A DNA stretch of 64,000 nucleotides from Mesorhizobium sp. L-2-11 (GTDB taxonomy: Bacteria > Pseudomonadota > Alphaproteobacteria > Rhizobiales > Rhizobiaceae), in the NCBI RefSeq assembly GCF_016756595.1, contig NZ_AP023257.1, positions 5,968,001 through 6,032,000 on the forward strand. Reading direction: 5' to 3'. The notes under the pieces were generated by a model. It was given only the letters and a program-made list of their open reading frames with translations, ran no database searches and was not told the DNA's origin. Both the position numbers and the translations under genes were made by a program. Each line of letters begins with the position of its first letter. Position 1 is the first letter of the stretch. Shown in pieces: positions 1 to 64,000 of the stretch.

Positions 1-111
1 CCGGCACATCGGCCGAAAACCGCAATCGATTCTCGAAAAGCAGGCTGCGTCGATAAAAGTGCCGGAGCGTACTTTGCAAGCGGACGCGCGTCGCCCCAGC
101 CGGACGGAACC

Positions 112-333
112 ATGAACGACAAGACAACTGCACCCGACAAGGATGGCGACAAGGGCGGGCCGTCGAAAAAGGACCGCGAGGCCCGGCTTGCCGAGCAATT
201 GCGCGCCAATCTGCAAAAGCGCAAGGCGCAGTCGCGCTCGCGGCGCGCTGGCGACGCCGACAAGCGGCGCGCTGGCGAGAATGACAGGCGGCCGGACGGG
301 CTTGGCGGTTTAGGGGAAACGCAAAAGGATTGA
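112..333 (+). CDS. Small lysine/arginine-rich hypothetical protein
   Basis: This 73-residue ORF is extremely rich in Lys, Arg, Asp and Gly and shows no hydrophobic core, signal peptide or recognisable domain. It probably encodes a small, largely disordered basic protein of the kind often found just upstream of murA in rhizobia. It runs in the same direction as murA, 135 bases upstream, and could share its transcript. No function can be assigned from the sequence. Confidence 0.6.
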   Translation: MNDKTTAPDKDGDKGGPSKKDREARLAEQLRANLQKRKAQSRSRRAGDADKRRAGENDRRPDGLGGLGETQKD

Positions 334-412
334 CCTATAATTGACCTATATTAACAGGCCTAGAAATCCTGTTTCTTGAACCAAGCCGGCCAATGGTCTA
401 GACGGGCCGGCT
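330..412 (+). promoter_or_regulatory. Doubled promoter-like decamer and hairpin ahead of murA
   Basis: The decamer TTGACCTATA occurs twice, at 330-339 and 341-350, one helical turn apart, and resembles a -35 region. About 35 bases further on, AGCCGGCC (384-391) and GGCCGGCT (405-412) form an 8-bp stem with a 13-nt loop. The block fills the gap between the small basic ORF and murA, so it may hold the murA promoter or a weak terminator/attenuator. The role is inferred from position only. Confidence 0.3.
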
Positions 413-468
413 GGCCACAACAGACTCAACCGATTAAACCGGCCTTTGGCCGAGGGGACGTTCTTTAA

Positions 469-1761
<1,293 letters not shown>

Positions 1762-1786
1762 CGGCAACGAGCCTGAGGCCGGCGCC

Positions 1787-1953
1787 GCCCCTCATCTGCC
1801 TGCCGGCATCTTCTCCCCGAAAACGGGGAGAAGGGGCTGGCCGCGACCTTGGCGCCATTTTCTGCAACGCCCGATGTTGGCGAAATCCTTCGCCAAGGCG
1901 TCCTTCTCCCCGTCACTATACGGGGAGAAGTGCCCGGCAGGGTGATGAGGGGC
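1787..1953. repeat. RIME-like palindromic intergenic repeat
   Basis: A 167-bp imperfect palindrome lies between murA and the DUF2948 gene. Its outer arms read GCCCCTCATCTGCCTGCCGG and, in inverse orientation, CCGGCAGGGTGATGAGGGGC. Each half contains its own small hairpin built on CTTCTCCCCG/CGGGGAGAAG. This architecture is typical of the RIME-type mosaic repeats scattered through rhizobial intergenic DNA. It has no coding content and may act as an RNA structure at the end of the murA transcript. Confidence 0.8.
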
Positions 1954-2044
1954 AGCGCAAAGCTGAAGCGATTGGCGCGGTTGCACGGATCGCCAAGACC
2001 GCCTAACAGAAGGTTGAACCGTCACTTTCAGGTGCGAACTCCGC

Positions 2045-2479
2045 ATGAACCTTCTCAAGCTTGTCGCGCTCGACGATCAGGACCTGAGCATCGTCTCGGC
2101 CCATGTCCAGGACGCCGTGCTCAAGGTCGGCGACCTCGAATACATTCCAGCGGTCAAGCGCTTCGTGATGACGATGAACCGCTTCGTCTGGGAGGCGAAA
2201 TCGGGTTTCTTGCGCCAGCACAATGAGCGGCGGCAAAGCGTGCTGCATTTCGACCGGGTGCTGGGCGCCAAGACCAGCGGCATTGCCCGCGACAAGCCGA
2301 ACGAGGTGCTGTCGCTGCTGGCGATCAGCTTCGTCGCGCTCGACAAGCCGGCCGGCATTGTCGAGCTGATCTTTTCAGGCGGCGGCGCGATCATGCTCGA
2401 TGTCGAGTGCATCGAGGCGCGGCTGGCTGACATCGGCGGCGCCTGGGAAGCGACGTCGCGCCCCTTCCACAGAGCCTGA
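2045..2479 (+). CDS. DUF2948 family protein
   Basis: This 144-residue protein matches the alphaproteobacterial DUF2948 family, which is regularly encoded immediately before hisD. The sequence starts MNLLKLVALDDQDL and ends with an acidic region around DVECIEARL. No catalytic motif, signal peptide or membrane segment is visible. The stop lies 9 bases before the hisD start, so the two genes are almost certainly co-transcribed. Its biochemical role is unknown. Confidence 0.85.
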   Translation: MNLLKLVALDDQDLSIVSAHVQDAVLKVGDLEYIPAVKRFVMTMNRFVWEAKSGFLRQHNERRQSVLHFDRVLGAKTSGIARDKPNEVLSLLAISFVALDKPAGIVELIFSGGGAIMLDVECIEARLADIGGAWEATSRPFHRA

Positions 2480-2488
2480 GCACACAAG

Positions 2489-3781
2489 ATGGCCATCACG
2501 CTTCGTCTGTCCGATGCCGATTTCGAGCAGCGGTTTGCCGCGTTCCTTTTGACCAAGCGCGAGGTCTCGGAGGACGTCGACGCCGTGGTGCGCGCGATCA
2601 TCGCGCGGGTGCGCGCCGAGGGCGACGCGGCGCTCATCGATTACACGCAGAAATTCGAACAGGCCGATCTGAAAGGCCTCGGCATTGCCGTCTCGCAAGA
2701 CGACATCGCCAAGGCATACGATGCGGCCGACCCGCAGACGGTGGAGGCGCTCAAATTCGCCCGTGACCGGATCCGTTCGCATCACGAGCGGCAGCGGCCG
2801 AACGACGACCGTTATACCGACGCTGCCGGCGTCGAGCTCGGCTCGCGCTGGACGGCGATCGAGGCGGTCGGGCTCTACGTACCCGGCGGTACGGCGAGTT
2901 ACCCAAGCTCGGTGCTAATGAGCGCCGTACCGGCCAAGGTCGCCGGCGTCGAGCGCATCGTCATGGCGGTGCCGGCGCCCGGCGGCGTCATCAATCCGCT
3001 GGTGCTGGTGGCGGCGGACCTGACCGGCATATCCGAGATCTACCGCGTCGGCGGCGCGCAGGCGATCGCAGCACTTGCCTACGGCACCGAAACGATAAAG
3101 CCGGTCGCCAAGATCGTCGGCCCCGGCAATGCCTATGTTGCGGCGGCCAAGCGCCAGGTGTTCGGCACGGTCGGCATCGACATGATCGCAGGGCCTTCAG
3201 AAGTGCTTGTCGTGGCCGACGGCAATAACGATCCGGACTGGGTCGCCGCCGACCTGCTTGCCCAGGCCGAGCATGACGTGTCGGCGCAGTCGATCCTGAT
3301 CACCGACGATCCTGACTTCGGCGCGGCGGTTGAACAGGCGGTCGAACGCCAGTTGCAAAACCTGTCGCGGGCCGGGACGGCGGCGGCGAGCTGGCGCGAC
3401 TTCGGCGCCGTCATCCATGTCCCCCGAATCGAGGCGGCGCTGCCGCTGGTCGACCGCATCGCGGCCGAACATGTCGAGCTTGCCATCGACGAGCCGGAAG
3501 CCTTCCTGGCGCGGATGCGCAATGCCGGCGCCGTCTTTCTCGGCCGCCACACACCGGAAGCCATCGGCGACTATGTCGGCGGCTCCAACCATGTGCTGCC
3601 GACGGCGCGATCGGCGCGCTTCTCGTCCGGGCTTTCGGTGCTCGATTTCGTCAAGCGCACCTCGATCCTGAAGCTCGGGCCGGAGCAATTGCGGGCGCTG
3701 GCGCCGGCGGCCATCGCGCTGGCCACAGCGGAAGGCCTCGACGGGCATGGACGCTCCGTCGCCATCCGGCTGAATACGTAG
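2489..3781 (+). CDS. hisD: Histidinol dehydrogenase (HisD)
   Basis: HisD carries out the last two steps of histidine synthesis, the NAD-dependent oxidation of L-histidinol to L-histidine through histidinal. The 430-residue length is standard. Family signatures are visible: the [14 protein letters not shown] segment, the [12 protein letters not shown] and [10 protein letters not shown] nucleotide-binding region, and LLAQAEHD with the Gln and His that help bind the zinc ion. Near the C-terminus, GGSNHVLPT is also typical. It sits in a backbone operon with the DUF2948 gene upstream and the UPF0262 gene 5 bases downstream. Confidence 0.97.
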
Positions 3782-3786
3782 CTGAC

Positions 3787-4272
3787 ATGGCGGACTACGA
3801 TCGAACCCGTGCCAGGCTGATCGATGTCGAACTCGACGAATCGATCGGCCGTTCGACACCCGATGTCGAGCATGAGCGCGCGGTGGCGATCTTCGACCTG
3901 ATCGAGGAAAACAGCTTCCAGCCGGTCAATGACGACGGCGCCGGGCCCTACCGGCTAAAACTGTCGCTGGCCGAATCCCGCCTGGTCTTCGCGGTGACGC
4001 GCGAGGACGGCGCGGCGGTCGTCACCCACATCCTGTCGCTGACGCCGCTCAGGCGCATTGTCAAGGACTATTACATGATCTGCGAAAGCTATTACGACGC
4101 CATCCGCACCTCGACGCCCAGCCAGATCGAGGCGATCGACATGGGCCGGCGCGGCCTGCACAATGAGGGCTCGCAGACGCTGATGGACCGGCTGGCCGGC
4201 AAGATCGACATCGATTTCGACACGGCGCGCCGGCTGTTCACGCTGGTCTGCGTGCTGCACTGGCGAGGCTGA
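3787..4272 (+). CDS. UPF0262 family protein
   Basis: This 161-residue soluble protein belongs to the UPF0262 family, conserved in Hyphomicrobiales and typically encoded directly after hisD. Recognisable blocks are the acidic N-terminus with [10 protein letters not shown], the [18 protein letters not shown] core and the C-terminal [10 protein letters not shown]. There is no known activity. It follows hisD by 5 bases and runs into the phosphatase gene, which supports one operon hisD-UPF0262-phosphatase. Confidence 0.88.
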
Positions 4273-4273
4273 A

Positions 4274-4738
4274 CTGTCAGTCCCTCTGCCCCGCTCGATC
4301 CTGCCCCGCTCGATCCTGTTCGTCTGCGGCATGAACGCCGTGCGCTCGCCGATGGCCGAACTGCTGGCGCGCCAAGTGCTTCCGGCCACCACCTTCGTCG
4401 CGTCTGCCGGGGTGCGCGGCGGCGAACGTGACCCGTTCGTCGACGCCGTGCTGGCCGAGGACGGGCTTTCGCTCGGCGACCGGCACCCGAGGACGCTGGA
4501 CGATCTCGAGGACGACTATTTCGACCTGATCATCACGCTGTCGCCGGAAGCCCATCACACCGCGCTCGAGCTTACCCGCTCGCTCGCCGTCGACGTCGAA
4601 TATTGGCCGATGCCGGACCCGACCGGCGTCGGCGGCACGCGCGAGCAGATCATGGCCGCCTATCGCGAAGTGCGCGAACGGCTGAAGGCGCGGCTATCCA
4701 GCCGTTTTCTGGCGCCGGAAGCAGAAAAACCGGGCTGA
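4274..4738 (+). CDS. Low-molecular-weight protein-tyrosine-phosphatase family protein
   Basis: The protein has the LMW phosphatase P-loop CX5R at its N-terminus (C-G-M-N-A-V-R, coding bases 4325-4345) followed by SPMAELLAR. A downstream proline-rich PMPDPTGVGG loop occupies the place where the family usually has its catalytic aspartate. The first ATG (4331) lies after the catalytic cysteine, so it cannot be the true start. No ATG, GTG or TTG occurs in frame between the upstream stop (4181) and that cysteine. The CTG at 4274, preceded by a GCGAGG Shine-Dalgarno-like run, is the best candidate, but the start remains uncertain. The 15-base unit GCCCCGCTCGATCCT is duplicated in tandem at 4288-4317, adding five codons. 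Confidence 0.75.
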   Translation: MSVPLPRSILPRSILFVCGMNAVRSPMAELLARQVLPATTFVASAGVRGGERDPFVDAVLAEDGLSLGDRHPRTLDDLEDDYFDLIITLSPEAHHTALELTRSLAVDVEYWPMPDPTGVGGTREQIMAAYREVRERLKARLSSRFLAPEAEKPG

Positions 4739-4828
4739 TTTAAGCATGTTCACAAGCGCACGATTATCATATAGGTTCCGCCCAAATTCCGGCCGGGCGC
4801 TGGGAATCCATCCAAGCAAAGGTATCGA

Positions 4829-5047
4829 ATGCCGAAGGAAGAAGTCCTCGAGTTTCCGGGTGTCGTCACGGAATTGTTGCCCAATGCGATGTTCAGGGTG
4901 AAGCTTGAAAACGAACACGAAATCATCGCCCACACCGCCGGCCGCATGCGCAAGAACCGTATCCGCGTGCTGACCGGCGACAAGGTCCTTGTCGAGATGA
5001 CACCCTACGACCTGACCAAGGGCCGCATCACCTACCGTTTCAAGTAA
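4829..5047 (+). CDS. infA: Translation initiation factor IF-1
   Basis: This 72-residue single S1/OB-fold protein binds the 30S A site and cooperates with IF-2 and IF-3 in start-codon selection. The sequence [13 protein letters not shown] and the C-terminal [13 protein letters not shown] are characteristic IF-1 ends. Length and composition are typical. It is a conserved backbone gene with its own upstream gap (4739-4828) that probably contains its promoter. It lies 27 bases before maf in the same orientation. Confidence 0.97.
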
Positions 5048-5074
5048 GATCGTCAGAGCTCGGCCGGGACCGCG

Positions 5075-5701
5075 ATGAGCATTTTGCAGAAGCTCGTGCT
5101 TGCCTCGGGTTCGCCGCGCCGAATCGAGCTGCTGCAGCAGGCCGGCATCGAGCCGGACCGCGTGCTGCCGGCCGGTGTCGACGAAACGCCGCTGCGCGCC
5201 GAGCATCCGCGCTCGCTGGCCAAGCGCCTGTCGAAGGAAAAAGCCGAGAAGGCGCTGGCCTCGCTGCAGACCGAAGAGGATTATGCGCCGAGCTTCGTGC
5301 TGGCCGCCGACACGGTGGTCGCCGTCGGCCGGCGCATCCTGCCCAAGGCCGAAACGTTCGACGACGTCGTCAATTGCCTCGGACTGCTGTCCGGCCGTTC
5401 GCACCGGGTCTATTCCGGCATCAGCCTGATCACGCCGAGCGGCAAGCTGCGCCAGCGGCTGGTCGAGACCAGGGTGCGTTTCAAGCGGCTGCCGCGCGCC
5501 GAGATCGACGCCTATGTGGCCTCGGGAGAATGGCGCGGCAAGGCCGGCGGCTATGCCGTCCAGGGTCTCGCCGGCGCCTTCGTCGTCAAGCTTGTCGGCT
5601 CCTACACCAACGTCGTCGGTCTGCCGCTCTACGAGACGGTGGCGCTGCTGGCCGGCGAGGGCTTCAAGGTGCATGCCAATTGGCAGTCAGTTCGGCCATG
5701 A
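5075..5701 (+). CDS. maf: Maf-like nucleoside triphosphate pyrophosphatase
   Basis: Maf proteins hydrolyse non-canonical or modified nucleoside triphosphates to monophosphates as house-cleaning enzymes. Here 208 residues carry the N-terminal LASGSPRR signature and the VLAADTVV motif with the catalytic aspartate. [11 protein letters not shown] block lies near residue 155, all in the normal order. The stop overlaps the yacG start (ATGA at 5698-5701), which points to translational coupling. The gene looks intact. Confidence 0.93.
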
Positions 5702-5901
5702 ACTCGGGTTCGGACGACAAGGTCACGCCGCTGCGGCCCAAGCGGCCCTGCCCCGAATGCGGCAAGCCGTCGGCGCGCGAGACCTACCCGTTCTGCTCGA
5801 CGCGCTGCAAGGACATCGACCTCAACCGCTGGCTCAAGGGCGCCTATGTCATTCCGGGCCGCGACGACGAGGACGAAACGGACAACGACCCTCCAAAATG
5901 A
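5698..5901 (+). CDS. yacG: DNA gyrase inhibitor YacG, zinc-binding
   Basis: YacG is a small zinc-ribbon protein that binds GyrB and inhibits gyrase. The 67-residue product contains the four zinc ligands in the order CPECGK then FCSTRC, followed by the conserved [16 protein letters not shown]. The acidic C-terminal tail is typical. The ATG at 5698 overlaps the maf stop codon. It is the last backbone protein gene before the tRNA integration site. Confidence 0.92.
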
Positions 5902-6098
5902 AGCTGTTCGGCACGGCTTGGTGACTTCGATCGGGTCCGATGAATCGACCTGTCGAGCAACTGCTCGTTTGCCGCTTGAAATCAACGCTTAAGCGCTGGA
6001 CAGGCGGGATTCCCGTGCTATAACCCACGCGCTTTCAAGGGGCGCCTGTGGCGCTTTCAAGAAATCCGGCGTGCAGAACTGCCCGTGTGCCGGAACAG

Positions 6099-6174
<76 letters not shown>

Positions 6175-6291
6175 TTCTACCTTGTTGTTTTCACTTACCT
6201 TTTCGGCGATTGCCGCAGCGTCGGCTTCGATCGGTTTGACGTTTTTGTCAGGCGGGTTTGACATTTTTTGTTCTTTTCACGTTCCGGGCGC

Positions 6292-6546
6292 TCATGGGAA
6301 AATGTGGCGCAACGTGGCCACGACGGCGCAATCCCGCGCCGTTGCTTCGTCGAAATTGATAGATCGAAGCCGGGCCCGCTCTTCGCGATAGAACTTATAG
6401 GCGGAGCGGGCGATTGCCCCTTTTCCTGTTCTCAAAGCCAGCACAACATCGGCGGTCTGCAGCGTTCCGATGCGAGAATTTCCAACGAGCGCGTCCTCCA
6501 CAACTCCGTCATCGGCCGCAGGAAAATGGATGATGTTGTCTCTCAC
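6292..6546 (-). CDS. Hypothetical protein downstream of the integrase
   Basis: This is an 84-residue soluble protein with no recognised domain. Its start codon overlaps the integrase stop by four bases (ATGA on the minus strand), so it is probably translated by coupling as the last gene of the excision/integration operon. The sequence begins MRDNIIHFPAADDG and has a basic middle (ARSAYKFYREERARLR). A role in recombination is suggested only by position. Confidence 0.55.
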   Translation of the reverse strand: MRDNIIHFPAADDGVVEDALVGNSRIGTLQTADVVLALRTGKGAIARSAYKFYREERARLRSINFDEATARDCAVVATLRHIFP

Positions 6547-7610
6547 TTCGCCCTCCCCTTGCGCCTGACCACCTCAGCGTCGAAATCAGTGACCACGGCT
6601 GACATTTTCCGGCTCTTGTTGGCGCGCTTAGAGTAATGCCGCGCCATCTCGATTGTCTTCTGGCCGAGCATGTCGGCGATCGTGCGCTCGTCGTATCCCA
6701 TTTCAGCGAGGATGGTCGCGACGGTATGGCGGAGACCTTTCAACGTCAGCCCCGGCTGCACGGCGCCAGAGCGCTCGAGCTCCTGCCGGATCGGTCGCCA
6801 GGACGCGCGGAAGCCTGAAGGCGTCCAGGGTTTGCCGTAGCTGTTGGCGCAAAGCGTGATGGCGTCATGCTTCGGCGCTACCGCCAACTCGGCCACGACG
6901 GGCGCTGGCAGGCGAAACCACATCGGAACGCCGGTCTTTCCCCGCCTGGCGTCGATCATGCCGTCAGAAACAGCCGTGGGTGGGATCTTAAGCGCGTCCT
7001 GCGGATCGAGGCCGCAATACATCATCAGGGCGATCGGCACGCGCATATGCGCCGGCAGTGCGGCGGCAACGGCATCGCGCTCGCTGTCCGACCACGGCCG
7101 ATTCGCGTCGGCCATACCGCGCGGCCGGCGGATGCCCTTGATCTTCATCGCCGGATTGATTTTTAGATAGCCGCGCTCGACGCCCCAAGCGAATGTGAGT
7201 GCCAGCACGGTCTTGACATAATTGCCAAACCGGCGGCCATGCTTGGCCGCAGCCTTGTCGCGGATCTTCACCACGAGAGGCGGGTTGAAGCGATCAAGCA
7301 TCGTTCCGGCGATCGGCTGCAAATAGTCAAAGCAGCGCTGATAGTCGGCGCGCGTGCGTGCAGCCAGGTCGGTGAAAAACACGCTGGCGCGATAGCGCGC
7401 GATCAGTTGGCCTAGTGTGCCAGGTTTCGGCTCGTCGACCTTGCCGGACAATTCCACGATCCGCGCGCACTCGGCAAAGAACGCAATGCTGCCGAGCGGA
7501 AACTTGGCCAGGTCGATCATGGCACCGGTCTTGCGGTGCCGGCAGCGCCACTTATAAGGCGGCTTGCGGTCCTGCCAGATTGCGAAGCCCTTGGCGCGCA
7601 CGATAGCCAT
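6543..7610 (-). CDS. Tyrosine recombinase (integrase) of element 1
   Basis: Site-specific integrase of 355 residues, pointing at the tRNA-Phe attachment site. The C-terminal catalytic domain has the box II KGLRHTVAT segment and the C-terminal HYSKRA with the nucleophilic tyrosine. At the usual box I position the sequence reads CGLDPQDAL. The first catalytic arginine is replaced by aspartate, as I recall from a related rhizobial integrase group. The N-terminal part (about 1-170) resembles a SAM-like core-binding domain. It overlaps the upstream HTH gene by one base (TGATG), indicating one operon with it. Confidence 0.88.
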   Translation of the reverse strand: MAIVRAKGFAIWQDRKPPYKWRCRHRKTGAMIDLAKFPLGSIAFFAECARIVELSGKVDEPKPGTLGQLIARYRASVFFTDLAARTRADYQRCFDYLQPIAGTMLDRFNPPLVVKIRDKAAAKHGRRFGNYVKTVLALTFAWGVERGYLKINPAMKIKGIRRPRGMADANRPWSDSERDAVAAALPAHMRVPIALMMYCGLDPQDALKIPPTAVSDGMIDARRGKTGVPMWFRLPAPVVAELAVAPKHDAITLCANSYGKPWTPSGFRASWRPIRQELERSGAVQPGLTLKGLRHTVATILAEMGYDERTIADMLGQKTIEMARHYSKRANKSRKMSAVVTDFDAEVVRRKGRAK

Positions 7611-7840
7611 CAGCCGAGCTTGCCGATGATGTCGTCATCGGCGGCGACGTCGCCGCCCTTCAGTCCATCGAGCCATGCGTCGCAGTCGTGCATGTCGTAG
7701 AGCTTGGCGCCGTGCGGCATCACGACAGGCGGCACGGCAATGGCAAGGCGCTTGGCGGGAATACCGCAATATGCCGCCGCCTCACGCTCTGAAAGCATTC
7801 GGCGCGGTGCAACGCGCAGATTAAGTGTTGCGATTGTCAT
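7610..7840 (-). CDS. HTH (excisionase/AlpA-like) DNA-binding protein
   Basis: The 76-residue product has the pattern LSEREAAAYCGIPAKRL followed by a short wing and DMHDCDAWLDGL. This is the layout of MerR/AlpA-type recombination directionality factors and helix-turn-helix proteins encoded next to integrases. Its stop shares a base with the integrase start (TGATG). Excisionase function is inferred from fold and position. It overlaps the upstream Arc-type gene by 20 bases. Confidence 0.7.
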   Translation of the reverse strand: MTIATLNLRVAPRRMLSEREAAAYCGIPAKRLAIAVPPVVMPHGAKLYDMHDCDAWLDGLKGGDVAADDDIIGKLG

Positions 7841-8006
7841 GTTCGTCGCCTCGAGCGTCGAGCGCCTTCTGCAGCATGAAATTGATCTGACCGTTCATTG
7901 TTCGCATGTTCTCGCGCGCGACTTCCGCGATACGGTTTCGCATGCCGTCGGGCATGCGAACAACGAACTTCTCCAGCAAATCCGAGGGCTGTTTCTGCTG
8001 TGCCAT
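7821..8006 (-). CDS. Arc-family ribbon-helix-helix regulator (leftward)
   Basis: The 61-residue protein carries the Arc/MetJ signature FVVRMPDGMRNRIAEVARENMRTMNGQI, a beta strand plus two helices. The start at 8006 is chosen because an AGGAGG Shine-Dalgarno lies 8 bases upstream. It heads the leftward operon Arc-HTH-integrase. Its promoter overlaps a palindrome (8051-8065), which suggests autoregulation. A homologous Arc gene is divergently transcribed at 8132. Confidence 0.8.
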   Translation of the reverse strand: MAQQKQPSDLLEKFVVRMPDGMRNRIAEVARENMRTMNGQINFMLQKALDARGDEHDNRNT

Positions 8007-8047
8007 GGCTGAGGCCTCCTGTGGGCAAATCATTCCAAGCCGCAACT

Positions 8048-8107
8048 ATCATAGCGGAGCGCTATCACTGTCAACAATCAGGCCATGTTTTTTTACTAGC
8101 GGAGCGC
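8048..8107. promoter_or_regulatory. Leftward promoter with embedded palindromic operator, second half-like site
   Basis: On the minus strand TTGACA (8069-8074) and TATGAT (8048-8053) are separated by 15 bases, giving a sigma-70-like promoter for the leftward Arc gene. The palindrome ATAGCG-GAG-CGCTAT (8051-8065) sits between and over the -10 element. The core TAGCGGAGCGC recurs at 8097-8107, just before the divergent Arc gene. This layout fits operators bound by one or both Arc-family proteins. Binding is inferred, not shown. Confidence 0.55.
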
Positions 8108-8131
8108 CACCAGACGAAATATGCTCGAAAA

Positions 8132-8458
8132 ATGGCACCAAAAATCTCCCCTTCCGATCTCGTCGACAAATTCGTGTTGCGCATGCCAGACGGCATGCGA
8201 GAGCGCATTGCCATCGAAGCTCACCGAAACAAGCGTTCGATGAATGCCGAGATCATAGAGGTTCTGGACCGCGAATTTCCTGCGGCGCCTTCGCTTGAAG
8301 AAATTTTCGAACAAGTCGACTTTCTCATCGACATGTACAAAAAAGATGCTGATGACCTGGTCCGACGCGACATGCTGTCGATGCTCTCGGTCATAAAGAT
8401 AAAGTTCGATGAGCTGCGCAAAAACAGGTCCGACAAACCGCTAGACTCTAGCGAGTGA
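8132..8458 (+). CDS. Arc-family ribbon-helix-helix regulator (rightward)
   Basis: This 108-residue protein repeats the Arc motif of its divergent neighbour (FVLRMPDGMRERIAIEAHRNKRSMN) and adds a C-terminal helical extension of about 60 residues rich in Asp and Lys. The start at 8132 is the ATG immediately before the Arc domain; upstream in-frame codons run through the intergenic operator and are unlikely to be coding. The pair of divergent Arc genes resembles an immunity/excision switch. Confidence 0.75.
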   Translation: MAPKISPSDLVDKFVLRMPDGMRERIAIEAHRNKRSMNAEIIEVLDREFPAAPSLEEIFEQVDFLIDMYKKDADDLVRRDMLSMLSVIKIKFDELRKNRSDKPLDSSE

Positions 8459-8891
8459 TCGGGCACTTCTGCGCCGTACCGTTCGCCTTGCCTGGTCCCG
8501 CCCGCGCCCGTTGTAAGGCTAAAGGTCGGCCATCGCCTTGATGTCGTCGACGAGGCTTTTGAGAAATGGCAATCTCGAGCTGCTCATCGTCACAAAAATC
8601 GCGCTCCCGCACCCTGACTTTCGCAGCCAGACCCTCAACGGTTTTGGCCTGGGTCTTCATGACCTTGTCGAAGGCGCGCGCGAAGGCTGCGGCCCTTTTC
8701 TCCTCCTTCTTTTCCGCCTTTGCGATGCGCGACTTGAGACGCGATCTGAGGGATCTGAGACGCTCTTCAAGCTCCTCCTCAAACTTCGCCGTCCGGTCCG
8801 TGGCCGCGTTCCATCGATCGCTCGCGGCGTTGAACTCTTGCTCCAGCTGGAGGAGTTTGGCATCGGGGTGGCGTCTGGCGGCTTTGCCCAT
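8448..8891 (-). CDS. Coiled-coil hypothetical protein, C-terminus apparently frameshifted
   Basis: From the ATG at 8891 (TGATG overlap with the upstream gene) the product has a long charged coiled coil, residues about 10-95. After residue ~110 the reading frame turns into an Arg/Pro-rich tail. An alternative frame instead continues as SLVDDIKAMADL and stops at 8519-8521. That ending resembles the C-terminus of the neighbouring upstream protein (ISIAADIRRLAGEAV). A one-base frameshift near 8560-8570 is therefore likely. Function is unknown. Confidence 0.55.
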   Translation of the reverse strand: MGKAARRHPDAKLLQLEQEFNAASDRWNAATDRTAKFEEELEERLRSLRSRLKSRIAKAEKKEEKRAAAFARAFDKVMKTQAKTVEGLAAKVRVRERDFCDDEQLEIAISQKPRRRHQGDGRPLALQRARAGPGKANGTAQKCPITR

Positions 8892-9544
8892 CACACTGCC
8901 TCACCTGCCAGGCGCCGGATATCGGCGGCGATCGAGATTAAGGCATCATTTTTGGCGGAAAAGTTGTTGAAATCCAGTCTGTCTGCCGCCCCGAGCTTGA
9001 CTACTATTCCCTGCAATGTGCTGGCCGGCGTTGCCAAAATTCGTTCGACGACCTTGAAAAACTCGTCGGTGCGCTCTCTGTAAGCCTCTTCTGCGGCATC
9101 GATGCCGGCCTCGCGGTATATCTCATCGACTTTGTCTTGGTGCGCCTCCTGCAAAGCCCTATACGCGGCCCGCTGCTCACCACACGCCCTATGCCAATCA
9201 CGCAAAGGTGCCGGCTGTTTCTCCGGATACGCTAGATCGCGCACCAGCATGCCGCCCATCATTTCGCTTATATGATTCGGCATGCTCGGTTCCTTCCATG
9301 CCGGCAGCTCCGCCGGAAACAGCTTATCGGCCCTCCTGCCGACCCGCTCGCAGGCCTTGTTAGCGCGATTCATCTGGGCCTCGGCTTCCGCCATTTCTTG
9401 ATCGAGCCAGAATAGATCGGCGTCGGGATGCTCCTTGATCGACGTGCCAGGCGTGCCAAGCGCAGTCTTGGCAAGAGCGGTCGACATTCCCGCAGCAATA
9501 GCGGTAGCGGCGACGATTGAGCGGCGGGAAACGTGTACGTTCAT
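8891..9544 (-). CDS. Hypothetical protein with Tat-like N-terminal signal
   Basis: From the ATG at 9544 (GAGG eight bases upstream) the 217-residue product starts with SRRSIVAATAIAAGMSTALA. This is a twin-arginine-like n-region and hydrophobic core, followed by an Ala-rich possible cleavage site. The rest is helical and charged without a known domain. It probably is an exported helical protein. Export by Tat is inferred from the SRRS motif and is not certain. It is coupled to the following coiled-coil gene. Confidence 0.6.
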   Translation of the reverse strand: MNVHVSRRSIVAATAIAAGMSTALAKTALGTPGTSIKEHPDADLFWLDQEMAEAEAQMNRANKACERVGRRADKLFPAELPAWKEPSMPNHISEMMGGMLVRDLAYPEKQPAPLRDWHRACGEQRAAYRALQEAHQDKVDEIYREAGIDAAEEAYRERTDEFFKVVERILATPASTLQGIVVKLGAADRLDFNNFSAKNDALISIAADIRRLAGEAV

Positions 9545-9787
9545 TGCAAGATCCTCTCGTTCGTTGGGAACGGGCTCTATCGCCCGCGCGTCGATTCGAG
9601 GCGCGGAACAGACGTCGAAGCGAGTCGAGCGGCCCGGAAAGCTGGGGATTGTTTTCGGCGGGCAAACCTTCGGCGGCTGCCCGAACAAGTGCGTTCGGCA
9701 TTAGAGTTTCTTCCCCTTGCGTCTAAGTTACATTTTTCCTATAACTCTGAAGGAAATCTAAAGTCAATCGTTTTCATTTAAGGCTAT

Positions 9788-10048
9788 ATGAAATTGACAA
9801 TCTCTCCCGCTCAATGCAGGGCAGCACGAGCGCTGATCGCCTGGTCTCAGGATCAACTGGCCGAAGCGGCACATGTTGCAACTGCGACGATCGCCACGTT
9901 TGAGACCGGCAAACGCGTTCCATATCCCAGGACAGTAGATGACATTCGAGAGGCGTTAGAAGCCGCCGGGATCGTGTTCATCGACGAGAATGGCGAAGGC
10001 CCGGGTGTGAGATTGAGGAAAAGCGCAATGACCAACTTGCCGCAATAG
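9788..10048 (+). CDS. Xre-family helix-turn-helix regulator
   Basis: The 86-residue protein has a typical Cro/C1-type HTH: ARALIAWSQDQLAEAAHVATATIATFETGKR, residues about 13-43, then a short C-terminal strand region. It lacks a CI-like cleavage/dimerisation domain. It lies directly upstream of, and in the same direction as, a RexA-like and a RexB-like gene. That repeats the order repressor-rexA-rexB known from phage lambda and suggests it controls that module. Confidence 0.82.
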   Translation: MKLTISPAQCRAARALIAWSQDQLAEAAHVATATIATFETGKRVPYPRTVDDIREALEAAGIVFIDENGEGPGVRLRKSAMTNLPQ

Positions 10049-10180
10049 GCCCCTCTCCCCGGTTCCGTCCGCCAGAATTGTAAAGTATTGCAACGCGCCA
10101 CTACGCCGGGTGGTGCCCTCGCGGAGATTACACTTTTGTGATCATCTGGGGGTCGGTGACGAATCATGGGGGGTTAAAGG

Positions 10181-11227
10181 ATGACTGCCAAAAGATGCAA
10201 AATTCACTATAGGAAGCTTCGGCGTGATAATTCGCAGTTTCCAACGGAGACTTTAAGCGCAAAGATCCGGCAGGCGCTCAATACCAAGAAAGGCAACTCC
10301 CGGATTGCCGAGAGTGTCAAACACCGCATCGCCGATGTGCCTAAAGCGGAGGGATATCAGCGCTTCCTGAACGACTTTCACGAAACAGATGAATATGTCT
10401 TCGGTGACATTTGCCTCTTCTCTCCGGGCGAAATGCAAGCCTTGCTTCAGCTATCAGCAGACCCCGCTCATCCTACCCTCGACGAGGTGATGAAGGCCTG
10501 GGCCATCGCGGAATCAAAGGCGCCGGACGGGCACGAATATCTCCACGGCATCGCGTACTGGTTGGCGGTTGGCGACCATTTCTATCAAATCCAGCACGTC
10601 ACGTTGCAAGCCAAGTCCATGGAGGAATACCTTACCTGGCTACTCCGCGACCAGGCGGGTGTCATCTCGGCAGCCCAGTACGTGGAATTGCAGGCCGAGT
10701 TTGATCGCGACCAAGTCGGTGGTGACCTCGGCGACGTGAAGTCGGTTGAGATTGGCGGTCTTGTGCCCGAAACCGTGCGTCCCGCCTTGCCGGCAATCGC
10801 AACGCCGCAGGTTGTCGATGTCGAAACCCACGAGAGCCTGGGCGAGAAAATTGCGGCCGGCTGGGGGAAGGCCAGGAAGATTATCGATGATCTTCTGGGG
10901 CCGGTGGAGGCGGAAAAGTTGATAGAGTCCATGCCCCCCGATGCAGCGTTGGAAGTTACAGTCAACATCGGATATCGTGCGACCAAGAGGAAATTCGGTA
11001 AGGAGTTTATGGGCAATCTAGCAGCAGGTTTGCGAAACGCGCCGGATGGCGAGTTGAGGGTTCGCGGGCGCGATGGTGAAATCAAAGGTGATGACGCGCG
11101 TCTCTCTGCTGACATGACGGTGCGAAAGATGTCTGATACCAGCGGTCTCCTTGATCTTGAACACGCGCTTTCACAGATGCTCGAAGTCCATCGGCGTTTT
11201 TTGCATGATGGAAAGATTGTCAGTTAG
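10181..11227 (+). CDS. RexA-like soluble protein of a two-gene Abi-type module
   Basis: This 348-residue soluble protein has no named catalytic motif. By eye its layout follows lambda RexA: a short N-terminal strand region (CKIHYRKLRRDN), then a central strand segment near YWLAVGDHFYQIQHV. A C-terminal region follows, with a gene-specific pattern of DDLLGPVEAEKLIESM, EVTVNIGYRATKRKFGKE and a final helix. RexA is a DNA-binding sensor that triggers the membrane protein RexB during superinfection. The next gene is a multi-pass membrane protein. The assignment rests on architecture and gene order and needs a profile search; an unrelated phage moron is the alternative. Confidence 0.5.
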   Translation: MTAKRCKIHYRKLRRDNSQFPTETLSAKIRQALNTKKGNSRIAESVKHRIADVPKAEGYQRFLNDFHETDEYVFGDICLFSPGEMQALLQLSADPAHPTLDEVMKAWAIAESKAPDGHEYLHGIAYWLAVGDHFYQIQHVTLQAKSMEEYLTWLLRDQAGVISAAQYVELQAEFDRDQVGGDLGDVKSVEIGGLVPETVRPALPAIATPQVVDVETHESLGEKIAAGWGKARKIIDDLLGPVEAEKLIESMPPDAALEVTVNIGYRATKRKFGKEFMGNLAAGLRNAPDGELRVRGRDGEIKGDDARLSADMTVRKMSDTSGLLDLEHALSQMLEVHRRFLHDGKIVS

Positions 11228-11244
11228 CCCCCATATTTAAGCAA

Positions 11245-11817
11245 ATGAACATACGTTGGAGCCATATCGTCCTTCCCCTTGCCGGCGCAATAGCTGCGGC
11301 GGAGCTTGGATCTGTGGCTTTTTGGGAAGCGGCTAAACCTTCGCTTCTGACTGCATTGTCGGTTATCGCGGCAGGCGTTCTTGTTCGGTTGGCTCGGGGC
11401 CTGCCGTTCAGCAATCCTGATCAGTTTGAACTTGGCGAAGTCCGGCTTATTGCGGCGGCGATAAAGCAGTCGATCCGCGCTCTTCGCGCACTGATCGGCG
11501 TTGTCTTTTTGGCCATGGGTTCGCTGGTTTTCGCGAAAGCACTAGGCGCGGCTTTGACGTCTGCCGCTTTCATTCCTCCGAAAGTCCTCCCCTACGTGGA
11601 GCCAGGAGTGTCCGCCGTCGTAGGCTTCCTGCTTACGTACGTCTTTGTTCGCATTTTTTCTGTGATCAAAGGCGACGTCAGCTTGGTTGATCTTCAATCG
11701 GAGCTGTTGGTCAAATCAGTCGAACGAAAGCAGGCGGAGCGCTTTGATAAGTCGCTAAAGCAATCCGATACGCCACCGATGAAAATTCCGGAAGGCTACG
11801 GGAAGATCATTCAATAG
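11245..11817 (+). CDS. RexB-like four-helix membrane protein
   Basis: The 190-residue product has about four hydrophobic segments, near residues 7-25, 32-50, 80-100 and 118-140, followed by a cytoplasmic-looking charged tail with EKKQ/ERKQ-type residues. Lambda RexB is likewise a four-helix inner-membrane protein that depolarises the cell when activated by RexA. The start lies 17 bases after the RexA-like stop, so the two are co-transcribed. Function as an abortive-infection effector is inferred from the pairing. Confidence 0.5.
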   Translation: MNIRWSHIVLPLAGAIAAAELGSVAFWEAAKPSLLTALSVIAAGVLVRLARGLPFSNPDQFELGEVRLIAAAIKQSIRALRALIGVVFLAMGSLVFAKALGAALTSAAFIPPKVLPYVEPGVSAVVGFLLTYVFVRIFSVIKGDVSLVDLQSELLVKSVERKQAERFDKSLKQSDTPPMKIPEGYGKIIQ

Positions 11818-12628
11818 CATTCGGCTGCTGGCTCGACCTTTGGCGCGAAGAGGGCCATGTCGCGCTGGCCGATGGCGCCATGGGAAGATTCCCGTGGGCC
11901 CAAATTCTTCAGGCGCTGCTTGCTCCCGTGATCGCTCTGGCCGTAGGTTTATAGCGCGAGCATGCGACCGAAACCGGCCGAGAACCCACCTTCGCCCTTC
12001 ACCCGTCTGCCCAATACTTTAAGGCGGGCGAAGATCTCGGCCGAGCCGAAGCGAAGGCGAGGCCGAGGCTGGAGGCCGTTGGCAGCGCCTGCCGTCATCC
12101 AGCCAGTGTTAGGGGAACCGTTGCCCACGCCGCCGGTGCCTGTCGAGACTTCGACGCCATAGGTCACATTGAACAAGCGCGCCGCATCTAGGTCGCTAAA
12201 ACGTTTACCCGAATCAGAACGATACTGTCGGGGCTGCTTTCGGCACTTCTGGATGCCTATTTTCCCCTGAAAAAACAATGTCAAGAAAGTTCTACACAGA
12301 ATGCAGCGGCCTGTGGATAACTCGCTAATTGCATGAAATCGCGTCACCTTTTGGCAGATTGGGACCAAAAGGCGAACAAAATCGCCTGTGCAGCACACTG
12401 TCGGGTGCTTGACTGGGAAGTCGGCGTCATCATGATCGATAGTTGATGGTGATCGAAAGGAAGCCGTCGCGGTTTTGCACCCCAGCGACGGCCCTCCCCG
12501 AAAATCACTTCCTGCAAATCTTTCCCAAGGCGCAGGAGGCGGCTCTTGTCAAGCGTGGACACACTGTCCGGTACGGCGCCGTTGGTCAAGCCTTGGGTCA
12601 AATCCAAAGCCTGGAAAGGCCCAATGGT

Positions 12629-12829
12629 ATGACCGAAATGCAACTTCAAACTAAATCCCTCACCTACGAAGATGCCATCGAAGTGTGGCGACTTCATAGT
12701 CAAGGGTGGTTCCAGCATCGGATAGCGGCAAGGTTCAATGTAAACCCTGGCCGAATCAATGAGGTGTTGAAAGAGCACAAACACCGTGGCAGCCGCGTCG
12801 ACGCTGCGGAACCTGGGAGGGCCGCATAA
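12629..12829 (+). CDS. Small HTH-containing hypothetical protein
   Basis: Starting at the internal ATG at 12629, the 66-residue product has a helix-turn-helix-like core: TYEDAIEVWRLHSQGWFQHRIAARFNVNPGRINEVL. This resembles small resolvase-type HTH proteins found on rhizobial phages and plasmids. The upstream extension in the same frame has unrelated composition and no good start. The stop runs directly into the next start (TAAATG), so the two are translationally coupled. Confidence 0.6.
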   Translation: MTEMQLQTKSLTYEDAIEVWRLHSQGWFQHRIAARFNVNPGRINEVLKEHKHRGSRVDAAEPGRAA

Positions 12830-13039
12830 ATGGCGGACCGTCCGTTTCCATCGTTTTGGCTCTACAAGGATGCGCGTGGTGAGTGGCGTTGGACGTTTCA
12901 CGCCACCAACCGCGAACCGATTGCTGTATCCAGCGAGGGTTATGTCCGCAAGGCAGACTGTAGGCATGGCATCGATCTGATAGCGGTCGGCACCAACTGG
13001 CCGGTCTGGTCGCCCATCGACCAGGTCAACATGCCCTAA
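12830..13039 (+). CDS. DUF1508 (YegP-like) small protein
   Basis: The 69-residue product fits the DUF1508/YegP fold. The FWLYKDARGEWRWTFHA strand segment is followed by SSEGYVRKADCRHGI, which corresponds to the family's S-E-x-Y-x-x-K-x-x-x-x-x-G-I pattern. One repeat unit is present. Family members are small proteins of unknown function. The gene follows the HTH gene without a gap and is followed by a terminator-like hairpin. Confidence 0.72.
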   Translation: MADRPFPSFWLYKDARGEWRWTFHATNREPIAVSSEGYVRKADCRHGIDLIAVGTNWPVWSPIDQVNMP

Positions 13040-13041
13040 GA

Positions 13042-13092
13042 CAAAAAAAAGAAACACGTGCGCCTGGCGATTTCGCTGGGCGCACGTTTCCC
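13042..13092. terminator. Hairpin terminator after the DUF1508 gene
   Basis: A run of A (13042-13050) is followed by the stem ACGTGCGCC (13056-13064) and GGCGCACGT (13079-13087) and then TTTCCCTT. The layout can terminate transcription from the plus-strand HTH/DUF1508 pair and, with the A-run read as U on the other strand, leftward transcription as well. Confidence 0.6.
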
Positions 13093-13296
13093 TTCACCCG
13101 TCTCCCCAATATTTCAGGCGGGCGTAGACCTCGACCGAGCCGAAGCCGAAGGCGAGGCCGAGGCCATCCGCCTGGGTCGCCGTGGTCCGATATTCGAGGC
13201 GATGAGAAAGAGGCGGACTTGACTCAGCAAGGCGCGAGGCACCTGGTCGAGTTCAATATCGAGGATGCAGCATAGATTGCTGCAGGACCAAAAGCG

Positions 13297-13328
13297 AAAA
13301 GGCCGCGCCCTTCGCCGGTCGGCTTTTT
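13297..13328 (-). terminator. Terminator of the leftward late operon
   Basis: Immediately after the last leftward tail-cluster gene (stop at 13358), AAAAGGCCG (13297-13305) pairs with CGGCTTTT (13320-13327). On the minus strand the hairpin is followed by a T-rich stretch. The position fits the end of the 18.9-13.4 kb operon. Confidence 0.55.
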
Positions 13329-13357
13329 CCTTTACGTCGCCGGTCCGCGCTCTTCTT

Positions 13358-13897
13358 TCAACGCTTCAACGCCGCGCGAACCGTAGACCCGTCCGCGCTG
13401 CCATCTTCGGCAGGTGCCCTTGTCAAGGAGGGGTTTTCCACCTCGAACTTGGCATTCCGAGCCTCTGTGAAGCTCTTCCAAGAGGAGGCTTCCCCGCGAG
13501 CTGCCGACGGGCGTGCGAGGCCGGCAACGTTGATCCCACCGGCTGACAGACGCATCGCCTCATAGGCTTCGGCGTTCACCACCGTGCCGCCCAGGTGACC
13601 GGCCACAAAGGACGCGACGTCAGCTGTCGCCATGTCCGGATTGCTCATTGCCAAATCGAACGCAGCCGCCATACGGGCGCCATCGCCCTTGATGCCGGGA
13701 GAATTAAAAACCGCCGCGACACGATCATTCACCGCTTTGCGCCCGACCTTGAAGGCTGAAGCGTAAGCCTCGTCGACGCTTGCCGGGCTCTCGGTCGATC
13801 CATTTGGAGGACATCCAAAGTAGCTCGCCTCAACCGAGCCGTCATCGGTCGGTGCAAGTATCGCCTCACGAATTGCCGCTAACATGCTATTTGCCAT
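13358..13897 (-). CDS. Phage-related protein resembling the C-terminal part of head-maturation proteases
   Basis: The 179-residue protein has a central Ala-rich helical region (VNDRVAAVFNSPGIKGDGARMAAAFDLAMSN). This resembles the tail region that follows the protease domain in S49/ClpP-type prohead proteases, but no catalytic Ser-Lys segment is present. It begins MANSMLAAIREAILAP, so it looks like an independently expressed scaffold-like piece or the remains of one. It is the last gene of the leftward operon. Confidence 0.5.
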   Translation of the reverse strand: MANSMLAAIREAILAPTDDGSVEASYFGCPPNGSTESPASVDEAYASAFKVGRKAVNDRVAAVFNSPGIKGDGARMAAAFDLAMSNPDMATADVASFVAGHLGGTVVNAEAYEAMRLSAGGINVAGLARPSAARGEASSWKSFTEARNAKFEVENPSLTRAPAEDGSADGSTVRAALKR

Positions 13898-13924
13898 TGG
13901 TCGTCACGCTCCTCTTTTTGAAGT

Positions 13925-14479
13925 TCAGGCGTCCGCCGGCTCCATTCCGAGCTCTTTGTCGGGGGCCAGCAGAATGGCGGGGTTGGCGTCTTCGCGGCGT
14001 GACACGCTGGCGCCGAGCCCGCGCTCCAGCTCACGACAGGCGACTTCCTCGGCAATTTCCGTCGACAGGATATCGGCGTCGATTTTCGCCAGCTGTGCCG
14101 AGCGAGCCTCGGGCGAGATGCCATCGCTCGGCAAGGTCGCCAGAATCCCCGCCTTCAGCCGGCCGGCGTCGAAAGCAGCTAGCACGCCGAAAGGATCCTC
14201 GACTAAGGCGTGCTTCAGATCGGCGCTCAAACTGCCCCGATAGAGCATAAATTCCCCGCGCACGAGCGCCGGAAAATGCAACGGCCTGCGATCCAGAGCT
14301 GCGGCGATCTCCTTGTCGATTTCCCGCTCCATCGTGGCGCGATCGTTGGGCGTGAACTCAACATTGTGACGCTTGGATTGCAGGTCGGTGATCCTGTCGC
14401 GAAGTGCGTCCAGGTCGGAGCGAGCGGCGCGGACCGTGCGGTCGAGCGTCGCCAGAGCGGTTTTGAAGATGCCTTTCAT
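13925..14479 (-). CDS. Hypothetical protein of the tail operon
   Basis: A 184-residue, mostly helical and charged protein, beginning MKGIFKTALATLDRTVRAARSD and containing an internal coiled-coil-like segment (LRDRITDLQSKRHN). No domain is recognised. It overlaps the upstream gene by four bases (ATGA) and belongs to the leftward operon. A structural or accessory phage role is suggested only by position. Confidence 0.55.
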   Translation of the reverse strand: MKGIFKTALATLDRTVRAARSDLDALRDRITDLQSKRHNVEFTPNDRATMEREIDKEIAAALDRRPLHFPALVRGEFMLYRGSLSADLKHALVEDPFGVLAAFDAGRLKAGILATLPSDGISPEARSAQLAKIDADILSTEIAEEVACRELERGLGASVSRREDANPAILLAPDKELGMEPADA

Positions 14480-14898
14480 TGACGGTTACCCCCGTTGGCG
14501 TCGCCGGGCGCCGCTGCCGCCTGCGGGCTCGAACCGGGTCCGCTCGCCGGAAACGAATGACCGGGCTCGCCCGGCAGGAAGAATGATGACCCACGCCGCG
14601 GAGCTGCATACTCTTCGCAACGCGAAGAGACCTGTTTCAGGTGGTGCCAACTCTCTGACAGTTGGTCCTTTTTGTCTTTCAGGCGCCCGATCTCGGCCTC
14701 GAGCTTTTCGATCTCGGGCTGGTGCTCCTCAGCAAACCCTTTCTGGTGAGCATACCGCGCGACACGCTGCTTGAGCGCGAAGAGCTTTTGCCGAGCTTCT
14801 CGCTCTGCTTCGCTGGCATTCATGAGCACCGCGTGCGCGCCGTCGGCCGCTGCGGTGATCGTGGCCAGCCTCTCCGGGTCGATTGAGAATTTTTGCAT
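14476..14898 (-). CDS. Coiled-coil hypothetical protein of the tail operon
   Basis: From the ATG at 14898 the 140-residue product starts MQKFSIDPERLATI. It contains a long coiled coil (about residues 25-95, with EKLEAEIGRLKDKKDQL) and ends in a Gly/Pro/Ala-rich tail. Upstream in-frame residues are Arg/Cys-rich and unlikely to be translated. It overlaps the following gene by four bases. No function is assigned. Confidence 0.55.
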   Translation of the reverse strand: MQKFSIDPERLATITAAADGAHAVLMNASEAEREARQKLFALKQRVARYAHQKGFAEEHQPEIEKLEAEIGRLKDKKDQLSESWHHLKQVSSRCEEYAAPRRGSSFFLPGEPGHSFPASGPGSSPQAAAAPGDANGGNRQ

Positions 14899-14987
14899 CT
14901 GACGACTGCCGTTTTTGATTTTGAAAGATGGGCTAAAGCATCGGCGCTTTGGCCGCGCGGCGCATCCGAAATGCAGAAAAATGCAGT

Positions 14988-15386
14988 TCACAGATCGTAG
15001 TCGAGATCGTCCATGATCTGGCGCTCGGAAACAGGCCGGATGTTAGAGCGGCTGAGCCGCTGGAAATAGTCCGCGATGGTTCCGGCCGGCGCATCGTCCC
15101 TGGCAGCGGCACTACGCCATTCGACCGCCATGAGGCGCGCCGCCGTCGTGCGCGGCGTGTTTGGGTAGAAGTTTTGCCAGATGCGCCTCAGCGCCGTTCT
15201 GCGAATAAGACGCGGGTCTGGCTGCCGGTCATCGTCCGATTCGACGATGTCGCGAAGCATGAGCATCAACCAGAGCGCCTCGCCCCGGTCGACCGGCCTG
15301 TCGGCCGCAATGAAGTCGGCGAGACGGCGAAGCCTATCGGCCGCTTCGATCAAACCCTGGTCGACCGGCGCACCCATTTCGCTCAA
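14988..15386 (-). CDS. Hypothetical protein of the tail operon
   Basis: A 132-residue helical protein with acidic ends; a typical segment is RGEALWLMLMLRDIVESDDD, followed by a basic region (RLIRRTALRRIWQNFYP). There is no signal peptide and no known domain. It is spaced 89 bases from the next gene downstream. The length and compact helical composition fit small phage or island proteins of unknown role. Confidence 0.55.
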   Translation of the reverse strand: MSEMGAPVDQGLIEAADRLRRLADFIAADRPVDRGEALWLMLMLRDIVESDDDRQPDPRLIRRTALRRIWQNFYPNTPRTTAARLMAVEWRSAAARDDAPAGTIADYFQRLSRSNIRPVSERQIMDDLDYDL

Positions 15387-15455
15387 GCCTTGGTGGGGAG
15401 AGGCTTACCCCCCGCCCCCCATAAGATTCTGAGCCACGCCCGCAAAGTATCGCCT

Positions 15456-15764
15456 TTAGACATCGACAAGACAGGGCTCCAGCGCGCCGCCAAGCACGTA
15501 CACCACGCCGCCTTCCATCTCGCCGGCAATGCCGCCCTGAGCCTTCACCGCCGCCACGCCGGCCGCGCTGAGCGCGCCGGTCGCCAGGGCGAGACTTTCC
15601 CCGCACCGATCGCACATCGTGCACCATTCGCCTTTCTCGCGATGCCAGGCGCCCATGACGTGGCCGCGCGCGGTTGCCCGGCGCGTAGCGAGACCGACCT
15701 CATCGGCGGAAGGGATGTTCTGTTGCGGAACATCCCTCTTCCCTTGACCACCGTGTTGCTGCAC
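15456..15764 (-). CDS. Small protein with CxxCxxC zinc-knuckle-like motif
   Basis: The C-terminal half is convincing: residues after about 35 read GAWHREKGEWCTMCDRCGES. This is a Cys-rich knuckle, followed by an Ala/Gly-rich hydrophobic segment. The N-terminal part and the start codon are uncertain, and an internal Met upstream of the Cys motif (MGAWHREK) is an alternative start. It lies in the leftward operon downstream of the tape measure gene. Function is unknown. Confidence 0.45.
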   Translation of the reverse strand: MQQHGGQGKRDVPQQNIPSADEVGLATRRATARGHVMGAWHREKGEWCTMCDRCGESLALATGALSAAGVAAVKAQGGIAGEMEGGVVYVLGGALEPCLVDV

Positions 15765-15917
15765 GTCGCCATTCTTCTGTGCGGCATCGTATTCGTCAGC
15801 CAGTCGCCGCTTGGCACCGGCCTCGATGCGGCTTGCGCCGTGGCGAGGCTCAACGCCGGCAGCAAGGGCGCTGGCGCCGACGGTGAAGGCCGAGGCGGGC
15901 CGACAAGCGATATCCTC

Positions 15918-16136
15918 TTACGCATCGACCCCCGCGCCCCCGTCCGCCAGGTGCGCAGCGACCTCCTGCCAAAGATCCGCGATGCGATTGCTGGCTTCGG
16001 CGATCATCAGCCGGCGGAACAGCCGCTCCTCCCGGTCCTCGATCTCGGCCATGGCGCAAGCGATCGTGACCAACTCCGTGTGTTCCTCACCGATCCGCCG
16101 AAACCTCTGCGACAGGAATTCGCCGTCGATCGCCAT
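15918..16136 (-). CDS. Small acidic helical protein after the tape measure gene
   Basis: This 72-residue protein (MAIDGEFLSQRFRRIGEEH...) is entirely helical and acidic, with no known domain. It starts 15 bases after the tape measure stop in the same operon. Small genes in this position often encode tail or lysis accessories, but nothing in the sequence decides that here. Confidence 0.5.
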   Translation of the reverse strand: MAIDGEFLSQRFRRIGEEHTELVTIACAMAEIEDREERLFRRLMIAEASNRIADLWQEVAAHLADGGAGVDA

Positions 16137-16151
16137 TTGCGCGGCTCCCTT

Positions 16152-17918
16152 TTAGAAGTCTCTCGCATCGCCCCTGCCGGCATTGCTCTTGCCGGTATTA
16201 GCTCTGACGTCGTTCAGCTGCCATCTGCTGTTCGGCTGCGCAATCGGTACCGGCCGAACGTTGGCGTTGAACTCGGCCGCGAGCTGCGCGCCCATACCGG
16301 CGATCATCTTTGCAAATGCATTGCCGGCCTGCTGGCCGCCGCTGGCGATCTTGTCCTCGAGCTCCGCGCCGACGGGAGCAAACCAGTCGCCAGCCGGAGA
16401 CGAACCACCGTCCGCACCAGGCGGGCGCGACCAGGCGCTTTCCGGCCGATAGGAAGATCCTCGGCCGCCGTGGCCTGGCTTGCTGTGCACCACAGGACCG
16501 AGAGGACCTCCCAACGGCACGGGTATCGGTACCCCATTGGCGTCTACGCCCGCGCCGAAAGTCGTCTCGCGTGGCAAGCCGGCGCGCCGCGAATCGCCGT
16601 ATTGCTTGTAGGCAGCGGCCGAGCGGCGCTCTTCCTCAGTTCGATAGCCGCCGATCCGGGCCATCTGCTGCTTGTCTTCGTCGCCGTGTATGATGCCCCA
16701 GGCGGTGCGCGCGGCGAACCCGTGCACGCCGCTTTTTTCGAGACCGGCATTGACCGCGTTCATGTATCCGATCGAGTCGACGACATATTTCAGGCCGTCG
16801 ATGATGCCCAGCGAAGCCGATAACTCCCCGGCTTGAATCTGCAGCTCGCTCATCGTCTGTTTGATCTGGTCAAGACCGGCCTGCGTGTTCTTCAGCAGCT
16901 GTGCATTGTTGCGATCGATCACACCAGGCGCATTCGCCGCGATCTCCTTTTGGGCGGCAAGGATCTCGTCATATTTGGTGAGGATCACCGTTGCGGCCTG
17001 GCGGGCTTCCTTGTCGCCAAAAATCTGGCCCAGCCGATCCGCCTTGCCGCCGGTGGCCTCCATCAAAATATCGTGCATCACCTTGAGCATGTCCTCGCCA
17101 TTTTCGCGCGCGGCTGACATGCGTTTCAGAAAGCCTCCGCTGATTTTTTCGAGCCGCTTCTCGACGTCCGGGCTGGAAAGCTTTTCGAGGAAATCGCCGA
17201 CTGACGTGGCGGCCTCACCCACGGTGCCGGTATAGTTCGCCATAGTCTCGAGCAATGCGACCATCCGCAGTGCGCCCTCGTTCCCCTGGAACCCCTGCTT
17301 GGCCGCCGACGGCAGCAGCGAGGGAAGGAAGCGCGCCATGTCCGGCGCCTCGAATTTGCCGGCCGAGCTGCCGGCGGCGATGATCGAGAAGAACTTCTCG
17401 GCGTCCTTCGTCGTCAAGCCGAGCGACAGCCTCGCCGTGTTCCAACTGTTCACGACATCCTCGCCCGACGCGCCGAGCGCCTGCTGCGACTTGGTAAGCA
17501 AGTCCAGATGATTGCGGATATCCGTCAGGCTGGCGCCGGCGGCCGCGTAGGCGCCGACCGTCTCCATCACCTGGTCGGACTGCAAGGCATAGGCTTTGGC
17601 GAAGTGGTTCACGTCCTGATACAGGCCCTGCATTTCTTCGCGGGACGCGCCTAGGGTGAGGCCGATTCGCGTCAGCTGTCGCTCGACCGAGGCAAACTCC
17701 TTGATCGATTGCGTGACAGCGTAGCCGGCCACCGCCGGGCCAAGAAAGCGGCTGACGGGCATGGCCGACATCGTGCGGCTGATCAGGGTTTGCGCCTTGT
17801 TGAAGGCGAGCGCTTTGCGCTCGACCTGGTTGAGCTTGGCGCCCATCTTGTCAAACGCTCCCATCGGGCCCAGCTTGGCGGAGAGCCGCATCACGGCTTC
17901 GATCGTACGGTTGCTCAT
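16152..17918 (-). CDS. Phage tail tape measure protein (TP901-type)
   Basis: The 588-residue protein sets the length of a phage tail and acts in assembly around the tail tube. The N-terminal two thirds carry the TP901-type core with repeats typical of the family: SVERQLTRIGLTLGASREEM, FAKAYALQSDQVMETVGAYAAAGA and an LGLTTKDAEKFFSIIAAGS block. The C-terminal region is Gly/Pro/Arg-rich. At 588 residues it is on the short side, implying a short tail or a shortened gene. Its ATG overlaps the stop of the frameshifted tail chaperone product, as in many siphophage and myophage tail operons. Confidence 0.88.
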   Translation of the reverse strand: MSNRTIEAVMRLSAKLGPMGAFDKMGAKLNQVERKALAFNKAQTLISRTMSAMPVSRFLGPAVAGYAVTQSIKEFASVERQLTRIGLTLGASREEMQGLYQDVNHFAKAYALQSDQVMETVGAYAAAGASLTDIRNHLDLLTKSQQALGASGEDVVNSWNTARLSLGLTTKDAEKFFSIIAAGSSAGKFEAPDMARFLPSLLPSAAKQGFQGNEGALRMVALLETMANYTGTVGEAATSVGDFLEKLSSPDVEKRLEKISGGFLKRMSAARENGEDMLKVMHDILMEATGGKADRLGQIFGDKEARQAATVILTKYDEILAAQKEIAANAPGVIDRNNAQLLKNTQAGLDQIKQTMSELQIQAGELSASLGIIDGLKYVVDSIGYMNAVNAGLEKSGVHGFAARTAWGIIHGDEDKQQMARIGGYRTEEERRSAAAYKQYGDSRRAGLPRETTFGAGVDANGVPIPVPLGGPLGPVVHSKPGHGGRGSSYRPESAWSRPPGADGGSSPAGDWFAPVGAELEDKIASGGQQAGNAFAKMIAGMGAQLAAEFNANVRPVPIAQPNSRWQLNDVRANTGKSNAGRGDARDF

Positions 17919-18363
17919 TTTTGGCTCCTATGGTTGTAGTATTCGACGGCGCGAGCGAACCAGGCGAGGACCTCCGACATCGGCATGCAGGCGACATCGG
18001 CCGCCCGCATGCCGAACCGGAAGATCAGCTCGTCGGCGCGGCTTCCGACTTCGAAGGCTGCGAGGCGGTTGCTGGCTCGCCAGACGTAAAAAAATCGAGC
18101 ACAGCGACCCGAACCGCCCTGGCGTCTTTGATGCCGAGCTCGCCAAGCAAGTCGACGCCTGGCTCCACGATGCAACGCCGGACATAGGCGGCGACCGTGT
18201 CGACGTTCTCGATGACGACGTTGTTGCCGGCAGCGCGCTGCATCTCGTAGGGCTCGCCCAGCTGCAGCAAATCGTTGAACCGCGGCTCGCGCACCTTCAC
18301 CGTTTCGAAAACAGTGCCATGCGCTTCATAGCGGCGGGACAGGGTGACGGTCTTCTCAGTCAT
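17915..18363 (-). CDS. Tail assembly chaperone extension (GpE-like) made by -1 frameshift
   Basis: The second frame from about 18094 down to 17915 encodes a GpE-like tail: RADELIFRFGMRAADVACMPMSEVLAWFARAVEYY. It has no good start of its own. At 18088-18094 the coding strand reads T TTT TTT, a classic slippery heptamer, in the zero frame GAT-TTT-TTT-ACG. A -1 slip joins the upstream chaperone to this frame exactly, giving FFYVWRAS. This is the gpE/gpE+E' (lambda G/GT) strategy, in which the longer product recruits tail tube subunits to the tape measure. Confidence 0.75.
18025..18363 (-). CDS. Phage tail assembly protein (zero-frame product)
   Basis: From the ATG at 18363 the 112-residue product begins MTEKTVTLSRRYEAHGTVFETVKVREPRFNDLLQLGEP, the usual N-terminal layout of P2 gpE-type tail assembly proteins. 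It contains the acidic Ser/Thr/Pro-rich C-terminus reached only when no frameshift happens. The upstream regulator gene overlaps its start by four bases. Together with the frameshift product and the tape measure protein it forms a tail-morphogenesis unit. Confidence 0.82.
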   Translation of the reverse strand: MTEKTVTLSRRYEAHGTVFETVKVREPRFNDLLQLGEPYEMQRAAGNNVVIENVDTVAAYVRRCIVEPGVDLLGELGIKDARAVRVAVLDFFTSGEPATASQPSKSEAAPTS

Positions 18364-18860
18364 TTCGCATTCTCCTTCAGGTTGCATGATGTGTGCAGCA
18401 CGTGTGCACACGCGTTTGTGCGTGTACCGCTTGCAGCGTCGCCTACTAGAAAAATCCCGGGCTCCCCCGGGCCCGTATGGGTCGGAGACGCTGATACGGT
18501 CCCTACACCGGGGGGTGGGGTCAGCGGGGCAACGGGGTCGGTAGTAGCGACCCCGTCATTCAGCGCGCCAGGGGCGCGACGCTTCATTGCCTCGCGAACG
18601 GCTGGCGGAAAATATCTCATCAACTCGCGGACCTTCTTGGCGCGAAAGCCAAGGCAGGAAGCTAGATCATCTACACTCCAGCCGCGCTCGGTCACCAACA
18701 GACGGACCGCCTCAGCCTGTAGGGCTAGACGCAATCGGATGATCCGGGCCGGATCCTTGGCGAAGTCAGGCTCCTCCAAATAAAGGCTCTGTCTCAACCT
18801 CCTCGTGCCAATCACCCGGCCGGCCACTGACCTCTCAAATCGGTGATGATCCTTATCCAT
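18360..18860 (-). CDS. HTH protein heading the tail operon
   Basis: The 166-residue product from the ATG at 18860 (AGGGA four bases upstream) has a helix-turn-helix-like segment, LLVTERGWSVDDLASCLGFRAKKVRELMRYFPP, about residues 55-90. A disordered Pro/Gly/Thr-rich tail follows. Its stop overlaps the tail chaperone start. It is the first gene after the ten-copy site array at 18882-19111, so it may bind those sites and control the late operon; this is inference. Confidence 0.6.
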   Translation of the reverse strand: MDKDHHRFERSVAGRVIGTRRLRQSLYLEEPDFAKDPARIIRLRLALQAEAVRLLVTERGWSVDDLASCLGFRAKKVRELMRYFPPAVREAMKRRAPGALNDGVATTDPVAPLTPPPGVGTVSASPTHTGPGEPGIFLVGDAASGTRTNACAHVLHTSCNLKENAK

Positions 18861-18881
18861 TATTTCCCTCTGCACCACTTA

Positions 18882-19111
18882 GCGACACTTTAGCGATACT
18901 TTTAGCGATACTTTATTGTGGAATATCAATGGGTTCGATACTTGCGGCACTTTTTCTCGCCTATAGCAGTAAAATCGTCCGCTGATCTTTTGTTTGTCTC
19001 GCGTATAGGGACGCCAAGAAGTATCGCGAGGTATCGCAACTATTTGAAATCGTTTGCCTAATCTCGCTGGAAGAAGTGTCGCTAAGTGTCGCAAACCCCC
19101 GCAAGTGTCGC
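18882..19111. repeat. Array of ten 9-bp sites in two opposed groups
   Basis: Five copies of GCGAYACTT-like sites lie in one orientation (18882, 18893, 18905, 18935, 18944). Five copies of the inverse AAGTRTCGC lie to the right (19019, 19029, 19074, 19084, 19103). Within groups the spacing is often 9-12 bases, one helical turn. The array fills the AT-richer gap upstream of the leftward late operon. It looks like iterons or a multi-site operator. Neither a protein nor a replication function is proven. Confidence 0.7.
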
Positions 19112-19190
19112 GGCAAAAAACACAATGAAAACAACAAAAGCGCTACTTTTCGGGAATGTGTGACGCCAAAGCGGGGGTACGGGGTTTTGC

Positions 19191-19565
19191 TCATTTGAAC
19201 CTCGCTTCGTAAGTCACGACGCGGCCGGGCACACGTCGAATGGAGGTCTGCTGCATGAGCAAACCGAACCGGGTCAGCGTCATCTCCGGCGCTCCTGTCT
19301 CGACGGCCCAATTGCAATAGGCTCGATAAAGTTGCCGAGCGGCTATGTTGATACGGCTATCCGCGACCAGGCGCGCCTCAATAAACGCTGCCACGTGCGG
19401 CAGAAGGCTCTGATGAGAGGGGGTCCGGGGGTTTTTCCCGTCGACGGCGGGAAGGCCAAGATCGTACCAGAGGCGTCGGGCGGCCTTGGCCCCAAACAGC
19501 CTTCCTGCGACATCGGCAATCTGAGCCTTCGAGACCAGCAGACTGAAGTGATCCGAGTTTGACAA
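19191..19565 (-). CDS. Protein resembling the C-terminal winged-helix part of phage primases
   Basis: The region reads LVSKAQIADVAGRLFGAKAARRLWYDLGLPAV and later RQLYRAYCNWAVETGAPEMTLTRFGLLMQQ. That second block resembles the D5/primase C-terminal winged helix (short helical pattern LYRAY..W....G.....RF). No helicase or primase motifs precede it, so it is either a small stand-alone domain or a truncated gene. A TTG at 19565 is the first plausible start; the reading frame further upstream runs into the att repeat. Confidence 0.45.
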   Translation of the reverse strand: MSNSDHFSLLVSKAQIADVAGRLFGAKAARRLWYDLGLPAVDGKNPRTPSHQSLLPHVAAFIEARLVADSRINIAARQLYRAYCNWAVETGAPEMTLTRFGLLMQQTSIRRVPGRVVTYEARFK

Positions 19566-19647
19566 ACCAGGGCTAAGTGCTTGATCTCCGAAAGCGGGTT
19601 TGACGGGATTTCCGCCGCAAGTGCCTGATATTGGCTGCTCAACGTTT

Positions 19648-19695
19648 GACTGAAAATCCGCGTGTCGGTGGTTCGAATCCGCCTCTGGGCACCAT
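19648..19695 (+). repeat. Second att copy: 48-bp duplicate of the tRNA-Phe 3' end
   Basis: Bases 19648-19695 match 6128-6175 perfectly and include the T arm and encoded CCA of tRNA-Phe. The 5' half of the tRNA is absent here, so this is not a functional tRNA. It marks the right end of element 1 and at the same time the left end of the intS-bearing element 2. That is the expected result of tandem integration at one tRNA. Confidence 0.95.
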
Positions 19696-19906
19696 CCCCT
19701 CTTCTCCCGACAGTCCCTTTCGCCGAAGCTTCTACTCTCCTGTCTCGGCAACTAGCTGAAATACTTACTGATTTCGCTGACCAAAGCGCGGATGGTCGGG
19801 TTTCGTGGAATTTCGGCGCAGTTGGTCCAACGAGGCGGGGGGCTGGTATTTTCGCTGGTATTGGAGATCCTGATGGTATCGATGCAGCCAAATGGAGGTC
19901 CCGAAA

Positions 19907-21217
19907 ATGGCTCTTTCCGACGTAAAATGCCGTAATGCCCGACCCGCTTCCAAGCTCGTGAAATTGTCTGACGGTGGCGGGCTCCAGCTTTGGGTGCAGC
20001 CTACCGGATCTCGCCTATGGCGCCTCGCCTATCGTTTTGGCGGCAAGCAGAAGCTTCTGGCGTTGGGCAGCTATCCCCTCATCTCCCTCGCTGAGGCACG
20101 CGAGGCGCGCGATACCGCCAAACGTCTCCTCCTACGTGGCATCGACCCCGCACAGGAGCGTAAGTCGCAAAAGGCTTCGGCGGAGGACACCTTTCGCTCA
20201 ATCGCGGAGGACTATGTCGACAAGCTGAAGAAGGAGGGACGTGCCGACCGGACCATCACCAAGGTCAAATGGCTGCTCGACTTTGCCTATCCAACGTTTG
20301 GGGACAAAAGCGTTCGGGAGATCGATCCGGCCACAATTCTTGCCGCTCTCCGCAGCGTGGAGGTTCGTGGTCGATACGAGTCGGCCAGGCGAATGCGCTC
20401 CACCATCGGCAGCGTGTTTCGATATGCAATCGCAACCGCACGCGCCGATGTAGATCCGACGATCGCCCTGAGGGGCGCACTCGTCGGTCCGACGGTCACG
20501 CCCCGTGCCGCGGTTACCGATCCTAAGGCCTTGGGAGGCTTGCTGAGGGCGATTAATGCATTTGACGGACAGCCTACAACCCGAGCCGCTCTGAAGCTGA
20601 TGGCCCTGCTATTTCCCCGCCCCGGCGAGCTGCGCGCGGCCGGATGGGACGAGTTCGATTTCGAAAGCTCGGTGTGGAGCATCCCTGAAGGACGCATGAA
20701 GATGCGACGGCCGCACCGCGTACCTCTTTCCACGCAGGCCGTCAGCGTCCTGACCTCACTTAGAGAAATCTCTGGTGGTGGATCGCTGTTGTTTCCTAGT
20801 GTTCGATCGGGTTCGCGTCCGATTTCCGACAACACGCTTAACGCCGCCCTTCGCCGTATGGGCTATGGCAAAGAAGAAGCTACCGCGCACGGCTTTCGAG
20901 CAACGGCATCAACTCTGCTAAACGAATGCGGCAAGTGGCACCCGGACGCCGTACAGCGGCAGCTGGCCCACATTGAGAACAACGACGTTCGGCGCGCCTA
21001 TGCCCGGGCAGAGCACTGGGAAGAGCGCGTCAGGATGATGCAATGGTGGGCCGATTATCTGGATGAACTCGAGAGCAAAAACTCGCGGGTGGTCTCAATC
21101 GGGGGACGCGAGGCAAGCCTGCTGTCCATACATCCTCGCGAGGGTCTAGTTTGGAAGCCAACAGCGACGGTTCGCCAAACGACGAGACGAACCTCCAATC
21201 TCCGAAAATCACACTGA
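19907..21217 (+). CDS. intS: P4-type tyrosine integrase (IntS-like)
   Basis: A 436-residue integrase with the DUF4102-type N-terminal arm-binding domain: MALSDVKCRNARPASKLVKLSD, then FGGKQKLLALGSYP. The C-terminal catalytic core has box I FPRPGELRAAGW with its arginine, box II HGFRATAST (H-x-x-R) and the tyrosine in RRAYARAEHW. The start at 19907 has GGAGG eight bases upstream. It lies 212 bases from the tRNA-Phe att copy, the usual place of intS in Mesorhizobium symbiosis ICEs, where it drives integration and excision. The 3' half is duplicated in decayed form at 33435-33946. Confidence 0.9.
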   Translation: MALSDVKCRNARPASKLVKLSDGGGLQLWVQPTGSRLWRLAYRFGGKQKLLALGSYPLISLAEAREARDTAKRLLLRGIDPAQERKSQKASAEDTFRSIAEDYVDKLKKEGRADRTITKVKWLLDFAYPTFGDKSVREIDPATILAALRSVEVRGRYESARRMRSTIGSVFRYAIATARADVDPTIALRGALVGPTVTPRAAVTDPKALGGLLRAINAFDGQPTTRAALKLMALLFPRPGELRAAGWDEFDFESSVWSIPEGRMKMRRPHRVPLSTQAVSVLTSLREISGGGSLLFPSVRSGSRPISDNTLNAALRRMGYGKEEATAHGFRATASTLLNECGKWHPDAVQRQLAHIENNDVRRAYARAEHWEERVRMMQWWADYLDELESKNSRVVSIGGREASLLSIHPREGLVWKPTATVRQTTRRTSNLRKSH

Positions 21218-21589
21218 ACCCCGTCGAAAACACCGAAACTGGGCGACCAATGTTGCAGGCCCGGAGGGTCATCGTTTTCCACAGGAAGTCAATTGGCCAC
21301 ACATTTCCTTCGTATTCTCTCGTATGGTCTGGCGAACCTAAGGACCAGGAGGAGGACTAGTATTCCCTCCGCGGTGTCTCGTCGTCCACAAGAAGGGTCG
21401 ATTAACCCGTGACGAACGTGGCTGGTTTGGGGCCGAGAACGGACGGTTGGCTTTTGGGTCCCGATCGGCGAAAGCCGACCTTCGGTCACCATCGAATGAG
21501 GCTTCAAACGACCCTTTTGGGATGGACCTGCTGTCATTTGCGTTGGCTGAACGGGCTTCGGTTATACTGGCCCGAAGTTGGAGCAGGGC
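21218..21589. other. Intergenic stretch without supported genes
   Basis: The 372 bases between intS and the DUF1294 gene contain only overlapping short frames without a convincing start, domain or ribosome site. Apart from possible promoter sequences for the DUF1294 gene I see nothing specific. Confidence 0.5.
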
Positions 21590-22072
21590 ATGCGGGGGCA
21601 GTTGGCAATCGGGGTCGTCGGCTACGTTGTATCGGTAAACTTGCTGGCATACGCCGCCATGGTGTTCGACAAGGCTAGGGCCGAGAACAGGGCGCAACGC
21701 ATTCCCGAGTCGACGCTTCTGTACCTCGCCTTCATCGGGGGTAGCATCGGGACTGTGATCGCTCAGCAAACGATCCGGCACAAGACTCGCAAGGAGCCGT
21801 TCCGGTCCAGGCTCGTTGGCATCGTGCTGCTCCAAGTCTTCGCGATAATCGCGCTTATAGTGGGATTGGTCATCACGGGATCGCCCGAAACGTTATCGCA
21901 ATTCCTCACATTTCTGGGCCGGAAGCGGAATGGCAGCTCATTGAGGAGCCTTATCCGGAACATATTCCGACGCATTCCTAGCTGCGCTTGTTTCGAGGCG
22001 ATAGCAAGAATGTGGCAGCGGTCGTGCCGTTGCCTACCGATCATTCGAGAGCAGGTGAACCGTGTGTGCTAG
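21590..22072 (+). CDS. DUF1294 family membrane protein
   Basis: The ATG at 21590 follows a GGAG at six bases. The first ~85 residues match DUF1294 small membrane proteins: helix YVVSVNLLAYAAMVFDKARA, then RIPESTLLYLAFIGGSIG and the RHKTRKEPFR loop, and another hydrophobic helix to about residue 100. The C-terminal 60 residues are basic and Cys-containing and look unlike the family. They may be an out-of-frame extension or a fused tail. The function of DUF1294 is unknown. Confidence 0.7.
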   Translation: MRGQLAIGVVGYVVSVNLLAYAAMVFDKARAENRAQRIPESTLLYLAFIGGSIGTVIAQQTIRHKTRKEPFRSRLVGIVLLQVFAIIALIVGLVITGSPETLSQFLTFLGRKRNGSSLRSLIRNIFRRIPSCACFEAIARMWQRSCRCLPIIREQVNRVC

Positions 22073-22135
22073 TCGCTCAGATCGAGACGTCAGAATACCG
22101 CGTGCCCTGCGGCTAGCAGCCACCGCGATGATCGC

Positions 22136-25047
22136 CTATGGGTTGAGTGGCGCATCATCCTGATCCCACCCAAATACATCTTGATGCGGAACGTCAACGT
22201 CGCGAAGGCGGAATCGCGATACCAGAAATTTCTCAGCTCCCTCATAATCCACGCTTGGTGGCCAATGCAGCTGCCAGCTGCTGAAAAAGGCACCAAGGTA
22301 AACCTTGGCATGGGCGTGTAGCAGCTCATCGGTGAACACCGCCGGTAGGAGCGCATCGGCCTCGGTTTCGACCTTATCTAGCAGGGCCATTCCCCGGCTT
22401 CGGAGCTCCTCAAGTGGGAGATCTTCCGGCACATCAAGCCGAATGCCCATCGCGATGTTGCTTAAGATGCTCAGAATCTCCCAATCTTTCATGCCTCGTT
22501 CATGCATCTCGAGCAATCGCGCCCGAGTGCCAGGATCGTGAGCGATGCCTGAAATTGTGTACCGAAGCGATACAAGGACTTTGTCATACCTATTTTGCGC
22601 GTCACCGAGTGCACGTTCCAACTCGAACGTTGGACCCGGCCCGTCGAACCACTGAACACGGCCGCCGGCGCGGCTGACGAAGGGACGCTCGGGATCGAGA
22701 GGCGCGATCGACTGGCGGAAGAGCTCGGCAAATAGATCCTCAGGAACAAACTCCCGGAACAGTTCCGCGTAGGGCCGACCAACAAAGGTTGGTTCCAGCA
22801 CGGACCTGTCAAATTGCCTAGCTAAGGCCTCATCATCGAGCACGGAGATTGCGCGAAGGGCCGCAGCGAACACCAATAGAACATCACCACTTTCCTCCGG
22901 CCCTCGGTCCCGCGACGGCAGCGTCACGCGAAATGCGGCTCGCGTCTCGGTCAGCTCTTCTACCGTCAGTCTCTCAATCGCGTCGGAAACCTCGATATTC
23001 ATGGTGAAATCGACCGGGACGATTCCCAGGTCCCTGTTCGCGAAGGCGAAGACTACAAGCTGCAGTTCCGCGATAATCTGCTCGGCCGGTGGGGTCGTGC
23101 GATAATCGTTGAGGAAAACGCAAGTCCAGCGGATGCCCAGCCCCTCCCAGCGGACGTGTCGTTCGAGCCCGAGATCGCCGAAGGGTCGATCGAGTAGTGC
23201 TTCCTCAAGGCCGGTCCACGCCTCCGGCCAGGTGCCTCGGTTCCAAAAGCCATCAGGCTTGTTCGCGGCGCTCAGAATCGGATCTCTGAGCAAGGGAGGC
23301 CACTGGCCAACGAGTTCGTCTAGCGCCTGGCGTGTCGTCGGGCTCCCCCGCTTCACGAAACCAAGTAGGGACGCCAACTGTCCCAGATTGCTCTGCAGGC
23401 GCGGATGCCGCTCTGTGTTCAGTGGATGATCGTCATGGAAAATATGGGCTTGAACGAACACGGGAAGCAGCCGAAGAAACCCAAACGAATTGCCGGCACC
23501 GTCTTCGGCATCGAGCAGCTCGAGCAGAGTCTCGGGTTGCAGGCGGCGGACACCGTCCTCCCGCTCGTAACGGGTTAGAAGCGCGGCCGTCATCGCATGG
23601 TACTTCGCAGCATAGGCGAGACCATGTTGGCGATATTGTTCGGCAAGTAGGACCAGGATGCGCACCGCTCCTACTAATCGCCCACCAGAGAACCACTTGG
23701 CTTTGGCTCGATGAAGTTCCCGGATGGCAGCCGCGGGTTGGTCCCGCTCGAGCAGCGACAGAGCTCGATCGATGGCCTTCTCACCGGCCGCGACGCCGCC
23801 CATACGCTCAGCCAGCAGATCATCGGCTCGTGCTGCGAGACCCATCAACTCCGGATCGTCCCCGCGGAGCTTGACTATCTCGACCAGCAAATCCGCAAAT
23901 GCTTCGATCGGATAAAGTGACGCTTGCTCGGCGCTGTCCAACATCGCGTTCCAGAGTGCGATCACAGCAGAAAAATCGGGCGCCAGGCCGGGTCCTGCAG
24001 GCGTCTGCGCTAGAAGGGCCCGCACGTGCAGCAGGCCCGCCCTTCGTCCCGGACCGATCGCTTCGTCGAGTTCTGATTGCACGGCATCTGCGAGTTTGCG
24101 CCGATAGTCATGCAGATCGGACTCCTTCGTGAGAAACTGTCCCAGCCAGTACCCGCCAAACGCGTAGGTCAGTAGCGTCGCAGCCGTAGTCAGATCGCCG
24201 ATGTCTGTATGGGCTTCGACGTCAACGAAGTAGTCGGCAACCAGATGAGCCTGACTGGTCATGTCGCCGCGACCACGCAGATGAGCCACGGCTATCTCAT
24301 AACTCGCCGAGCGAACCAGATCGCGCGGCGCCATCGGCACGAGGAAGCCCGCCATTCTCTCTATCCAGAATGATAGGTCCGGCCGTGCGACAGGTTCAAA
24401 CGTAGCGTGACGCAAACCCGCTTTGATCGCAACGAAGTCGGCGCGGCTGATCGGAAGCACCGTCCGAGCCTTCCAGTCCACCTTATGCTGCGCATAGCCG
24501 TCGTCGTCCGACTGCATCTGTGGGCTGATCTCGGCTGGGACGTGCAGAAATTCCTCCGCGATCCAGAACAGGTCGGGCTCAGCCAACCACTCTGCAATGG
24601 TATTGCCGTCGAAGATTTGGAGCTCAGCCCCCATGCCGCTGGCCGCGGTTACAAATTCCTGGCGTTTGGCAATCGGGAGATTCGCCTCGCAGAAATAGAC
24701 GATCTCGTCGACCTTGCCGGTCGCGAGGATCTTTTCGACATCGCTACGGATCTTTCTTTCTATGCGCTTTTCGAGACTACAGGCAAACGCGACCGCCCAT
24801 TCTCGCGATGAGCGCGCCGCGAACCGGGAGCCGGCCACGGGTAGCGCAATCCCGGTTCGAAACGTCTCGAAATCGCGGCCTCCGTCCCCACCGGCGCTGA
24901 CAGGGCCCGTCGCAGGCAGGTGTTGCTGTAGATGCGGGCGCGGGCAAGGTGGCGTGCGAGATGCTCGAACTCGTGATGCGCGTTACGGGAACCCAATTCG
25001 CTCAAATGAAAGCGGAGCTGGGCGGCGAGTTGGACAGGATTTACCAT
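22136..25047 (-). pseudogene. Large nuclease-like/helical-repeat gene, frameshifted near 24920
   Basis: The main frame (22136-24838) encodes 900 residues: a nuclease-like start (EWAVAFACSLEKR, then KVDEIVYFCEANLP) followed by about 750 residues of helical repeat-like sequence. Upstream, a second frame from the ATG at 25047 (MVNPVQLAAQLRFHLSEL) leads into the expected N-terminus. Restoring one missing base near 24918-24924 joins the two and recreates GPVSAGGDGGRDFETFRTG. That has the Asp/Glu spacing of a PD-(D/E)XK restriction-like core. As written, the nuclease domain is split, unless there is a sequencing error. It lies downstream of ietS in the same direction and may be a third partner. Confidence 0.65.
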
Positions 25048-25167
25048 TTCGTGCGCGTGTGCCCGGCCGAACACACGCCCCCCAATCCGACGATCTGCGA
25101 GAATTGCGATAAACGCGACCCGGTGAGCGTATGGGTCGAGCACATATCAATGTCCGCCTTCACCGGT

Positions 25168-27504
25168 TCAACCGCGGAGCTGGATACGCTGGCGTATCTG
25201 CTGGTAGATTTGAATCTCGGCTTCGTGTGCGACCTGCACGACGATGGCAAACCGTTGGCGGTCAAGCTCCGTCGCCCACCCGGCTTCGCATCGAACGACG
25301 ATGTAATAGCGATCGCCGTAGTTCGAAATGTCGGTCTTGAACGTCGCAGTAGCCGACTGGAGCGTACTCTTCTCCCTCGATTGCGGACCGGGGACCATCT
25401 TACACTGGAACCGATTCGCGATGTCGGGGATCGCCTCGTCACGCGGTCTGCGGCGATAGTGTTCCGAGATCAGCGCCGGCTCGCATCCCCGCACAAGGCG
25501 GAAACTCATACCGACGCCGGCATAGTCATTGCGGCTGTGACGGACCGGCGGATCGTACGCAAGCGAAACGCGGATCGTGCGCCGGCCATTTGTGCTCTGA
25601 AATAATGCTGGGACCGGCAGCTCGTAGATGGCGAAATAATCCATCGCCAGCTCGTCTTCCGCATAGAGCACGACGCGTGCGTCATCGGAGAATGCGGCGT
25701 GCTCCAGATTGATCTGCCCGTAACCACACACGTTCCGGACTGCGTCGTCGCCCAACGGCGACAAACGCTGGTATGCGGCCTCAGGTACAGTCGCCGATGT
25801 GGCAAGTAGGGCGCGTACGAGGTTGGCCGACGCCTCTGGAAACCGGGACAGCACCTGCGCCGCCTTGAAGGCGACGATCGGCGCCGCATAGGAGGTGCCC
25901 GATCCGCTGGTAATCAATTGCTCAATCGGCCGATGATGAAGCGTGAGCAGGCCGGCGCTCGCGATGTCGCCGCCGTCGCGTAGTCTCTGAACGAGTGGGT
26001 CGACGATCATTGTACCGCCGAGATCGATGAAATCCGGCTTGACCGATCCCTCCACCCCGGGCCCGACCCGCGTAAATGGCGACGGCTCGCCCTCCTGCGT
26101 GATCGGCCGCACCGCAACCTCTGCGCCGAGCCGCGCATCGAGCCCATTGCCATGGGCGAGAGACCCGACCGTCACAACGTTGATGGCGCCGCCGGGCTCA
26201 AAAATCCGATTGCCCTCTTCGATTAGGTAGCGGGGATACTCCGTCACGGCCTGTTCGATCCTGTTGCCCGCACGCGGGGCACGGTTGCCGGCCGAGACCA
26301 CGATCACAACATCAAGTTCGCGCGCGAGTTCATCCAGTGTCGCGGCCCAGGTGCCGACTTTCTCACCGTCATAGACGCGCTTGCGGTCGGCTAGCGCTAT
26401 GACAAACAGCCGGCATCCAAAACGGGCGTGAAGCGCAGTGACCGCCTCTCGCATCTGAGAGGGTACCAGTCGCCGCTCATCGAAATCGCCGCGCTCGTTG
26501 ACGACTTTGGCGGAACAAAGACGCGCTGCGCGCGCGAGGGCACCGCCGGCAAGCTGAGCACGAAGATCTCCGAATACGGCCACGCCGCCAACGCGCGTTC
26601 CGTGCCCCCATTCGTCGGCAGTGCCCAGACGTTCGGGAACGCCGATCGCGCCCACGAGGATGTCCTCAATTAGGGGATGGTCATTGACGCCGCTGTCGAT
26701 CACGCCGATGAGCGGCGCGTCTTCACCAAGGAGCCCCGGCTCCGGTAGTTCGCCTAGTTCGAGGCGCATGGCTTCTGCCGTTGCAACGTCCGGGGACGGC
26801 GGAAGGTCGATGGACGCGACGTCCTCAAGCGAAAGCAACGATCGAAAAACCTCTCCGCTGGCGCGGATACGTGCCATGGTGATCGACGGCCCAATATACT
26901 CGTCGAGCCATTCGCCGCCGCGAGCGACCACATAGGCTTCGATGTCGGCAAGTTTGCGCTGACGTAGGTCACGTCGGCCCAGATCCCAGAGCTCCAGGTC
27001 GGCGATCAACTCACCGACGGCGTCGAAGTCTTCGGAATCGGTGTAGCCCTCTTCTCTCAGGCGCATCCCAATCCGATCTCTTGGATCGACCGTACCAACC
27101 GATGCAATCGAGGCGACGAAGGTCGCATACGGAGCGCCCGCCTGCCCAGCCGGGATCGGACCGCCATAGGCGACGATCCGCGCCCGGAAGTCGTCCAATT
27201 CGTCGTTTGACGAAAAAAGAACAAGAGTTCGGTCAGCGTCGCTCGATAGCACCGTTAGGCCTAGATCCTCCCAGTCGCTTTCGAGCAGCGAACCCGTCAT
27301 GCGGACACGAAGGATCAGAGATGGATTGACGGTCCCAGGAGGACGCCGACGCTGCTGAACCGCGACCGCATCGTTGAGCTCCTCGGCGATTCGGCGGCTG
27401 TGATCAGGACGGTCGCGCTCCGGTGCTGCACCAAAGCCCGGGCGCTTGCGGCGTTCGAGTTGCTCCGGCAGCCTTGCGAGCTGCAAATGGTCGTACCGGG
27501 CCAT
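25168..27504 (-). CDS. ietS: Subtilisin-like S8 serine protease (IetS-like)
   Basis: This 778-residue protein contains the full subtilase triad: Asp270 in IGVIDSGVND, His301 in WGHGTRVGG and Ser538 in SGSGTSYAAP, with the oxyanion Asn407 in SAGNR. The N-terminal ~240 residues are an accessory domain, and no secretion signal is visible, so it acts in the cytoplasm. It is paired with the AAA ATPase gene 12 bases upstream. This pair matches ietA/ietS of Agrobacterium Ti plasmids, reported as a toxin-antitoxin/stability module and later grouped with anti-phage systems. The likely role here is island maintenance or phage defence. Confidence 0.85.
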   Translation of the reverse strand: MARYDHLQLARLPEQLERRKRPGFGAAPERDRPDHSRRIAEELNDAVAVQQRRRPPGTVNPSLILRVRMTGSLLESDWEDLGLTVLSSDADRTLVLFSSNDELDDFRARIVAYGGPIPAGQAGAPYATFVASIASVGTVDPRDRIGMRLREEGYTDSEDFDAVGELIADLELWDLGRRDLRQRKLADIEAYVVARGGEWLDEYIGPSITMARIRASGEVFRSLLSLEDVASIDLPPSPDVATAEAMRLELGELPEPGLLGEDAPLIGVIDSGVNDHPLIEDILVGAIGVPERLGTADEWGHGTRVGGVAVFGDLRAQLAGGALARAARLCSAKVVNERGDFDERRLVPSQMREAVTALHARFGCRLFVIALADRKRVYDGEKVGTWAATLDELARELDVVIVVSAGNRAPRAGNRIEQAVTEYPRYLIEEGNRIFEPGGAINVVTVGSLAHGNGLDARLGAEVAVRPITQEGEPSPFTRVGPGVEGSVKPDFIDLGGTMIVDPLVQRLRDGGDIASAGLLTLHHRPIEQLITSGSGTSYAAPIVAFKAAQVLSRFPEASANLVRALLATSATVPEAAYQRLSPLGDDAVRNVCGYGQINLEHAAFSDDARVVLYAEDELAMDYFAIYELPVPALFQSTNGRRTIRVSLAYDPPVRHSRNDYAGVGMSFRLVRGCEPALISEHYRRRPRDEAIPDIANRFQCKMVPGPQSREKSTLQSATATFKTDISNYGDRYYIVVRCEAGWATELDRQRFAIVVQVAHEAEIQIYQQIRQRIQLRG

Positions 27505-27516
27505 TAAAGCGGCCTC

Positions 27517-28512
27517 CTACGACTGGCTGGTGAGGCGCGACCGACCCGCACTGCGACGCTGTTCGTCGAGGATGGCGGCATTGAAATCCCGCTCCCTGAC
27601 GTCCTTGCGCTTTTCGATGACCGCCGACTTTATCGCCTGAATGCAGACGCGCTCGATCTCCGCGTAGGATAACCCGATCAGTTCACCAGCCTTCGTTCCG
27701 ACATCGAAGGCCGTCGACACATTTCGGAATTTTGTGCGTAGGTAGCGGCCGATCAGCTGCTCATCCGGCTTGTCAAACCAGATCACCTCGTCGAACCGCC
27801 GCCAGATCGCGCTGTCGAGAGCGTGGTCGAGGTTTGTTGCGGCGATCAGGAAGCCCTGGGGTCTGAGGCGGTCGATGAACAGGAGCAGACTATTGACGAC
27901 GCGCCGGAGCTCGTTGTGTTCGCTTGAATCATCGCGAGACCGCGCCAATGCGTCGAACTCGTCGAGAAAAAGAACACAAGGCTGCTTCCGGGCGAAGTCG
28001 AAGATCTTCCTAAGATTGCTCGCGGTTTCCCCAAGATAGGAGGAAATCAGCTGGTCGAGTTTGACGGCAAACATCGGCAAGCCGAGCTCAGCGGCAAAAA
28101 CCTCCGCTGATACGGTCTTGCCGCAACCGGGCGGTCCGCAAAACAGGAGCTTTGATCGCACAGGCAAACCCCTGCGCCGGATTTCTTCAGCCCGTCGGAA
28201 CTCCTTGAGGAGACCGATGAAGACACGCGTGTTGGAAGCGCTGAGAACGACGTCTTTGGTTGTATGCGTCGGCTCGACCCGCTCGACAAAGTCCTTGGCG
28301 GCATCCGGAAACGGGATGAGTGGCGCAAGCGATTTCATGGACCTAGGCCCGCTCGGCGAAGGACCGCTTTCGAGAGTCTTGCGAAGAGTGCGCGCAAGAA
28401 CCTTGTTGTTCTTCTTTTCTTCCTCGACGATTATCTGCTCGGCAACCGCACGAAACTCATCGTCGCGGCCATAGCTCGCCAGCAATTTCTTCATTAATTC
28501 ACCGCGAGCCAT
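27517..28512 (-). CDS. ietA: AAA+ ATPase partner of the subtilase (IetA-like)
   Basis: The 331-residue protein has an N-terminal helical domain (about 1-85) and one AAA+ module. Walker A is GPPGCGKT (126-133), Walker B is VLFLDEFDA (Asp184-Glu185), and the sensor-like AATNLDHALDSAIWRRFDE carries the arginine-finger-type residues. It is of the spastin/katanin-like small ATPase type. The ATPase is encoded first, the protease 12 bases later. In the ietAS pair the ATPase is thought to control or counteract the protease. Confidence 0.85.
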   Translation of the reverse strand: MARGELMKKLLASYGRDDEFRAVAEQIIVEEEKKNNKVLARTLRKTLESGPSPSGPRSMKSLAPLIPFPDAAKDFVERVEPTHTTKDVVLSASNTRVFIGLLKEFRRAEEIRRRGLPVRSKLLFCGPPGCGKTVSAEVFAAELGLPMFAVKLDQLISSYLGETASNLRKIFDFARKQPCVLFLDEFDALARSRDDSSEHNELRRVVNSLLLFIDRLRPQGFLIAATNLDHALDSAIWRRFDEVIWFDKPDEQLIGRYLRTKFRNVSTAFDVGTKAGELIGLSYAEIERVCIQAIKSAVIEKRKDVRERDFNAAILDEQRRSAGRSRLTSQS

Positions 28513-28753
28513 CCGAATTCCTATGCTTTGTCCTTGTAAGCTACTAGATATTCACTCCGTGTTGCGGAATCCGACGCTTGGCACCAAACCGTCAGAATCG
28601 CCTGAGGATACCTTACTGAGAAATCACTCTGGTCGAAAGCGGTCATGAGGCTGCGACTACTGCCTGACGGCGTCCGGGAGGACATCGATTTCCTATCACG
28701 GGGACGTCCGCTTTAGGGGTCGGATAAGAACTATAGCAATGTCTGGAATCAGG

Positions 28754-29976
28754 CGGTGAGTTCAATAGGTCATTGCAACACCCTCTGTAGCCTATCGGCC
28801 GGCGTTTCGAAGTCCAGGATTTTTCGGGGGCGCTGATTGAGCCGCAGGGCGACGGCGTTGAGTTGGTCCTGCGAGACGTGGGAGAAGTTGGTTGCTCTGG
28901 GGAAGTACTGCCTGAGCAGACCGTTGGTATTTTCGTTGCTGCCGCGCTGCCAGGGACTGCGCGGATCGCAGAAGTAGACCTGTAGGTCGGTGGCAACGGT
29001 GAAGCTCTTGTGACGAGCCATCTCCTTGCCCTGGTCCCATGTCAACGAGCGCCGCAACTCTTCGGGCAATGTGCCGATCTTCTCGGCGATGGCCCTCACG
29101 ACGGTCGCCGAGTCCCTTCTCGCCAACTTCACAAGCATAGTGAACCGGCTGTGTCGCTCGACGAGGGTGGCGATGTTCGTGTCGTTAGCACCGGTGAGCA
29201 GATCACCCTCCCAATGACCTGGGATGGCACGATCCTCCGCCTCGGCGGGGCGGTCGCGGATGGAGATCATATCGAGTATTTGTCCTTGCCCCGTCCGGCT
29301 CTGTGCGCCTTTGGCGAGGCGCATCTGTCGTTTGGTACGCAGGTGCGCTGTCAGTTCCTTCTTGAGCACCCCTCGCGACTGGATGAATAGACTGCGATAG
29401 ATCGCTTCATGAGATATCCGCATGCTTGGATCGCCCGGGTACTCTCGCCTCAACCAGCCCGCTATCTGCTCCGGCGACCATTGCAGCGCCAGCTTTTGCG
29501 CCACCCGCCATCGTAGCCGTCCAGAGCATGCCAGGCGACACTGCTTCGGGCGCAGCGCTCGCTCCCAAGCATGCTTGTCAGCCCGGGTTGCACGATACGT
29601 TTGTGCACCGCCATTGCGCGAGATCTCGCGACATATTGTCGATGGGGATCGCCCGAGACTTCGTGCAATAGCGCGTATTGCGAGACCCGCCGCGATCCCG
29701 CGAGAGATCTCTTCGCGCTCCGCCAGCCCGAGCGCCGAGGCCGCTCTACGCCTTGCTGACGGAGCAATGCCGCCGTGTAAGGATACGATCCGCTGAACGC
29801 CGGTCTTGTTCCGGCGATCCAGTGCCCGCGAGATCGACGAAATGCTCTGACCTTGCTTCCATCGCTCCCAAAGCTCGGCCTTCTGCGCTGACGTAAACCA
29901 GATCCGTGAAGTCACCATGCAACACCTCCTCATCCTCTCAGATTAAGAGTGTTGCGGCGACCTATTGAACCCACCG
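28754..29976 (-). mobile_element. IS30-family insertion sequence
   Basis: A 1.2-kb element carries one transposase gene between imperfect inverted ends: left 28754-28781 and right 29949-29976, sharing CGGTGRGTTCAATAGGTC and a later GCAACAC. It sits between ietA and the DUF4238 gene and does not interrupt either. A clear target duplication is not seen at these coordinates, so the exact ends remain approximate. Confidence 0.8.
28770..29918 (-). CDS. IS30-family transposase
   Basis: The ATG at 29918 gives 382 residues. The N-terminal HTH region (MVTSRIWFTSAQKAELWERWKQG and SLGRSPSTICREISRNGG) binds the ends. The DDE catalytic core shows PGHWEGDLL (first Asp), LTWDQGKEM (second Asp) and SPWQRGSNENTNGLLRQYFP (Glu region). 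Length and motif spacing match active IS30 enzymes, and no interruption is visible. Confidence 0.93.
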   Translation of the reverse strand: MVTSRIWFTSAQKAELWERWKQGQSISSISRALDRRNKTGVQRIVSLHGGIAPSARRRAASALGLAEREEISRGIAAGLAIRAIARSLGRSPSTICREISRNGGAQTYRATRADKHAWERALRPKQCRLACSGRLRWRVAQKLALQWSPEQIAGWLRREYPGDPSMRISHEAIYRSLFIQSRGVLKKELTAHLRTKRQMRLAKGAQSRTGQGQILDMISIRDRPAEAEDRAIPGHWEGDLLTGANDTNIATLVERHSRFTMLVKLARRDSATVVRAIAEKIGTLPEELRRSLTWDQGKEMARHKSFTVATDLQVYFCDPRSPWQRGSNENTNGLLRQYFPRATNFSHVSQDQLNAVALRLNQRPRKILDFETPADRLQRVLQ

Positions 29977-30152
29977 GCGCAAAGCCGACGCTCCAGATAG
30001 GCTGCGCCGCCGTGCTGCAGGCCTGCAATTTGCTCGATACTTCAGTCAGATATGAGCAATGCCAAGAAGATTCTGTGGTCGCGTTCATAAGAATCAGATC
30101 AGATATTGTCTGGTGCGTAAGAATTAAGGACAAAAGGAGCACGCAAGCGCAA

Positions 30153-31238
30153 ATGGCGAGGGCTCCCAGATACTTCGGCGCATGGGGCAACGTGCCCGTA
30201 GATGATGATGTGCGGCCGTTCAGCATGATCAATCCCGTGGGGAGCAATGCCAACCGGACCAACCGCCGACATCACTTTATCTCGGCCGTCTATATGAACG
30301 GCTTCGCGGATGACCGGGGCCGAGTGCTGGCCTATCTTTGCGAGGCGCCCGAAGACCCGCTGCCGCCAATGAATCCACGGGCCATTGGTTTCGAGCGAGA
30401 CTACTATTCCCAGAAGCTGCCCGGGGGTGGTCAGGAAAACCATTGTTTCGAGGATCTGTGGAACACCATCGAGACCGGATGGCCGGAAACGGTGCGGGCG
30501 CTCGCGGCACGCCGCCTGTCGGCCGCCATCTCCTTCAACGTGCTCGGCATGCAAACGATCTTGCGCGCGCGTGTTCCGGCGACGCGCGATCGGCACGCGC
30601 TGATGATCGAGGCCAAAATCCGCTGCGAGCACAAGATCGGCGAAGAACTCGGCGTCCTTCCTCCGCCGCTCGAGCGCTATGCGGGCCAGTTCGACACCGT
30701 GCCGATAGGCGTCAACCCACATGAAACGCTGCTGGCAATGAAAGGTGAGTTCAAGGATTTCGGCGACCTCTGTTTCCGCCTCGGCTTCGAGGTGCTCCAC
30801 AACAGGACAAGCACGCCTTTCCTCACATCGGACAATCCGGTCTGCAGCTACGATCCGCGTCAGGCGTTCCATGCGCGTACGCCTTACGAGCATTCCGGCG
30901 AGGTCGAGCTGATCTTCCCGGTTTCGGCGCACATGCTTGTGCGCGGTTCCAGCAAGCGCGGGCCGGTGAACATGATCTCGCGCCATCGCGATATCTCCGA
31001 CAGCCACAAGGTGCGGCAACTCAATCGCACGATCGCGCAGTTTTCCTATCGCATGACCATCGGCCAGGATCGCTCTAGCGACGACCTGATCCGCGCCCAT
31101 GGCGCGATCGTGCCGACCATCACCACTAGAGTGCGGCGACTTGGGAAAGAGGTGCATATCATCTGCCGGAATGTTTTCGGTCCCCGGCCGAGGTTATCTC
31201 AATACATCGACACGCCTGAAAAAGGCCGCGCGCCTTGA
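30153..31238 (+). CDS. DUF4238 domain-containing protein
   Basis: The 361-residue product, from the ATG at 30153, has the DUF4238 hallmarks: RRHHFISAVYMNGF near the N-terminus and FLTSDNPVCSYDP around residue 230. A helical C-terminal part follows. Such proteins are soluble, of unknown function, and often occur as single genes in genomic islands. An AAGGAG run lies 13 bases upstream, so the start could also be slightly different. It adjoins the IS30 element and may be solitary cargo. Confidence 0.8.
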   Translation: MARAPRYFGAWGNVPVDDDVRPFSMINPVGSNANRTNRRHHFISAVYMNGFADDRGRVLAYLCEAPEDPLPPMNPRAIGFERDYYSQKLPGGGQENHCFEDLWNTIETGWPETVRALAARRLSAAISFNVLGMQTILRARVPATRDRHALMIEAKIRCEHKIGEELGVLPPPLERYAGQFDTVPIGVNPHETLLAMKGEFKDFGDLCFRLGFEVLHNRTSTPFLTSDNPVCSYDPRQAFHARTPYEHSGEVELIFPVSAHMLVRGSSKRGPVNMISRHRDISDSHKVRQLNRTIAQFSYRMTIGQDRSSDDLIRAHGAIVPTITTRVRRLGKEVHIICRNVFGPRPRLSQYIDTPEKGRAP

Positions 31239-32000
31239 GGCCAGGATGGCTGCTACATCGAGCCAGGCGGACCCGATCCTCGAATGACCGGATTGATGGA
31301 AGAGCCTTCCGTTTGCGCGGTGTTTTGGACTGCCGGGGTCAAATGCGACCATTCGCGGCATCACCGGAAGGCGACAGATGGTATTTCCCACCCAACCATG
31401 CCCGTAACAATCACGCGGTTTTGTCTCTCACGCGAGAACACCCCTGATGGAGAAAGCGAAGCTCTCCGAGTTGAAAAAGCTGCGACATCTCAACATCGAA
31501 ACCTTGAATGGTCGGGTCATCAACATGATGCCGCTCTTGGGAGGACCGATCCTGGCACCTCTGGATTCCGAACCTCGATGGCACGCTGATGGAGATGTGT
31601 CCGGTTGACGCCGCCCATTCGCCTATTGGGGAAAGAGTGCCGCCCGCGACGAAGACGTGTGCTTCGGCCTGCTCGAGATATTGTGGCAACGGGCGAGCTT
31701 TCCAGACGTTGTGCAGGCGTATTTGCTCTTGTCGGCGCGTACCTATTGTGGGTTCAAATCCAGCGTCAAAGACGCCAGTTGCGATTTGAGAGCGAATGGA
31801 TCGCGCTCAAACGCAAACGTGAGAACCTGGCGGCCCGCATCGGGCTTCCACACGCGCTCGCAGAGCTCAGCAGATATTGGGCTGCCTCGTTCGAGTCCTC
31901 GCGCAGCCTGGTCGCAGCGTCGCGTGCTTCCGCAATCTCTGGAGAATCATTTGGAGTCGCCTGTATTTTCCTGGTCGTATATCCTAGCCGGCGCGACCGG
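31239..32000. other. Gene-poor stretch with short fragments
   Basis: This region has no supported full gene. At 31448 a short ATG frame (MEKAKLSELKKLRHLNIET...) ends after about 52 codons. In another frame around 31705-31930 a hydrophobic helix (GVFALVGAYLLWVQ) is followed by a coiled-coil-like segment. These could be pieces of a small broken membrane-anchored protein. No identity can be given. Confidence 0.4.
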
Positions 32001-32005
32001 CGAAG

Positions 32006-32239
32006 TTCGGCCAAGCGATCGGCCAAATCGACCTACCGATCGCAAATTTGTATATGCTATCAATGCGCTAAGCATAGCGAATATCGGCCATCATCGGCAT
32101 CGGCATTGGCGTCGTCGATCAACCGTCTCGGTGAAGCTGAGGTAGCGCCTAACATCGGCCAAATGATCGGCCAGTTATGGGCGCTCAGCTAAAATTTCTG
32201 TTGACATATACGTACTTAGCGCGATCTAACATCGGCCAA
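32006..32239. promoter_or_regulatory. Promoter and six-copy ATCGGCCAA operator array of the Fic gene
   Basis: The 9-mer ATCGGCCAA or a near match occurs at 32006, 32018, 32083, 32154, 32166 and 32231. Two pairs are exactly 12 bases apart, and the 14-mer CTAACATCGGCCAA is repeated at 32149 and 32226. A TTGACA box (32201-32206) and a weak -10 (TCTAAC, 32225-32230) lie inside the array. The last copy ends two bases before the Fic start codon, where the ribosome site should be. Strong autorepression is inferred. Confidence 0.55.
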
Positions 32240-32241
32240 TC

Positions 32242-33429
32242 ATGGAAGAGACCGTACAGCGCATCGAGCCGGCGCGCCTGGAAGACGTTGCGGAGCCTAT
32301 CTCCGACGCGCTGGCTGAGCTGTCAGCAAGCTCGGCGGTTCTCGGCGCCAAGCTGCATCCGCGCACGGCCGCGAACCTGGCGGATCTCGTGCGCATCATG
32401 AACACCTATTACAGCAACCTGATCGAGGGCCACAACACGCGCCCCCGCGACATCGAACGCGCCCTCGCCGGCGAATTCGACAAAGACCAGGAACGACGCA
32501 ACCTGCAGGTGGAAGCCGCGGCCCATGTTCGACTGCAGGGGGAAATCGATCGCCTGGCCGCAGAGGGTCAGCTCCCAGAACCGGCTTCGCTTGATTTTTT
32601 GCGCTGGCTGCATGCGGAATTCTACCGTGACGCCGATGAGGCGATGTTGCGCATTCGCGGCGCAGACAGAGAATTCTTGATGGTTCCGGGTCGGTGGCGA
32701 TCACAGCCCGAACATGATGTCACTGTCGGCCGCCACCAGCCGCCGTCAAGCGATCGCGTCGAAGCGTTCATGGAGCATTTCGCTAGCCGGTACCGCTTCC
32801 AACGTACGGGCAAAGCGGCTAGGATATTGGCGATTCCGGCCGCGCATCATCGGTTCAATTACATTCATCCCTTCCCAGACGGCAATGGACGCGTCAGCCG
32901 CTTGATGAGTCACGCCATGGCCCATGAGGCAGGAATCGCCGCGCATGGGCTGTGGTCGATTTCCCGAGGCCTGGCGCGGGGTCTGGAAAGCCGCGGCGAC
33001 TATAAACGCATGATGGATCACGCCGACATGCCACGCCAAGGCGATCGCGACGGCCGCGGCAATCTTTCTATGCGGGCGCTGGCGGATTTTACCTTATGGT
33101 TTCTACGCGTATGCATCGACCAGGTCAGTTTCATGTCGAGCCTGTTCGATTTGAACCAACTAGCCCGGCGCCTGCAGCGGTTCGTTCAACGCTACGACCT
33201 GAAGCCCGAAGCTTTCCGGCTGCTCGAGGAGGCGCTTCTGCGCGGCGAGTTCGATCGCGGTGAGGCCTCACGTATCGCTGGCTTGCCGGAACGTACGGCC
33301 CGCCGCGTGTTTACCGAGGTGCTCGAGCTTGGCCTGCTTGCGTCCGATACCCCGAAAGGACCGGTATCGCTACGCTTCCCGGTCGACACGTTGGACGAAC
33401 TGTTTCCTAAGCTATTTCCGGAAACTTAG
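32242..33429 (+). CDS. Fic-domain AMPylase with N-terminal inhibitory helix
   Basis: Fic enzymes transfer AMP or related groups to protein hydroxyls. The 395 residues contain HPFPDGNGR at 209-217, the complete catalytic motif with its His. The autoinhibitory motif S-x-x-x-E-G (SNLIEG, 58-63) marks a class II Fic protein that is restrained in cis. A C-terminal winged-helix-like region ([25 protein letters not shown]) could bind DNA. Single-gene Fic proteins of this type (SoFic-like) are among reported phage-defence genes; that role is inferred. It has no separate antitoxin neighbour. Confidence 0.88.
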
Positions 33430-33434
33430 CGTCG

Positions 33435-33946
33435 CATAACTGCGCCTACTGTTTCCCCGCCCCGACGAGTTGCGAGCCGCCGGATAAGAAGAGTTCGACT
33501 TCAAAGGTTCGGTGTGGACCATCCCGGAAGCACGCATGAAAATGCGGCGGCCGCACCGCGTTGCACTTTCGAGGCAGGTCATCAAAATCCTGACCGAGCT
33601 CAGAGACATTTCCGGCGGCGAGGCGCTGCTGTTTCCAAGTGTGCGATCGGGTTCTCGTCCGATTTCCGACAATACACTTAACGCCGCCCTGCGTCGCATG
33701 GGTTACAGCAAGAAAAAGCAGCGGCTCACGGTTTCCGAGCAACGGCATCAACTCTGTTGAATGAATGCGGCAAGTGGCATCCAGACGCAAGAGAGACAGC
33801 TGACCCATATTGAAAAGAACGACGTTCGGCGCACTTACGCCAGGGCAGAGCACTGGGAAAAGCGCGTCAGTATGGTGCAGTGGTGGGCCGATTATCTGGA
33901 CGAAATTGGGTGCACGAAACCTGCAGTTGAACCCAAACAAGTGTAA
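33435..33946 (+). pseudogene. Decayed 3' half of a second intS-type integrase
   Basis: Bases 33435-33905 follow the intS sequence at about 20590-21070 closely, including the FPRPGEL-like and HIEKNDVRRTYARAEHW-like segments. The frame is broken by an in-frame TAA (WDEF became a stop), a shift near 33720 and another near 33785. The 5' half is missing. It marks the right border of the 14-kb cargo zone that begins with intact intS, and is probably left over from an earlier related element. Confidence 0.85.
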
Positions 33947-34171
33947 CTGCAACCCCGTGTCCGCACCTATCGTGAACATGAACATCAGCTTTGCGTACGT
34001 TATGACATTGGCCGCGTCTATGTTGGGGCGGGACCGGCGACGCAGTCCTTCGAGGGACAGGGGCTTTTCACAAATCTACGTTAAGCGACTTAACTGGTTG
34101 TGGAGCTTCAATCGTTATTCCGAGTCGGCTGACGGCCGGCGTCAGCACAGCGTCAGGAACAGCGGTCTGGC

Positions 34172-34321
34172 TCAGCGTTCCGGCTTGTCGTCCCGGAGGA
34201 TGCGCTCAGCGGCTCCGTCAAGATCCTCATATTGGCCACTCTTCAACGCCCACAGAAAGCCAGTCAGCCCCAGTGCGCCAAGAAATAGGGCGACTGGCAT
34301 GAGGTAGACGAGTATCGTCAT
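34172..34321 (-). CDS. fixS: cbb3 oxidase maturation protein FixS/CcoS
   Basis: This 49-residue single-span membrane protein (MTILVYLMPVALFLGALGLTGFLWALKSGQYEDLDGAAERILRDD...) has the conserved WALKSGQ-(Y/F)-(E/D)D-x2-G pattern of CcoS. It is required for insertion of haem and copper into the cbb3 oxidase. The start overlaps the fixI stop (ATGA), and it ends the fixGHIS operon. It is too short for a general ORF scan but well supported by sequence and context. Confidence 0.92.
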   Translation of the reverse strand: MTILVYLMPVALFLGALGLTGFLWALKSGQYEDLDGAAERILRDDKPER

Positions 34322-36606
34322 GATGACCGCGCTGATGGGTGAATGCCGGAATGCGTTGCCGAAGAAGCCCTCGTCAGCTCGGCGAGCCTAAAGCCCTGCA
34401 GCCGCAGCCCGTTTCCGATCACTAGCAGCGATGAGGCGGACATCGCGACCGCGGCGATCAACGGCGTGACGTTGCCGAAGATGGCGATCGGCACGGCAAC
34501 AGCGTTGTAGATGATCGCGATGGCTATGTTTTGGCGGATCAGCCGCCCTGCCTTCCGCGAGACGTCCAGCGCAAGGGGTACGGCCGAAAGGCTTTCACGC
34601 AGGAACACGAAATCGGCCGCGTTGCGGCCAATATCGGCGGCGGTCGCGGGAGCGATCGAGACGTGCGCCGCGCCCAGCGCTGGCGTGTCGTTGAGCCCGT
34701 CGCCCACCATCAGGACCTTGTGGCCGGCCTTGGTCAGCACTTCGATCCGCTCAGCCTTCTCGGACGGCAGCAGCGCCGAAACAAAACGGTCGATGCCCAA
34801 TATTCTTGCGACATCGCCACAAGCGTCCGGGGTATCGCCCGACAGCATTTCGACCGACACGCCGGCATCCTTCAATTGTCCGACCGCCGCCTTGGCGTCG
34901 GCGCGCCTAGCGTCCTCGAACTTGAAGGAGGCGACGATCCTCCCATTCTTCGAAAGCACCGTCCCGCCATAGCCGCCATACTTGCCTTCGCCACCGGTCC
35001 GGGCTTTCCATCCGGCCCAGCCGCGCCGGCCAAGACGCCAGGTGCTGTCCGCGGTCGTCGCTTCGATGCCGAGACCCGGGTGCTCGCTGACGGCTTCCAG
35101 CTTCGGCTGGCCGGCAAAACCCGCGAATGCGGCGATGGCCTTCGAGAACGGGTGACGGGAGTGCGCCGCCATGTCGGCTGCGATCGCCAGCATCGCCGGA
35201 TCGATGGTCGACGCGTTGACCAGCCTGGGCTGACCGAGCGTTAGCGTGCCCGTCTTGTCGAATACCGCCACGTCTATCGCGGCCAGGCGCTCCATGGCCG
35301 ATCCGTCCTTGACCATCATGCCGGCTTCGAACAAGCGGCGCGCCGCGACCACTTGCACGATCGGCACGGCCAGACCGAGCGCGCACGGGCATGTGATGAT
35401 GAGAACGGCGATCGCGATCGTCACTGCCCGGTGCCAGTCGCCGGTTACCGCCATCCAGCCAAGGAACGTCACGAAGGCGGTGAGATGGACCACCGGCGCG
35501 TAGAGCGCCGAGACACGGTCGGCGATCCGCCGATAGTGCGCACGACCACCTTCGGCGGCTTCCATCAGCCGAACCATTTCCGCCAGGAAGGAGTCCTTTG
35601 CGGCAGCGGTCGCTTCGATGGTCAGCGGGCCGGTAAGATTGAGCGTGCCGGCCTGAACCTGTTCCCCGGACGCCACGGTTTTCGGTGTGCTCTCGCCGGA
35701 AACCAGCGAGCAGTCGAGATCCGACGCGCCGCGAATGACCCTGCTGTCGACAGGCACCCTTTCGCCGGCGGCGACCAGCAGTTGCATGCCCGGTTCGATC
35801 TCGCCAACCGGCAGGTAGTCGCGCGCGCCATCGCCGCGCAGCACCATGGCGCCACGTGCGGCCAACTGGGACAGGCCTTTCACGGCGGTCCGTGCCCGTT
35901 CGCGCATGACGTGATCCAGGGTGCGGCCGATCAACAGGAAAAACAGCAGGGATACGGACGCGTCGAAATAGGCGTGATCGCCATGATTGATCGTCTCGTA
36001 GAGGCTCATGGCATAAGCGAGCGACACCCCAACCGCGATCGGCACGTCCATGTTCATGCGGCCGTGGCGCAGTGCATTCCAGGCCGAGCGGAAGAAGATG
36101 CCGCCGGCAAAGGTGAGCGCCGGGATGGCGATCAATGCAGAGACCCAGTGAAACAGGTCGCGGGTAGCACCTTCGGCGCCGGACCAGACCGAGACCGAAA
36201 GAAGCATGATGTTGCCGGCGGCGAACCCGGCGACCGCGACCGCGCGGATCAGCTCGGCAAGCGTCTTGTCCTTCTTATCAGGGTCGGCTTCGAACAGGTG
36301 CGCCTGAAAGCCCAGCCGTCCCAGCGCGGCGACAAACGGAGGCACAGAGTCCCCACGCCACCGGATCGCGACCCGTTTCGTCGACAGGTTGACACGAGCG
36401 CCTTCGACGCGATCGAGCCTTCCGAGAGCCGTCTCGATGGCCTGGATGCACGCCGCGCAGTGAACCGTCGGCACTGAAAGGTCGGTCTGCCAAAGATTGT
36501 CGCCAAGCGATCGGCTCGCCAACCTGATCTCCTGGCTAGACGGCAGGACCGATGTGGTACTGGTCAGATCCAGCGCCAGTTCCGCGCTGGGTGCACAACA
36601 GCTCAT
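34318..36606 (-). CDS. fixI: Copper-translocating P-type ATPase FixI/CcoI
   Basis: FixI exports copper across the inner membrane to supply the cbb3 oxidase CuB centre. The 762 residues show an N-terminal HMA-like domain with HCAAC (VHCAACIQAI). Several membrane helices follow, then ITCPCALGLAVP (the CPC ion motif), DKTGTLT with the phosphorylated Asp, and GDGLNDTPAL near the C-terminus. All P1B-type motifs are present. It overlaps fixH and fixS by four bases each, as expected for the tightly packed fixGHIS operon. Confidence 0.95.
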   Translation of the reverse strand: MSCCAPSAELALDLTSTTSVLPSSQEIRLASRSLGDNLWQTDLSVPTVHCAACIQAIETALGRLDRVEGARVNLSTKRVAIRWRGDSVPPFVAALGRLGFQAHLFEADPDKKDKTLAELIRAVAVAGFAAGNIMLLSVSVWSGAEGATRDLFHWVSALIAIPALTFAGGIFFRSAWNALRHGRMNMDVPIAVGVSLAYAMSLYETINHGDHAYFDASVSLLFFLLIGRTLDHVMRERARTAVKGLSQLAARGAMVLRGDGARDYLPVGEIEPGMQLLVAAGERVPVDSRVIRGASDLDCSLVSGESTPKTVASGEQVQAGTLNLTGPLTIEATAAAKDSFLAEMVRLMEAAEGGRAHYRRIADRVSALYAPVVHLTAFVTFLGWMAVTGDWHRAVTIAIAVLIITCPCALGLAVPIVQVVAARRLFEAGMMVKDGSAMERLAAIDVAVFDKTGTLTLGQPRLVNASTIDPAMLAIAADMAAHSRHPFSKAIAAFAGFAGQPKLEAVSEHPGLGIEATTADSTWRLGRRGWAGWKARTGGEGKYGGYGGTVLSKNGRIVASFKFEDARRADAKAAVGQLKDAGVSVEMLSGDTPDACGDVARILGIDRFVSALLPSEKAERIEVLTKAGHKVLMVGDGLNDTPALGAAHVSIAPATAADIGRNAADFVFLRESLSAVPLALDVSRKAGRLIRQNIAIAIIYNAVAVPIAIFGNVTPLIAAVAMSASSLLVIGNGLRLQGFRLAELTRASSATHSGIHPSARSS

Positions 36607-37100
36607 TGCAGCGCTCCTTGCGAAATCATGATCCGGCGAACGTCGCGATAGGGCTCTGTCAGACCGGCATCGGCGTCGACTTCGACGATCCAGACGCCAT
36701 CCCTTGGCAAGTGCTGCGCGGCAAATTCCTGGTCCGAGACGAGGGCGAGAGTGACGGCCTTGTCCCCAGCCTCGTAGGCGGGATGACGAAACAGTATCTT
36801 GACGCCATGCAACGGGACCGGCTTGCCGGTGGTATCGCTCAAGCTGTAGCGGACCTCACCCCGAGCGATCGTCAGTTTGCCGGTCCAGCCGAGTGCCGCC
36901 TGCGCGCGCCCTTCCTCGGCCTTTCGGTTGAATTGCTGGCTGGCCACATAGGTGTTCTCGACGACAAGGCCGGTCCAGCTCGTGCTGGCGAGTGTCGCCA
37001 TCGTGAGATTGACCGCGATGATCACGCCGAAAAAGCCGAGAATGGTGAGCAGCATGTGCCTGCCGGTGAACTCACGCGTCTTTTGCGTATTGGTGCTCAT
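36603..37100 (-). CDS. fixH: FixH family cbb3 assembly protein
   Basis: The 165-residue protein has one N-terminal membrane helix (HMLLTILGFFGVIIAVNLTMATLA) followed by a periplasmic domain, matching FixH/CcoH. CcoH helps assemble the cbb3 oxidase, interacting with CcoN and CcoP. It overlaps fixG and fixI by four bases (ATGA) and is therefore translationally coupled to both. The gene is intact and of normal length. Confidence 0.93.
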   Translation of the reverse strand: MSTNTQKTREFTGRHMLLTILGFFGVIIAVNLTMATLASTSWTGLVVENTYVASQQFNRKAEEGRAQAALGWTGKLTIARGEVRYSLSDTTGKPVPLHGVKILFRHPAYEAGDKAVTLALVSDQEFAAQHLPRDGVWIVEVDADAGLTEPYRDVRRIMISQGALQ

Positions 37101-38668
37101 CTGGCGATCTCCGGTGCGTTGAAGGTGGCGGTGTATTCGTCCGATTCGAAGCTCGCTCGGTCCTCGACGCGGAACTTGAAGGTTTGTGCAGCGTGCCGAA
37201 CCTCACCCGCTGGCTGGCGCACGAAGACCTTCAGCATGTTCAGCCGGTCGGGTTCGACCGCGATGGCGAACAAGCGAGCTGCCGGCAGATCACTGCCGAC
37301 GACGCTCATTTCGGCTCCCTGCAAGCCCTGCATCGTGACGACGATCGTCCTTGGCTCGGGGATCATGTTAAGCAGCTTGACGGTGTAACCGTTGCGGATC
37401 GAGCCGTCGGACAGGGTCACGAATTGCGGATTGCGGTCGTGCAGGACGTTGATCTCGAGTCGGTCGCGCGTCAGCAGCGAATAGATCAAGGCAAGCCCGA
37501 CCGCCGTCCACGCGCCCATGTAGAAGAAGGTCCTCGGCCGGAAGATCTTGCGAATATGGAAATGCGCCAACCTGGCGGAGAATGTGCTGTCGGCCGTTCT
37601 GACGAGTGAAGGGTTCACGGGACCGGAGCCGCCTGCGGTCGCCACCGCCATGTTGGCGTTGTAGTCGGACAGCGTCGCATAGGAGATCAGCCCGCGCTCC
37701 TTGCCGAGCTTGTTCATGACGCCGTCGCAGGCATCAAGGCACAGCGCGCAAGTGATGCATTCGAGTTGTTGGCCGTCGCGAATGTCGATCCCCATCGGGC
37801 AGACTGCGACACAGGCATTGCAGTCGACGCAGTCACCGACCGGCTGCCCCGCAGCCTGGACCTTCTTGGCGTGCCGCGAACGAGGTTCGCCACGCCAGTC
37901 ATTGTAGGTCACAGTGAGCGAATTCTCGTCGAGCATGGCAGCCTGGATGCGCGGCCACGGGCACATGTAGGTGCAGACTTGCTCGCGCATCAGCCCGCCG
38001 AACGTGTAGGTGGTCGCCGTTAGCACCGCGATGGTGACGTAGGCGACCGAAGCGGCGGTGCCGTTGAATACGTCGCCGATCAGCGTCGGCGCATTGGCGA
38101 AATAGAGGATCCAGGCGCCGCCGGTAGCTGCCGCTATGACCAGCCAGATGGCGTGTTTCGACACACGCAGCACCAGTTTGCGCGCGGTCCAGCGGCCGGC
38201 GTCGAGCTTCATGCGAGCGTTGCGATCGCCTTCGATCGCCCGCTCCACGACTAGGAAAAGATCGACCCATACCGTCTGCGGGCAGGTATAGCCGCACCAG
38301 GCGCGGCCGACGGTGGACGTGATCAGGAAGAGGCCGATGCCGGCCATCATCAGAAGGCCGGCGACATAGTAGAATTCCTGCGGCCATATCTCGATGAAGA
38401 AGACGTAGAAACGGCGGTTGGCAAGATCGATCAGCACGGCCTGATCAGGAGCAAACGGACCTCGATCCCAGCGCAACCAGGGCATCAGATAATAGATGCC
38501 CAGCGTGATCGCCATCACCAGCCATTTGAAGCGGCGAAAGCTGCCCGAGGCGCGTTTAGGGAAGATTTTCTTGCGCGGAGCATAGAGCGGCTGTCGTGTC
38601 TTGGCGGAGTTGACCGCTTTTGCCTCGAGCCGCTCCATCTGCGTTTTATCCAGCACGTGCATTTCCAC
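37097..38668 (-). CDS. fixG: Polyferredoxin FixG/CcoG, cbb3 assembly
   Basis: The 523-residue membrane protein has several transmembrane helices in the first half, including WCGYTCPQTVW and CTYMCPWPRIQ. A cytoplasmic double [4Fe-4S] ferredoxin domain carries CVDCNACVAVCP and CITCALCLDAC. A C-terminal Ig-like domain follows. CcoG is thought to reduce copper for cbb3 maturation. The first codon is GTG; an ATG six bases downstream is an equally likely start. It heads fixGHIS, with an FNR-like box about 105 bases upstream. Confidence 0.94.
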   Translation of the reverse strand: MEMHVLDKTQMERLEAKAVNSAKTRQPLYAPRKKIFPKRASGSFRRFKWLVMAITLGIYYLMPWLRWDRGPFAPDQAVLIDLANRRFYVFFIEIWPQEFYYVAGLLMMAGIGLFLITSTVGRAWCGYTCPQTVWVDLFLVVERAIEGDRNARMKLDAGRWTARKLVLRVSKHAIWLVIAAATGGAWILYFANAPTLIGDVFNGTAASVAYVTIAVLTATTYTFGGLMREQVCTYMCPWPRIQAAMLDENSLTVTYNDWRGEPRSRHAKKVQAAGQPVGDCVDCNACVAVCPMGIDIRDGQQLECITCALCLDACDGVMNKLGKERGLISYATLSDYNANMAVATAGGSGPVNPSLVRTADSTFSARLAHFHIRKIFRPRTFFYMGAWTAVGLALIYSLLTRDRLEINVLHDRNPQFVTLSDGSIRNGYTVKLLNMIPEPRTIVVTMQGLQGAEMSVVGSDLPAARLFAIAVEPDRLNMLKVFVRQPAGEVRHAAQTFKFRVEDRASFESDEYTATFNAPEIAR

Positions 38669-38766
38669 TCGCGCGCGGCCTATGACATCGTTGTGCGACG
38701 GACTTGTCTGCTTCGACAGACGTCCGGTCTGCAGTGAGCCCGCTTCGCCGTGTGGGCCGCGCCGCC

Positions 38767-38780
38767 TTGCTGCAGGTCAA
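38767..38780 (-). promoter_or_regulatory. FNR/FixK-type box upstream of fixG
   Basis: TTGCTGCAGGTCAA matches the palindromic consensus TTGAT-N4-ATCAA in 8 of 10 fixed positions and keeps TTG-N8-CAA. It lies about 105 bases before fixG, the first gene of fixGHIS, in the usual activator distance range. FnrN, encoded nearby, is the obvious candidate. Support is sequence match plus position. Confidence 0.55.
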
Positions 38781-38802
38781 TCGCCGCATGCCGGAATGGT
38801 GT

Positions 38803-38828
38803 CGGGGCCCGACTCGTGCCGGGCCCCG
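38803..38828 (-). terminator. Strong hairpin after the fixNOQP operon
   Basis: CGGGGCCCG (38803-38811) and CGGGCCCCG (38820-38828) form a perfect 9-bp GC stem with an 8-nt loop, 38 bases beyond the fixP stop. No U tract follows, so it may be a stabilising hairpin or a weak terminator between fixNOQP and fixGHIS. Confidence 0.5.
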
Positions 38829-38865
38829 TCGCTTGGCGGGGAGGGCCGAGAATAGGCTTCCGTTC

Positions 38866-39729
38866 CTATTCTCCGCCGCCAAGCGAATGGACATAAACCG
38901 CAAGTTCCTTAACCTTGGTCTCGCCGAGACGCCCGATCCAGGCCGGCATGACACCGTGCTTCGGCGCGCGGACTTGGACGGCGATGGCTGTCTCGCCGGG
39001 TGCGTAGAGCCAGATCGCATCGGTCAGATTGGGCGCGCCGAGCTCTTTGTTGCCTTTCGCATTATCGCCATGACAGGCGACGCAGTTTTCCCCGAATACC
39101 TTGGCGCCGGGCTCGATAAGACTTGCATCCTGGACCTTGCCCGAGAGGCTGGCGACATAGGGGCCGACCTGTGCGATCTGTTCGGGCGTGATGATGTCAC
39201 CGAAGGGGGGCATTTCCGACTGCCGAGTATCTGGGTCGGATGCGAAACGGATGCCGTGCGCGATCGTTTGCTGGATCTGCTCGGTCGTGCCGCCCCACAG
39301 CCAGTCATCGTCGTTCAGGTTTGGAAAGCCCTTCGACCCTTGGGCGCCCGAGCCGTGGCATTGCACGCAATTGACCTTGAAGGTAGCTCCGCCGGCCGCT
39401 ACCGCGAATTCACGCAGCGCGTCGTCGGCTGCAATCTCGGATACGGTCTTCTGCTGGATGGCCGCGACATATTTGCCCTTGGCGGCTTCGGCAGCCGCCA
39501 GCTCAATCTTGACAGCGTTGCGGCTGGAATAGCCAAGCACACCCTTGGTCGCGGAAGACAGCATCGGCCAAGCCGGATACGCAATTGTATAAGCCACCGC
39601 CCAAGCGACGGTGATGTAGAAGGTTATCACCCACCATCGGGGCAATGGGTTGTTGAGTTCCCTTATCCCGTCCCATTCATGACCGGTCGTTGAGATGCCC
39701 GAGACTTCATCGATATGCTCGCTGCTCAT
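38866..39729 (-). CDS. fixP: cbb3 oxidase di-haem cytochrome c subunit FixP/CcoP
   Basis: This 287-residue subunit receives electrons from the cytochrome bc1 complex and passes them to the catalytic subunit. An N-terminal helix spans roughly residues 30-60. It has two c-type haem motifs, CVQCH and CVACH, each followed by a downstream Met ligand region, as in all di-haem CcoP proteins. The start lies 2 bases after fixQ. It is intact and of standard size. Confidence 0.95.
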   Translation of the reverse strand: MSSEHIDEVSGISTTGHEWDGIRELNNPLPRWWVITFYITVAWAVAYTIAYPAWPMLSSATKGVLGYSSRNAVKIELAAAEAAKGKYVAAIQQKTVSEIAADDALREFAVAAGGATFKVNCVQCHGSGAQGSKGFPNLNDDDWLWGGTTEQIQQTIAHGIRFASDPDTRQSEMPPFGDIITPEQIAQVGPYVASLSGKVQDASLIEPGAKVFGENCVACHGDNAKGNKELGAPNLTDAIWLYAPGETAIAVQVRAPKHGVMPAWIGRLGETKVKELAVYVHSLGGGE

Positions 39730-39731
39730 GA

Positions 39732-39881
39732 TCAGTCGTCCTTGAGTGGAATCTGGGCGGCTTGATCGGCCTGTGTTTTGCCGCCGGGACGCAAGGCAAA
39801 GGCAATGCAGCCGACGTAGAAGAGCGCCATGGCAAGCAGACCCCAGCTGTCCGCGAATTCCCGCATCAAATTATAGCTCAT
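39732..39881 (-). CDS. fixQ: cbb3 oxidase small subunit FixQ/CcoQ
   Basis: From the ATG at 39881 the product is 49 residues (MSYNLMREFADSWGLLAMALFYVGCIAFALRPGGKTQADQAAQIPLKDD). It has one membrane helix and the conserved RPGGK-type segment after it. CcoQ stabilises the complex. The longer in-frame upstream stretch has unrelated composition. It is placed between fixO (10 bases) and fixP (2 bases). Confidence 0.92.
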   Translation of the reverse strand: MSYNLMREFADSWGLLAMALFYVGCIAFALRPGGKTQADQAAQIPLKDD

Positions 39882-39891
39882 TGCGTCCCCC

Positions 39892-40623
39892 TCAGCGGTA
39901 GCCGGCTGCATCGTCATAGGTCTTGAAATCGACCAGTGTTCCCAGCATTTGCAGATAGGCGACGAGGGCATCCATCTCGGTCACCTGCTGCGGATTGCCG
40001 TCCAGATCACCGAGTTTGGCTTTCGGATAGCGTTTCTCGACGCCGGAGGCATCGGCATTCGGGTCGGCCTGGGCCATCAGATCGGCATTGGCGTGCGCGA
40101 TCATGTCATCGGAGTACGGGACGCCAACACGCGCGTTCGCAACCAGATGCGTCGAGAAGTCCTTCACCTCGATCGGAGCGTCCTTCAGGAACGCATAGCT
40201 CGGCATGATCGATTCCGGCACCACGGAACGTGGATCGGAAAGATGTGCGACGTGCCATGCGTTCGAATAGCGGTCACCGACCCGGGCGAGATCGGGCCCG
40301 GTGCGCTTCGATCCCCATTGGAAGGGATGATCGTACATCGACTCGGCGGCCAGGCTGTAGTGGCCGTAGCGCTCGACCTCGTCCCGGAAAGGCCTGATCA
40401 TCTGGCTGTGGCAGAGGTAGCAGCCCTCGCGCACATAGATGTTGCGTCCGGCGAGTTCCAGTGGCGAGTAGGGCCGCATGCCTTCGACTTTCTCGATCGT
40501 GTTGTCGAGATAGAAGAGCGGCGCAATCTCGACGATGCCGCCGACGGTCACCACAAGAAGAGAGCCAACGAGAAGAAGCGTGGCGTTCTTCTCGATGATC
40601 GCGTGTTTGTCCATCAAGCCCAT
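39892..40623 (-). CDS. fixO: cbb3 oxidase mono-haem cytochrome c subunit FixO/CcoO
   Basis: The 243-residue product, from the ATG at 40623, has one N-terminal membrane helix ([19 protein letters not shown]) and the single haem c site [11 protein letters not shown]. The [17 protein letters not shown] lead-in and a downstream Met ligand region are typical of CcoO. It shuttles electrons from FixP to FixN. It follows fixN by 11 bases in fixNOQP. Confidence 0.95.
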
Positions 40624-40634
40624 TGTCTGGCTCC

Positions 40635-42245
40635 CTATTCGGCAGGCCGGAGGGCGGGCTCGGAACCTGGCATTGGTTGCTCTTCGCGCTCGTGGCCAAG
40701 AATGGTCATGGTCACGTTCCAGGCCATGAGCAGGGCGCCGGTGAGGTACATCGCACCGCCGATGGCGCGCATGACGTAGAAGGGATGCATGGCGGCGACG
40801 GTTTCGGCGAAGGAGTAGACGAGGAAACCCTGCTCGTTGTATTCGCGCCACATCAGGCCCTGCATGATGCCGGAAACCCACATCACCGCGGCGTAGACGA
40901 CGATTCCGAGCGTCGCCAGCCAGAAGTGCCAGGTGACGAGCCGCAGCGAATAGAGACGTTCACGATTCCACAGTTTCGGCACCATGTAGTAGATTGCGCC
41001 GAACGAGATCATGCCAACCCAGCCGAGCGCGCCGGAATGGACATGGCCGATGGTCCAGTCCGTGTAGTGCGACAGCGAATTGACCGTCTTGATCGACATA
41101 ATCGGACCTTCGAAGGTCGACATGCCGTAGAAGGCGACTGCCATCACCATCATGCGGATGATCGGATCGGTGCGCAGCTTGTCCCAGGCGCCAGACAGCG
41201 TCATCAGGCCATTGATCATACCGCCCCATGACGGCATCCACAGCATGATCGAGAACGCCATGCCGAGCGTCTGCGCCCAGTCGGGTAAGGCGGTGTAATG
41301 CAGGTGGTGCGGGCCGGCCCAGATGTAGAGAAAGATGATCGCCCAGAAGTGGACGATCGACAGGCGGTAGGAATAGACCGGCCGGTTCGCCTGCTTGGGC
41401 ACGAAATAATACATCATGCCGAGGAACCCGGCGGTGAGGAAGAAACCGACGGCGTTGTGGCCATACCACCATTGCGTCAAGGCGTCCTGGACGCCGGAGA
41501 AGGCGGAGTAGCTCTTCGAGCCGAGGAAGGAGGCCGGCATCGACAGGTTGTTGATCACATGCAACATCGCGATGGTCACGATGAAGGACAGGTAGAACCA
41601 GTTGGCGACGTAGATATGCGGCTCCTTGCGCTTCAGGATCGTGCCGAGGAACAGGATGAGATAGGCGACCCAGACGATGGTAAGCCAGATGTCCACATAC
41701 CATTCGGGTTCCGCGTATTCGCGGCTCTCGGTGATGCCGAGCAGGTAGCCGGTCGCGGCCATGACGATGAACAGCTGGTAACCCCAGAACACAAACCAGG
41801 CCAGTTTGCCGCCAAACAGCCGGGCGCGGCACGTGCGCTGCACGACATAGAGAGACGTGCAAAGCAAAGCGTTGCCGCCGAAAGCAAAGACGACGCCGGA
41901 TGTGTGCAGCGGCCGCAGCCGGCCGAAATTGAACCAGGGTTGGATGTTGAGGTGAGGGTATGCCAGCTGCAGGGCAATGATCACACCGACGAGCATGCCG
42001 ACGACGCCCCAGAATACCGTTGCAATGGCTCCGTAGCGGATTGGGCCATCCATGTAGGCGGAGGTGTCGACCGGAGCCGCCGGCTTGAAATCTGTGTTGC
42101 GCAGCAGGATCGCGGTAAAGCCAGCCACGGCGACGAACAAAACCCCCATATGCTGGCGAAAAGGTCCTTCTACGCCGAAGCCGGCAGCCACCAGGGCCGC
42201 AAAAGCAAACAGGCTTAGAACGACGATCTCCGTGCCGAATTTCAT
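40635..42245 (-). CDS. fixN: cbb3 oxidase catalytic subunit FixN/CcoN
   Basis: This is the haem-copper oxidase subunit that reduces O2 to water with very high affinity, supporting respiration at nodule oxygen levels. The 536 residues (ATG at 42245) have 12 or more membrane helices. Typical His-bearing segments include [26 protein letters not shown], the CuB-type [13 protein letters not shown] and [10 protein letters not shown]. The upstream frame to 42284 is not needed. The operon is intact and begins at an FNR-like box. Confidence 0.96.
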
Positions 42246-42324
42246 GACATGTCCCCGACCAGGATTCCAATGCGCGGACGCCAAATCCGCGGTGCATTAA
42301 TTCCGTAGTTGCCGCCTGCTCGCC

Positions 42325-42338
42325 CTGATCCATGTCAG
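42325..42338. promoter_or_regulatory. FNR/FixK-like box between fixN and the hemerythrin gene
   Basis: CTGATCCATGTCAG is palindromic and matches TTGAT-N4-ATCAA at 7 of 10 fixed positions. It lies about 80 bases before fixN and about 60 bases before the divergent hemerythrin start. One box may therefore serve both operons under low oxygen. Match quality is moderate, and binding by FnrN or FixK is inferred. Confidence 0.45.
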
Positions 42339-42395
42339 AGCCGCACGATTTTGCTTCGGGCAGCATCGAGTTCGGTGCAATCAGAAGGTGGCGAT

Positions 42396-42914
42396 TTGAA
42401 CAAGGAAACGCAGCACGGGCCAACCCGCTCATGGACAAGTGCGGCTTTCTCGCGCCAGGCCGGCACAGAGGCGATTCCGGGCGAGGTCATGAAGCTTGCC
42501 CATCGGGAAAAGCTGGAGCTCTGCTTCTCGCTGGAAAGCATTGCCGATGCACTGCCGAACGTCGACCGCCTCAAATGTCTTGGAACGGCCAAGAAGATCG
42601 TTCCGCTGCTCCGTGACATTCATGGGTTTGAGGAGAGGGTGATTTTCCCTGCGTATGAGGCGCACTTGACCCCGGCCGAGGCCAAACTTGCCTCTACCAG
42701 CCGGTTGCGCATCGAGCACCTTGAGGATCAATGCTTCGCTGGCGAGGTGGCCGAAACGCTCCTAGCGATCGGTCATGGTGATCCGATAGAGAGCGCGGAA
42801 GCTGTCGGATTCATGCTACGCGGCTTCTTCGAAGGCTTGCGGCGACACATCGCTTTCGAACGCGAGCATGTCCTGCCGCGGATCGTAATAAGCGACGAAG
42901 GCCCCGACGCTTAG
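42396..42914 (+). CDS. Hemerythrin-like (HHE domain) protein
   Basis: A TTG start at 42396 follows AGAAGGTGG by five bases. The 172-residue product has the helical HHE pattern: FSLESIADALPNVD, LLRDIHGFEERVIFPAYEAH, RIEHLEDQCF and LRRHIAFEREHVLP. These supply His and Glu ligands for a di-iron centre. Such proteins bind O2 or NO or relieve nitrosative stress. It is divergent from fixN and convergent with fnrN, ending 3 bases from fnrN's end. A low-oxygen role is inferred from this position. Confidence 0.82.
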   Translation: MNKETQHGPTRSWTSAAFSRQAGTEAIPGEVMKLAHREKLELCFSLESIADALPNVDRLKCLGTAKKIVPLLRDIHGFEERVIFPAYEAHLTPAEAKLASTSRLRIEHLEDQCFAGEVAETLLAIGHGDPIESAEAVGFMLRGFFEGLRRHIAFEREHVLPRIVISDEGPDA

Positions 42915-42917
42915 GTC

Positions 42918-43673
42918 TCATTCAAAGGCCGGTTGCCGCGCGCCTCGGCCGCCGCAGCGCTGCTCCAGCCGGCTCATGCTGTCGACCGTTACATGGCGTT
43001 TGTTCTCGATCCGGATCACGCCGTCAGCCCGCAATCGCGTAAGCTGGCGGCTCACGGTCTCGTTCGTCAGTCCAAGGAAATCAGAGATGTCGGCACGTGT
43101 CAGCGGCAGATCGAAGCATGCCGACCCAGCCGCCGGGTCGATACTGGAATCCATATTCCGGGCGATCATGAGGAGAAAGCTCGCCACCTTCTCCGGTGCG
43201 GTCTTGCGCCCGAGAGTCACCATCCATTCAAGTGCCTCGTCGAGTTCGTCCAGCGTCTGCTTGAGCAGGCGATGCTCGAGTCCCGGTGATTCCTTCATTA
43301 TCCGTTCAACGGCCGCCTTCGGAAACGAGCACAGCGAGACGGAGGTTGCCGCTTCCACATTGATCGTGCTTTTCACCTTGAAGGGCCGTCCCAGAAAATC
43401 CGGTGCGAACCGAAGACCGACAATCTGCTGGCGGCCGTCCGAAAGGCACTTCGTCAGCTTCACAACGCCTGAAAGCAAGTTTGAATAGCTGTCGACGGCC
43501 TCGGCGTCGGCGATCAGTTCGACCCCCGGCTCGAGCTTGTGCCGCGACGAAGTTTTGGCGAGCCCAACCAAATGGTTTGGATCGAGCGCAGCGCAGACGC
43601 CGCGAAGTCGTGCTGCGCAAGACAGGCAAAGAACGGGAATGCCGGAACTGTGAATGTCTTGCCGTACTGTCAT
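42918..43673 (-). CDS. fnrN: FNR-type oxygen-responsive transcription factor FnrN
   Basis: The 251-residue Crp/Fnr protein carries the N-terminal cysteines C16-x2-C19-x7-C27 and a central cysteine (C115). Together these can hold an O2-labile [4Fe-4S] cluster, so it senses oxygen itself, unlike FixK. A cyclic-nucleotide-like barrel follows, then the C-terminal HTH DISDFLGLTNETVSRQLTRL with the FNR-type E-x-x-S-R recognition helix. It likely activates fixNOQP, fixGHIS and hemN through TTGAT-N4-ATCAA boxes. The gene is divergent from hemN. Confidence 0.9.
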   Translation of the reverse strand: MTVRQDIHSSGIPVLCLSCAARLRGVCAALDPNHLVGLAKTSSRHKLEPGVELIADAEAVDSYSNLLSGVVKLTKCLSDGRQQIVGLRFAPDFLGRPFKVKSTINVEAATSVSLCSFPKAAVERIMKESPGLEHRLLKQTLDELDEALEWMVTLGRKTAPEKVASFLLMIARNMDSSIDPAAGSACFDLPLTRADISDFLGLTNETVSRQLTRLRADGVIRIENKRHVTVDSMSRLEQRCGGRGARQPAFE

Positions 43674-43758
43674 TACGCTCGCGCTACCGATCCCAAGTTT
43701 CGACAGGATAGCAAGCGATGGCAGAGAAATCCTTGCGGCAGTTTGTCCGTGCTGGAGG

Positions 43759-43772
43759 CTGACCGAAATCAG
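43759..43772. promoter_or_regulatory. FNR-like box between fnrN and hemN
   Basis: CTGACCGAAATCAG is palindromic at its arms (CTGA...TCAG) and matches the FNR consensus at 7 of 10 fixed positions. It lies 59 bases before the hemN start and about 86 bases before fnrN, in the shared divergent promoter. It could give low-oxygen activation of hemN and fnrN autoregulation. Confidence 0.45.
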
Positions 43773-43830
43773 GGCATTGGCTCTTCGACGCGTCCAGACT
43801 TCCGGCGAGGCAAAAACGGCGGACCACCAA

Positions 43831-45180
43831 ATGAGACCGGAATTAGCTGCCAGGCTTGGCGAGAACGTCCCGCGTTATACCAGTTACCCGACCGCGCCGC
43901 ATTTCCATCCTGGCGTCGACGCTGATGTCTATCGAAGCTGGTTGAAGGCGCTCGAAAGCGGTGACGAGGTCTCGCTCTACCTGCACATCCCTTATTGCGA
44001 CCGGCTGTGCTGGTTCTGTGCGTGCCATACAAAGCAGACCCGCCGCTACGAGCCGGTGGCTTCGTATCTCCGCTCGCTTCACGCGGAGATCGCGACTGTC
44101 GCCGGTCTTGTCGGCGGCAAGGCCCATGTCCGCGCCGTGCATTTCGGCGGCGGCTCGCCGACCATGCTGAAGCCCGAGGATATGATAGCCTTGGGAACTG
44201 TCCTGCGGGATAGCTTCGATTTTCTTGCCGATGCGAAGATCAGCGTCGAAATCGAACCCAACGACATGGACGAAGCCCGCCTTGATACACTTGCCGAGAT
44301 CGGCATGGCGCGGGCGAGCCTCGGCGTTCAGGATTTCGATCCGAAGGTGCAGAAGGCGATCAATCGCGAGCAGAGCTTTTTGCAGACCAAGGCGGTTGTA
44401 GACGGCATTCGCTCTCGCGGCGTAGGGTCCGTGAACCTCGATTTGCTTTACGGCCTGCCGCATCAGACCAGGGAGAGCGTCTGTTCCACCGTGGCGCAGG
44501 CGCTGACTCTGGAGCCGGACCGGATGGCGCTGTTCGGCTACGCGCATGTGCCCTGGTTCAAGAAGCATCAGACTATGATCGACGAGGCATGGTTGCCGGG
44601 TCCGGCCGAACGGTTCGCTCAGTGGCAAATTGCCGCCCGTCTGATCATGGGCGCCGGATACGAGGCGATTGGAATAGACCATTTCGCCAGGCCGGATGAT
44701 GCGCTTGCAGTCTCGGCTCGCGCGGGAACAATCCGCCGCAATTTCCAGGGCTACACCGAGGATCGCTGCGAAACACTGATCGGGCTCGGGCCGTCATCGA
44801 TCAGCCGGTTTCGACAGGGCTATTCGCAGAACATGCCGTCGACAGCCGAATATGGACGCATGGTCGAGGGGGGACATCTGGCCACGGTCCGCGGCATCGC
44901 GTTTTCCGAAGATGACCGTGTTCGCGGCTGGATCATCGAGCGCTTGATGTGCGATTTCGGCTTTTCAGCAGCCGATCTGGTGGAACGCTTCGGGGAAGCC
45001 GGACAAAAGCTTCTTTTCCAAGCAAGCTCCATCGCCATTGGCGACCCTGCTCGACCGCTTGAACTCCAAGGTGACAGTTACGTCGTATCGGCGGAAAGTC
45101 GTCCCTTTGTAAGGAGCATTGCAGCGAAGTTCGACAAATATTTCGAAAGTGGAACGGCCAGGCACTCAGTGGCAGTCTGA
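43831..45180 (+). CDS. hemN: Oxygen-independent coproporphyrinogen III oxidase HemN
   Basis: HemN is a radical SAM enzyme converting coproporphyrinogen III to protoporphyrinogen IX without O2, supplying haem for microaerobic cytochromes. The 449 residues (ATG at 43831) include the motif C56-x3-C60-x2-C63-x-C65 in YCDRLCWFCACHTK. The HFGGGSPT glycine motif and the C-terminal HemN domain follow. It sits opposite fnrN and supports cbb3 haem demand. The upstream frame to 43654 is not part of the gene. Confidence 0.93.
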   Translation: MRPELAARLGENVPRYTSYPTAPHFHPGVDADVYRSWLKALESGDEVSLYLHIPYCDRLCWFCACHTKQTRRYEPVASYLRSLHAEIATVAGLVGGKAHVRAVHFGGGSPTMLKPEDMIALGTVLRDSFDFLADAKISVEIEPNDMDEARLDTLAEIGMARASLGVQDFDPKVQKAINREQSFLQTKAVVDGIRSRGVGSVNLDLLYGLPHQTRESVCSTVAQALTLEPDRMALFGYAHVPWFKKHQTMIDEAWLPGPAERFAQWQIAARLIMGAGYEAIGIDHFARPDDALAVSARAGTIRRNFQGYTEDRCETLIGLGPSSISRFRQGYSQNMPSTAEYGRMVEGGHLATVRGIAFSEDDRVRGWIIERLMCDFGFSAADLVERFGEAGQKLLFQASSIAIGDPARPLELQGDSYVVSAESRPFVRSIAAKFDKYFESGTARHSVAV

Positions 45181-45442
45181 GTGCCACAGACGAACGTCAC
45201 CGTCTTCAGTCGATCGCGAACCTCCTCAAAATCGCCGAAACCAGCAGCTAACAATTCGATAGTGCATATGACGCCACTTTACGATGCTGTGACGACGCGG
45301 GTATTTCCCAAAGGGGGTCGCATGGCAGAGGGCTGGGACCCGCCGGAACCCTGCAGGCAGGGCTCCACTTCGTATCCGCCCAAGCAGGTTGGATTGTTCG
45401 GCCTGAACCGCCCCGGGTTTTCCGGAGGCCGTTTCGTTTGAG

Positions 45443-46348
45443 TCACGCGGCCATGGCTGGTTCTTCCAGCATGGCATAGTAGCGTTCCTCGGCTTCGGCC
45501 GGCGGGATGTTGCCGATGGGCTCCAGCAGCCGGCGATTGTTGAACCAGTCGACCCATTCCAACGTCGCGAACTCGACGGCCTCGAACGAGCGCCATGGTC
45601 CGCGTCGATGGATCACCTCGGCCTTGTAGAGGCCGTTGATCGTTTCGGCGAGAGCATTGTCGTAGCTATCGCCGACACTGCCCACCGAAGGCTCGACGCC
45701 GGCCTCCGCCAAGCGCTCAGTGTATCGAATGCTGACGTACTGGCTGCCTCTATCGCTGTGATGGATGAGCCCGCCTCCCTGCACGGGCCGCCGATCATGG
45801 AGAGCCTGTTCCAGAGCGTCCAGAACGAAGCTGGCATGCGCCGTCCGGCTCACCCGCCAGCCGACGATCCGGCGAGCATAGGTGTCGATGACAAAGGCGA
45901 CATAGACGAAGCCCGTCCAGGTCGCGACGTAGGTGAAGTCGGAGACCCACAGCATGTTCGGCGCCGGGGCATGGAACTGGCGATTGACGTGATCGAGAGG
46001 GCATGGTGCCGCCTTGTCGCTCACCGTGGTGCGGATCGGCTTGCCGCGGATGATGCCTTCGAGGCCCATGGCCTTCATCAGGCGGGCAACCGTGCAGCGG
46101 GCGACATCGAAGCCCTCGCGCTGCAACTGCCGCCAGACCTTGCGAACGCCGTAGACGCGGAAGTTCGCCTCGAACACGCGTCGGACCTCATCCTTCAAAG
46201 CCTCATCCCGCTTCGCCCGAGCCGACAGCCGGGAGGGATCGATGCGCTTGGCGACATGGTCGTGGTAGGTCGACGGGGCGATCGGCAGCACCTTGCAGAT
46301 CGGCTCGACCCCATGCGCCTCGCGGTGATCGTCAATGAATGCGATCAT
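45443..46348 (-). CDS. IS3-family transposase OrfB (DDE integrase core)
   Basis: From the ATG at 46348 (overlapping the orfA stop as ATGA) the 301-residue product has an HTH-like lead ([23 protein letters not shown]) and an rve-type core. The core shows [20 protein letters not shown] with its Asp, [11 protein letters not shown] with the second Asp, and [16 protein letters not shown] with the Glu. It may be made alone or fused to OrfA by frameshifting. No disruption is seen. Confidence 0.93.
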
Positions 46349-46674
46349 GGCTTGAACCGGCGGTCGAGCTCCGCCTGGGCAAAATACGCGGAAGCCTTGC
46401 GAAGGATCTCGTTGGCCTGGCGAAGCTCGCGGTTCTCGCGTTCCAAAGCCTTGAGTTTCGTCGCCACATCCGTAGGCACACCGGCTCGCACGCCACTGTC
46501 GCGCTCGGCCTTCTTCACCCACTCATGCAGCGTCTGCGCCGTGCAGCCGATCTTGGCGGCGATCGACGACACCGCCGCCCACCGCGAGGCATGCTCGCCT
46601 TCGTGATCCAGAACCAGCCGCACCGCACGGGCTCGGACCTCGGGAGAGAACTTGTTGGTCGTCTTGCTTGTCAT
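46345..46674 (-). CDS. IS3-family OrfA (HTH protein)
   Basis: The 109-residue product has an N-terminal HTH ([36 protein letters not shown]) and a C-terminal leucine-zipper-like segment ([25 protein letters not shown]). This arrangement is typical of OrfA proteins that bind the ends and dimerise. Its stop overlaps the OrfB start. Confidence 0.92.
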
Positions 46675-46727
46675 GGCTCCACCTTCTCAGGAGTTGGAGC
46701 CTCCGATCAACCCGGCGCGGTTCAGCC

Positions 46728-47041
46728 CAGTCTTTCACTGAATGTCAGCGACGCACCCCATTGCGGCTTCCGCTACTCAGCGCTGCGGCTCTTGAATGCC
46801 CCTTTGAGATGAGCTCATTCTGAGTAACAACCGCACGGCGTTCCCACGGGTCTGAAACCATGCATCAGTGCGGCTAGCACGCCCTGCGCCTGTTCGCGGT
46901 TTCCGGGCCGCCCAGGCACTTACTTGACCTCCAGCTGCTCGAAGTTCGCGCATAGGCCTTACATGACGGATCGGTAGGCCGCGACCGCCGGGAAATTAGG
47001 CACCCGGGCGGCTGCGCCAATTGACCAACTTTATGCTTCGA
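46728..47041. other. Intergenic stretch between IS3 and the trb block
   Basis: These 314 bases contain no gene I can support. Short frames from the IS shadow run in from the left. No clear hairpin follows the DUF2274 stop. Confidence 0.5.
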
Positions 47042-47311
47042 TTACTCGGAATCTGAACCTGACACGCGTCGCGATTTCTCTGACATGCCGGCGGGCAAGC
47101 TTTCCTTTCTGGCCTTGGCAAACGCTCTGTCACCTTCCAGAAACCCTGCCAGCATGAAAGGTATGAGTTCCGCTACCGTTTCAGACTCGCCATAGGTCTG
47201 GCGGTAAAGCGCCGCATAGTCCTTGAGTGCTTGGTTCAGGTCCGCGCTAACGGTGATGGTCATCTTCGAAGGTGTCCGGTCCGGAAGCTTTCCAAGTTTC
47301 AGATCTGCCAT
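47042..47311 (-). CDS. DUF2274 protein of the trb operon
   Basis: The 89-residue product (MADLKLGKLPDRTPSKMTITVSADLNQALKDYAALY...) fits DUF2274, a short ribbon-helix-helix-like family regularly encoded after trbI. It lies 12 bases after trbI. The likely role is a small DNA-binding or accessory factor of conjugation, inferred from position and the DLNQALKDYA helix. Confidence 0.8.
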   Translation of the reverse strand: MADLKLGKLPDRTPSKMTITVSADLNQALKDYAALYRQTYGESETVAELIPFMLAGFLEGDRAFAKARKESLPAGMSEKSRRVSGSDSE

Positions 47312-47323
47312 GATTACTCCTGT

Positions 47324-48538
47324 TCAAGTCGGGTATGGGCGCAGCACAAGATCCTTGTGTACAATCACGCGTAGGGGCCAACCGGGGCGGACGATAATGG
47401 TGGGTTGAATATTCAGGTTCTTTTCGGTGATGCGCTGGCCGGCTTGACTGATGTTTTGCTGAGTGGATTCCCGGATCGCCTTAACTAGGTCGCTTTCGTT
47501 TTCCCCAAAGCTCAACTCGGTACCAACGCCCAGTAGCGTCGCTAGAGCAACTCCCTTGATCAGCTGCCAGGTGTGAAAATCGACCTTGTCTTCAAGCCCA
47601 GCATAGCCGGCAGTATCCGTCGCTGGCAGATTGTCGATTTCGATCGAGGAACCGTCGGGCAGGATTATTCGCTGCCAGACCAGCAATGCGCGCCTCTGCC
47701 CAAAAGCCACGACGCTGTCATAAGTGCCGATGAGGCGTGAGCCTTGCGGAATGAGCACAATGCTGCCGGTGACTGTGTCGTGCACATTCTCGGTGACCTG
47801 CGCGACGACAAGGCCAGGCAAGTCGGAATTTATGCCGGTGACGAGACTGGCCGCGATCACGCTGCCGGCCATCAGTTGGTAGGGCGAGGCCGGCGTCTGC
47901 AGCGCATGCGGATTGTAGATCCCGCTTGTGTTTCGCTGACTGACAAAATCGAGCTTGCGCTGTTGGTTGTTCTGGTCACCCTCGGCTTGGGCAACGGAAG
48001 CTGACGTGCGCGTCGCTCCGGATTGCGGAAGCGCCTCAGACGGCTGCTGCGCACTCGGCCCGCCGCCGGCGACATCTCTCTGTCTGGGTCGATTGTCGAT
48101 CCGGAACAAGACTTGCGACTCGCGCGCCTCAATTGCTTGCTGGGCAAGGCGCTGCTCCTCGGCGGAGATATCCTGCCCTGGCGCGATGCCGAGCTGACGT
48201 TGGCGTTCAAGGATGGGGCGACCGAGGTCGCCGGGCAGTGGCGGTCCGAGCACAGGGGCCTTCGGCATGATCCCGGAATAGTCCTTGGGAAGCGCTTCTA
48301 GTCCCTCGGCGGGTGGCTTGCGCTCGGTGTTATAGCGGTCCTCTGCCTGGTGCTTGATACGCCATGCCGGTCCTTGAAGCGCCATCATCGTGACGCCCAG
48401 AATGGCACCGGATCCGACTGCAGCGATGGCGATGATCACACCGCGCCTGAATCGGACAGCGCGGCGGGGCGAGGCTCGCAATTGCAGCTGCTCGGGATCG
48501 AGTTTCGGCGGCGCATCGGATCGGGAAGTATCGGTCAT
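47324..48538 (-). CDS. trbI: Conjugative transfer protein TrbI (VirB10 type)
   Basis: TrbI spans the envelope and links inner-membrane energy to the outer-membrane pore of the mating channel. From the ATG at 48538 (GGGGAG upstream) the 404-residue product has a cytoplasmic Pro-rich start and one membrane helix (AIAAVGSGAILGVTMMAL). A Gln/Pro-rich linker and the C-terminal VirB10 barrel region (GSRLIGTYDSVVAFGQRRALLVWQRI) follow. It follows trbG by 11 bases. Intact. Confidence 0.93.
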   Translation of the reverse strand: MTDTSRSDAPPKLDPEQLQLRASPRRAVRFRRGVIIAIAAVGSGAILGVTMMALQGPAWRIKHQAEDRYNTERKPPAEGLEALPKDYSGIMPKAPVLGPPLPGDLGRPILERQRQLGIAPGQDISAEEQRLAQQAIEARESQVLFRIDNRPRQRDVAGGGPSAQQPSEALPQSGATRTSASVAQAEGDQNNQQRKLDFVSQRNTSGIYNPHALQTPASPYQLMAGSVIAASLVTGINSDLPGLVVAQVTENVHDTVTGSIVLIPQGSRLIGTYDSVVAFGQRRALLVWQRIILPDGSSIEIDNLPATDTAGYAGLEDKVDFHTWQLIKGVALATLLGVGTELSFGENESDLVKAIRESTQQNISQAGQRITEKNLNIQPTIIVRPGWPLRVIVHKDLVLRPYPT

Positions 48539-48549
48539 GAGCGCTCCCC

Positions 48550-49578
48550 TCACCTGCTGGGCCGCGCAAAGAGCGGAATCCGCCGCGGCGGTTGCCGGCC
48601 GTCAGTCCTGGTGATGCGCACCACCTGCTGCTGCTTGCTGCCTAGACGCAGTTCTGCAGCGCCAAAGAGGCGATCGACGATGTAGTAGTTGCCGCGCATG
48701 CGATAATTGACGAGCTGGCTGTCCCCATCGGCACCGACGATGAAGAGAGGAGGCGCTTCACCCTGATCAATGCGACGGGGGAATTCGATATAGACCTTGC
48801 TGCCATCGTCGAAAGCGCGCGTCGGCCTCCAGGGTGGTGTGTCGCCGGTGATTGAATACCGAAAGCGGATATTCTCGAGCGCCACATTCGACGCCACCGG
48901 CGTGGCAGCCTCGGCTTGGGCGTTGCGCTGGCGTAGCGCGATGATCTGGTCCTCGCTATAGGTCCAGGAGATCGCCGCCATTGAGGTCTTCTCGGTGCTT
49001 TGAAGCTGCAAATGGTAGGTGCGTCGTTCCGTGGTGATCACCAGATTTGTGTTAAGTCCCGGCGCGAAGGGTTTTACCAGCACATGGGTGCGCTGATTGT
49101 CACCGGTGCCGCTGACGGTATCGCCGATCACCCAACGCACCGTGTCGCCGGCCGACACGGCTGTTAGCTTCTCGCCCGGCTGGAGTGCGATATCGGTAAC
49201 GCGCTCCGGCGCGGCATAGAGCTGATAGAGTGCGCCATCGGCGAATGGATAGACCTGAACCGCATTCACGTACCCATACCTGGTGGGTTGCTGCGTCGCT
49301 GCTTTATTGGCATCGGAGACCCGTTCTTCAGGAGAGCGCTTGTCATCGGCCACCCTGCCCGGATCGGGCTGTAGCTGACCTGGCAACGGCAGCGGCTTTG
49401 GCACTTCGACTATCTTGACCGGCTTCTCCGGCGGCTTCTCGATTGCGGCTGGTTTGAAATCGGCAGCATCATAGGAAATCTCAGGCGGCGGTACCGGCTT
49501 CGACGCGCAGGCGGAGAGGACTGCTGTAGAGGCCGACAGGATCAGCACGGCACGGACCGACGACATTCTATTCTTCAT
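48550..49578 (-). CDS. trbG: Conjugative transfer protein TrbG (VirB9 type)
   Basis: TrbG is an outer-membrane core component. The 342 residues begin with a lipoprotein-type signal (SAVLSACASKP, lipobox LSAC), a Pro-rich linker and a C-terminal VirB9-like beta domain (RYGYVNAVQVYPFADGALYQLYAAP). It overlaps trbF by four bases (ATGA). Together with TrbF and TrbI it forms the type IV secretion core complex. Intact. Confidence 0.92.
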   Translation of the reverse strand: MKNRMSSVRAVLILSASTAVLSACASKPVPPPEISYDAADFKPAAIEKPPEKPVKIVEVPKPLPLPGQLQPDPGRVADDKRSPEERVSDANKAATQQPTRYGYVNAVQVYPFADGALYQLYAAPERVTDIALQPGEKLTAVSAGDTVRWVIGDTVSGTGDNQRTHVLVKPFAPGLNTNLVITTERRTYHLQLQSTEKTSMAAISWTYSEDQIIALRQRNAQAEAATPVASNVALENIRFRYSITGDTPPWRPTRAFDDGSKVYIEFPRRIDQGEAPPLFIVGADGDSQLVNYRMRGNYYIVDRLFGAAELRLGSKQQQVVRITRTDGRQPPRRIPLFARPSR

Positions 49579-50300
49579 TGGTGGACTCCTTTTGGGGAAA
49601 CGGACGTCGGCGCAGCACTGTCGAGCTCGCGCGACCAGTCGATCGCATTGATGAAGACGCCGAGCGGGTTGTTGCGCAGTTGGTCAGTATTACTTGGCGG
49701 GCGGATCACGATGGTGAGGATCGCGGTCCAGCGCGTCGTGCTGGCAAGGCTGCCGCGCTCAAAAACCTGCTCGGCCCATTTGACCTGGAACGAGCTGTCG
49801 GAAGCCCTGACCACGCTGGTCACTTGCACCGACACGCTGCGTGTGCCGATCTGGCCGAAAGGATCGTTCGCCTTGGCGTACTCGTTGAGAAAGAGCGCCG
49901 CGCGGTCGGTGGCGAAGTCATAGGCCGAAAGCCAGTTCTGCCGCACCAGCACCGGATCGGTGGAAACGGAACGGACATTCTGAATGAAGCGGCCGAGATG
50001 CCACGCGATCTGGGCATCGGAGGGCTCGTAGCCCCGGATTGCCGGCGCAACGGCGCGTGCCTCGCCGAAGCCGTCGACCTCGACGACGTAAGGCACGACG
50101 CGGCTCTGCATCGACTGCCACACGAGTCCGCCGGAAAGTCCGGCCGCCAAGGTCAGACAGCCAAGAGCCATGAACCGCCAGTTGCGGGCCTGCACTCGAG
50201 ATGAGCCTATGCGCTCGTCCCAGAGCTGTGCGGCCTTCTGATACGGCGTGACCGGCTCGGGCGTCTTGCCGTAACGTTGAATGGGTCGCTTGAATAGCAT
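49575..50300 (-). CDS. trbF: Conjugative transfer protein TrbF (VirB8 type)
   Basis: The 241-residue protein has an N-terminal membrane helix (RFMALGCLTLAAGLSGGLVW) and a VirB8-like periplasmic domain containing IAWHLGRFIQNVRSVSTDPV and TSVVRASDSSFQVKWAEQV. VirB8 proteins nucleate assembly of the channel. It starts right where trbL stops and overlaps trbG by four bases. Length and motifs are normal. Confidence 0.92.
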   Translation of the reverse strand: MLFKRPIQRYGKTPEPVTPYQKAAQLWDERIGSSRVQARNWRFMALGCLTLAAGLSGGLVWQSMQSRVVPYVVEVDGFGEARAVAPAIRGYEPSDAQIAWHLGRFIQNVRSVSTDPVLVRQNWLSAYDFATDRAALFLNEYAKANDPFGQIGTRSVSVQVTSVVRASDSSFQVKWAEQVFERGSLASTTRWTAILTIVIRPPSNTDQLRNNPLGVFINAIDWSRELDSAAPTSVSPKGVHQ

Positions 50301-51621
50301 TTAGTCGTCCTTGTCGTTGAGAGAGGGATTGGCGCTGCCTCCCGGCCTGTCGCCTTCACGGACGGCCTGCATGGCGGTGTGACGGTGGGCACGGGCTGTC
50401 TGTTCGGAACGCAGGCGCCTGGCCCAGCCGGGCGCGGCATCAGCGACCGGACCAGTAGGGCTTCCGGTCATGGATGCGGTCGGCGCACCACCGGTCGCGG
50501 TCCAGGCAGCTTCGCGCCCGGCATCAACGCTGCGCCCGAAGCCTCCTGCGGCAGATCGTGCCGCCCGCATTGCGGCGCCGCCGGCGGCGCTGGTCACACC
50601 ATGCATTCCAGCAGCTACACCGGACAGGCCGGACTCGGGCAGTTGCGCGCCCGATCTGCCAGGCCGTAGAAGCCGCTGACCCCATGGTCGTGCCGGCACG
50701 GAGTGCGGTGAGACCGCTGCCGGTTGCCGTGCGCGCGCCGGCAAATGCTGCGCCTGCGGCAACGAGCGATGCACCGGCTGCGGCTGCCGTGGTTCCAAGT
50801 GCGGCGCCCGCGCCAAGCTGCGGCGCGCCCGAGACAAGACCGGAGGCTATCCCAGGTCCGAAAATGCCGAGACCAAGGAGCGCCAAGGCGCCCAGGACCT
50901 GTGACATGGCGGCGGCCAGATCCGGCTCCTTGCCTTGCAGCGCGGAAGCGAACTCGCCAAAGAGCGTGGAGCCGATGCCGATGATGACGGCCAACACCAT
51001 CACCTTGATGCCCGACGAGATGACATTGCCGAGCACGCGCTCGGCGAGAAACGCTGACCGGTTCCAAAGCGCGAAGGGCACAAGAATGAATCCGGCCAGA
51101 GTGGTGAGTTTGAATTCGAGGATGGTGATGAAGAGTTGGATGGAGAGGATGAAGAAGGCGATGATGACCAGGAACCAGGCCACGAGCAGCACGAAGATGG
51201 TGAGCGCGTTGCCGAAGATTTCTGGGAAGCCGAGAAGCTGGCTTGCCTGATCGAGAAGCGGCCAGGCGCCCTCGAAACCGGTTGCGGCAATGCGGCCCGG
51301 ATGCAGGAGATTGTCGGCGGAGAGATTGCCTGAGGACGCATTGATGCCGAGGCCAGCGAAGGACCGATAGATGATGTCGGCGAGGTTCTTGAAGTTATTC
51401 AAGATGAAGGCAAAGACGCCGACATAGAGCACTTTGCGGATGAGCCGGCCGAATATGTTGGGTTCGCCGCCGAATGCCCAGGCGAGGCCGGCAAGTGTGA
51501 CGTCGATGCCGATCAGGGTCGTGGTAAGGAAGGCGACATCGCCCGAGAGCAGACCGAACCCGCTATCGATGTAGCGGATGAAGGTCTCCATGAAGCGATC
51601 AATGACCCCAAGGTCGTTCAT
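50301..51621 (-). pseudogene. trbL: trbL, split by a frameshift near 50640-50665
   Basis: TrbL is a polytopic inner-membrane protein (VirB6 type). From the ATG at 51621 (MNDLGVIDRFMETFI) the frame codes for several membrane helices through TMGSAASTAWQIG. It then runs into Arg/Cys-rich nonsense. The expected continuation (GLSGVAAGMHGVTSAAGG, and a C-terminus ending REGDRPGGSANPSLNDKDD) lies in another frame down to 50301. A single base change near GGGCGCGCAAC would restore it. The membrane part (about residues 1-310) is complete, so a partly functional product remains possible. Confidence 0.8.
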
Positions 51622-51652
51622 GCCGCCTTCCTCGTCGTCAAGAGATTGGTGA

Positions 51653-52378
51653 TCAGTTGCCGGGATAGGCCGTGCCTGTGCCGAGGAAGCGCTTTGTCGT
51701 CTCGCGCGCGGCCTCCTCGGACTGCGCCTTGCGCGCCGCATCCTCGGCCTCAGCGCGGAACTGCGTTGCGAGCAGCGTCTGGATCTGCATCTGCTGCTTG
51801 GTCGAAAGCGCAAGGAGCTGGTTAGTGGCCTGACTTGCCTGAAGCGCACCGGCCGCGCCTTGGCTGCGGTTGACGAGATCGGCAAGCAGGTCGCCATCAC
51901 CGCGAACATTCTCGACGATCTGCGACTGAACACCCATGGTCTGACGGAATGCCTGCATTGCGCTTTGCCAGCGGTCACGTGCGGCGCTCGCTACATCGCT
52001 GACCTTGATCGTGGCGTCGTAGCTTTCCGGATATTGATTACGCCACTGGTCCTGAAGCTTGTTGAGATCAAAGCTCAGGCCACTTGCCTGGTCCATCAGA
52101 CCGTCGATCCGTTGGAGCGAGCCGGTAAGCTGACCCACGGAAGAAAAATCCAGACTCTGAAGATTGCGTGCCATGTTCTGCAGCACGGTCGCCTGGTTCT
52201 GGAGCGACTGGATCTGGTTGTTGATCTGCTCCAGCGAGCGCGCCGCCGTGAGCACGTTCTGTGCGTAGTTCGACGGATCGAACACGATGAGCGCGTAGGC
52301 CGGCTGCACGTAGTCGGCCATCGGCTTGGCGATCAACGAAAGGGTGATCAGGCCCGAGAGAAAGCGGCGCCGCATCAT
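51653..52378 (-). CDS. trbJ: Conjugative transfer protein TrbJ (VirB5 type)
   Basis: TrbJ is a periplasmic/pilus-associated VirB5-like protein. From the ATG at 52378 (overlapping the trbE stop) the 241 residues start with a signal peptide (RRRFLSGLITLSLIAKPMADYVQPAYA). The rest is a helical body with IVFDPSNYAQNVLTAARSLEQIN, typical of TrbJ. It precedes trbL by 31 bases; no trbK lipoprotein is evident between them. Confidence 0.9.
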   Translation of the reverse strand: MMRRRFLSGLITLSLIAKPMADYVQPAYALIVFDPSNYAQNVLTAARSLEQINNQIQSLQNQATVLQNMARNLQSLDFSSVGQLTGSLQRIDGLMDQASGLSFDLNKLQDQWRNQYPESYDATIKVSDVASAARDRWQSAMQAFRQTMGVQSQIVENVRGDGDLLADLVNRSQGAAGALQASQATNQLLALSTKQQMQIQTLLATQFRAEAEDAARKAQSEEAARETTKRFLGTGTAYPGN

Positions 52379-54825
52379 GACGATTGCTCCTTGGTTGGTT
52401 GAGGGAATTGCTGGAGAAGCTCGGCCGCCCAATCGAGGCCGCGGGCGCCGAGGAAGCGAAAGACAAAGCTGTCCTGCCCGTGCTCGGACAGGACCCTGTC
52501 GATCAGGCTTTGCGCGGCTGGACCCGAGGCGCCGCAAAGTGCAAGCGCGATGGGGCCGAGCCCGAGCTCGAAGAGACGGTTGCCGCAGCGCGACTGCAAA
52601 TAGTAGTGCCGCTTCGGCGTGGCCCGGGCGATCAGTTCAATCTGCCGGTTGTTGAGACCGAAGCGCTCATAGGCAGTCCGTGCCTGCGGTTCCACGGCAC
52701 GATCATTGGGGAGAAAAATGCGCTGTGGGCAGCTCTCGATGATCGCCGGCGCTATTGCAGAGCCGACGATGTCGGCAAGCGACTGCGTGGCGAAGATCAC
52801 CGATACGTTCTTCTTTCGCAGCACCTTCAGCCATTCGCGGATGCGGGCAGCAAAAAGCGGATTGTCGAGATAGACCCAGGCCTCATCGAGCATGAGCAGC
52901 GTCGGTCGCCCGTCGAACCGCTCCTCAAGGCGATGGAAGAGATAGGTGAGCACAGGCAGCACAGCGCTTTGGCTATGCATCAGCTCCTCGGTCTCGAAGC
53001 ACTGCACATCCGACAAGGCCAGCCGATCGTCATCGGCATCGAGCAATCGGCCGAAGGGACCGTCGAGCGTGTAGGGCATTAAGGCGGACTTCAGTGCATT
53101 GGACTGAAGCAGGACCGACAGACCGGTCAGCGTGCGCTCCTGCGCCGGCGCGGTGGCGAGGCTGTTGAGCGCCGACCAGATCGCCTCCTTCACCTCCGGC
53201 GTGAGGGTGACGTTCTCATGGGCAATCAGGCCGGCGATCCATTCAGCTGCCCAGCTGCGCCTACCCTGATCACCGATATTGCGCAGTGGCTGGAAGGCAA
53301 GCGCACCGTCCGAACCCAAGACATGATGCTCTCCACCCATGGCGAGCGTTGCCGCGCGCGCCGAATTGCCTTTGTCGAAGACATAGACCTGCGCGCCGGC
53401 ATAGCGACGAAACTGCAGGGCGATCAGGGCAAGCAGCACCGATTTTCCGGCGCCGGTCGGTCCAACGATCAGCATGTGGCCGACATCTTCGACATGGGAA
53501 GAAAGCCGGAACGGACTCGACCCGCTGGTTTCGGCGATGAGGAGCGGCGGGGCCTCTCGTCCAGTGACTTCAGCCAGATGCTCGTTCGCCGCAGGACCGG
53601 CCCACACCGAGGAAAGCGGCATGAGATGGGCAAGGTTCAGCGTGTGAACGAGCGGCTGACGAACGTTGGCATAGACATGACCCGGCAGCGAGCCGAGCCA
53701 GGCTTCGACCGCATTGACGCTTTCGCGGATGGTGGTGAACCCGAGCCCATTGATGATGCGCTCGACCGCGCGAAGTTTCTCAGCGGCGGCTTGGCGATCC
53801 TCGTCCCATACCGTCACCGTTGCAGTGAGATACCCGAAGCCGACATGATCGCCGCCCAACGCCTGAAGTGCTTCATCGGCGTCGAGCGCCTTATTGTCGG
53901 CGTCGCTGTCGACGAGCGGAGCGGGTTCGTTGCTTACAACCTCGCGCAGGATTGCGACGATCGATTTGCGCTTGGCAAACCACTGCCGGCGCAAGCGGGT
54001 CAGCGTCTTGGTGGCCTCGGTCTTGTCGAGCGGAATGAAGCGCGTCATCCAGCGATAGGCGAAATCCTGATGATTGAGGGCATCGAGGATTCCGGGCCGG
54101 GTGAGGTTCGGAAAGCCGAGGATGGTAAGTGTGCGAAGATGTTGCTCACCCAGCATCGGCTCCAAGCCGCCGGTAAGCGGCACATCGACCAGGATGCCGT
54201 CCAGATACATTGGCATTTCCGGCACGGCGACCGGATGGCGGCGGGTCGAGATCGTGTCGTGCAGGTATGTCAGCGTCTCGGCGTCATCGAGCGGACGCAC
54301 TTCGGGCATGAAGCCCGACAGAAGATCCAGCACACGGTCGGTCTCGTCACGGAACCGCGCCATCTCCTGGCGCCAGTCTCTTTCGCCTTCTGAATGATGC
54401 GAGTCGACGAGCGCGCTTTCCGCCCGCGCCTGGGCGTCCGGTGGCGGCATGGACAGCAAGGTCAGGTGATAGCGGCTCTCGAAATGCGCGACCTTGCCTT
54501 CGAAGGCAGCACGCCGTTCTTCATCAACCAGCCATGACGCCGCGTCCGGGAAACGCGAGGACGGATAGCCCAGCGCTTCGATGCGCTCGGCCTCGAAAAA
54601 CAATGTCCAGCCGGAGCCAAGGCGTCTAAGCGCATTGTTGGCCCGGGCGCAGATGCCGATGAGTTCGGCTTCGGTCGAGCTTTCCAGATCGGGCCCGCGA
54701 AACCGAAGAGTCCGCTGAACGCTGCCGTCCTTGTTGAGCACGATGCCGGGCGCCACCAGTGCTGCCCAGGGCAGATGGTCGGCAAGCCGGTCGGCCTTGC
54801 CGCGATATTCCGAAAGGTTCAGCAT
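52375..54825 (-). CDS. trbE: Conjugative transfer ATPase TrbE (VirB4 type)
   Basis: TrbE is the large VirB4-type ATPase that powers pilus assembly and DNA transfer. The 816 residues (start at 54825, with an AGGGG ribosome site) show Walker A GPTGAGKS (MLIVGPTGAGKSVLLALIA) in the C-terminal half. Walker B-type LLMLDEAWVYL and a downstream FATQSLADI follow. The N-terminal start MLNLSEYRGKADRLADHLPWAALVA is the standard TrbE beginning. It overlaps trbD and trbJ. Intact. Confidence 0.95.
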   Translation of the reverse strand: MLNLSEYRGKADRLADHLPWAALVAPGIVLNKDGSVQRTLRFRGPDLESSTEAELIGICARANNALRRLGSGWTLFFEAERIEALGYPSSRFPDAASWLVDEERRAAFEGKVAHFESRYHLTLLSMPPPDAQARAESALVDSHHSEGERDWRQEMARFRDETDRVLDLLSGFMPEVRPLDDAETLTYLHDTISTRRHPVAVPEMPMYLDGILVDVPLTGGLEPMLGEQHLRTLTILGFPNLTRPGILDALNHQDFAYRWMTRFIPLDKTEATKTLTRLRRQWFAKRKSIVAILREVVSNEPAPLVDSDADNKALDADEALQALGGDHVGFGYLTATVTVWDEDRQAAAEKLRAVERIINGLGFTTIRESVNAVEAWLGSLPGHVYANVRQPLVHTLNLAHLMPLSSVWAGPAANEHLAEVTGREAPPLLIAETSGSSPFRLSSHVEDVGHMLIVGPTGAGKSVLLALIALQFRRYAGAQVYVFDKGNSARAATLAMGGEHHVLGSDGALAFQPLRNIGDQGRRSWAAEWIAGLIAHENVTLTPEVKEAIWSALNSLATAPAQERTLTGLSVLLQSNALKSALMPYTLDGPFGRLLDADDDRLALSDVQCFETEELMHSQSAVLPVLTYLFHRLEERFDGRPTLLMLDEAWVYLDNPLFAARIREWLKVLRKKNVSVIFATQSLADIVGSAIAPAIIESCPQRIFLPNDRAVEPQARTAYERFGLNNRQIELIARATPKRHYYLQSRCGNRLFELGLGPIALALCGASGPAAQSLIDRVLSEHGQDSFVFRFLGARGLDWAAELLQQFPQPTKEQSS

Positions 54826-55091
54826 GCGAGCCATCCCCTCAGGCGAAGGTGACGGACAAGCACGCTGGCAAAGTCGGGATCGCGCCTTGCGGCAAAGACC
54901 GCGAGCGTGTGGCCGCCAAGCCAGAGCACTAGCCCGGCAATCCATTGCTGCAAGCCTAGTCCGATGGCCGCAGCCACCGTGCCGTTGAGGATCGCCACCG
55001 CCCGCGGCGCGCCGCCCAGCAGGATCGGTTCAGTCAAGGCCCGGTGAACGGGAACCTCGAAGCCCTCGATATGTTGCACTCCGGCGGCCAT
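54819..55091 (-). CDS. trbD: Conjugative transfer protein TrbD (VirB3 type)
   Basis: From the ATG at 55091 (TGATG overlap with the trbC stop) the 90-residue product has the VirB3-like pattern. It begins HIEGFEVPVHRALTEPILLGGAPR and continues with two hydrophobic segments (AVAILNGTVAAAIGLGL and IAGLVLWLGGHTLAVFAA). It works with TrbE at the inner membrane. Upstream frame extension is not needed. Confidence 0.9.
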   Translation of the reverse strand: MAAGVQHIEGFEVPVHRALTEPILLGGAPRAVAILNGTVAAAIGLGLQQWIAGLVLWLGGHTLAVFAARRDPDFASVLVRHLRLRGWLAC

Positions 55092-55399
55092 CAGACGAGC
55101 GCCCCGCCGCCGAAGGAGAAGAACGAGAGGAAGAAGCTCGATGCGGCGAAGGCGATCGACAGGCCGAAGACGATCTGAAACAGCCGGCGGAAACCGCCTG
55201 CAGTATCGCCGAAGGCAAGGGTCAAGCCGGTGGTGATGATGATGATCACCGCGACGATTTTGGCGACCGGTCCCTGCACCGATTCCAGGATCTGCTGCAG
55301 CGGCTGTTCCCAAGGCATGCCGGAGCCGGCAGCGTGCGCCGGAACTGTGAGAAGAAACGCGAGCGCGGCAAACGAAAGAAAGCGGAGCTTCTTGCGCAT
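55091..55399 (-). CDS. trbC: Conjugative pilin TrbC (VirB2 type)
   Basis: The 102-residue product has a signal peptide (KLRFLSFAALAFLLTVPAHA) and a mature pilin part with two hydrophobic helices (VAKIVAVIIIITTGLTLAFGD and LFQIVFGLSIAFAASSFFLSFF). This is the VirB2/TrbC pattern of the pilus subunit. It follows trbB by 20 bases and overlaps trbD (TGATG). Confidence 0.92.
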   Translation of the reverse strand: MRKKLRFLSFAALAFLLTVPAHAAGSGMPWEQPLQQILESVQGPVAKIVAVIIIITTGLTLAFGDTAGGFRRLFQIVFGLSIAFAASSFFLSFFSFGGGALV

Positions 55400-55419
55400 A
55401 AGGGGGCCTTTCAGAGTTG

Positions 55420-56379
55420 CTAGAGTTGCGGAGGCGTGAGTGGGGTGAGGGCGTAGTCGCCGCTGCCGTCGAGACCTGTGACCTCAGCGATTGCATCGAT
55501 GCGGCGCGACGAGCCGCGCCCCGCGATGAAGACGATGAGATCGATGGCATTGGCGATGAGGCGGCGCGGCACGGTGACGACAGCTTCCTGTGCAAGCTGC
55601 TCGATGCGATAGAGGGCAGAGCGCGCCGAATTGGCATGAACCGTGGCGATGCCGCCGGGGTGCCCGGTGTTCCATGCCTTGAGCATGTCCAGCGCTTCCG
55701 CGCCCCTGACTTCACCGACGATGATGCGGTCGGGGCGGAGCCGGAGCGTCGAGCGCACGAGATCGGCGAGTGTGACCGAGCCCCGCCTGGTTCTCAGGGC
55801 AACGCAGTCCTTTGCTGCGCATTGCAGTTCGCGGGTGTCCTCGATGAGGATCACTCGCTCGTCGCATTCGGCGACTTCGGCCAGCAGCGCATTGGCAAGC
55901 GTCGTCTTACCCGACGACGTGCCTCCGGCGACAAGGATGTTGCGCCGTTCTCGGACTGCCTTTATCAACGCATCGGCCTGCAGCGGCAACATGATGCGAT
56001 CCGCAACATAGTTGGCCAGCGTGTAGAGCTTTGCGGCTGGTTTGCGGATGGCAAAGCAAGGCGCCAGCACGACAGGCGGCAGCAGTCCCTCGAAGCGTTC
56101 GCCCGATGGCAATTCGGCGCTGACAATCGGATTGTCCGCATGCGCCTCGGCACGCACGTGGGAAGCGACCAGGCGGATGATGCGTTCCGCCTCGGAAGGA
56201 TGCATATGCACGGCCGTATCGATTCGGCCTTCTCCCAGCCGGTCGAGCCGCAGCGCACCATCGGGATTGACCATCACCTCGATGACCAATGGATCGGCCA
56301 GCGCCTCAGTGATCGTCGGACCCATGGCGGTGCGCAGCATGGCGCGGCGTCGGTGGTCGGCCGCTGGATGAGCGCTCAT
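55420..56379 (-). CDS. trbB: Conjugative transfer ATPase TrbB (VirB11 type)
   Basis: TrbB is a hexameric traffic ATPase at the cytoplasmic base of the channel. The 319 residues contain Walker A GGTSSGKTT (LVAGGTSSGKTTLANALL), the aspartate box VILIEDTRELQ, and Walker B-type DRIIVGEVRGAEALDML. The gene starts the trbBCDEJLFGI cluster. Its stop lies before trbC, and its start overlaps the RHH gene by four bases. Confidence 0.95.
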   Translation of the reverse strand: MSAHPAADHRRRAMLRTAMGPTITEALADPLVIEVMVNPDGALRLDRLGEGRIDTAVHMHPSEAERIIRLVASHVRAEAHADNPIVSAELPSGERFEGLLPPVVLAPCFAIRKPAAKLYTLANYVADRIMLPLQADALIKAVRERRNILVAGGTSSGKTTLANALLAEVAECDERVILIEDTRELQCAAKDCVALRTRRGSVTLADLVRSTLRLRPDRIIVGEVRGAEALDMLKAWNTGHPGGIATVHANSARSALYRIEQLAQEAVVTVPRRLIANAIDLIVFIAGRGSSRRIDAIAEVTGLDGSGDYALTPLTPPQL

Positions 56380-56789
56380 CCTTCCCCTCCTCCGCCATTG
56401 TCTTCGCCAAGCGAGCGTTTCCCCGATGCGATCTGGCGACCGACCTGCTCGACGAATTTGTCGAAACGCTCCTGGGCAATCGCCTGCGTCGCCTTGTCCG
56501 GAACAGGCGTGTGGGCATGAAGCGTGATCGAAAAGCGGATGAAGAGCGCCAAGCTTTCCAATGTCATGTCGACATCGCGCCTGACGTGACTGAGGTCGCG
56601 GGAAAGACGGTCCAGCCTCATGCCATAGCGCCGATCGAGTTCATTCTCGCCACGCCGCTCGATGAAAGCTTCTACGGCCTTCGCGACGACCGCGGATTTT
56701 GTGGTCGAGGGATCGCGGCTGAGGTTGTCCAGCTTCTCGCTCAATTCCGGTTCGAGCAGAAACTGGTGACGAATGCGGTGGGGCTTCAT
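56376..56789 (-). CDS. CopG-type ribbon-helix-helix protein of the conjugation block
   Basis: The 137-residue protein has an N-terminal RHH segment (HQFLLEPELSEKLDNLSRDPSTTKSAVVAKAVEAFIER) typical of CopG-like DNA-binding proteins. A helical C-terminal part and an acidic Gly-rich tail follow. It lies between traG (118 bases) and trbB (ATGA overlap). It may regulate the trb operon or act in relaxosome assembly; this is inferred. Confidence 0.82.
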   Translation of the reverse strand: MKPHRIRHQFLLEPELSEKLDNLSRDPSTTKSAVVAKAVEAFIERRGENELDRRYGMRLDRLSRDLSHVRRDVDMTLESLALFIRFSITLHAHTPVPDKATQAIAQERFDKFVEQVGRQIASGKRSLGEDNGGGGEG

Positions 56790-56907
56790 GCGCTTGTTCC
56801 AACTGGCCGGCGCTGGCGGGCCGGCGGCGGAACAAGCATTATCGAGATGCCCAAAATTGCTTACGGCCGTTATCTACGCTGAGATACGCCCGAGCTGCGG
56901 AAAGCGT

Positions 56908-58938
56908 TCAGAAGCCGGGGACGATATCCTTATCATCGTCCCTTCCCTCGTTGATGCCATAGGCACCTGCGACGGTGGAGATCCGGTCCATGACGCGCTT
57001 GTCCGCCATCGCCTCGCTATCATCGTCTGCGGGTCTGGACAGATCGTCCTGGTCCGGTTCCTGGGTGACGGCGGTATGTTCTTCGGGTAGGCCAGGATGG
57101 CGCTGCTGCTGAACACCTCCCTCGTCCGCAAGCGCGGCGCCAGCGCTTTCATCGTCGGACGCAAGACGACGGTCGACGCCGCGTACTTGCCCAGTCCAAT
57201 CGTCCGGCCGCGACATCGGGCAGTCCGCGTAGGGTCCGTCGCGCAACACCGGCGAAGGCAGCACCCGCTCGGTGAAATTGTGATCCTCATAGTATCGCAG
57301 CTTTTTGGCCCGGATGGGGGGCAGTCCCGAAACCAGCACCAGTTCGTCCGCGGGCGGCAATTGCATCACCTCGCCCGGTGTCAGCAGCGGGCGGGCGGTT
57401 TCCTGGCGGCTCACCATGACATGCGAGAGCCAAGGTGCCAGCCGGTGGCCCGCATAGTTGCGCATGGATCTGAGTTCCGTGGCCGTGCCAAGCGCGTCCG
57501 AGATTCGCTTGGCCGTGCGCTCATCATTGGAGGAAAAGGCAATTCGCAAATGGCAGTTGTCCAGAATGGCGTTGTTGTCGCCATACGCTTTGGAGATCTG
57601 GTTCAACGATTGCGCGATCAAGTAGGCACGAATTCCGTAACCGGCCATAAACGCGAGCGCGGTCTCAAAGAAGTCGAGGCGACCGAGCGCCGGAAACTCA
57701 TCCAGCATCATGAGCAGTTGATGCTTGCGGCTCTTCTTTGGGTCACCCTCGAGGCGCTCCGTCAGCCGCCTGCCGATCTGGTTCAGGATCAGTCGCACCA
57801 ACGGCTTGGTGCGCGAGATGTCCGATGGCGGCACGACCAGATAGAGCGACATCGGCCACTCCGCATCCATCAGATCGGCAATGCGCCAGTCGCAGTCCGA
57901 TGTTACCGCCGCCACGGTCGGATCACGGTAGAGGCCGAGAAAAGACATGGCGGTCGAGAGGACGCCTGAACGTTCGTTCTCCGATTTGTTCAACACCTCT
58001 CGTGCCGCCGAGGCCACGACGGGATGGACCTCAGGCTTATTGGCCGCACCGAGATGGTTGGTCGTCATCATTCGCCGCAAAGTCGCGGCAAACGAGCGTT
58101 GCGGGTCCGACAGAAAGGTGGCGACGCGGGCAAGAGTCTTTTCCTCTTCGGCGTAGAGCACGTGCAAGATAGCGCCGACCAGGAGTGAATGACTGGTCTT
58201 CTCCCAATGATTCCGCCGCTCCAGCGCGCCTTCCGGATCGACTAGAATGTCGGCGATGTTTTGGACATCGCGAATCTCGTCCGAACCTTTGCGTACCTCC
58301 AGCAGCGGGTTGTAGCGGGCCGATCGCGGATCAGTCGGATTGAACAAAAGGCAATGCGAGAACCTCGACCGCCAGCCGGAGCTCAGCTGCCAGTTCTCGC
58401 CTTTGATGTCGTGAATGACGGCCGAGCCGGACCAGGAGAGAAGGGTTGGGACAACCAGCCCGACGCCCTTGCCGGAACGTGTCGGCGCAAAGGCCATGAC
58501 GTGCTCAGGCCCGTCATGACGCAGATACCGGTCCTTCAGTTTGCCGAGGAAGACGCCTTCCGGCTGAAACAGCCCTGCTTTCTCGATCTCCCGCGTCGCC
58601 GCCCATCGAGAGGAGCCATAGGTGGTGACCAAGCCGCGCTGGCGCGCGCGCCAGAGGGAACCAGCGATCGCAGCGGCACAGCCCATGAATCCACTGGTGC
58701 CCGCAAGCATGCCCGCCTTGTCGAATACCTCGGGCGCATAGGCATCGAATTGGAACCACCATTCCAACAGTTTCCACGGCTCGTAGATCGGCCAGCCAGC
58801 CGCGACAAACCATGGCGCGCCGAGTTGTTCCTGAAAGGCTAGCATATGAGCGCACCATTGCGTGGCAGCCCACACGCCGAGGAGAACGATGGCGAACACA
58901 ATGGCGATCTGCCCAATCAGAAGCTTCGTGGGCGTCAC
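56908..58938 (-). CDS. traG: Conjugal transfer coupling protein TraG (VirD4 type)
   Basis: TraG couples the relaxosome to the secretion channel and pumps DNA. The GTG at 58938 has GGAG seven bases upstream. The 676-residue product starts with membrane helices (KLLIGQIAIVFAIVLLGVWA and FMGCAAAIAGSLW). It contains the P-loop APTRSGKGVGLV, Walker B-type LLMMLDEFPALG and a C-terminal acidic tail. The frame upstream to 59250 is not part of it. Intact. Confidence 0.93.
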   Translation of the reverse strand: MTPTKLLIGQIAIVFAIVLLGVWAATQWCAHMLAFQEQLGAPWFVAAGWPIYEPWKLLEWWFQFDAYAPEVFDKAGMLAGTSGFMGCAAAIAGSLWRARQRGLVTTYGSSRWAATREIEKAGLFQPEGVFLGKLKDRYLRHDGPEHVMAFAPTRSGKGVGLVVPTLLSWSGSAVIHDIKGENWQLSSGWRSRFSHCLLFNPTDPRSARYNPLLEVRKGSDEIRDVQNIADILVDPEGALERRNHWEKTSHSLLVGAILHVLYAEEEKTLARVATFLSDPQRSFAATLRRMMTTNHLGAANKPEVHPVVASAAREVLNKSENERSGVLSTAMSFLGLYRDPTVAAVTSDCDWRIADLMDAEWPMSLYLVVPPSDISRTKPLVRLILNQIGRRLTERLEGDPKKSRKHQLLMMLDEFPALGRLDFFETALAFMAGYGIRAYLIAQSLNQISKAYGDNNAILDNCHLRIAFSSNDERTAKRISDALGTATELRSMRNYAGHRLAPWLSHVMVSRQETARPLLTPGEVMQLPPADELVLVSGLPPIRAKKLRYYEDHNFTERVLPSPVLRDGPYADCPMSRPDDWTGQVRGVDRRLASDDESAGAALADEGGVQQQRHPGLPEEHTAVTQEPDQDDLSRPADDDSEAMADKRVMDRISTVAGAYGINEGRDDDKDIVPGF

Positions 58939-59591
58939 TGGCTTGCTCCGCTGTTCTGGAGAGATGGATCGAGGATCGCGCGGGACGGCCGGAACAGGAA
59001 TGCGCCCTATGTACGACTTGGTGCGATGAGAGGCTGTTTGGCGCGCCGTTGCTCTCCTTCGAGGTGTATCAATATTCGCGCATTCCCGAGGACTGCTATG
59101 TCGGAGGGGACTCATATCGTTCGTGCCTATCGTGAGCACGTGGTCGGGGAACTGGCGGTGGCATGCGGGCAAGCCGCTGAGGAAATTCGTAACATCGAGT
59201 CCGGTCTGAGGTACAACGAGATCGGATCGCGAGGTAGCCCTGCCCGCCATGGGAATTCCTCAGGCGAGTACCGACATATTGGGCGCTGCCTTATAAGTGG
59301 AAGGCGCCTTCCCGTTGCCTCTATCGCAGATAAATTACCTTCCGGCCTTCGCGCTGGATTTCCCAGCTGGACTGCGTTTCAGTTTCAATTCGCTGTGCTT
59401 CTTGTGAGCCAGACACGATTTCTCGGACGGTGAATTGACATTCATTGTCCGACAAGCCCTCGCCGGCGATCTGTTGGGCAGAGGCGGCTATCACCCCGGC
59501 CGTGGCACATCCGCGCGCTGCAGAACCTCGATGAGCCGCCGGCTCAAACGCCCAGGCGGATGCAAAGATCCACAGATGCGTTCCGCCAGCG
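58939..59591. other. Eroded stretch upstream of traG
   Basis: No gene is firmly supported in these 650 bases. A minus-strand frame at 59321-59617 (98 codons) ends FTVREIVSGSQEAQRIETETQSSWEIQREGRKVIYLR. It might be a truncated protein end, but start and identity are missing. The region otherwise appears non-coding. Confidence 0.35.
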
Positions 59592-59981
59592 CTAGTTGCG
59601 AAGCATATGACCGGCATTTCGCAACGCGCCTAGGAAGAGGCCGGCATGGTGAGTGACATCGATTTTGGCCTGCATTGACACCGGCATGCTGGTCCAATTC
59701 TCCAACGGTGCAATGAAGCGGGAGAAGGTACCGTCGACGACGCAGTAGCGGCTAATAAGGCCTTGTCTGTCCAACGCCAGCACACCAATCTGCCCGCCTC
59801 GATATCGGATGGCTGCGAGCCGTTGGACCTCGGCGTCATCATCGATCCGCACATCGAAAAGCAGGTTTCCGCGGCTCCTCGCGGCTATCTCCGCCGCTTT
59901 GTCATTGAAGCTCAAGCAGAGTGAGCGGACGCTTTCCACTGCCATCTGGAAAACAAACAAATCCAGTTCATTCACGGCCAT
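59592..59981 (-). CDS. Hypothetical protein
   Basis: From the ATG at 59981 the 129 residues read like a folded protein (MAVNELDLFVFQMAVESVRSL...; RIDDDAEVQRLAAIRYRGGQIGVLALDRQGLISRY). No motif is recognised. The ribosome site is weak, and the neighbours are remnants, so it may be a degraded gene. No function assigned. Confidence 0.4.
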   Translation of the reverse strand: MAVNELDLFVFQMAVESVRSLCLSFNDKAAEIAARSRGNLLFDVRIDDDAEVQRLAAIRYRGGQIGVLALDRQGLISRYCVVDGTFSRFIAPLENWTSMPVSMQAKIDVTHHAGLFLGALRNAGHMLRN

Positions 59982-60403
59982 GTGGGCAGTTGAGCCAATA
60001 AATGGATGATTGCAACGTCGCACACGGCTTGTTCACAGGTGTCGGCGACTGATCGTTCGTGGCTTTCTGTCCGCTGCCGGCGATGGAATATTTGAAGGAC
60101 GGCGGGTCCCGTATTTCCTGTCGCGTTGGCAACCGCGGCGGCCACCTGCCGGGCGGCAGCGGCAGAGATAATGTCATAGACAGGTGGAAGCGTGGGCTTT
60201 CTGCCCTTCAATAGTAGTTCCCTGACCCTACAGATTTGCACGCGCGGCCGCAGCTTGCCGCCCGCCTCAACGGATTCGGCTTCTCTGGCAGCACGTTCCA
60301 TTGCTGCGGTCGCCTTGTTGAGCGTCACCAGAACGCCAAGGTTCGTGGCTGGCAAGATCGCCAACTCGCTCAAGCTCACGACCTCTATTCGATGGACGGG
60401 CAC
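59972..60403 (-). pseudogene. C-terminal remnant of a DNA-methylase-like protein
   Basis: The first ~75 residues match the end of DUF1156/adenine-methylase-type proteins. LGVLVTLNKATAAMERAAREA resembles the VFVTLEPPT pattern, followed by RPRVQICRVRELLLKGRKPTLPP, close to the common PKIQILTIEELLxG-LPP ending. The catalytic domain is missing. The last part continues out of family. It is a fragment left in the eroded right end. Confidence 0.5.
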
Positions 60404-60552
60404 GGCCGTGCATCGCCGCGGCAGGGGACAACATCGTCGTGACCGACCCTCAAGCCCTATATCGTATCGTGTCGGCGGGATCGTTCACCAGGAACGGCGA
60501 GATCGCCGTGGAGGGCAAGCCCTTCCACATCGTGGCCGTCGGCGGGAGCGGC

Positions 60553-60971
60553 AAGATCCACGATCAAGCAGCTGAGAAAGATCACGCATATAGCCACGAT
60601 CCCGCGGTCCAGCCGATCTACATTTGAGGACGACCAGATCAAGCAGCGCGCCCTGTCGAATTTGGGTCCGGGATTGGCAGTTGGTCTATCCCTTCCTGAC
60701 GATGGAACGCTCGATCCAGTCATGGCTTATAAGGCGGAGAGCGGCGACCAGAGCGCAGATGAGTACGCGCCTACTACGAGATCGGCTATCGCACCAATTC
60801 GAGCGGATCACGATCGATGGCGACACCGTGGCATTCTTCGAGGGCGGGAAGCCGCTTGAGGCCTGCTTCCCTGGCGACGGCTGTGAAATCCTGACCTCGA
60901 AGAAAGGAAACCGCATGGGCGTCAAATTCCGCTTCGGCGTCGCCTTGGCCTCCTCACACTTGGTTGGCTGA
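60553..60971 (+). pseudogene. zinT: zinT-like metal-binding protein pseudogene
   Basis: Joined across frames, the region reads like periplasmic ZinT (YodA), a zinc/cadmium-binding lipocalin. It shows a His-rich start (KDHAYSHDPAVQPIY), a GDWQ-like region, TLDPVMAYKAESGDQSADEY, YYEIGYRT, ITIDGDTVAFFEGGKPLEA and EILTSKKGNRMGVKFRF. At least three frameshifts interrupt it, and the C-terminus with metal-binding histidines is missing. It borders hemN2 and is clearly non-functional. Confidence 0.75.
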
Positions 60972-60972
60972 C

Positions 60973-62298
60973 TCAGCGGGCAACCCGGTCGAGAAAAGCG
61001 TCGAATGCGGCAGCGACAACGCGCATCGCAAAGCGATGCTGCCGCCGTACGCGGACAAAACCCTTTTCGATGTCCACAATCCCGTCCTTGGCAAGCATCG
61101 CCAAGCGTTCAGCTGAATCGAGAAAATGGATCGGATCAGATCCGTGGGCGGCACAGATTGCCGGCACATCGGCCTCGAGATCGCACATTAGTCGCTCGAT
61201 AATTGCGGCTCGCGCGCGGTCTTCGTCGGTGAGACGGTAGCCCTTTGACGTCGCCAGACGGCCAGCCGCGATGTGCCGGCAGTAGGAATCCCGTGTAACC
61301 TCGTTCTGAACGTAGCCCTCGCCGACACGCCCGATAGCCGACGCGCCGAAACCGATCAGGGTTTTGCAGGTGTCGGCCGAGTAGCCCAGCGAGTTGCGCC
61401 GCAGGCGACCGGTTTTCTGTGCCAGCGCGAGATCGTCGTCCGGCAAGGCGAAATGGTCGAGCCCGATCTCTCGGTAGCCGGCGGCAATCAGCGTCACGGC
61501 AATGGCCGCATCCTGTTCGGCGCGGGCAGCGCTGCCCGGAAGCGATGCCTCCTCGATGAGGCGCTGATTCTTAATAAAGGACGGAATGTGCGAGTAGCCG
61601 AACACCGCAAGCCGGTTGGGGCGCATGGCGACCGCCGCCCTCGTGGTCTCGACGCAAGACTGCACCGTTTGATGCGGGAGACCAAAGATGAGGTCGAAGT
61701 TGATGCTTGTCACTCCATGCCGACGCAGCATTTCGACGGCAGCCGCCGTCTGCGCCTCACTCTGGACCCGGTTGATCGCTTTTTGAACAATGGGATCGAA
61801 GCTCTGCACGCCGAGGCTCGCGCGGTTCACGCCGGCTGCTTGCAAGGCTTCGGCCATATCGGCCGTGAACGTGCGTGGATCGATCTCGACGGCGATCGTA
61901 GCTGTTTCCGCAAGCGCAAAGTGGCGGCGCAGGAATTCCGTCAGGGCGAGGAACTCAACTGGCCCCATGAGAGTTGGCGTTCCGCCGCCGAAATGCACAT
62001 CGCTCACGGGCAGCGCCTGCGGCGCGTGCTCCGAGACCAAACGTATCTCGTCACGCAGCGCCGCCAGATAATTAACGATCGGCGCATCATGGCGGGTGAT
62101 GGTGGTGGGGAAGCCGCAATACCAGCACTTTGATCGGCAGAACGGAACGTGCAAGTAGAGTGACGCCGGATCGTTAGCCGGTAGGTTCCTGAGCCATTCC
62201 TCATAAGCGTCGGCGCCGACCGCCCCAGAGAACTCCGCGACAGTCGGATAGATGGTGTACCAAGGCAGGTGGGCTTCGCGATGTTTTGTGGTCTGCAA
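60973..62298 (-). CDS. hemN: Second oxygen-independent coproporphyrinogen III oxidase-like protein
   Basis: This 441-residue radical SAM protein is a paralogue of the hemN at 43.8 kb. It has CxxxCxxC in FCRSKCWYCGF (C54, C58, C61), the HFGGGTPT glycine motif, and the C-terminal HemN domain. The upstream protein has HTK after the last cysteine pair whereas this one has GFPTT, so the two are distinct. It may be a backup HemN or a HemW-like protein, but length and C-terminus favour HemN. An FNR-like box lies about 60 bases upstream. Confidence 0.85.
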   Translation of the reverse strand: MQTTKHREAHLPWYTIYPTVAEFSGAVGADAYEEWLRNLPANDPASLYLHVPFCRSKCWYCGFPTTITRHDAPIVNYLAALRDEIRLVSEHAPQALPVSDVHFGGGTPTLMGPVEFLALTEFLRRHFALAETATIAVEIDPRTFTADMAEALQAAGVNRASLGVQSFDPIVQKAINRVQSEAQTAAAVEMLRRHGVTSINFDLIFGLPHQTVQSCVETTRAAVAMRPNRLAVFGYSHIPSFIKNQRLIEEASLPGSAARAEQDAAIAVTLIAAGYREIGLDHFALPDDDLALAQKTGRLRRNSLGYSADTCKTLIGFGASAIGRVGEGYVQNEVTRDSYCRHIAAGRLATSKGYRLTDEDRARAAIIERLMCDLEADVPAICAAHGSDPIHFLDSAERLAMLAKDGIVDIEKGFVRVRRQHRFAMRVVAAAFDAFLDRVAR

Positions 62299-62354
62299 CA
62301 GTTACCGTCCCATGTTGTTGCCTTCCATCCTTACCACTGCGCTCTCCTGTGTCT

Positions 62355-62368
62355 TTGCGCTGTATCAG
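62355..62368 (-). promoter_or_regulatory. FNR-like box upstream of the second hemN
   Basis: TTGCGCTGTATCAG matches TTGAT-N4-ATCAA at 7 of 10 fixed positions. It lies about 60 bases before the hemN start, almost the same distance as the box before the first hemN. Low-oxygen activation by FnrN is plausible but the match is moderate. Confidence 0.4.
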
Positions 62369-62379
62369 TCCGGTCCGCT

Positions 62380-62770
62380 TTGGGCCCGATTATTTCGCAG
62401 CGATAGCCCCATTCAGCCTTGGCTGGACAGCGATGGTATGAGCACGCGCTGGTCAGCGACAAGCGCCGTGGGTTTCCCGTCGAGACTTTCCCGCACACCG
62501 TTTGGTGCTACTATCCTATCCTATCCCCTCCCTTCAGCGTCCGATGGAACGCAGCATGCCCCGTCCGACCAGTCGATTCGGCGTTGGGACCAGACTTTTG
62601 CTCGCCGGCTGGTGCGTAAGACGGCGTCACGTAGCGATACCTGGCATCTCGATGAGTTCGTCGTATTAATTGCCGGCACGAGGCTTTGGCTGTGGCGCAC
62701 CGTCTGTCAGAGCGGGAATTGTGCTCGAGGAGACCGTCCAGGTCCGCCCCTGCCAAGGCTGCAAGCCTGA
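62380..62770 (+). pseudogene. IS6-family transposase remnant
   Basis: Fragments in two frames resemble IS6-type transposases: VWCYYPILSPPFSVR (cf. WCYYRFPLSFR), SIRRWDQTFARRLVRK, DTWHLDEFVVLIAG with the first catalytic Asp, and LWLWRTVCQ. The frame is disrupted, and the other catalytic residues and the inverted ends are absent. It is a non-mobile relic. Confidence 0.7.
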
Positions 62771-63180
62771 TGAACCAATTTAGAAAGTAGCGCTACGCCA
62801 GGCGCATGATCACCGACAAATCGCGCTCCTGTGGCCCGGCAAAGCGCCGGAGTGAAGCGCAACTCAAGCATCGCTCGCAGCTGACAATCGAGCGAATTCG
62901 CATGTGCTTCCGTAAAAACAAAAATGGCCCATGCACGGCTTCCGATTCAGAGAGGGGCTTACAACGGCTCGTCTCGACCTTCCCGCCTTTCGGAACCACT
63001 TTGTCCGGACTAGCTGGAAAGCTGGTGCACCTCGCCACCGCCGAGGTGTGGCCCTTCGCCCTAACGAGGACGCTTACGCCTAGGCATGTCGGCATCAGTG
63101 GGGCATCTCGGCTGACGTACCGAGCGGTGCACTCGCATGATGTCAACAATGTCGAGGCTCAAAACAAACAAAAGCTATCG
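62771..63180. other. Intergenic stretch without supported genes
   Basis: The 410 bases between the IS6 remnant and the NifA/sigma-54 region contain only overlapping short frames with unusual composition. No domain or convincing ribosome site is seen. Confidence 0.5.
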
Positions 63181-63194
63181 CCATTGAACGATAC

Positions 63195-63210
63195 TGTCGC
63201 GAAGCGAACA
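63195..63210 (+). promoter_or_regulatory. NifA-type upstream activator sequence
   Basis: TGT-CGCGAAGCGA-ACA is an exact TGT-N10-ACA site. It lies about 120 bases upstream of the sigma-54 -24 element, the normal distance for NifA binding. Together with that promoter it indicates expression during nitrogen fixation. Confidence 0.7.
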
Positions 63211-63330
63211 GACGAACCATGTCCGAAACATTTGCTTTTCGTGCTCAGCTTGACCCTCAGAGCAAAAAAGGAAACGCAAGCCAAGGTCCGACGGCAAACT
63301 TGAGTGTCAATCGTAGCTTGGTCGTGAGGT

Positions 63331-63345
63331 TGGCACGTCGCTTGC
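63331..63345 (+). promoter_or_regulatory. Sigma-54 promoter (-24/-12)
   Basis: TGGCACGTCGCTTGC matches the RpoN consensus TGGCACG-N4-TTGC, with GG and GC in the required spacing of ten bases between them. It is followed by a leader of about 36 bases, a GGAG ribosome site and a short ATG frame. Confidence 0.85.
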
Positions 63346-63392
63346 GGGGTGATTTTCTGAAGCCGGTACGCCCGCAGCTATCGGAGATAATC

Positions 63393-63452
63393 ATGGCGAT
63401 CGACCCAGAAGTGTTTGATTCCTCCCCCGGGCATTTCAAGCAGGTGATATGA
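63393..63452 (+). CDS. 19-codon ORF behind the NifA/sigma-54 promoter
   Basis: ATG at 63393 follows GGAG by six bases and lies 48 bases after the -12 element. The product MAIDPEVFDSSPGHFKQVI is too short to be a typical protein. It may be a leader peptide, a true small protein, or the intact N-terminus of a gene whose rest was lost. No identity can be given; the promoter context makes expression likely. Confidence 0.5.
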   Translation: MAIDPEVFDSSPGHFKQVI

Positions 63453-63639
63453 GAACAACATCTTATCGCGTGGAAGTATGATTCAGATTCATCGCCTCTG
63501 TTGTTGAATCATTATTATGACCCGTGCGTCATACTGCGATGGGCGCAGCGCGATGTGCATCGTTTTCGATTGTGGGGACAGGAAGGGGCTGGCTCGTTCG
63601 TTGACGTCCCCTTCTTTAATATTTGAACGGAGATCAAGA

Positions 63640-64000
63640 ATGAACATCAGGAGCCTCCTGCTCGGCTCAGCTGCGGCCCTGATCGCCGTTTCCTGTGCCC
63701 GAGCCGCCGACGCCATCGTCCTGGCCGAGCCTGAGCCCGTTGAATACGTCAAGATCTGCGACGTTTACGGCGCTGGTTACTACTACATCCCCGGCACCGA
63801 GACCTGCCTGCGCATCGGCGGCTATGTCCGTTACGACATCGGCCTCGGCGATGTCGTGTCGTATGACCAAGCTAGAACCACGGATGTGAAGACTGGCGAG
63901 GCCCAGGGCATATGGCAAAACCACACGCGCTTCACATTCAAAACTTGGACCGGGCAAGAGACCGAACTCGGTACATTGCAGACCTACATCGAGACCCGCA
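63640..64000 (+). CDS. Porin, N-terminal part (runs off the window)
   Basis: The 120 visible residues start with a signal peptide ([26 protein letters not shown]). The alphaproteobacterial porin pattern follows: [35 protein letters not shown], with the two conserved cysteines, and then the first beta strands ([26 protein letters not shown]). It forms an outer-membrane general diffusion pore. GGAG lies about seven bases before the ATG. The 3' end lies outside the window. Confidence 0.92.

Follow-up and report, generated by a model that had tools for sequence, protein, structure and literature searches.

The window, the whole 64,000-nucleotide stretch of Mesorhizobium sp. L-2-11 DNA that we analysed, contains a gene for a RexA-like soluble protein followed on the same strand by a gene for a RexB-like membrane protein, with 17 bp between the end of the first and the start of the second in the ORF list (Table 1). 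A first-pass annotation had proposed such a pair, with four helices and a charged tail on the membrane partner. Both ORFs were found, and a hydropathy scan of the 190-aa membrane protein gave four helices, with starts near residues 8, 32, 82 and 123, plus a tail of 49 residues that has nine K/R. The 348-aa soluble protein matched phrog_3482 over residues 2–347 of 348 in a profile search (E 3.3e-71), as did all 41 aligned soluble proteins, the window's included. No Pfam, NCBIfam or PADLOC model matched the 348-aa protein at E values up to 10. Its gene is present as a single copy in the source genome.

Table 1. Features of the gene pair and of the surrounding element, in window positions
Feature	Position	Strand	Details
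Left attachment repeat	6128..6175	+	48 bp; tRNA-Phe 3' end (tRNA 6099-6174); exact repeat
Tyrosine integrase of element 1	6543..7610	-	phrog_1 integrase, E 4.2e-31
Arc-like regulator	7821..8045	-	phage-family match
Xre-type HTH gene (neighbour only)	9788..10048	+	86 aa; HTH_31 E 3.3e-7, HTH_3 E 1.6e-5
RexA-like soluble protein gene	10181..11227	+	348 aa, ATG; family phrog_3482, without assigned function
RexB-like membrane protein gene	11245..11817	+	190 aa, ATG; four predicted helices; charged tail ending PEGYGKIIQ
Phage tail tape-measure protein	16152..17918	-	588 aa; phrog_34270, E 3.4e-54
Phage tail protein	18025..18411	-	phrog_24302 E 1.7e-20; phrog_166 tail E 8.5e-8
Right attachment repeat	19648..19695	+	48 bp, identical to left; exact repeat

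The pair sits in what had been annotated as element 1, and this element proved real: 13.5 kb (6128–19695) lie between 48-bp direct repeats of tRNA-Phe sequence, and an integrase and phage tail genes lie inside. Four of the ten other element proteins scanned matched phage families (the integrase, the Arc-like regulator and two tail proteins), and we call element 1 a decayed prophage. The Arc-like ORF (7821–8045, − strand) overlaps an opposite-strand ORF (7898–8458, +) whose C-terminal part was also Arc-type by eye. About 200 bp past the right repeat begins a 441-aa ORF (19892–21217) that by eye resembles a second integrase, which suggests that two elements sit in tandem at this site.

Distribution of the family

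Relatives of the soluble protein were found in 22 loci from species genomes and in draws of 35, 3, 8, 13 and 2 loci from viral contigs, many of them repeated between draws. Among 50,697 phage records a single one, Escherichia phage Perceval, carried a relative (22% identity), and one of 72,556 plasmids did so, from Azospirillum. A relative was present in 3 of 297 sampled genomes of the window's family and in 8 of 398 of its phylum, its own genome being counted in both. In the genus of a Pseudomonas relative, 7 of 249 genomes carried the soluble protein (two were known beforehand); in that relative's class, 1 of 312 genomes had a Pfam RexA match, a rough contrast given that samples and methods differ. 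The nearest copies came from Mesorhizobium MAGs.

Pairing, co-inheritance and selection

We counted copies with a first gene of at least 285 aa and at least 600 bp of downstream DNA, and accepted as a partner an ORF of 140–235 aa with at least two predicted helices located within −85 to +200 bp of the first gene. All 67 distinct intact RexA-like ORFs, the window's included, were followed by such a small membrane-protein ORF; redundancy was removed from this count only for identical last 150 residues, and near-identical ORFs remain. At least three helices were predicted in 66 of the 67 partners. By comparison, a partner of this kind followed 4 of 198 further long ORFs from these loci, a background in which some ORFs are not genes. 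The closest relative of the window copy, L066 from a Mesorhizobium MAG, entered the count through a 346-aa ORF with another start, and four loci (L040, L041, L070, L121) were left out as fragments or for having too little DNA.

Distances among the soluble proteins correlated with those among the membrane proteins (r = 0.93, 41 pairs), a value that none of 2000 permutations reached and that is expected for genes inherited together. The membrane partners were also related to one another: in a tblastn search of the collected loci, a small database, the window's protein matched the partners of L107 and L115 at E ~3e-12. Measured against L067 and L066, dN/dS was 0.03 for the soluble-protein gene and 0.09–0.11 for the membrane-protein gene, and both genes are under purifying selection relative to these two copies; against L044 the synonymous sites were saturated and gave no ratio. 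We concluded that the RexA-like protein and the four-helix membrane protein form a conserved unit. Low dN/dS, the phrog_3482 match and the pairing in all 67 testable copies together indicate that the pair is more than chance.

The same data bear on the idea that the pair is a non-functional leftover in a decaying prophage. This idea draws on the scarcity of phage-family matches in element 1 and on relatives in which the first gene is broken. In L066 its frame is interrupted near the start (5001–5210), with 97% identity after the break, through either real decay or an error of metagenome assembly; in L121 (4001–5057) it is split into two overlapping frames, with the membrane gene still open; and in L040 and L083 it is apparently broken. 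Against this, both window genes are intact, their dN/dS values are low, and 67 intact pairs are known. We consider a mere remnant very improbable.

The upstream neighbour and CI repressors

The first-pass annotation had read the Xre-type gene together with the pair as the lambda order cI-rexA-rexB. The Xre gene lies 132 bp before the soluble-protein gene, outside the range annotated for the module (10181–11817). L066 shares 91% DNA identity with the window over 10180–11846 and nowhere else in its 7.2 kb, which reach 5 kb upstream of the shared block and only ~0.5 kb further downstream. A second relative, L067, matched at 77% over 10189–11825 only, despite having ~4.4 kb or more on each side. 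The DNA in common with the nearest copies is thus confined to the two genes, which places the Xre gene outside the module. A tblastn search of the collected relative loci (E up to 1e-3) gave no match to its protein, which was also missed by the CI profile; this profile likewise found no CI-like ORF within the window's first 22 kb. We therefore rejected this 86-aa HTH protein as a cI partner; in the window, Xre-rexA-rexB is a chance arrangement of neighbouring genes. Within the defence libraries, the best match of the Xre protein was the PADLOC model Control_protein, a restriction-modification control protein (E 6.5e-14).

The CI-rexA-rexB order is nevertheless real in some relatives. Using the CI profile, we detected a same-strand upstream CI repressor in 26 of 69 loci, corresponding to 17 of 57 distinct ones, at distances of 55–1039 bp; five of these 17 had supplied the profile and match by construction, and 12 had not. 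The profile found no CI-like ORF in the available DNA of the other 40 distinct loci, and none upstream in 14 loci that are window-like or alphaproteobacterial, <2 kb of upstream DNA being available for three of them. In phage Perceval a CI repressor, the soluble-protein relative and a transmembrane protein are adjacent in that order on one strand, surrounded by immunity, replication and recombination genes. The lambda order that had been proposed thus holds in Perceval and in 17 of 57 distinct loci, but not in the window, where the Xre gene is not the equivalent of cI. A place behind a CI repressor is typical of RexAB-type systems without being universal.

Some copies appear to lie outside phages. 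Judging by sequence motifs, the L003 copy stands between transporter-like ORFs and the L067 copy near sigma-factor-like and pseudouridine-synthase-like ORFs, all of which we take to be host genes. Directly after the pair in L067 (6831–7370) is an ORF that we read as NYN-type nuclease-like, possibly another defence gene.

These neighbourhoods allow two further readings to be weighed. The first is that the two genes are a membrane toxin-antitoxin pair or a holin-like lysis-accessory pair unrelated to Rex. A small membrane protein in a prophage would suit this, as would an ORF in L009, by our reading endolysin-like, that lies ~1.2 kb downstream of the pair on the other strand. A weak match of the membrane protein to the holin family phrog_21335 (E 0.33) is at chance level, however, and we rejected a holin identity. 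The genes around the Perceval pair belong to immunity, replication and recombination, and searches with the larger protein gave no holin, toxin or antitoxin family; its 348 aa would also be long for an antitoxin, and we regard this reading as improbable.

The second reading, raised for lambda RexA, is that the pair mainly tunes the choice between lysogeny and lysis, exclusion being a side effect. The CI repressors upstream of 17 distinct loci are in keeping with it, but the CI profile is blank in the window's first 22 kb and upstream in the window-like loci, and the L003 and L067 copies lie among genes that we read as the host's. Lambda RexA has been reported to bias the bistable switch (PMC11077077), but RexApp, the soluble protein of a Pseudomonas putida system taken up below, was without effect on its repressor promoter in the experiments described in PMC12894663. 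Tuning of lysogeny as the main function therefore seems quite improbable.

Comparison with lambda RexA and RexB

Low similarity to RexA and RexB had been noted, and none was significant by Pfam, hhalign or HMMER, tests that also miss the relation between lambda RexA and CarolAnn gp44. Pfam RexA (PF15969) matched neither the window protein (E up to 10) nor a 24-member alignment that includes it (E up to 1); Pfam RexB (PF15968) did not match the window protein and was absent from the 25 families listed, of 33, for the 24 aligned membrane partners. In control searches lambda RexA matched its model at 1e-97 and lambda RexB at 8.5e-92, and CarolAnn gp44 and gp43 matched neither. Searches of PDB sequences with the soluble protein (phmmer and profile) gave no RexA match, one of them returning three unrelated chains at E 0.56–0.86. 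Scored against the family with HMMER (300 shuffles per target), lambda RexA, Sbash gp30 and CarolAnn gp44 lay in the noise, and the RexA proteins of CarolAnn, Sbash and Sejanus had no similarity to the soluble protein above controls.

Deepening the lambda family shifted the best hhalign alignment into the expected register (the dimerisation domain, residues 143–234) without significance: lambda residues 166–221 stood opposite family columns 220–287 with P 0.065, compared with 0.14 when the control was reversed. The RexA fold (PDB 8TWQ) combines a split globular domain with a dimerisation domain and is RdgC-like (RdgC, PDB 2OWL). The top score of the hhalign comparison, 25.1, belonged to a reversed actinophage control, and the positive control, lambda RexA versus CarolAnn gp44, failed as well. 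One sequence added to the lambda set, L149, was read as a 69-aa fragment and not a RexA gene, and could make no contribution. Because the accepted relation between lambda RexA and CarolAnn gp44 also fails in them, such tests cannot decide descent from lambda. The lambda DNA-binding residues R219 and K221 fall by eye opposite R293 and R295 of the window protein, at positions that vary across the 41 aligned proteins. The pair is RexAB by architecture; by sequence, descent from lambda is not shown.

The architectural likeness to lambda consists of the gene order, a soluble protein and then a four-helix protein, and of the CI repressor upstream in part of the window's relatives. The window proteins are longer than those of lambda (348 and 190 aa versus 279 and 144), and the loops of lambda RexB (21, 17 and 13 residues) differ from the 5, 31 and 22 of the window membrane protein.

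Membrane layout and the C-terminal tail

Two other layouts were nearer to the window's than that of lambda RexB: the loops measure 4, 29 and 12 residues in CarolAnn gp43 and 7, 31 and 4 in Sbash gp31. CarolAnn gp44/gp43 and Sbash gp30/gp31, gene pairs reported to confer defence (PMC6426606, PMC6426596), share with the window the two-gene architecture, a short hairpin, a central loop of 29–31 residues and a C-terminal tail. They differ in having no significant sequence similarity in either protein; CarolAnn gp43 reached no better than E 0.0019, in a 3-sequence search with filters off. Changes of R70 or D73 in the central loop of Sbash gp31 are reported to abolish defence (PMC6426596). In the central loop of the window protein, E65 corresponds to E, D or Q in 40 of the 41 partners.

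Part of the membrane partners, the window's among them, share the motif P-x-[GDN]-[YF]-G near the C terminus; the window protein has it as PEGYGKIIQ, with the tyrosine at Y185. Its [YF]-G step was present in all 20 partners whose first protein is at least 30% identical to the window's and in none of the 21 others. In L010 the proline of the motif is replaced by arginine.

BstA of Salmonella phage BTP1, a prophage defence gene of similar size just after the repressor, was rejected as the identity of the soluble protein. The BTP1 annotation shows no small membrane gene next to bstA, and BTP1 BstA scored −2.0 against the soluble-family profile, indicating no sequence relation. A KilA-N-like domain is also reported for BstA (PMC8585504), whereas the window protein has no Pfam match.

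Possible relation to RexABpp of Pseudomonas putida

RexABpp (PP_5643/PP_5644) of P. putida prophage P1 was described by Rosendahl et al. in 2026 (PMC12894663). According to that report, both genes are needed for defence, RexApp binds DNA, and triggered RexBpp stops growth and impairs the membrane, with membrane damage in only a small part of the cells; the two-hybrid test described gave no RexApp-RexBpp contact, and HHpred related PP_5643 to lambda RexA (98%, E 3.2e-5). Like the window copy, RexABpp pairs a soluble protein with a four-helix membrane protein in a prophage; unlike it, RexABpp sits downstream of a CI-like repressor. The first-pass suggestion of a new module was thus only partly right, since a RexAB-type pair of the same layout has been published (PMC12894663).

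We compared the positions of RexBpp suppressor residues with the membrane partners. The partner of L119 has W25, F35 and Y181 at precisely these positions, and those of L101, L104, L105 and L096 have them shifted by a shared offset of 6. A single common offset accommodated all three residues in 4 of 41 partners, each belonging to the 20 rows nearer the window, and in 5 of 40,000 shuffles at any offset from −8 to 8; this triple was picked after seeing the fit, and L55, T103, S145 and G153 are out of place at that offset. Three of these other suppressor residues fitted L096 at an offset of −12. When any three or more of the seven residues were allowed, some offset fitted in 670 of 10,000 shuffles, compared with 4 of 41 partners. 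The window membrane protein fitted only one of W25, F35 and Y181 at its best offset. At the fitting offset, Y181 falls on the conserved tyrosine of the tail motif that the window protein carries.

The any-three-of-seven control and the post hoc choice of the triple weaken this link. We treat it as a weak lead, a fit of spacing to published suppressor positions. Tagged RexApp has a reported mass of 37.5 kDa (PMC12894663), and the Pseudomonas-type relatives L101–L108 come to 38.8–42 kDa as read; with masses above that of the tagged protein, none of L101–L108 is RexApp itself.

Proposed mechanism

Our main reading, to which we assign a probability of roughly 65%, is that the pair is a RexAB-type abortive-infection module made up of a DNA-sensing trigger and a membrane pore. 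It is based on the constant pairing, the membrane architecture, the purifying selection, the phage and prophage setting, and the CI repressor upstream in some relatives. We infer DNA binding, triggering, pore formation and phage exclusion by analogy with work on RexABpp, CarolAnn, Sbash and lambda.

The two proteins would act together, as their pairing supports. The soluble protein, probably a DNA-binding dimer, would sense an infecting phage, perhaps through replication or recombination intermediates, as extrapolated from RexApp, lambda RexA and homologues (PMC11077077). It would then open the membrane protein, a presumed four-helix oligomeric pore, as RexABpp genetics suggests. Permeabilisation or depolarisation of the inner membrane would follow, and growth and phage output would stop.

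The chief competing reading reverses the roles, with the soluble protein as an effector that its membrane partner restrains until infection. Mycobacteriophage Butters gp30/gp31, described in PMC12894663 as having the same two-gene architecture, provides the precedent, and the sequence is silent on which protein is the effector. In RexABpp, by contrast, overexpressed RexApp was toxic only with RexB present, and the 38 escape mutants comprised 30 without the prophage, seven with rexB mutations and one that had lost the expression cassette (PMC12894663). RexABpp may or may not share the family. We judge the reversed arrangement unlikely, and prefer the soluble protein as trigger and the membrane protein as pore.

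Significance for Rex systems

The pair appears to belong to a wide and little-catalogued family of phage-defence pairs and, by analogy, probably works like the membrane-damaging Rex system of lambda. If the family works as the described RexAB-like systems do, it would comprise dozens of pairs in Alpha-, Beta- and Gammaproteobacteria, located in phages, in prophages and apparently outside them. By the account in PMC12894663, only five RexAB-like systems had been described before, and no rhizobial Rex system stood among the papers listed in our searches of the open-access literature. The family libraries that we searched do not name these pairs as defence. The RexAB models of DefenseFinder are reported to be taken from Pfam or COG (PMC9090908), and for this reason DefenseFinder would probably miss the phrog_3482 family.

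A more far-reaching proposal, which we advance tentatively and at below even odds, is that phrog_3482 and its membrane partner constitute a large mobile Rex class missed by Pfam- and PADLOC-type models, many of whose members have moved out of the CI-repressor niche and spread as two-gene cassettes. In the window's part of this class, the pore would be gated by the conserved cytoplasmic tail P-x-[GDN]-[YF]-G, engaged or released by a DNA-bound RexA-like dimer. The conserved tail residue is possibly, going by spacing, the site of the RexBpp Y181H suppressor, and with it the way in which RexA triggers RexB would become testable.

Lastly, the betaproteobacterial partners of L077 and L078 carry a YNxVFDPKSGL tail at the place where the PxGYG motif stands elsewhere.
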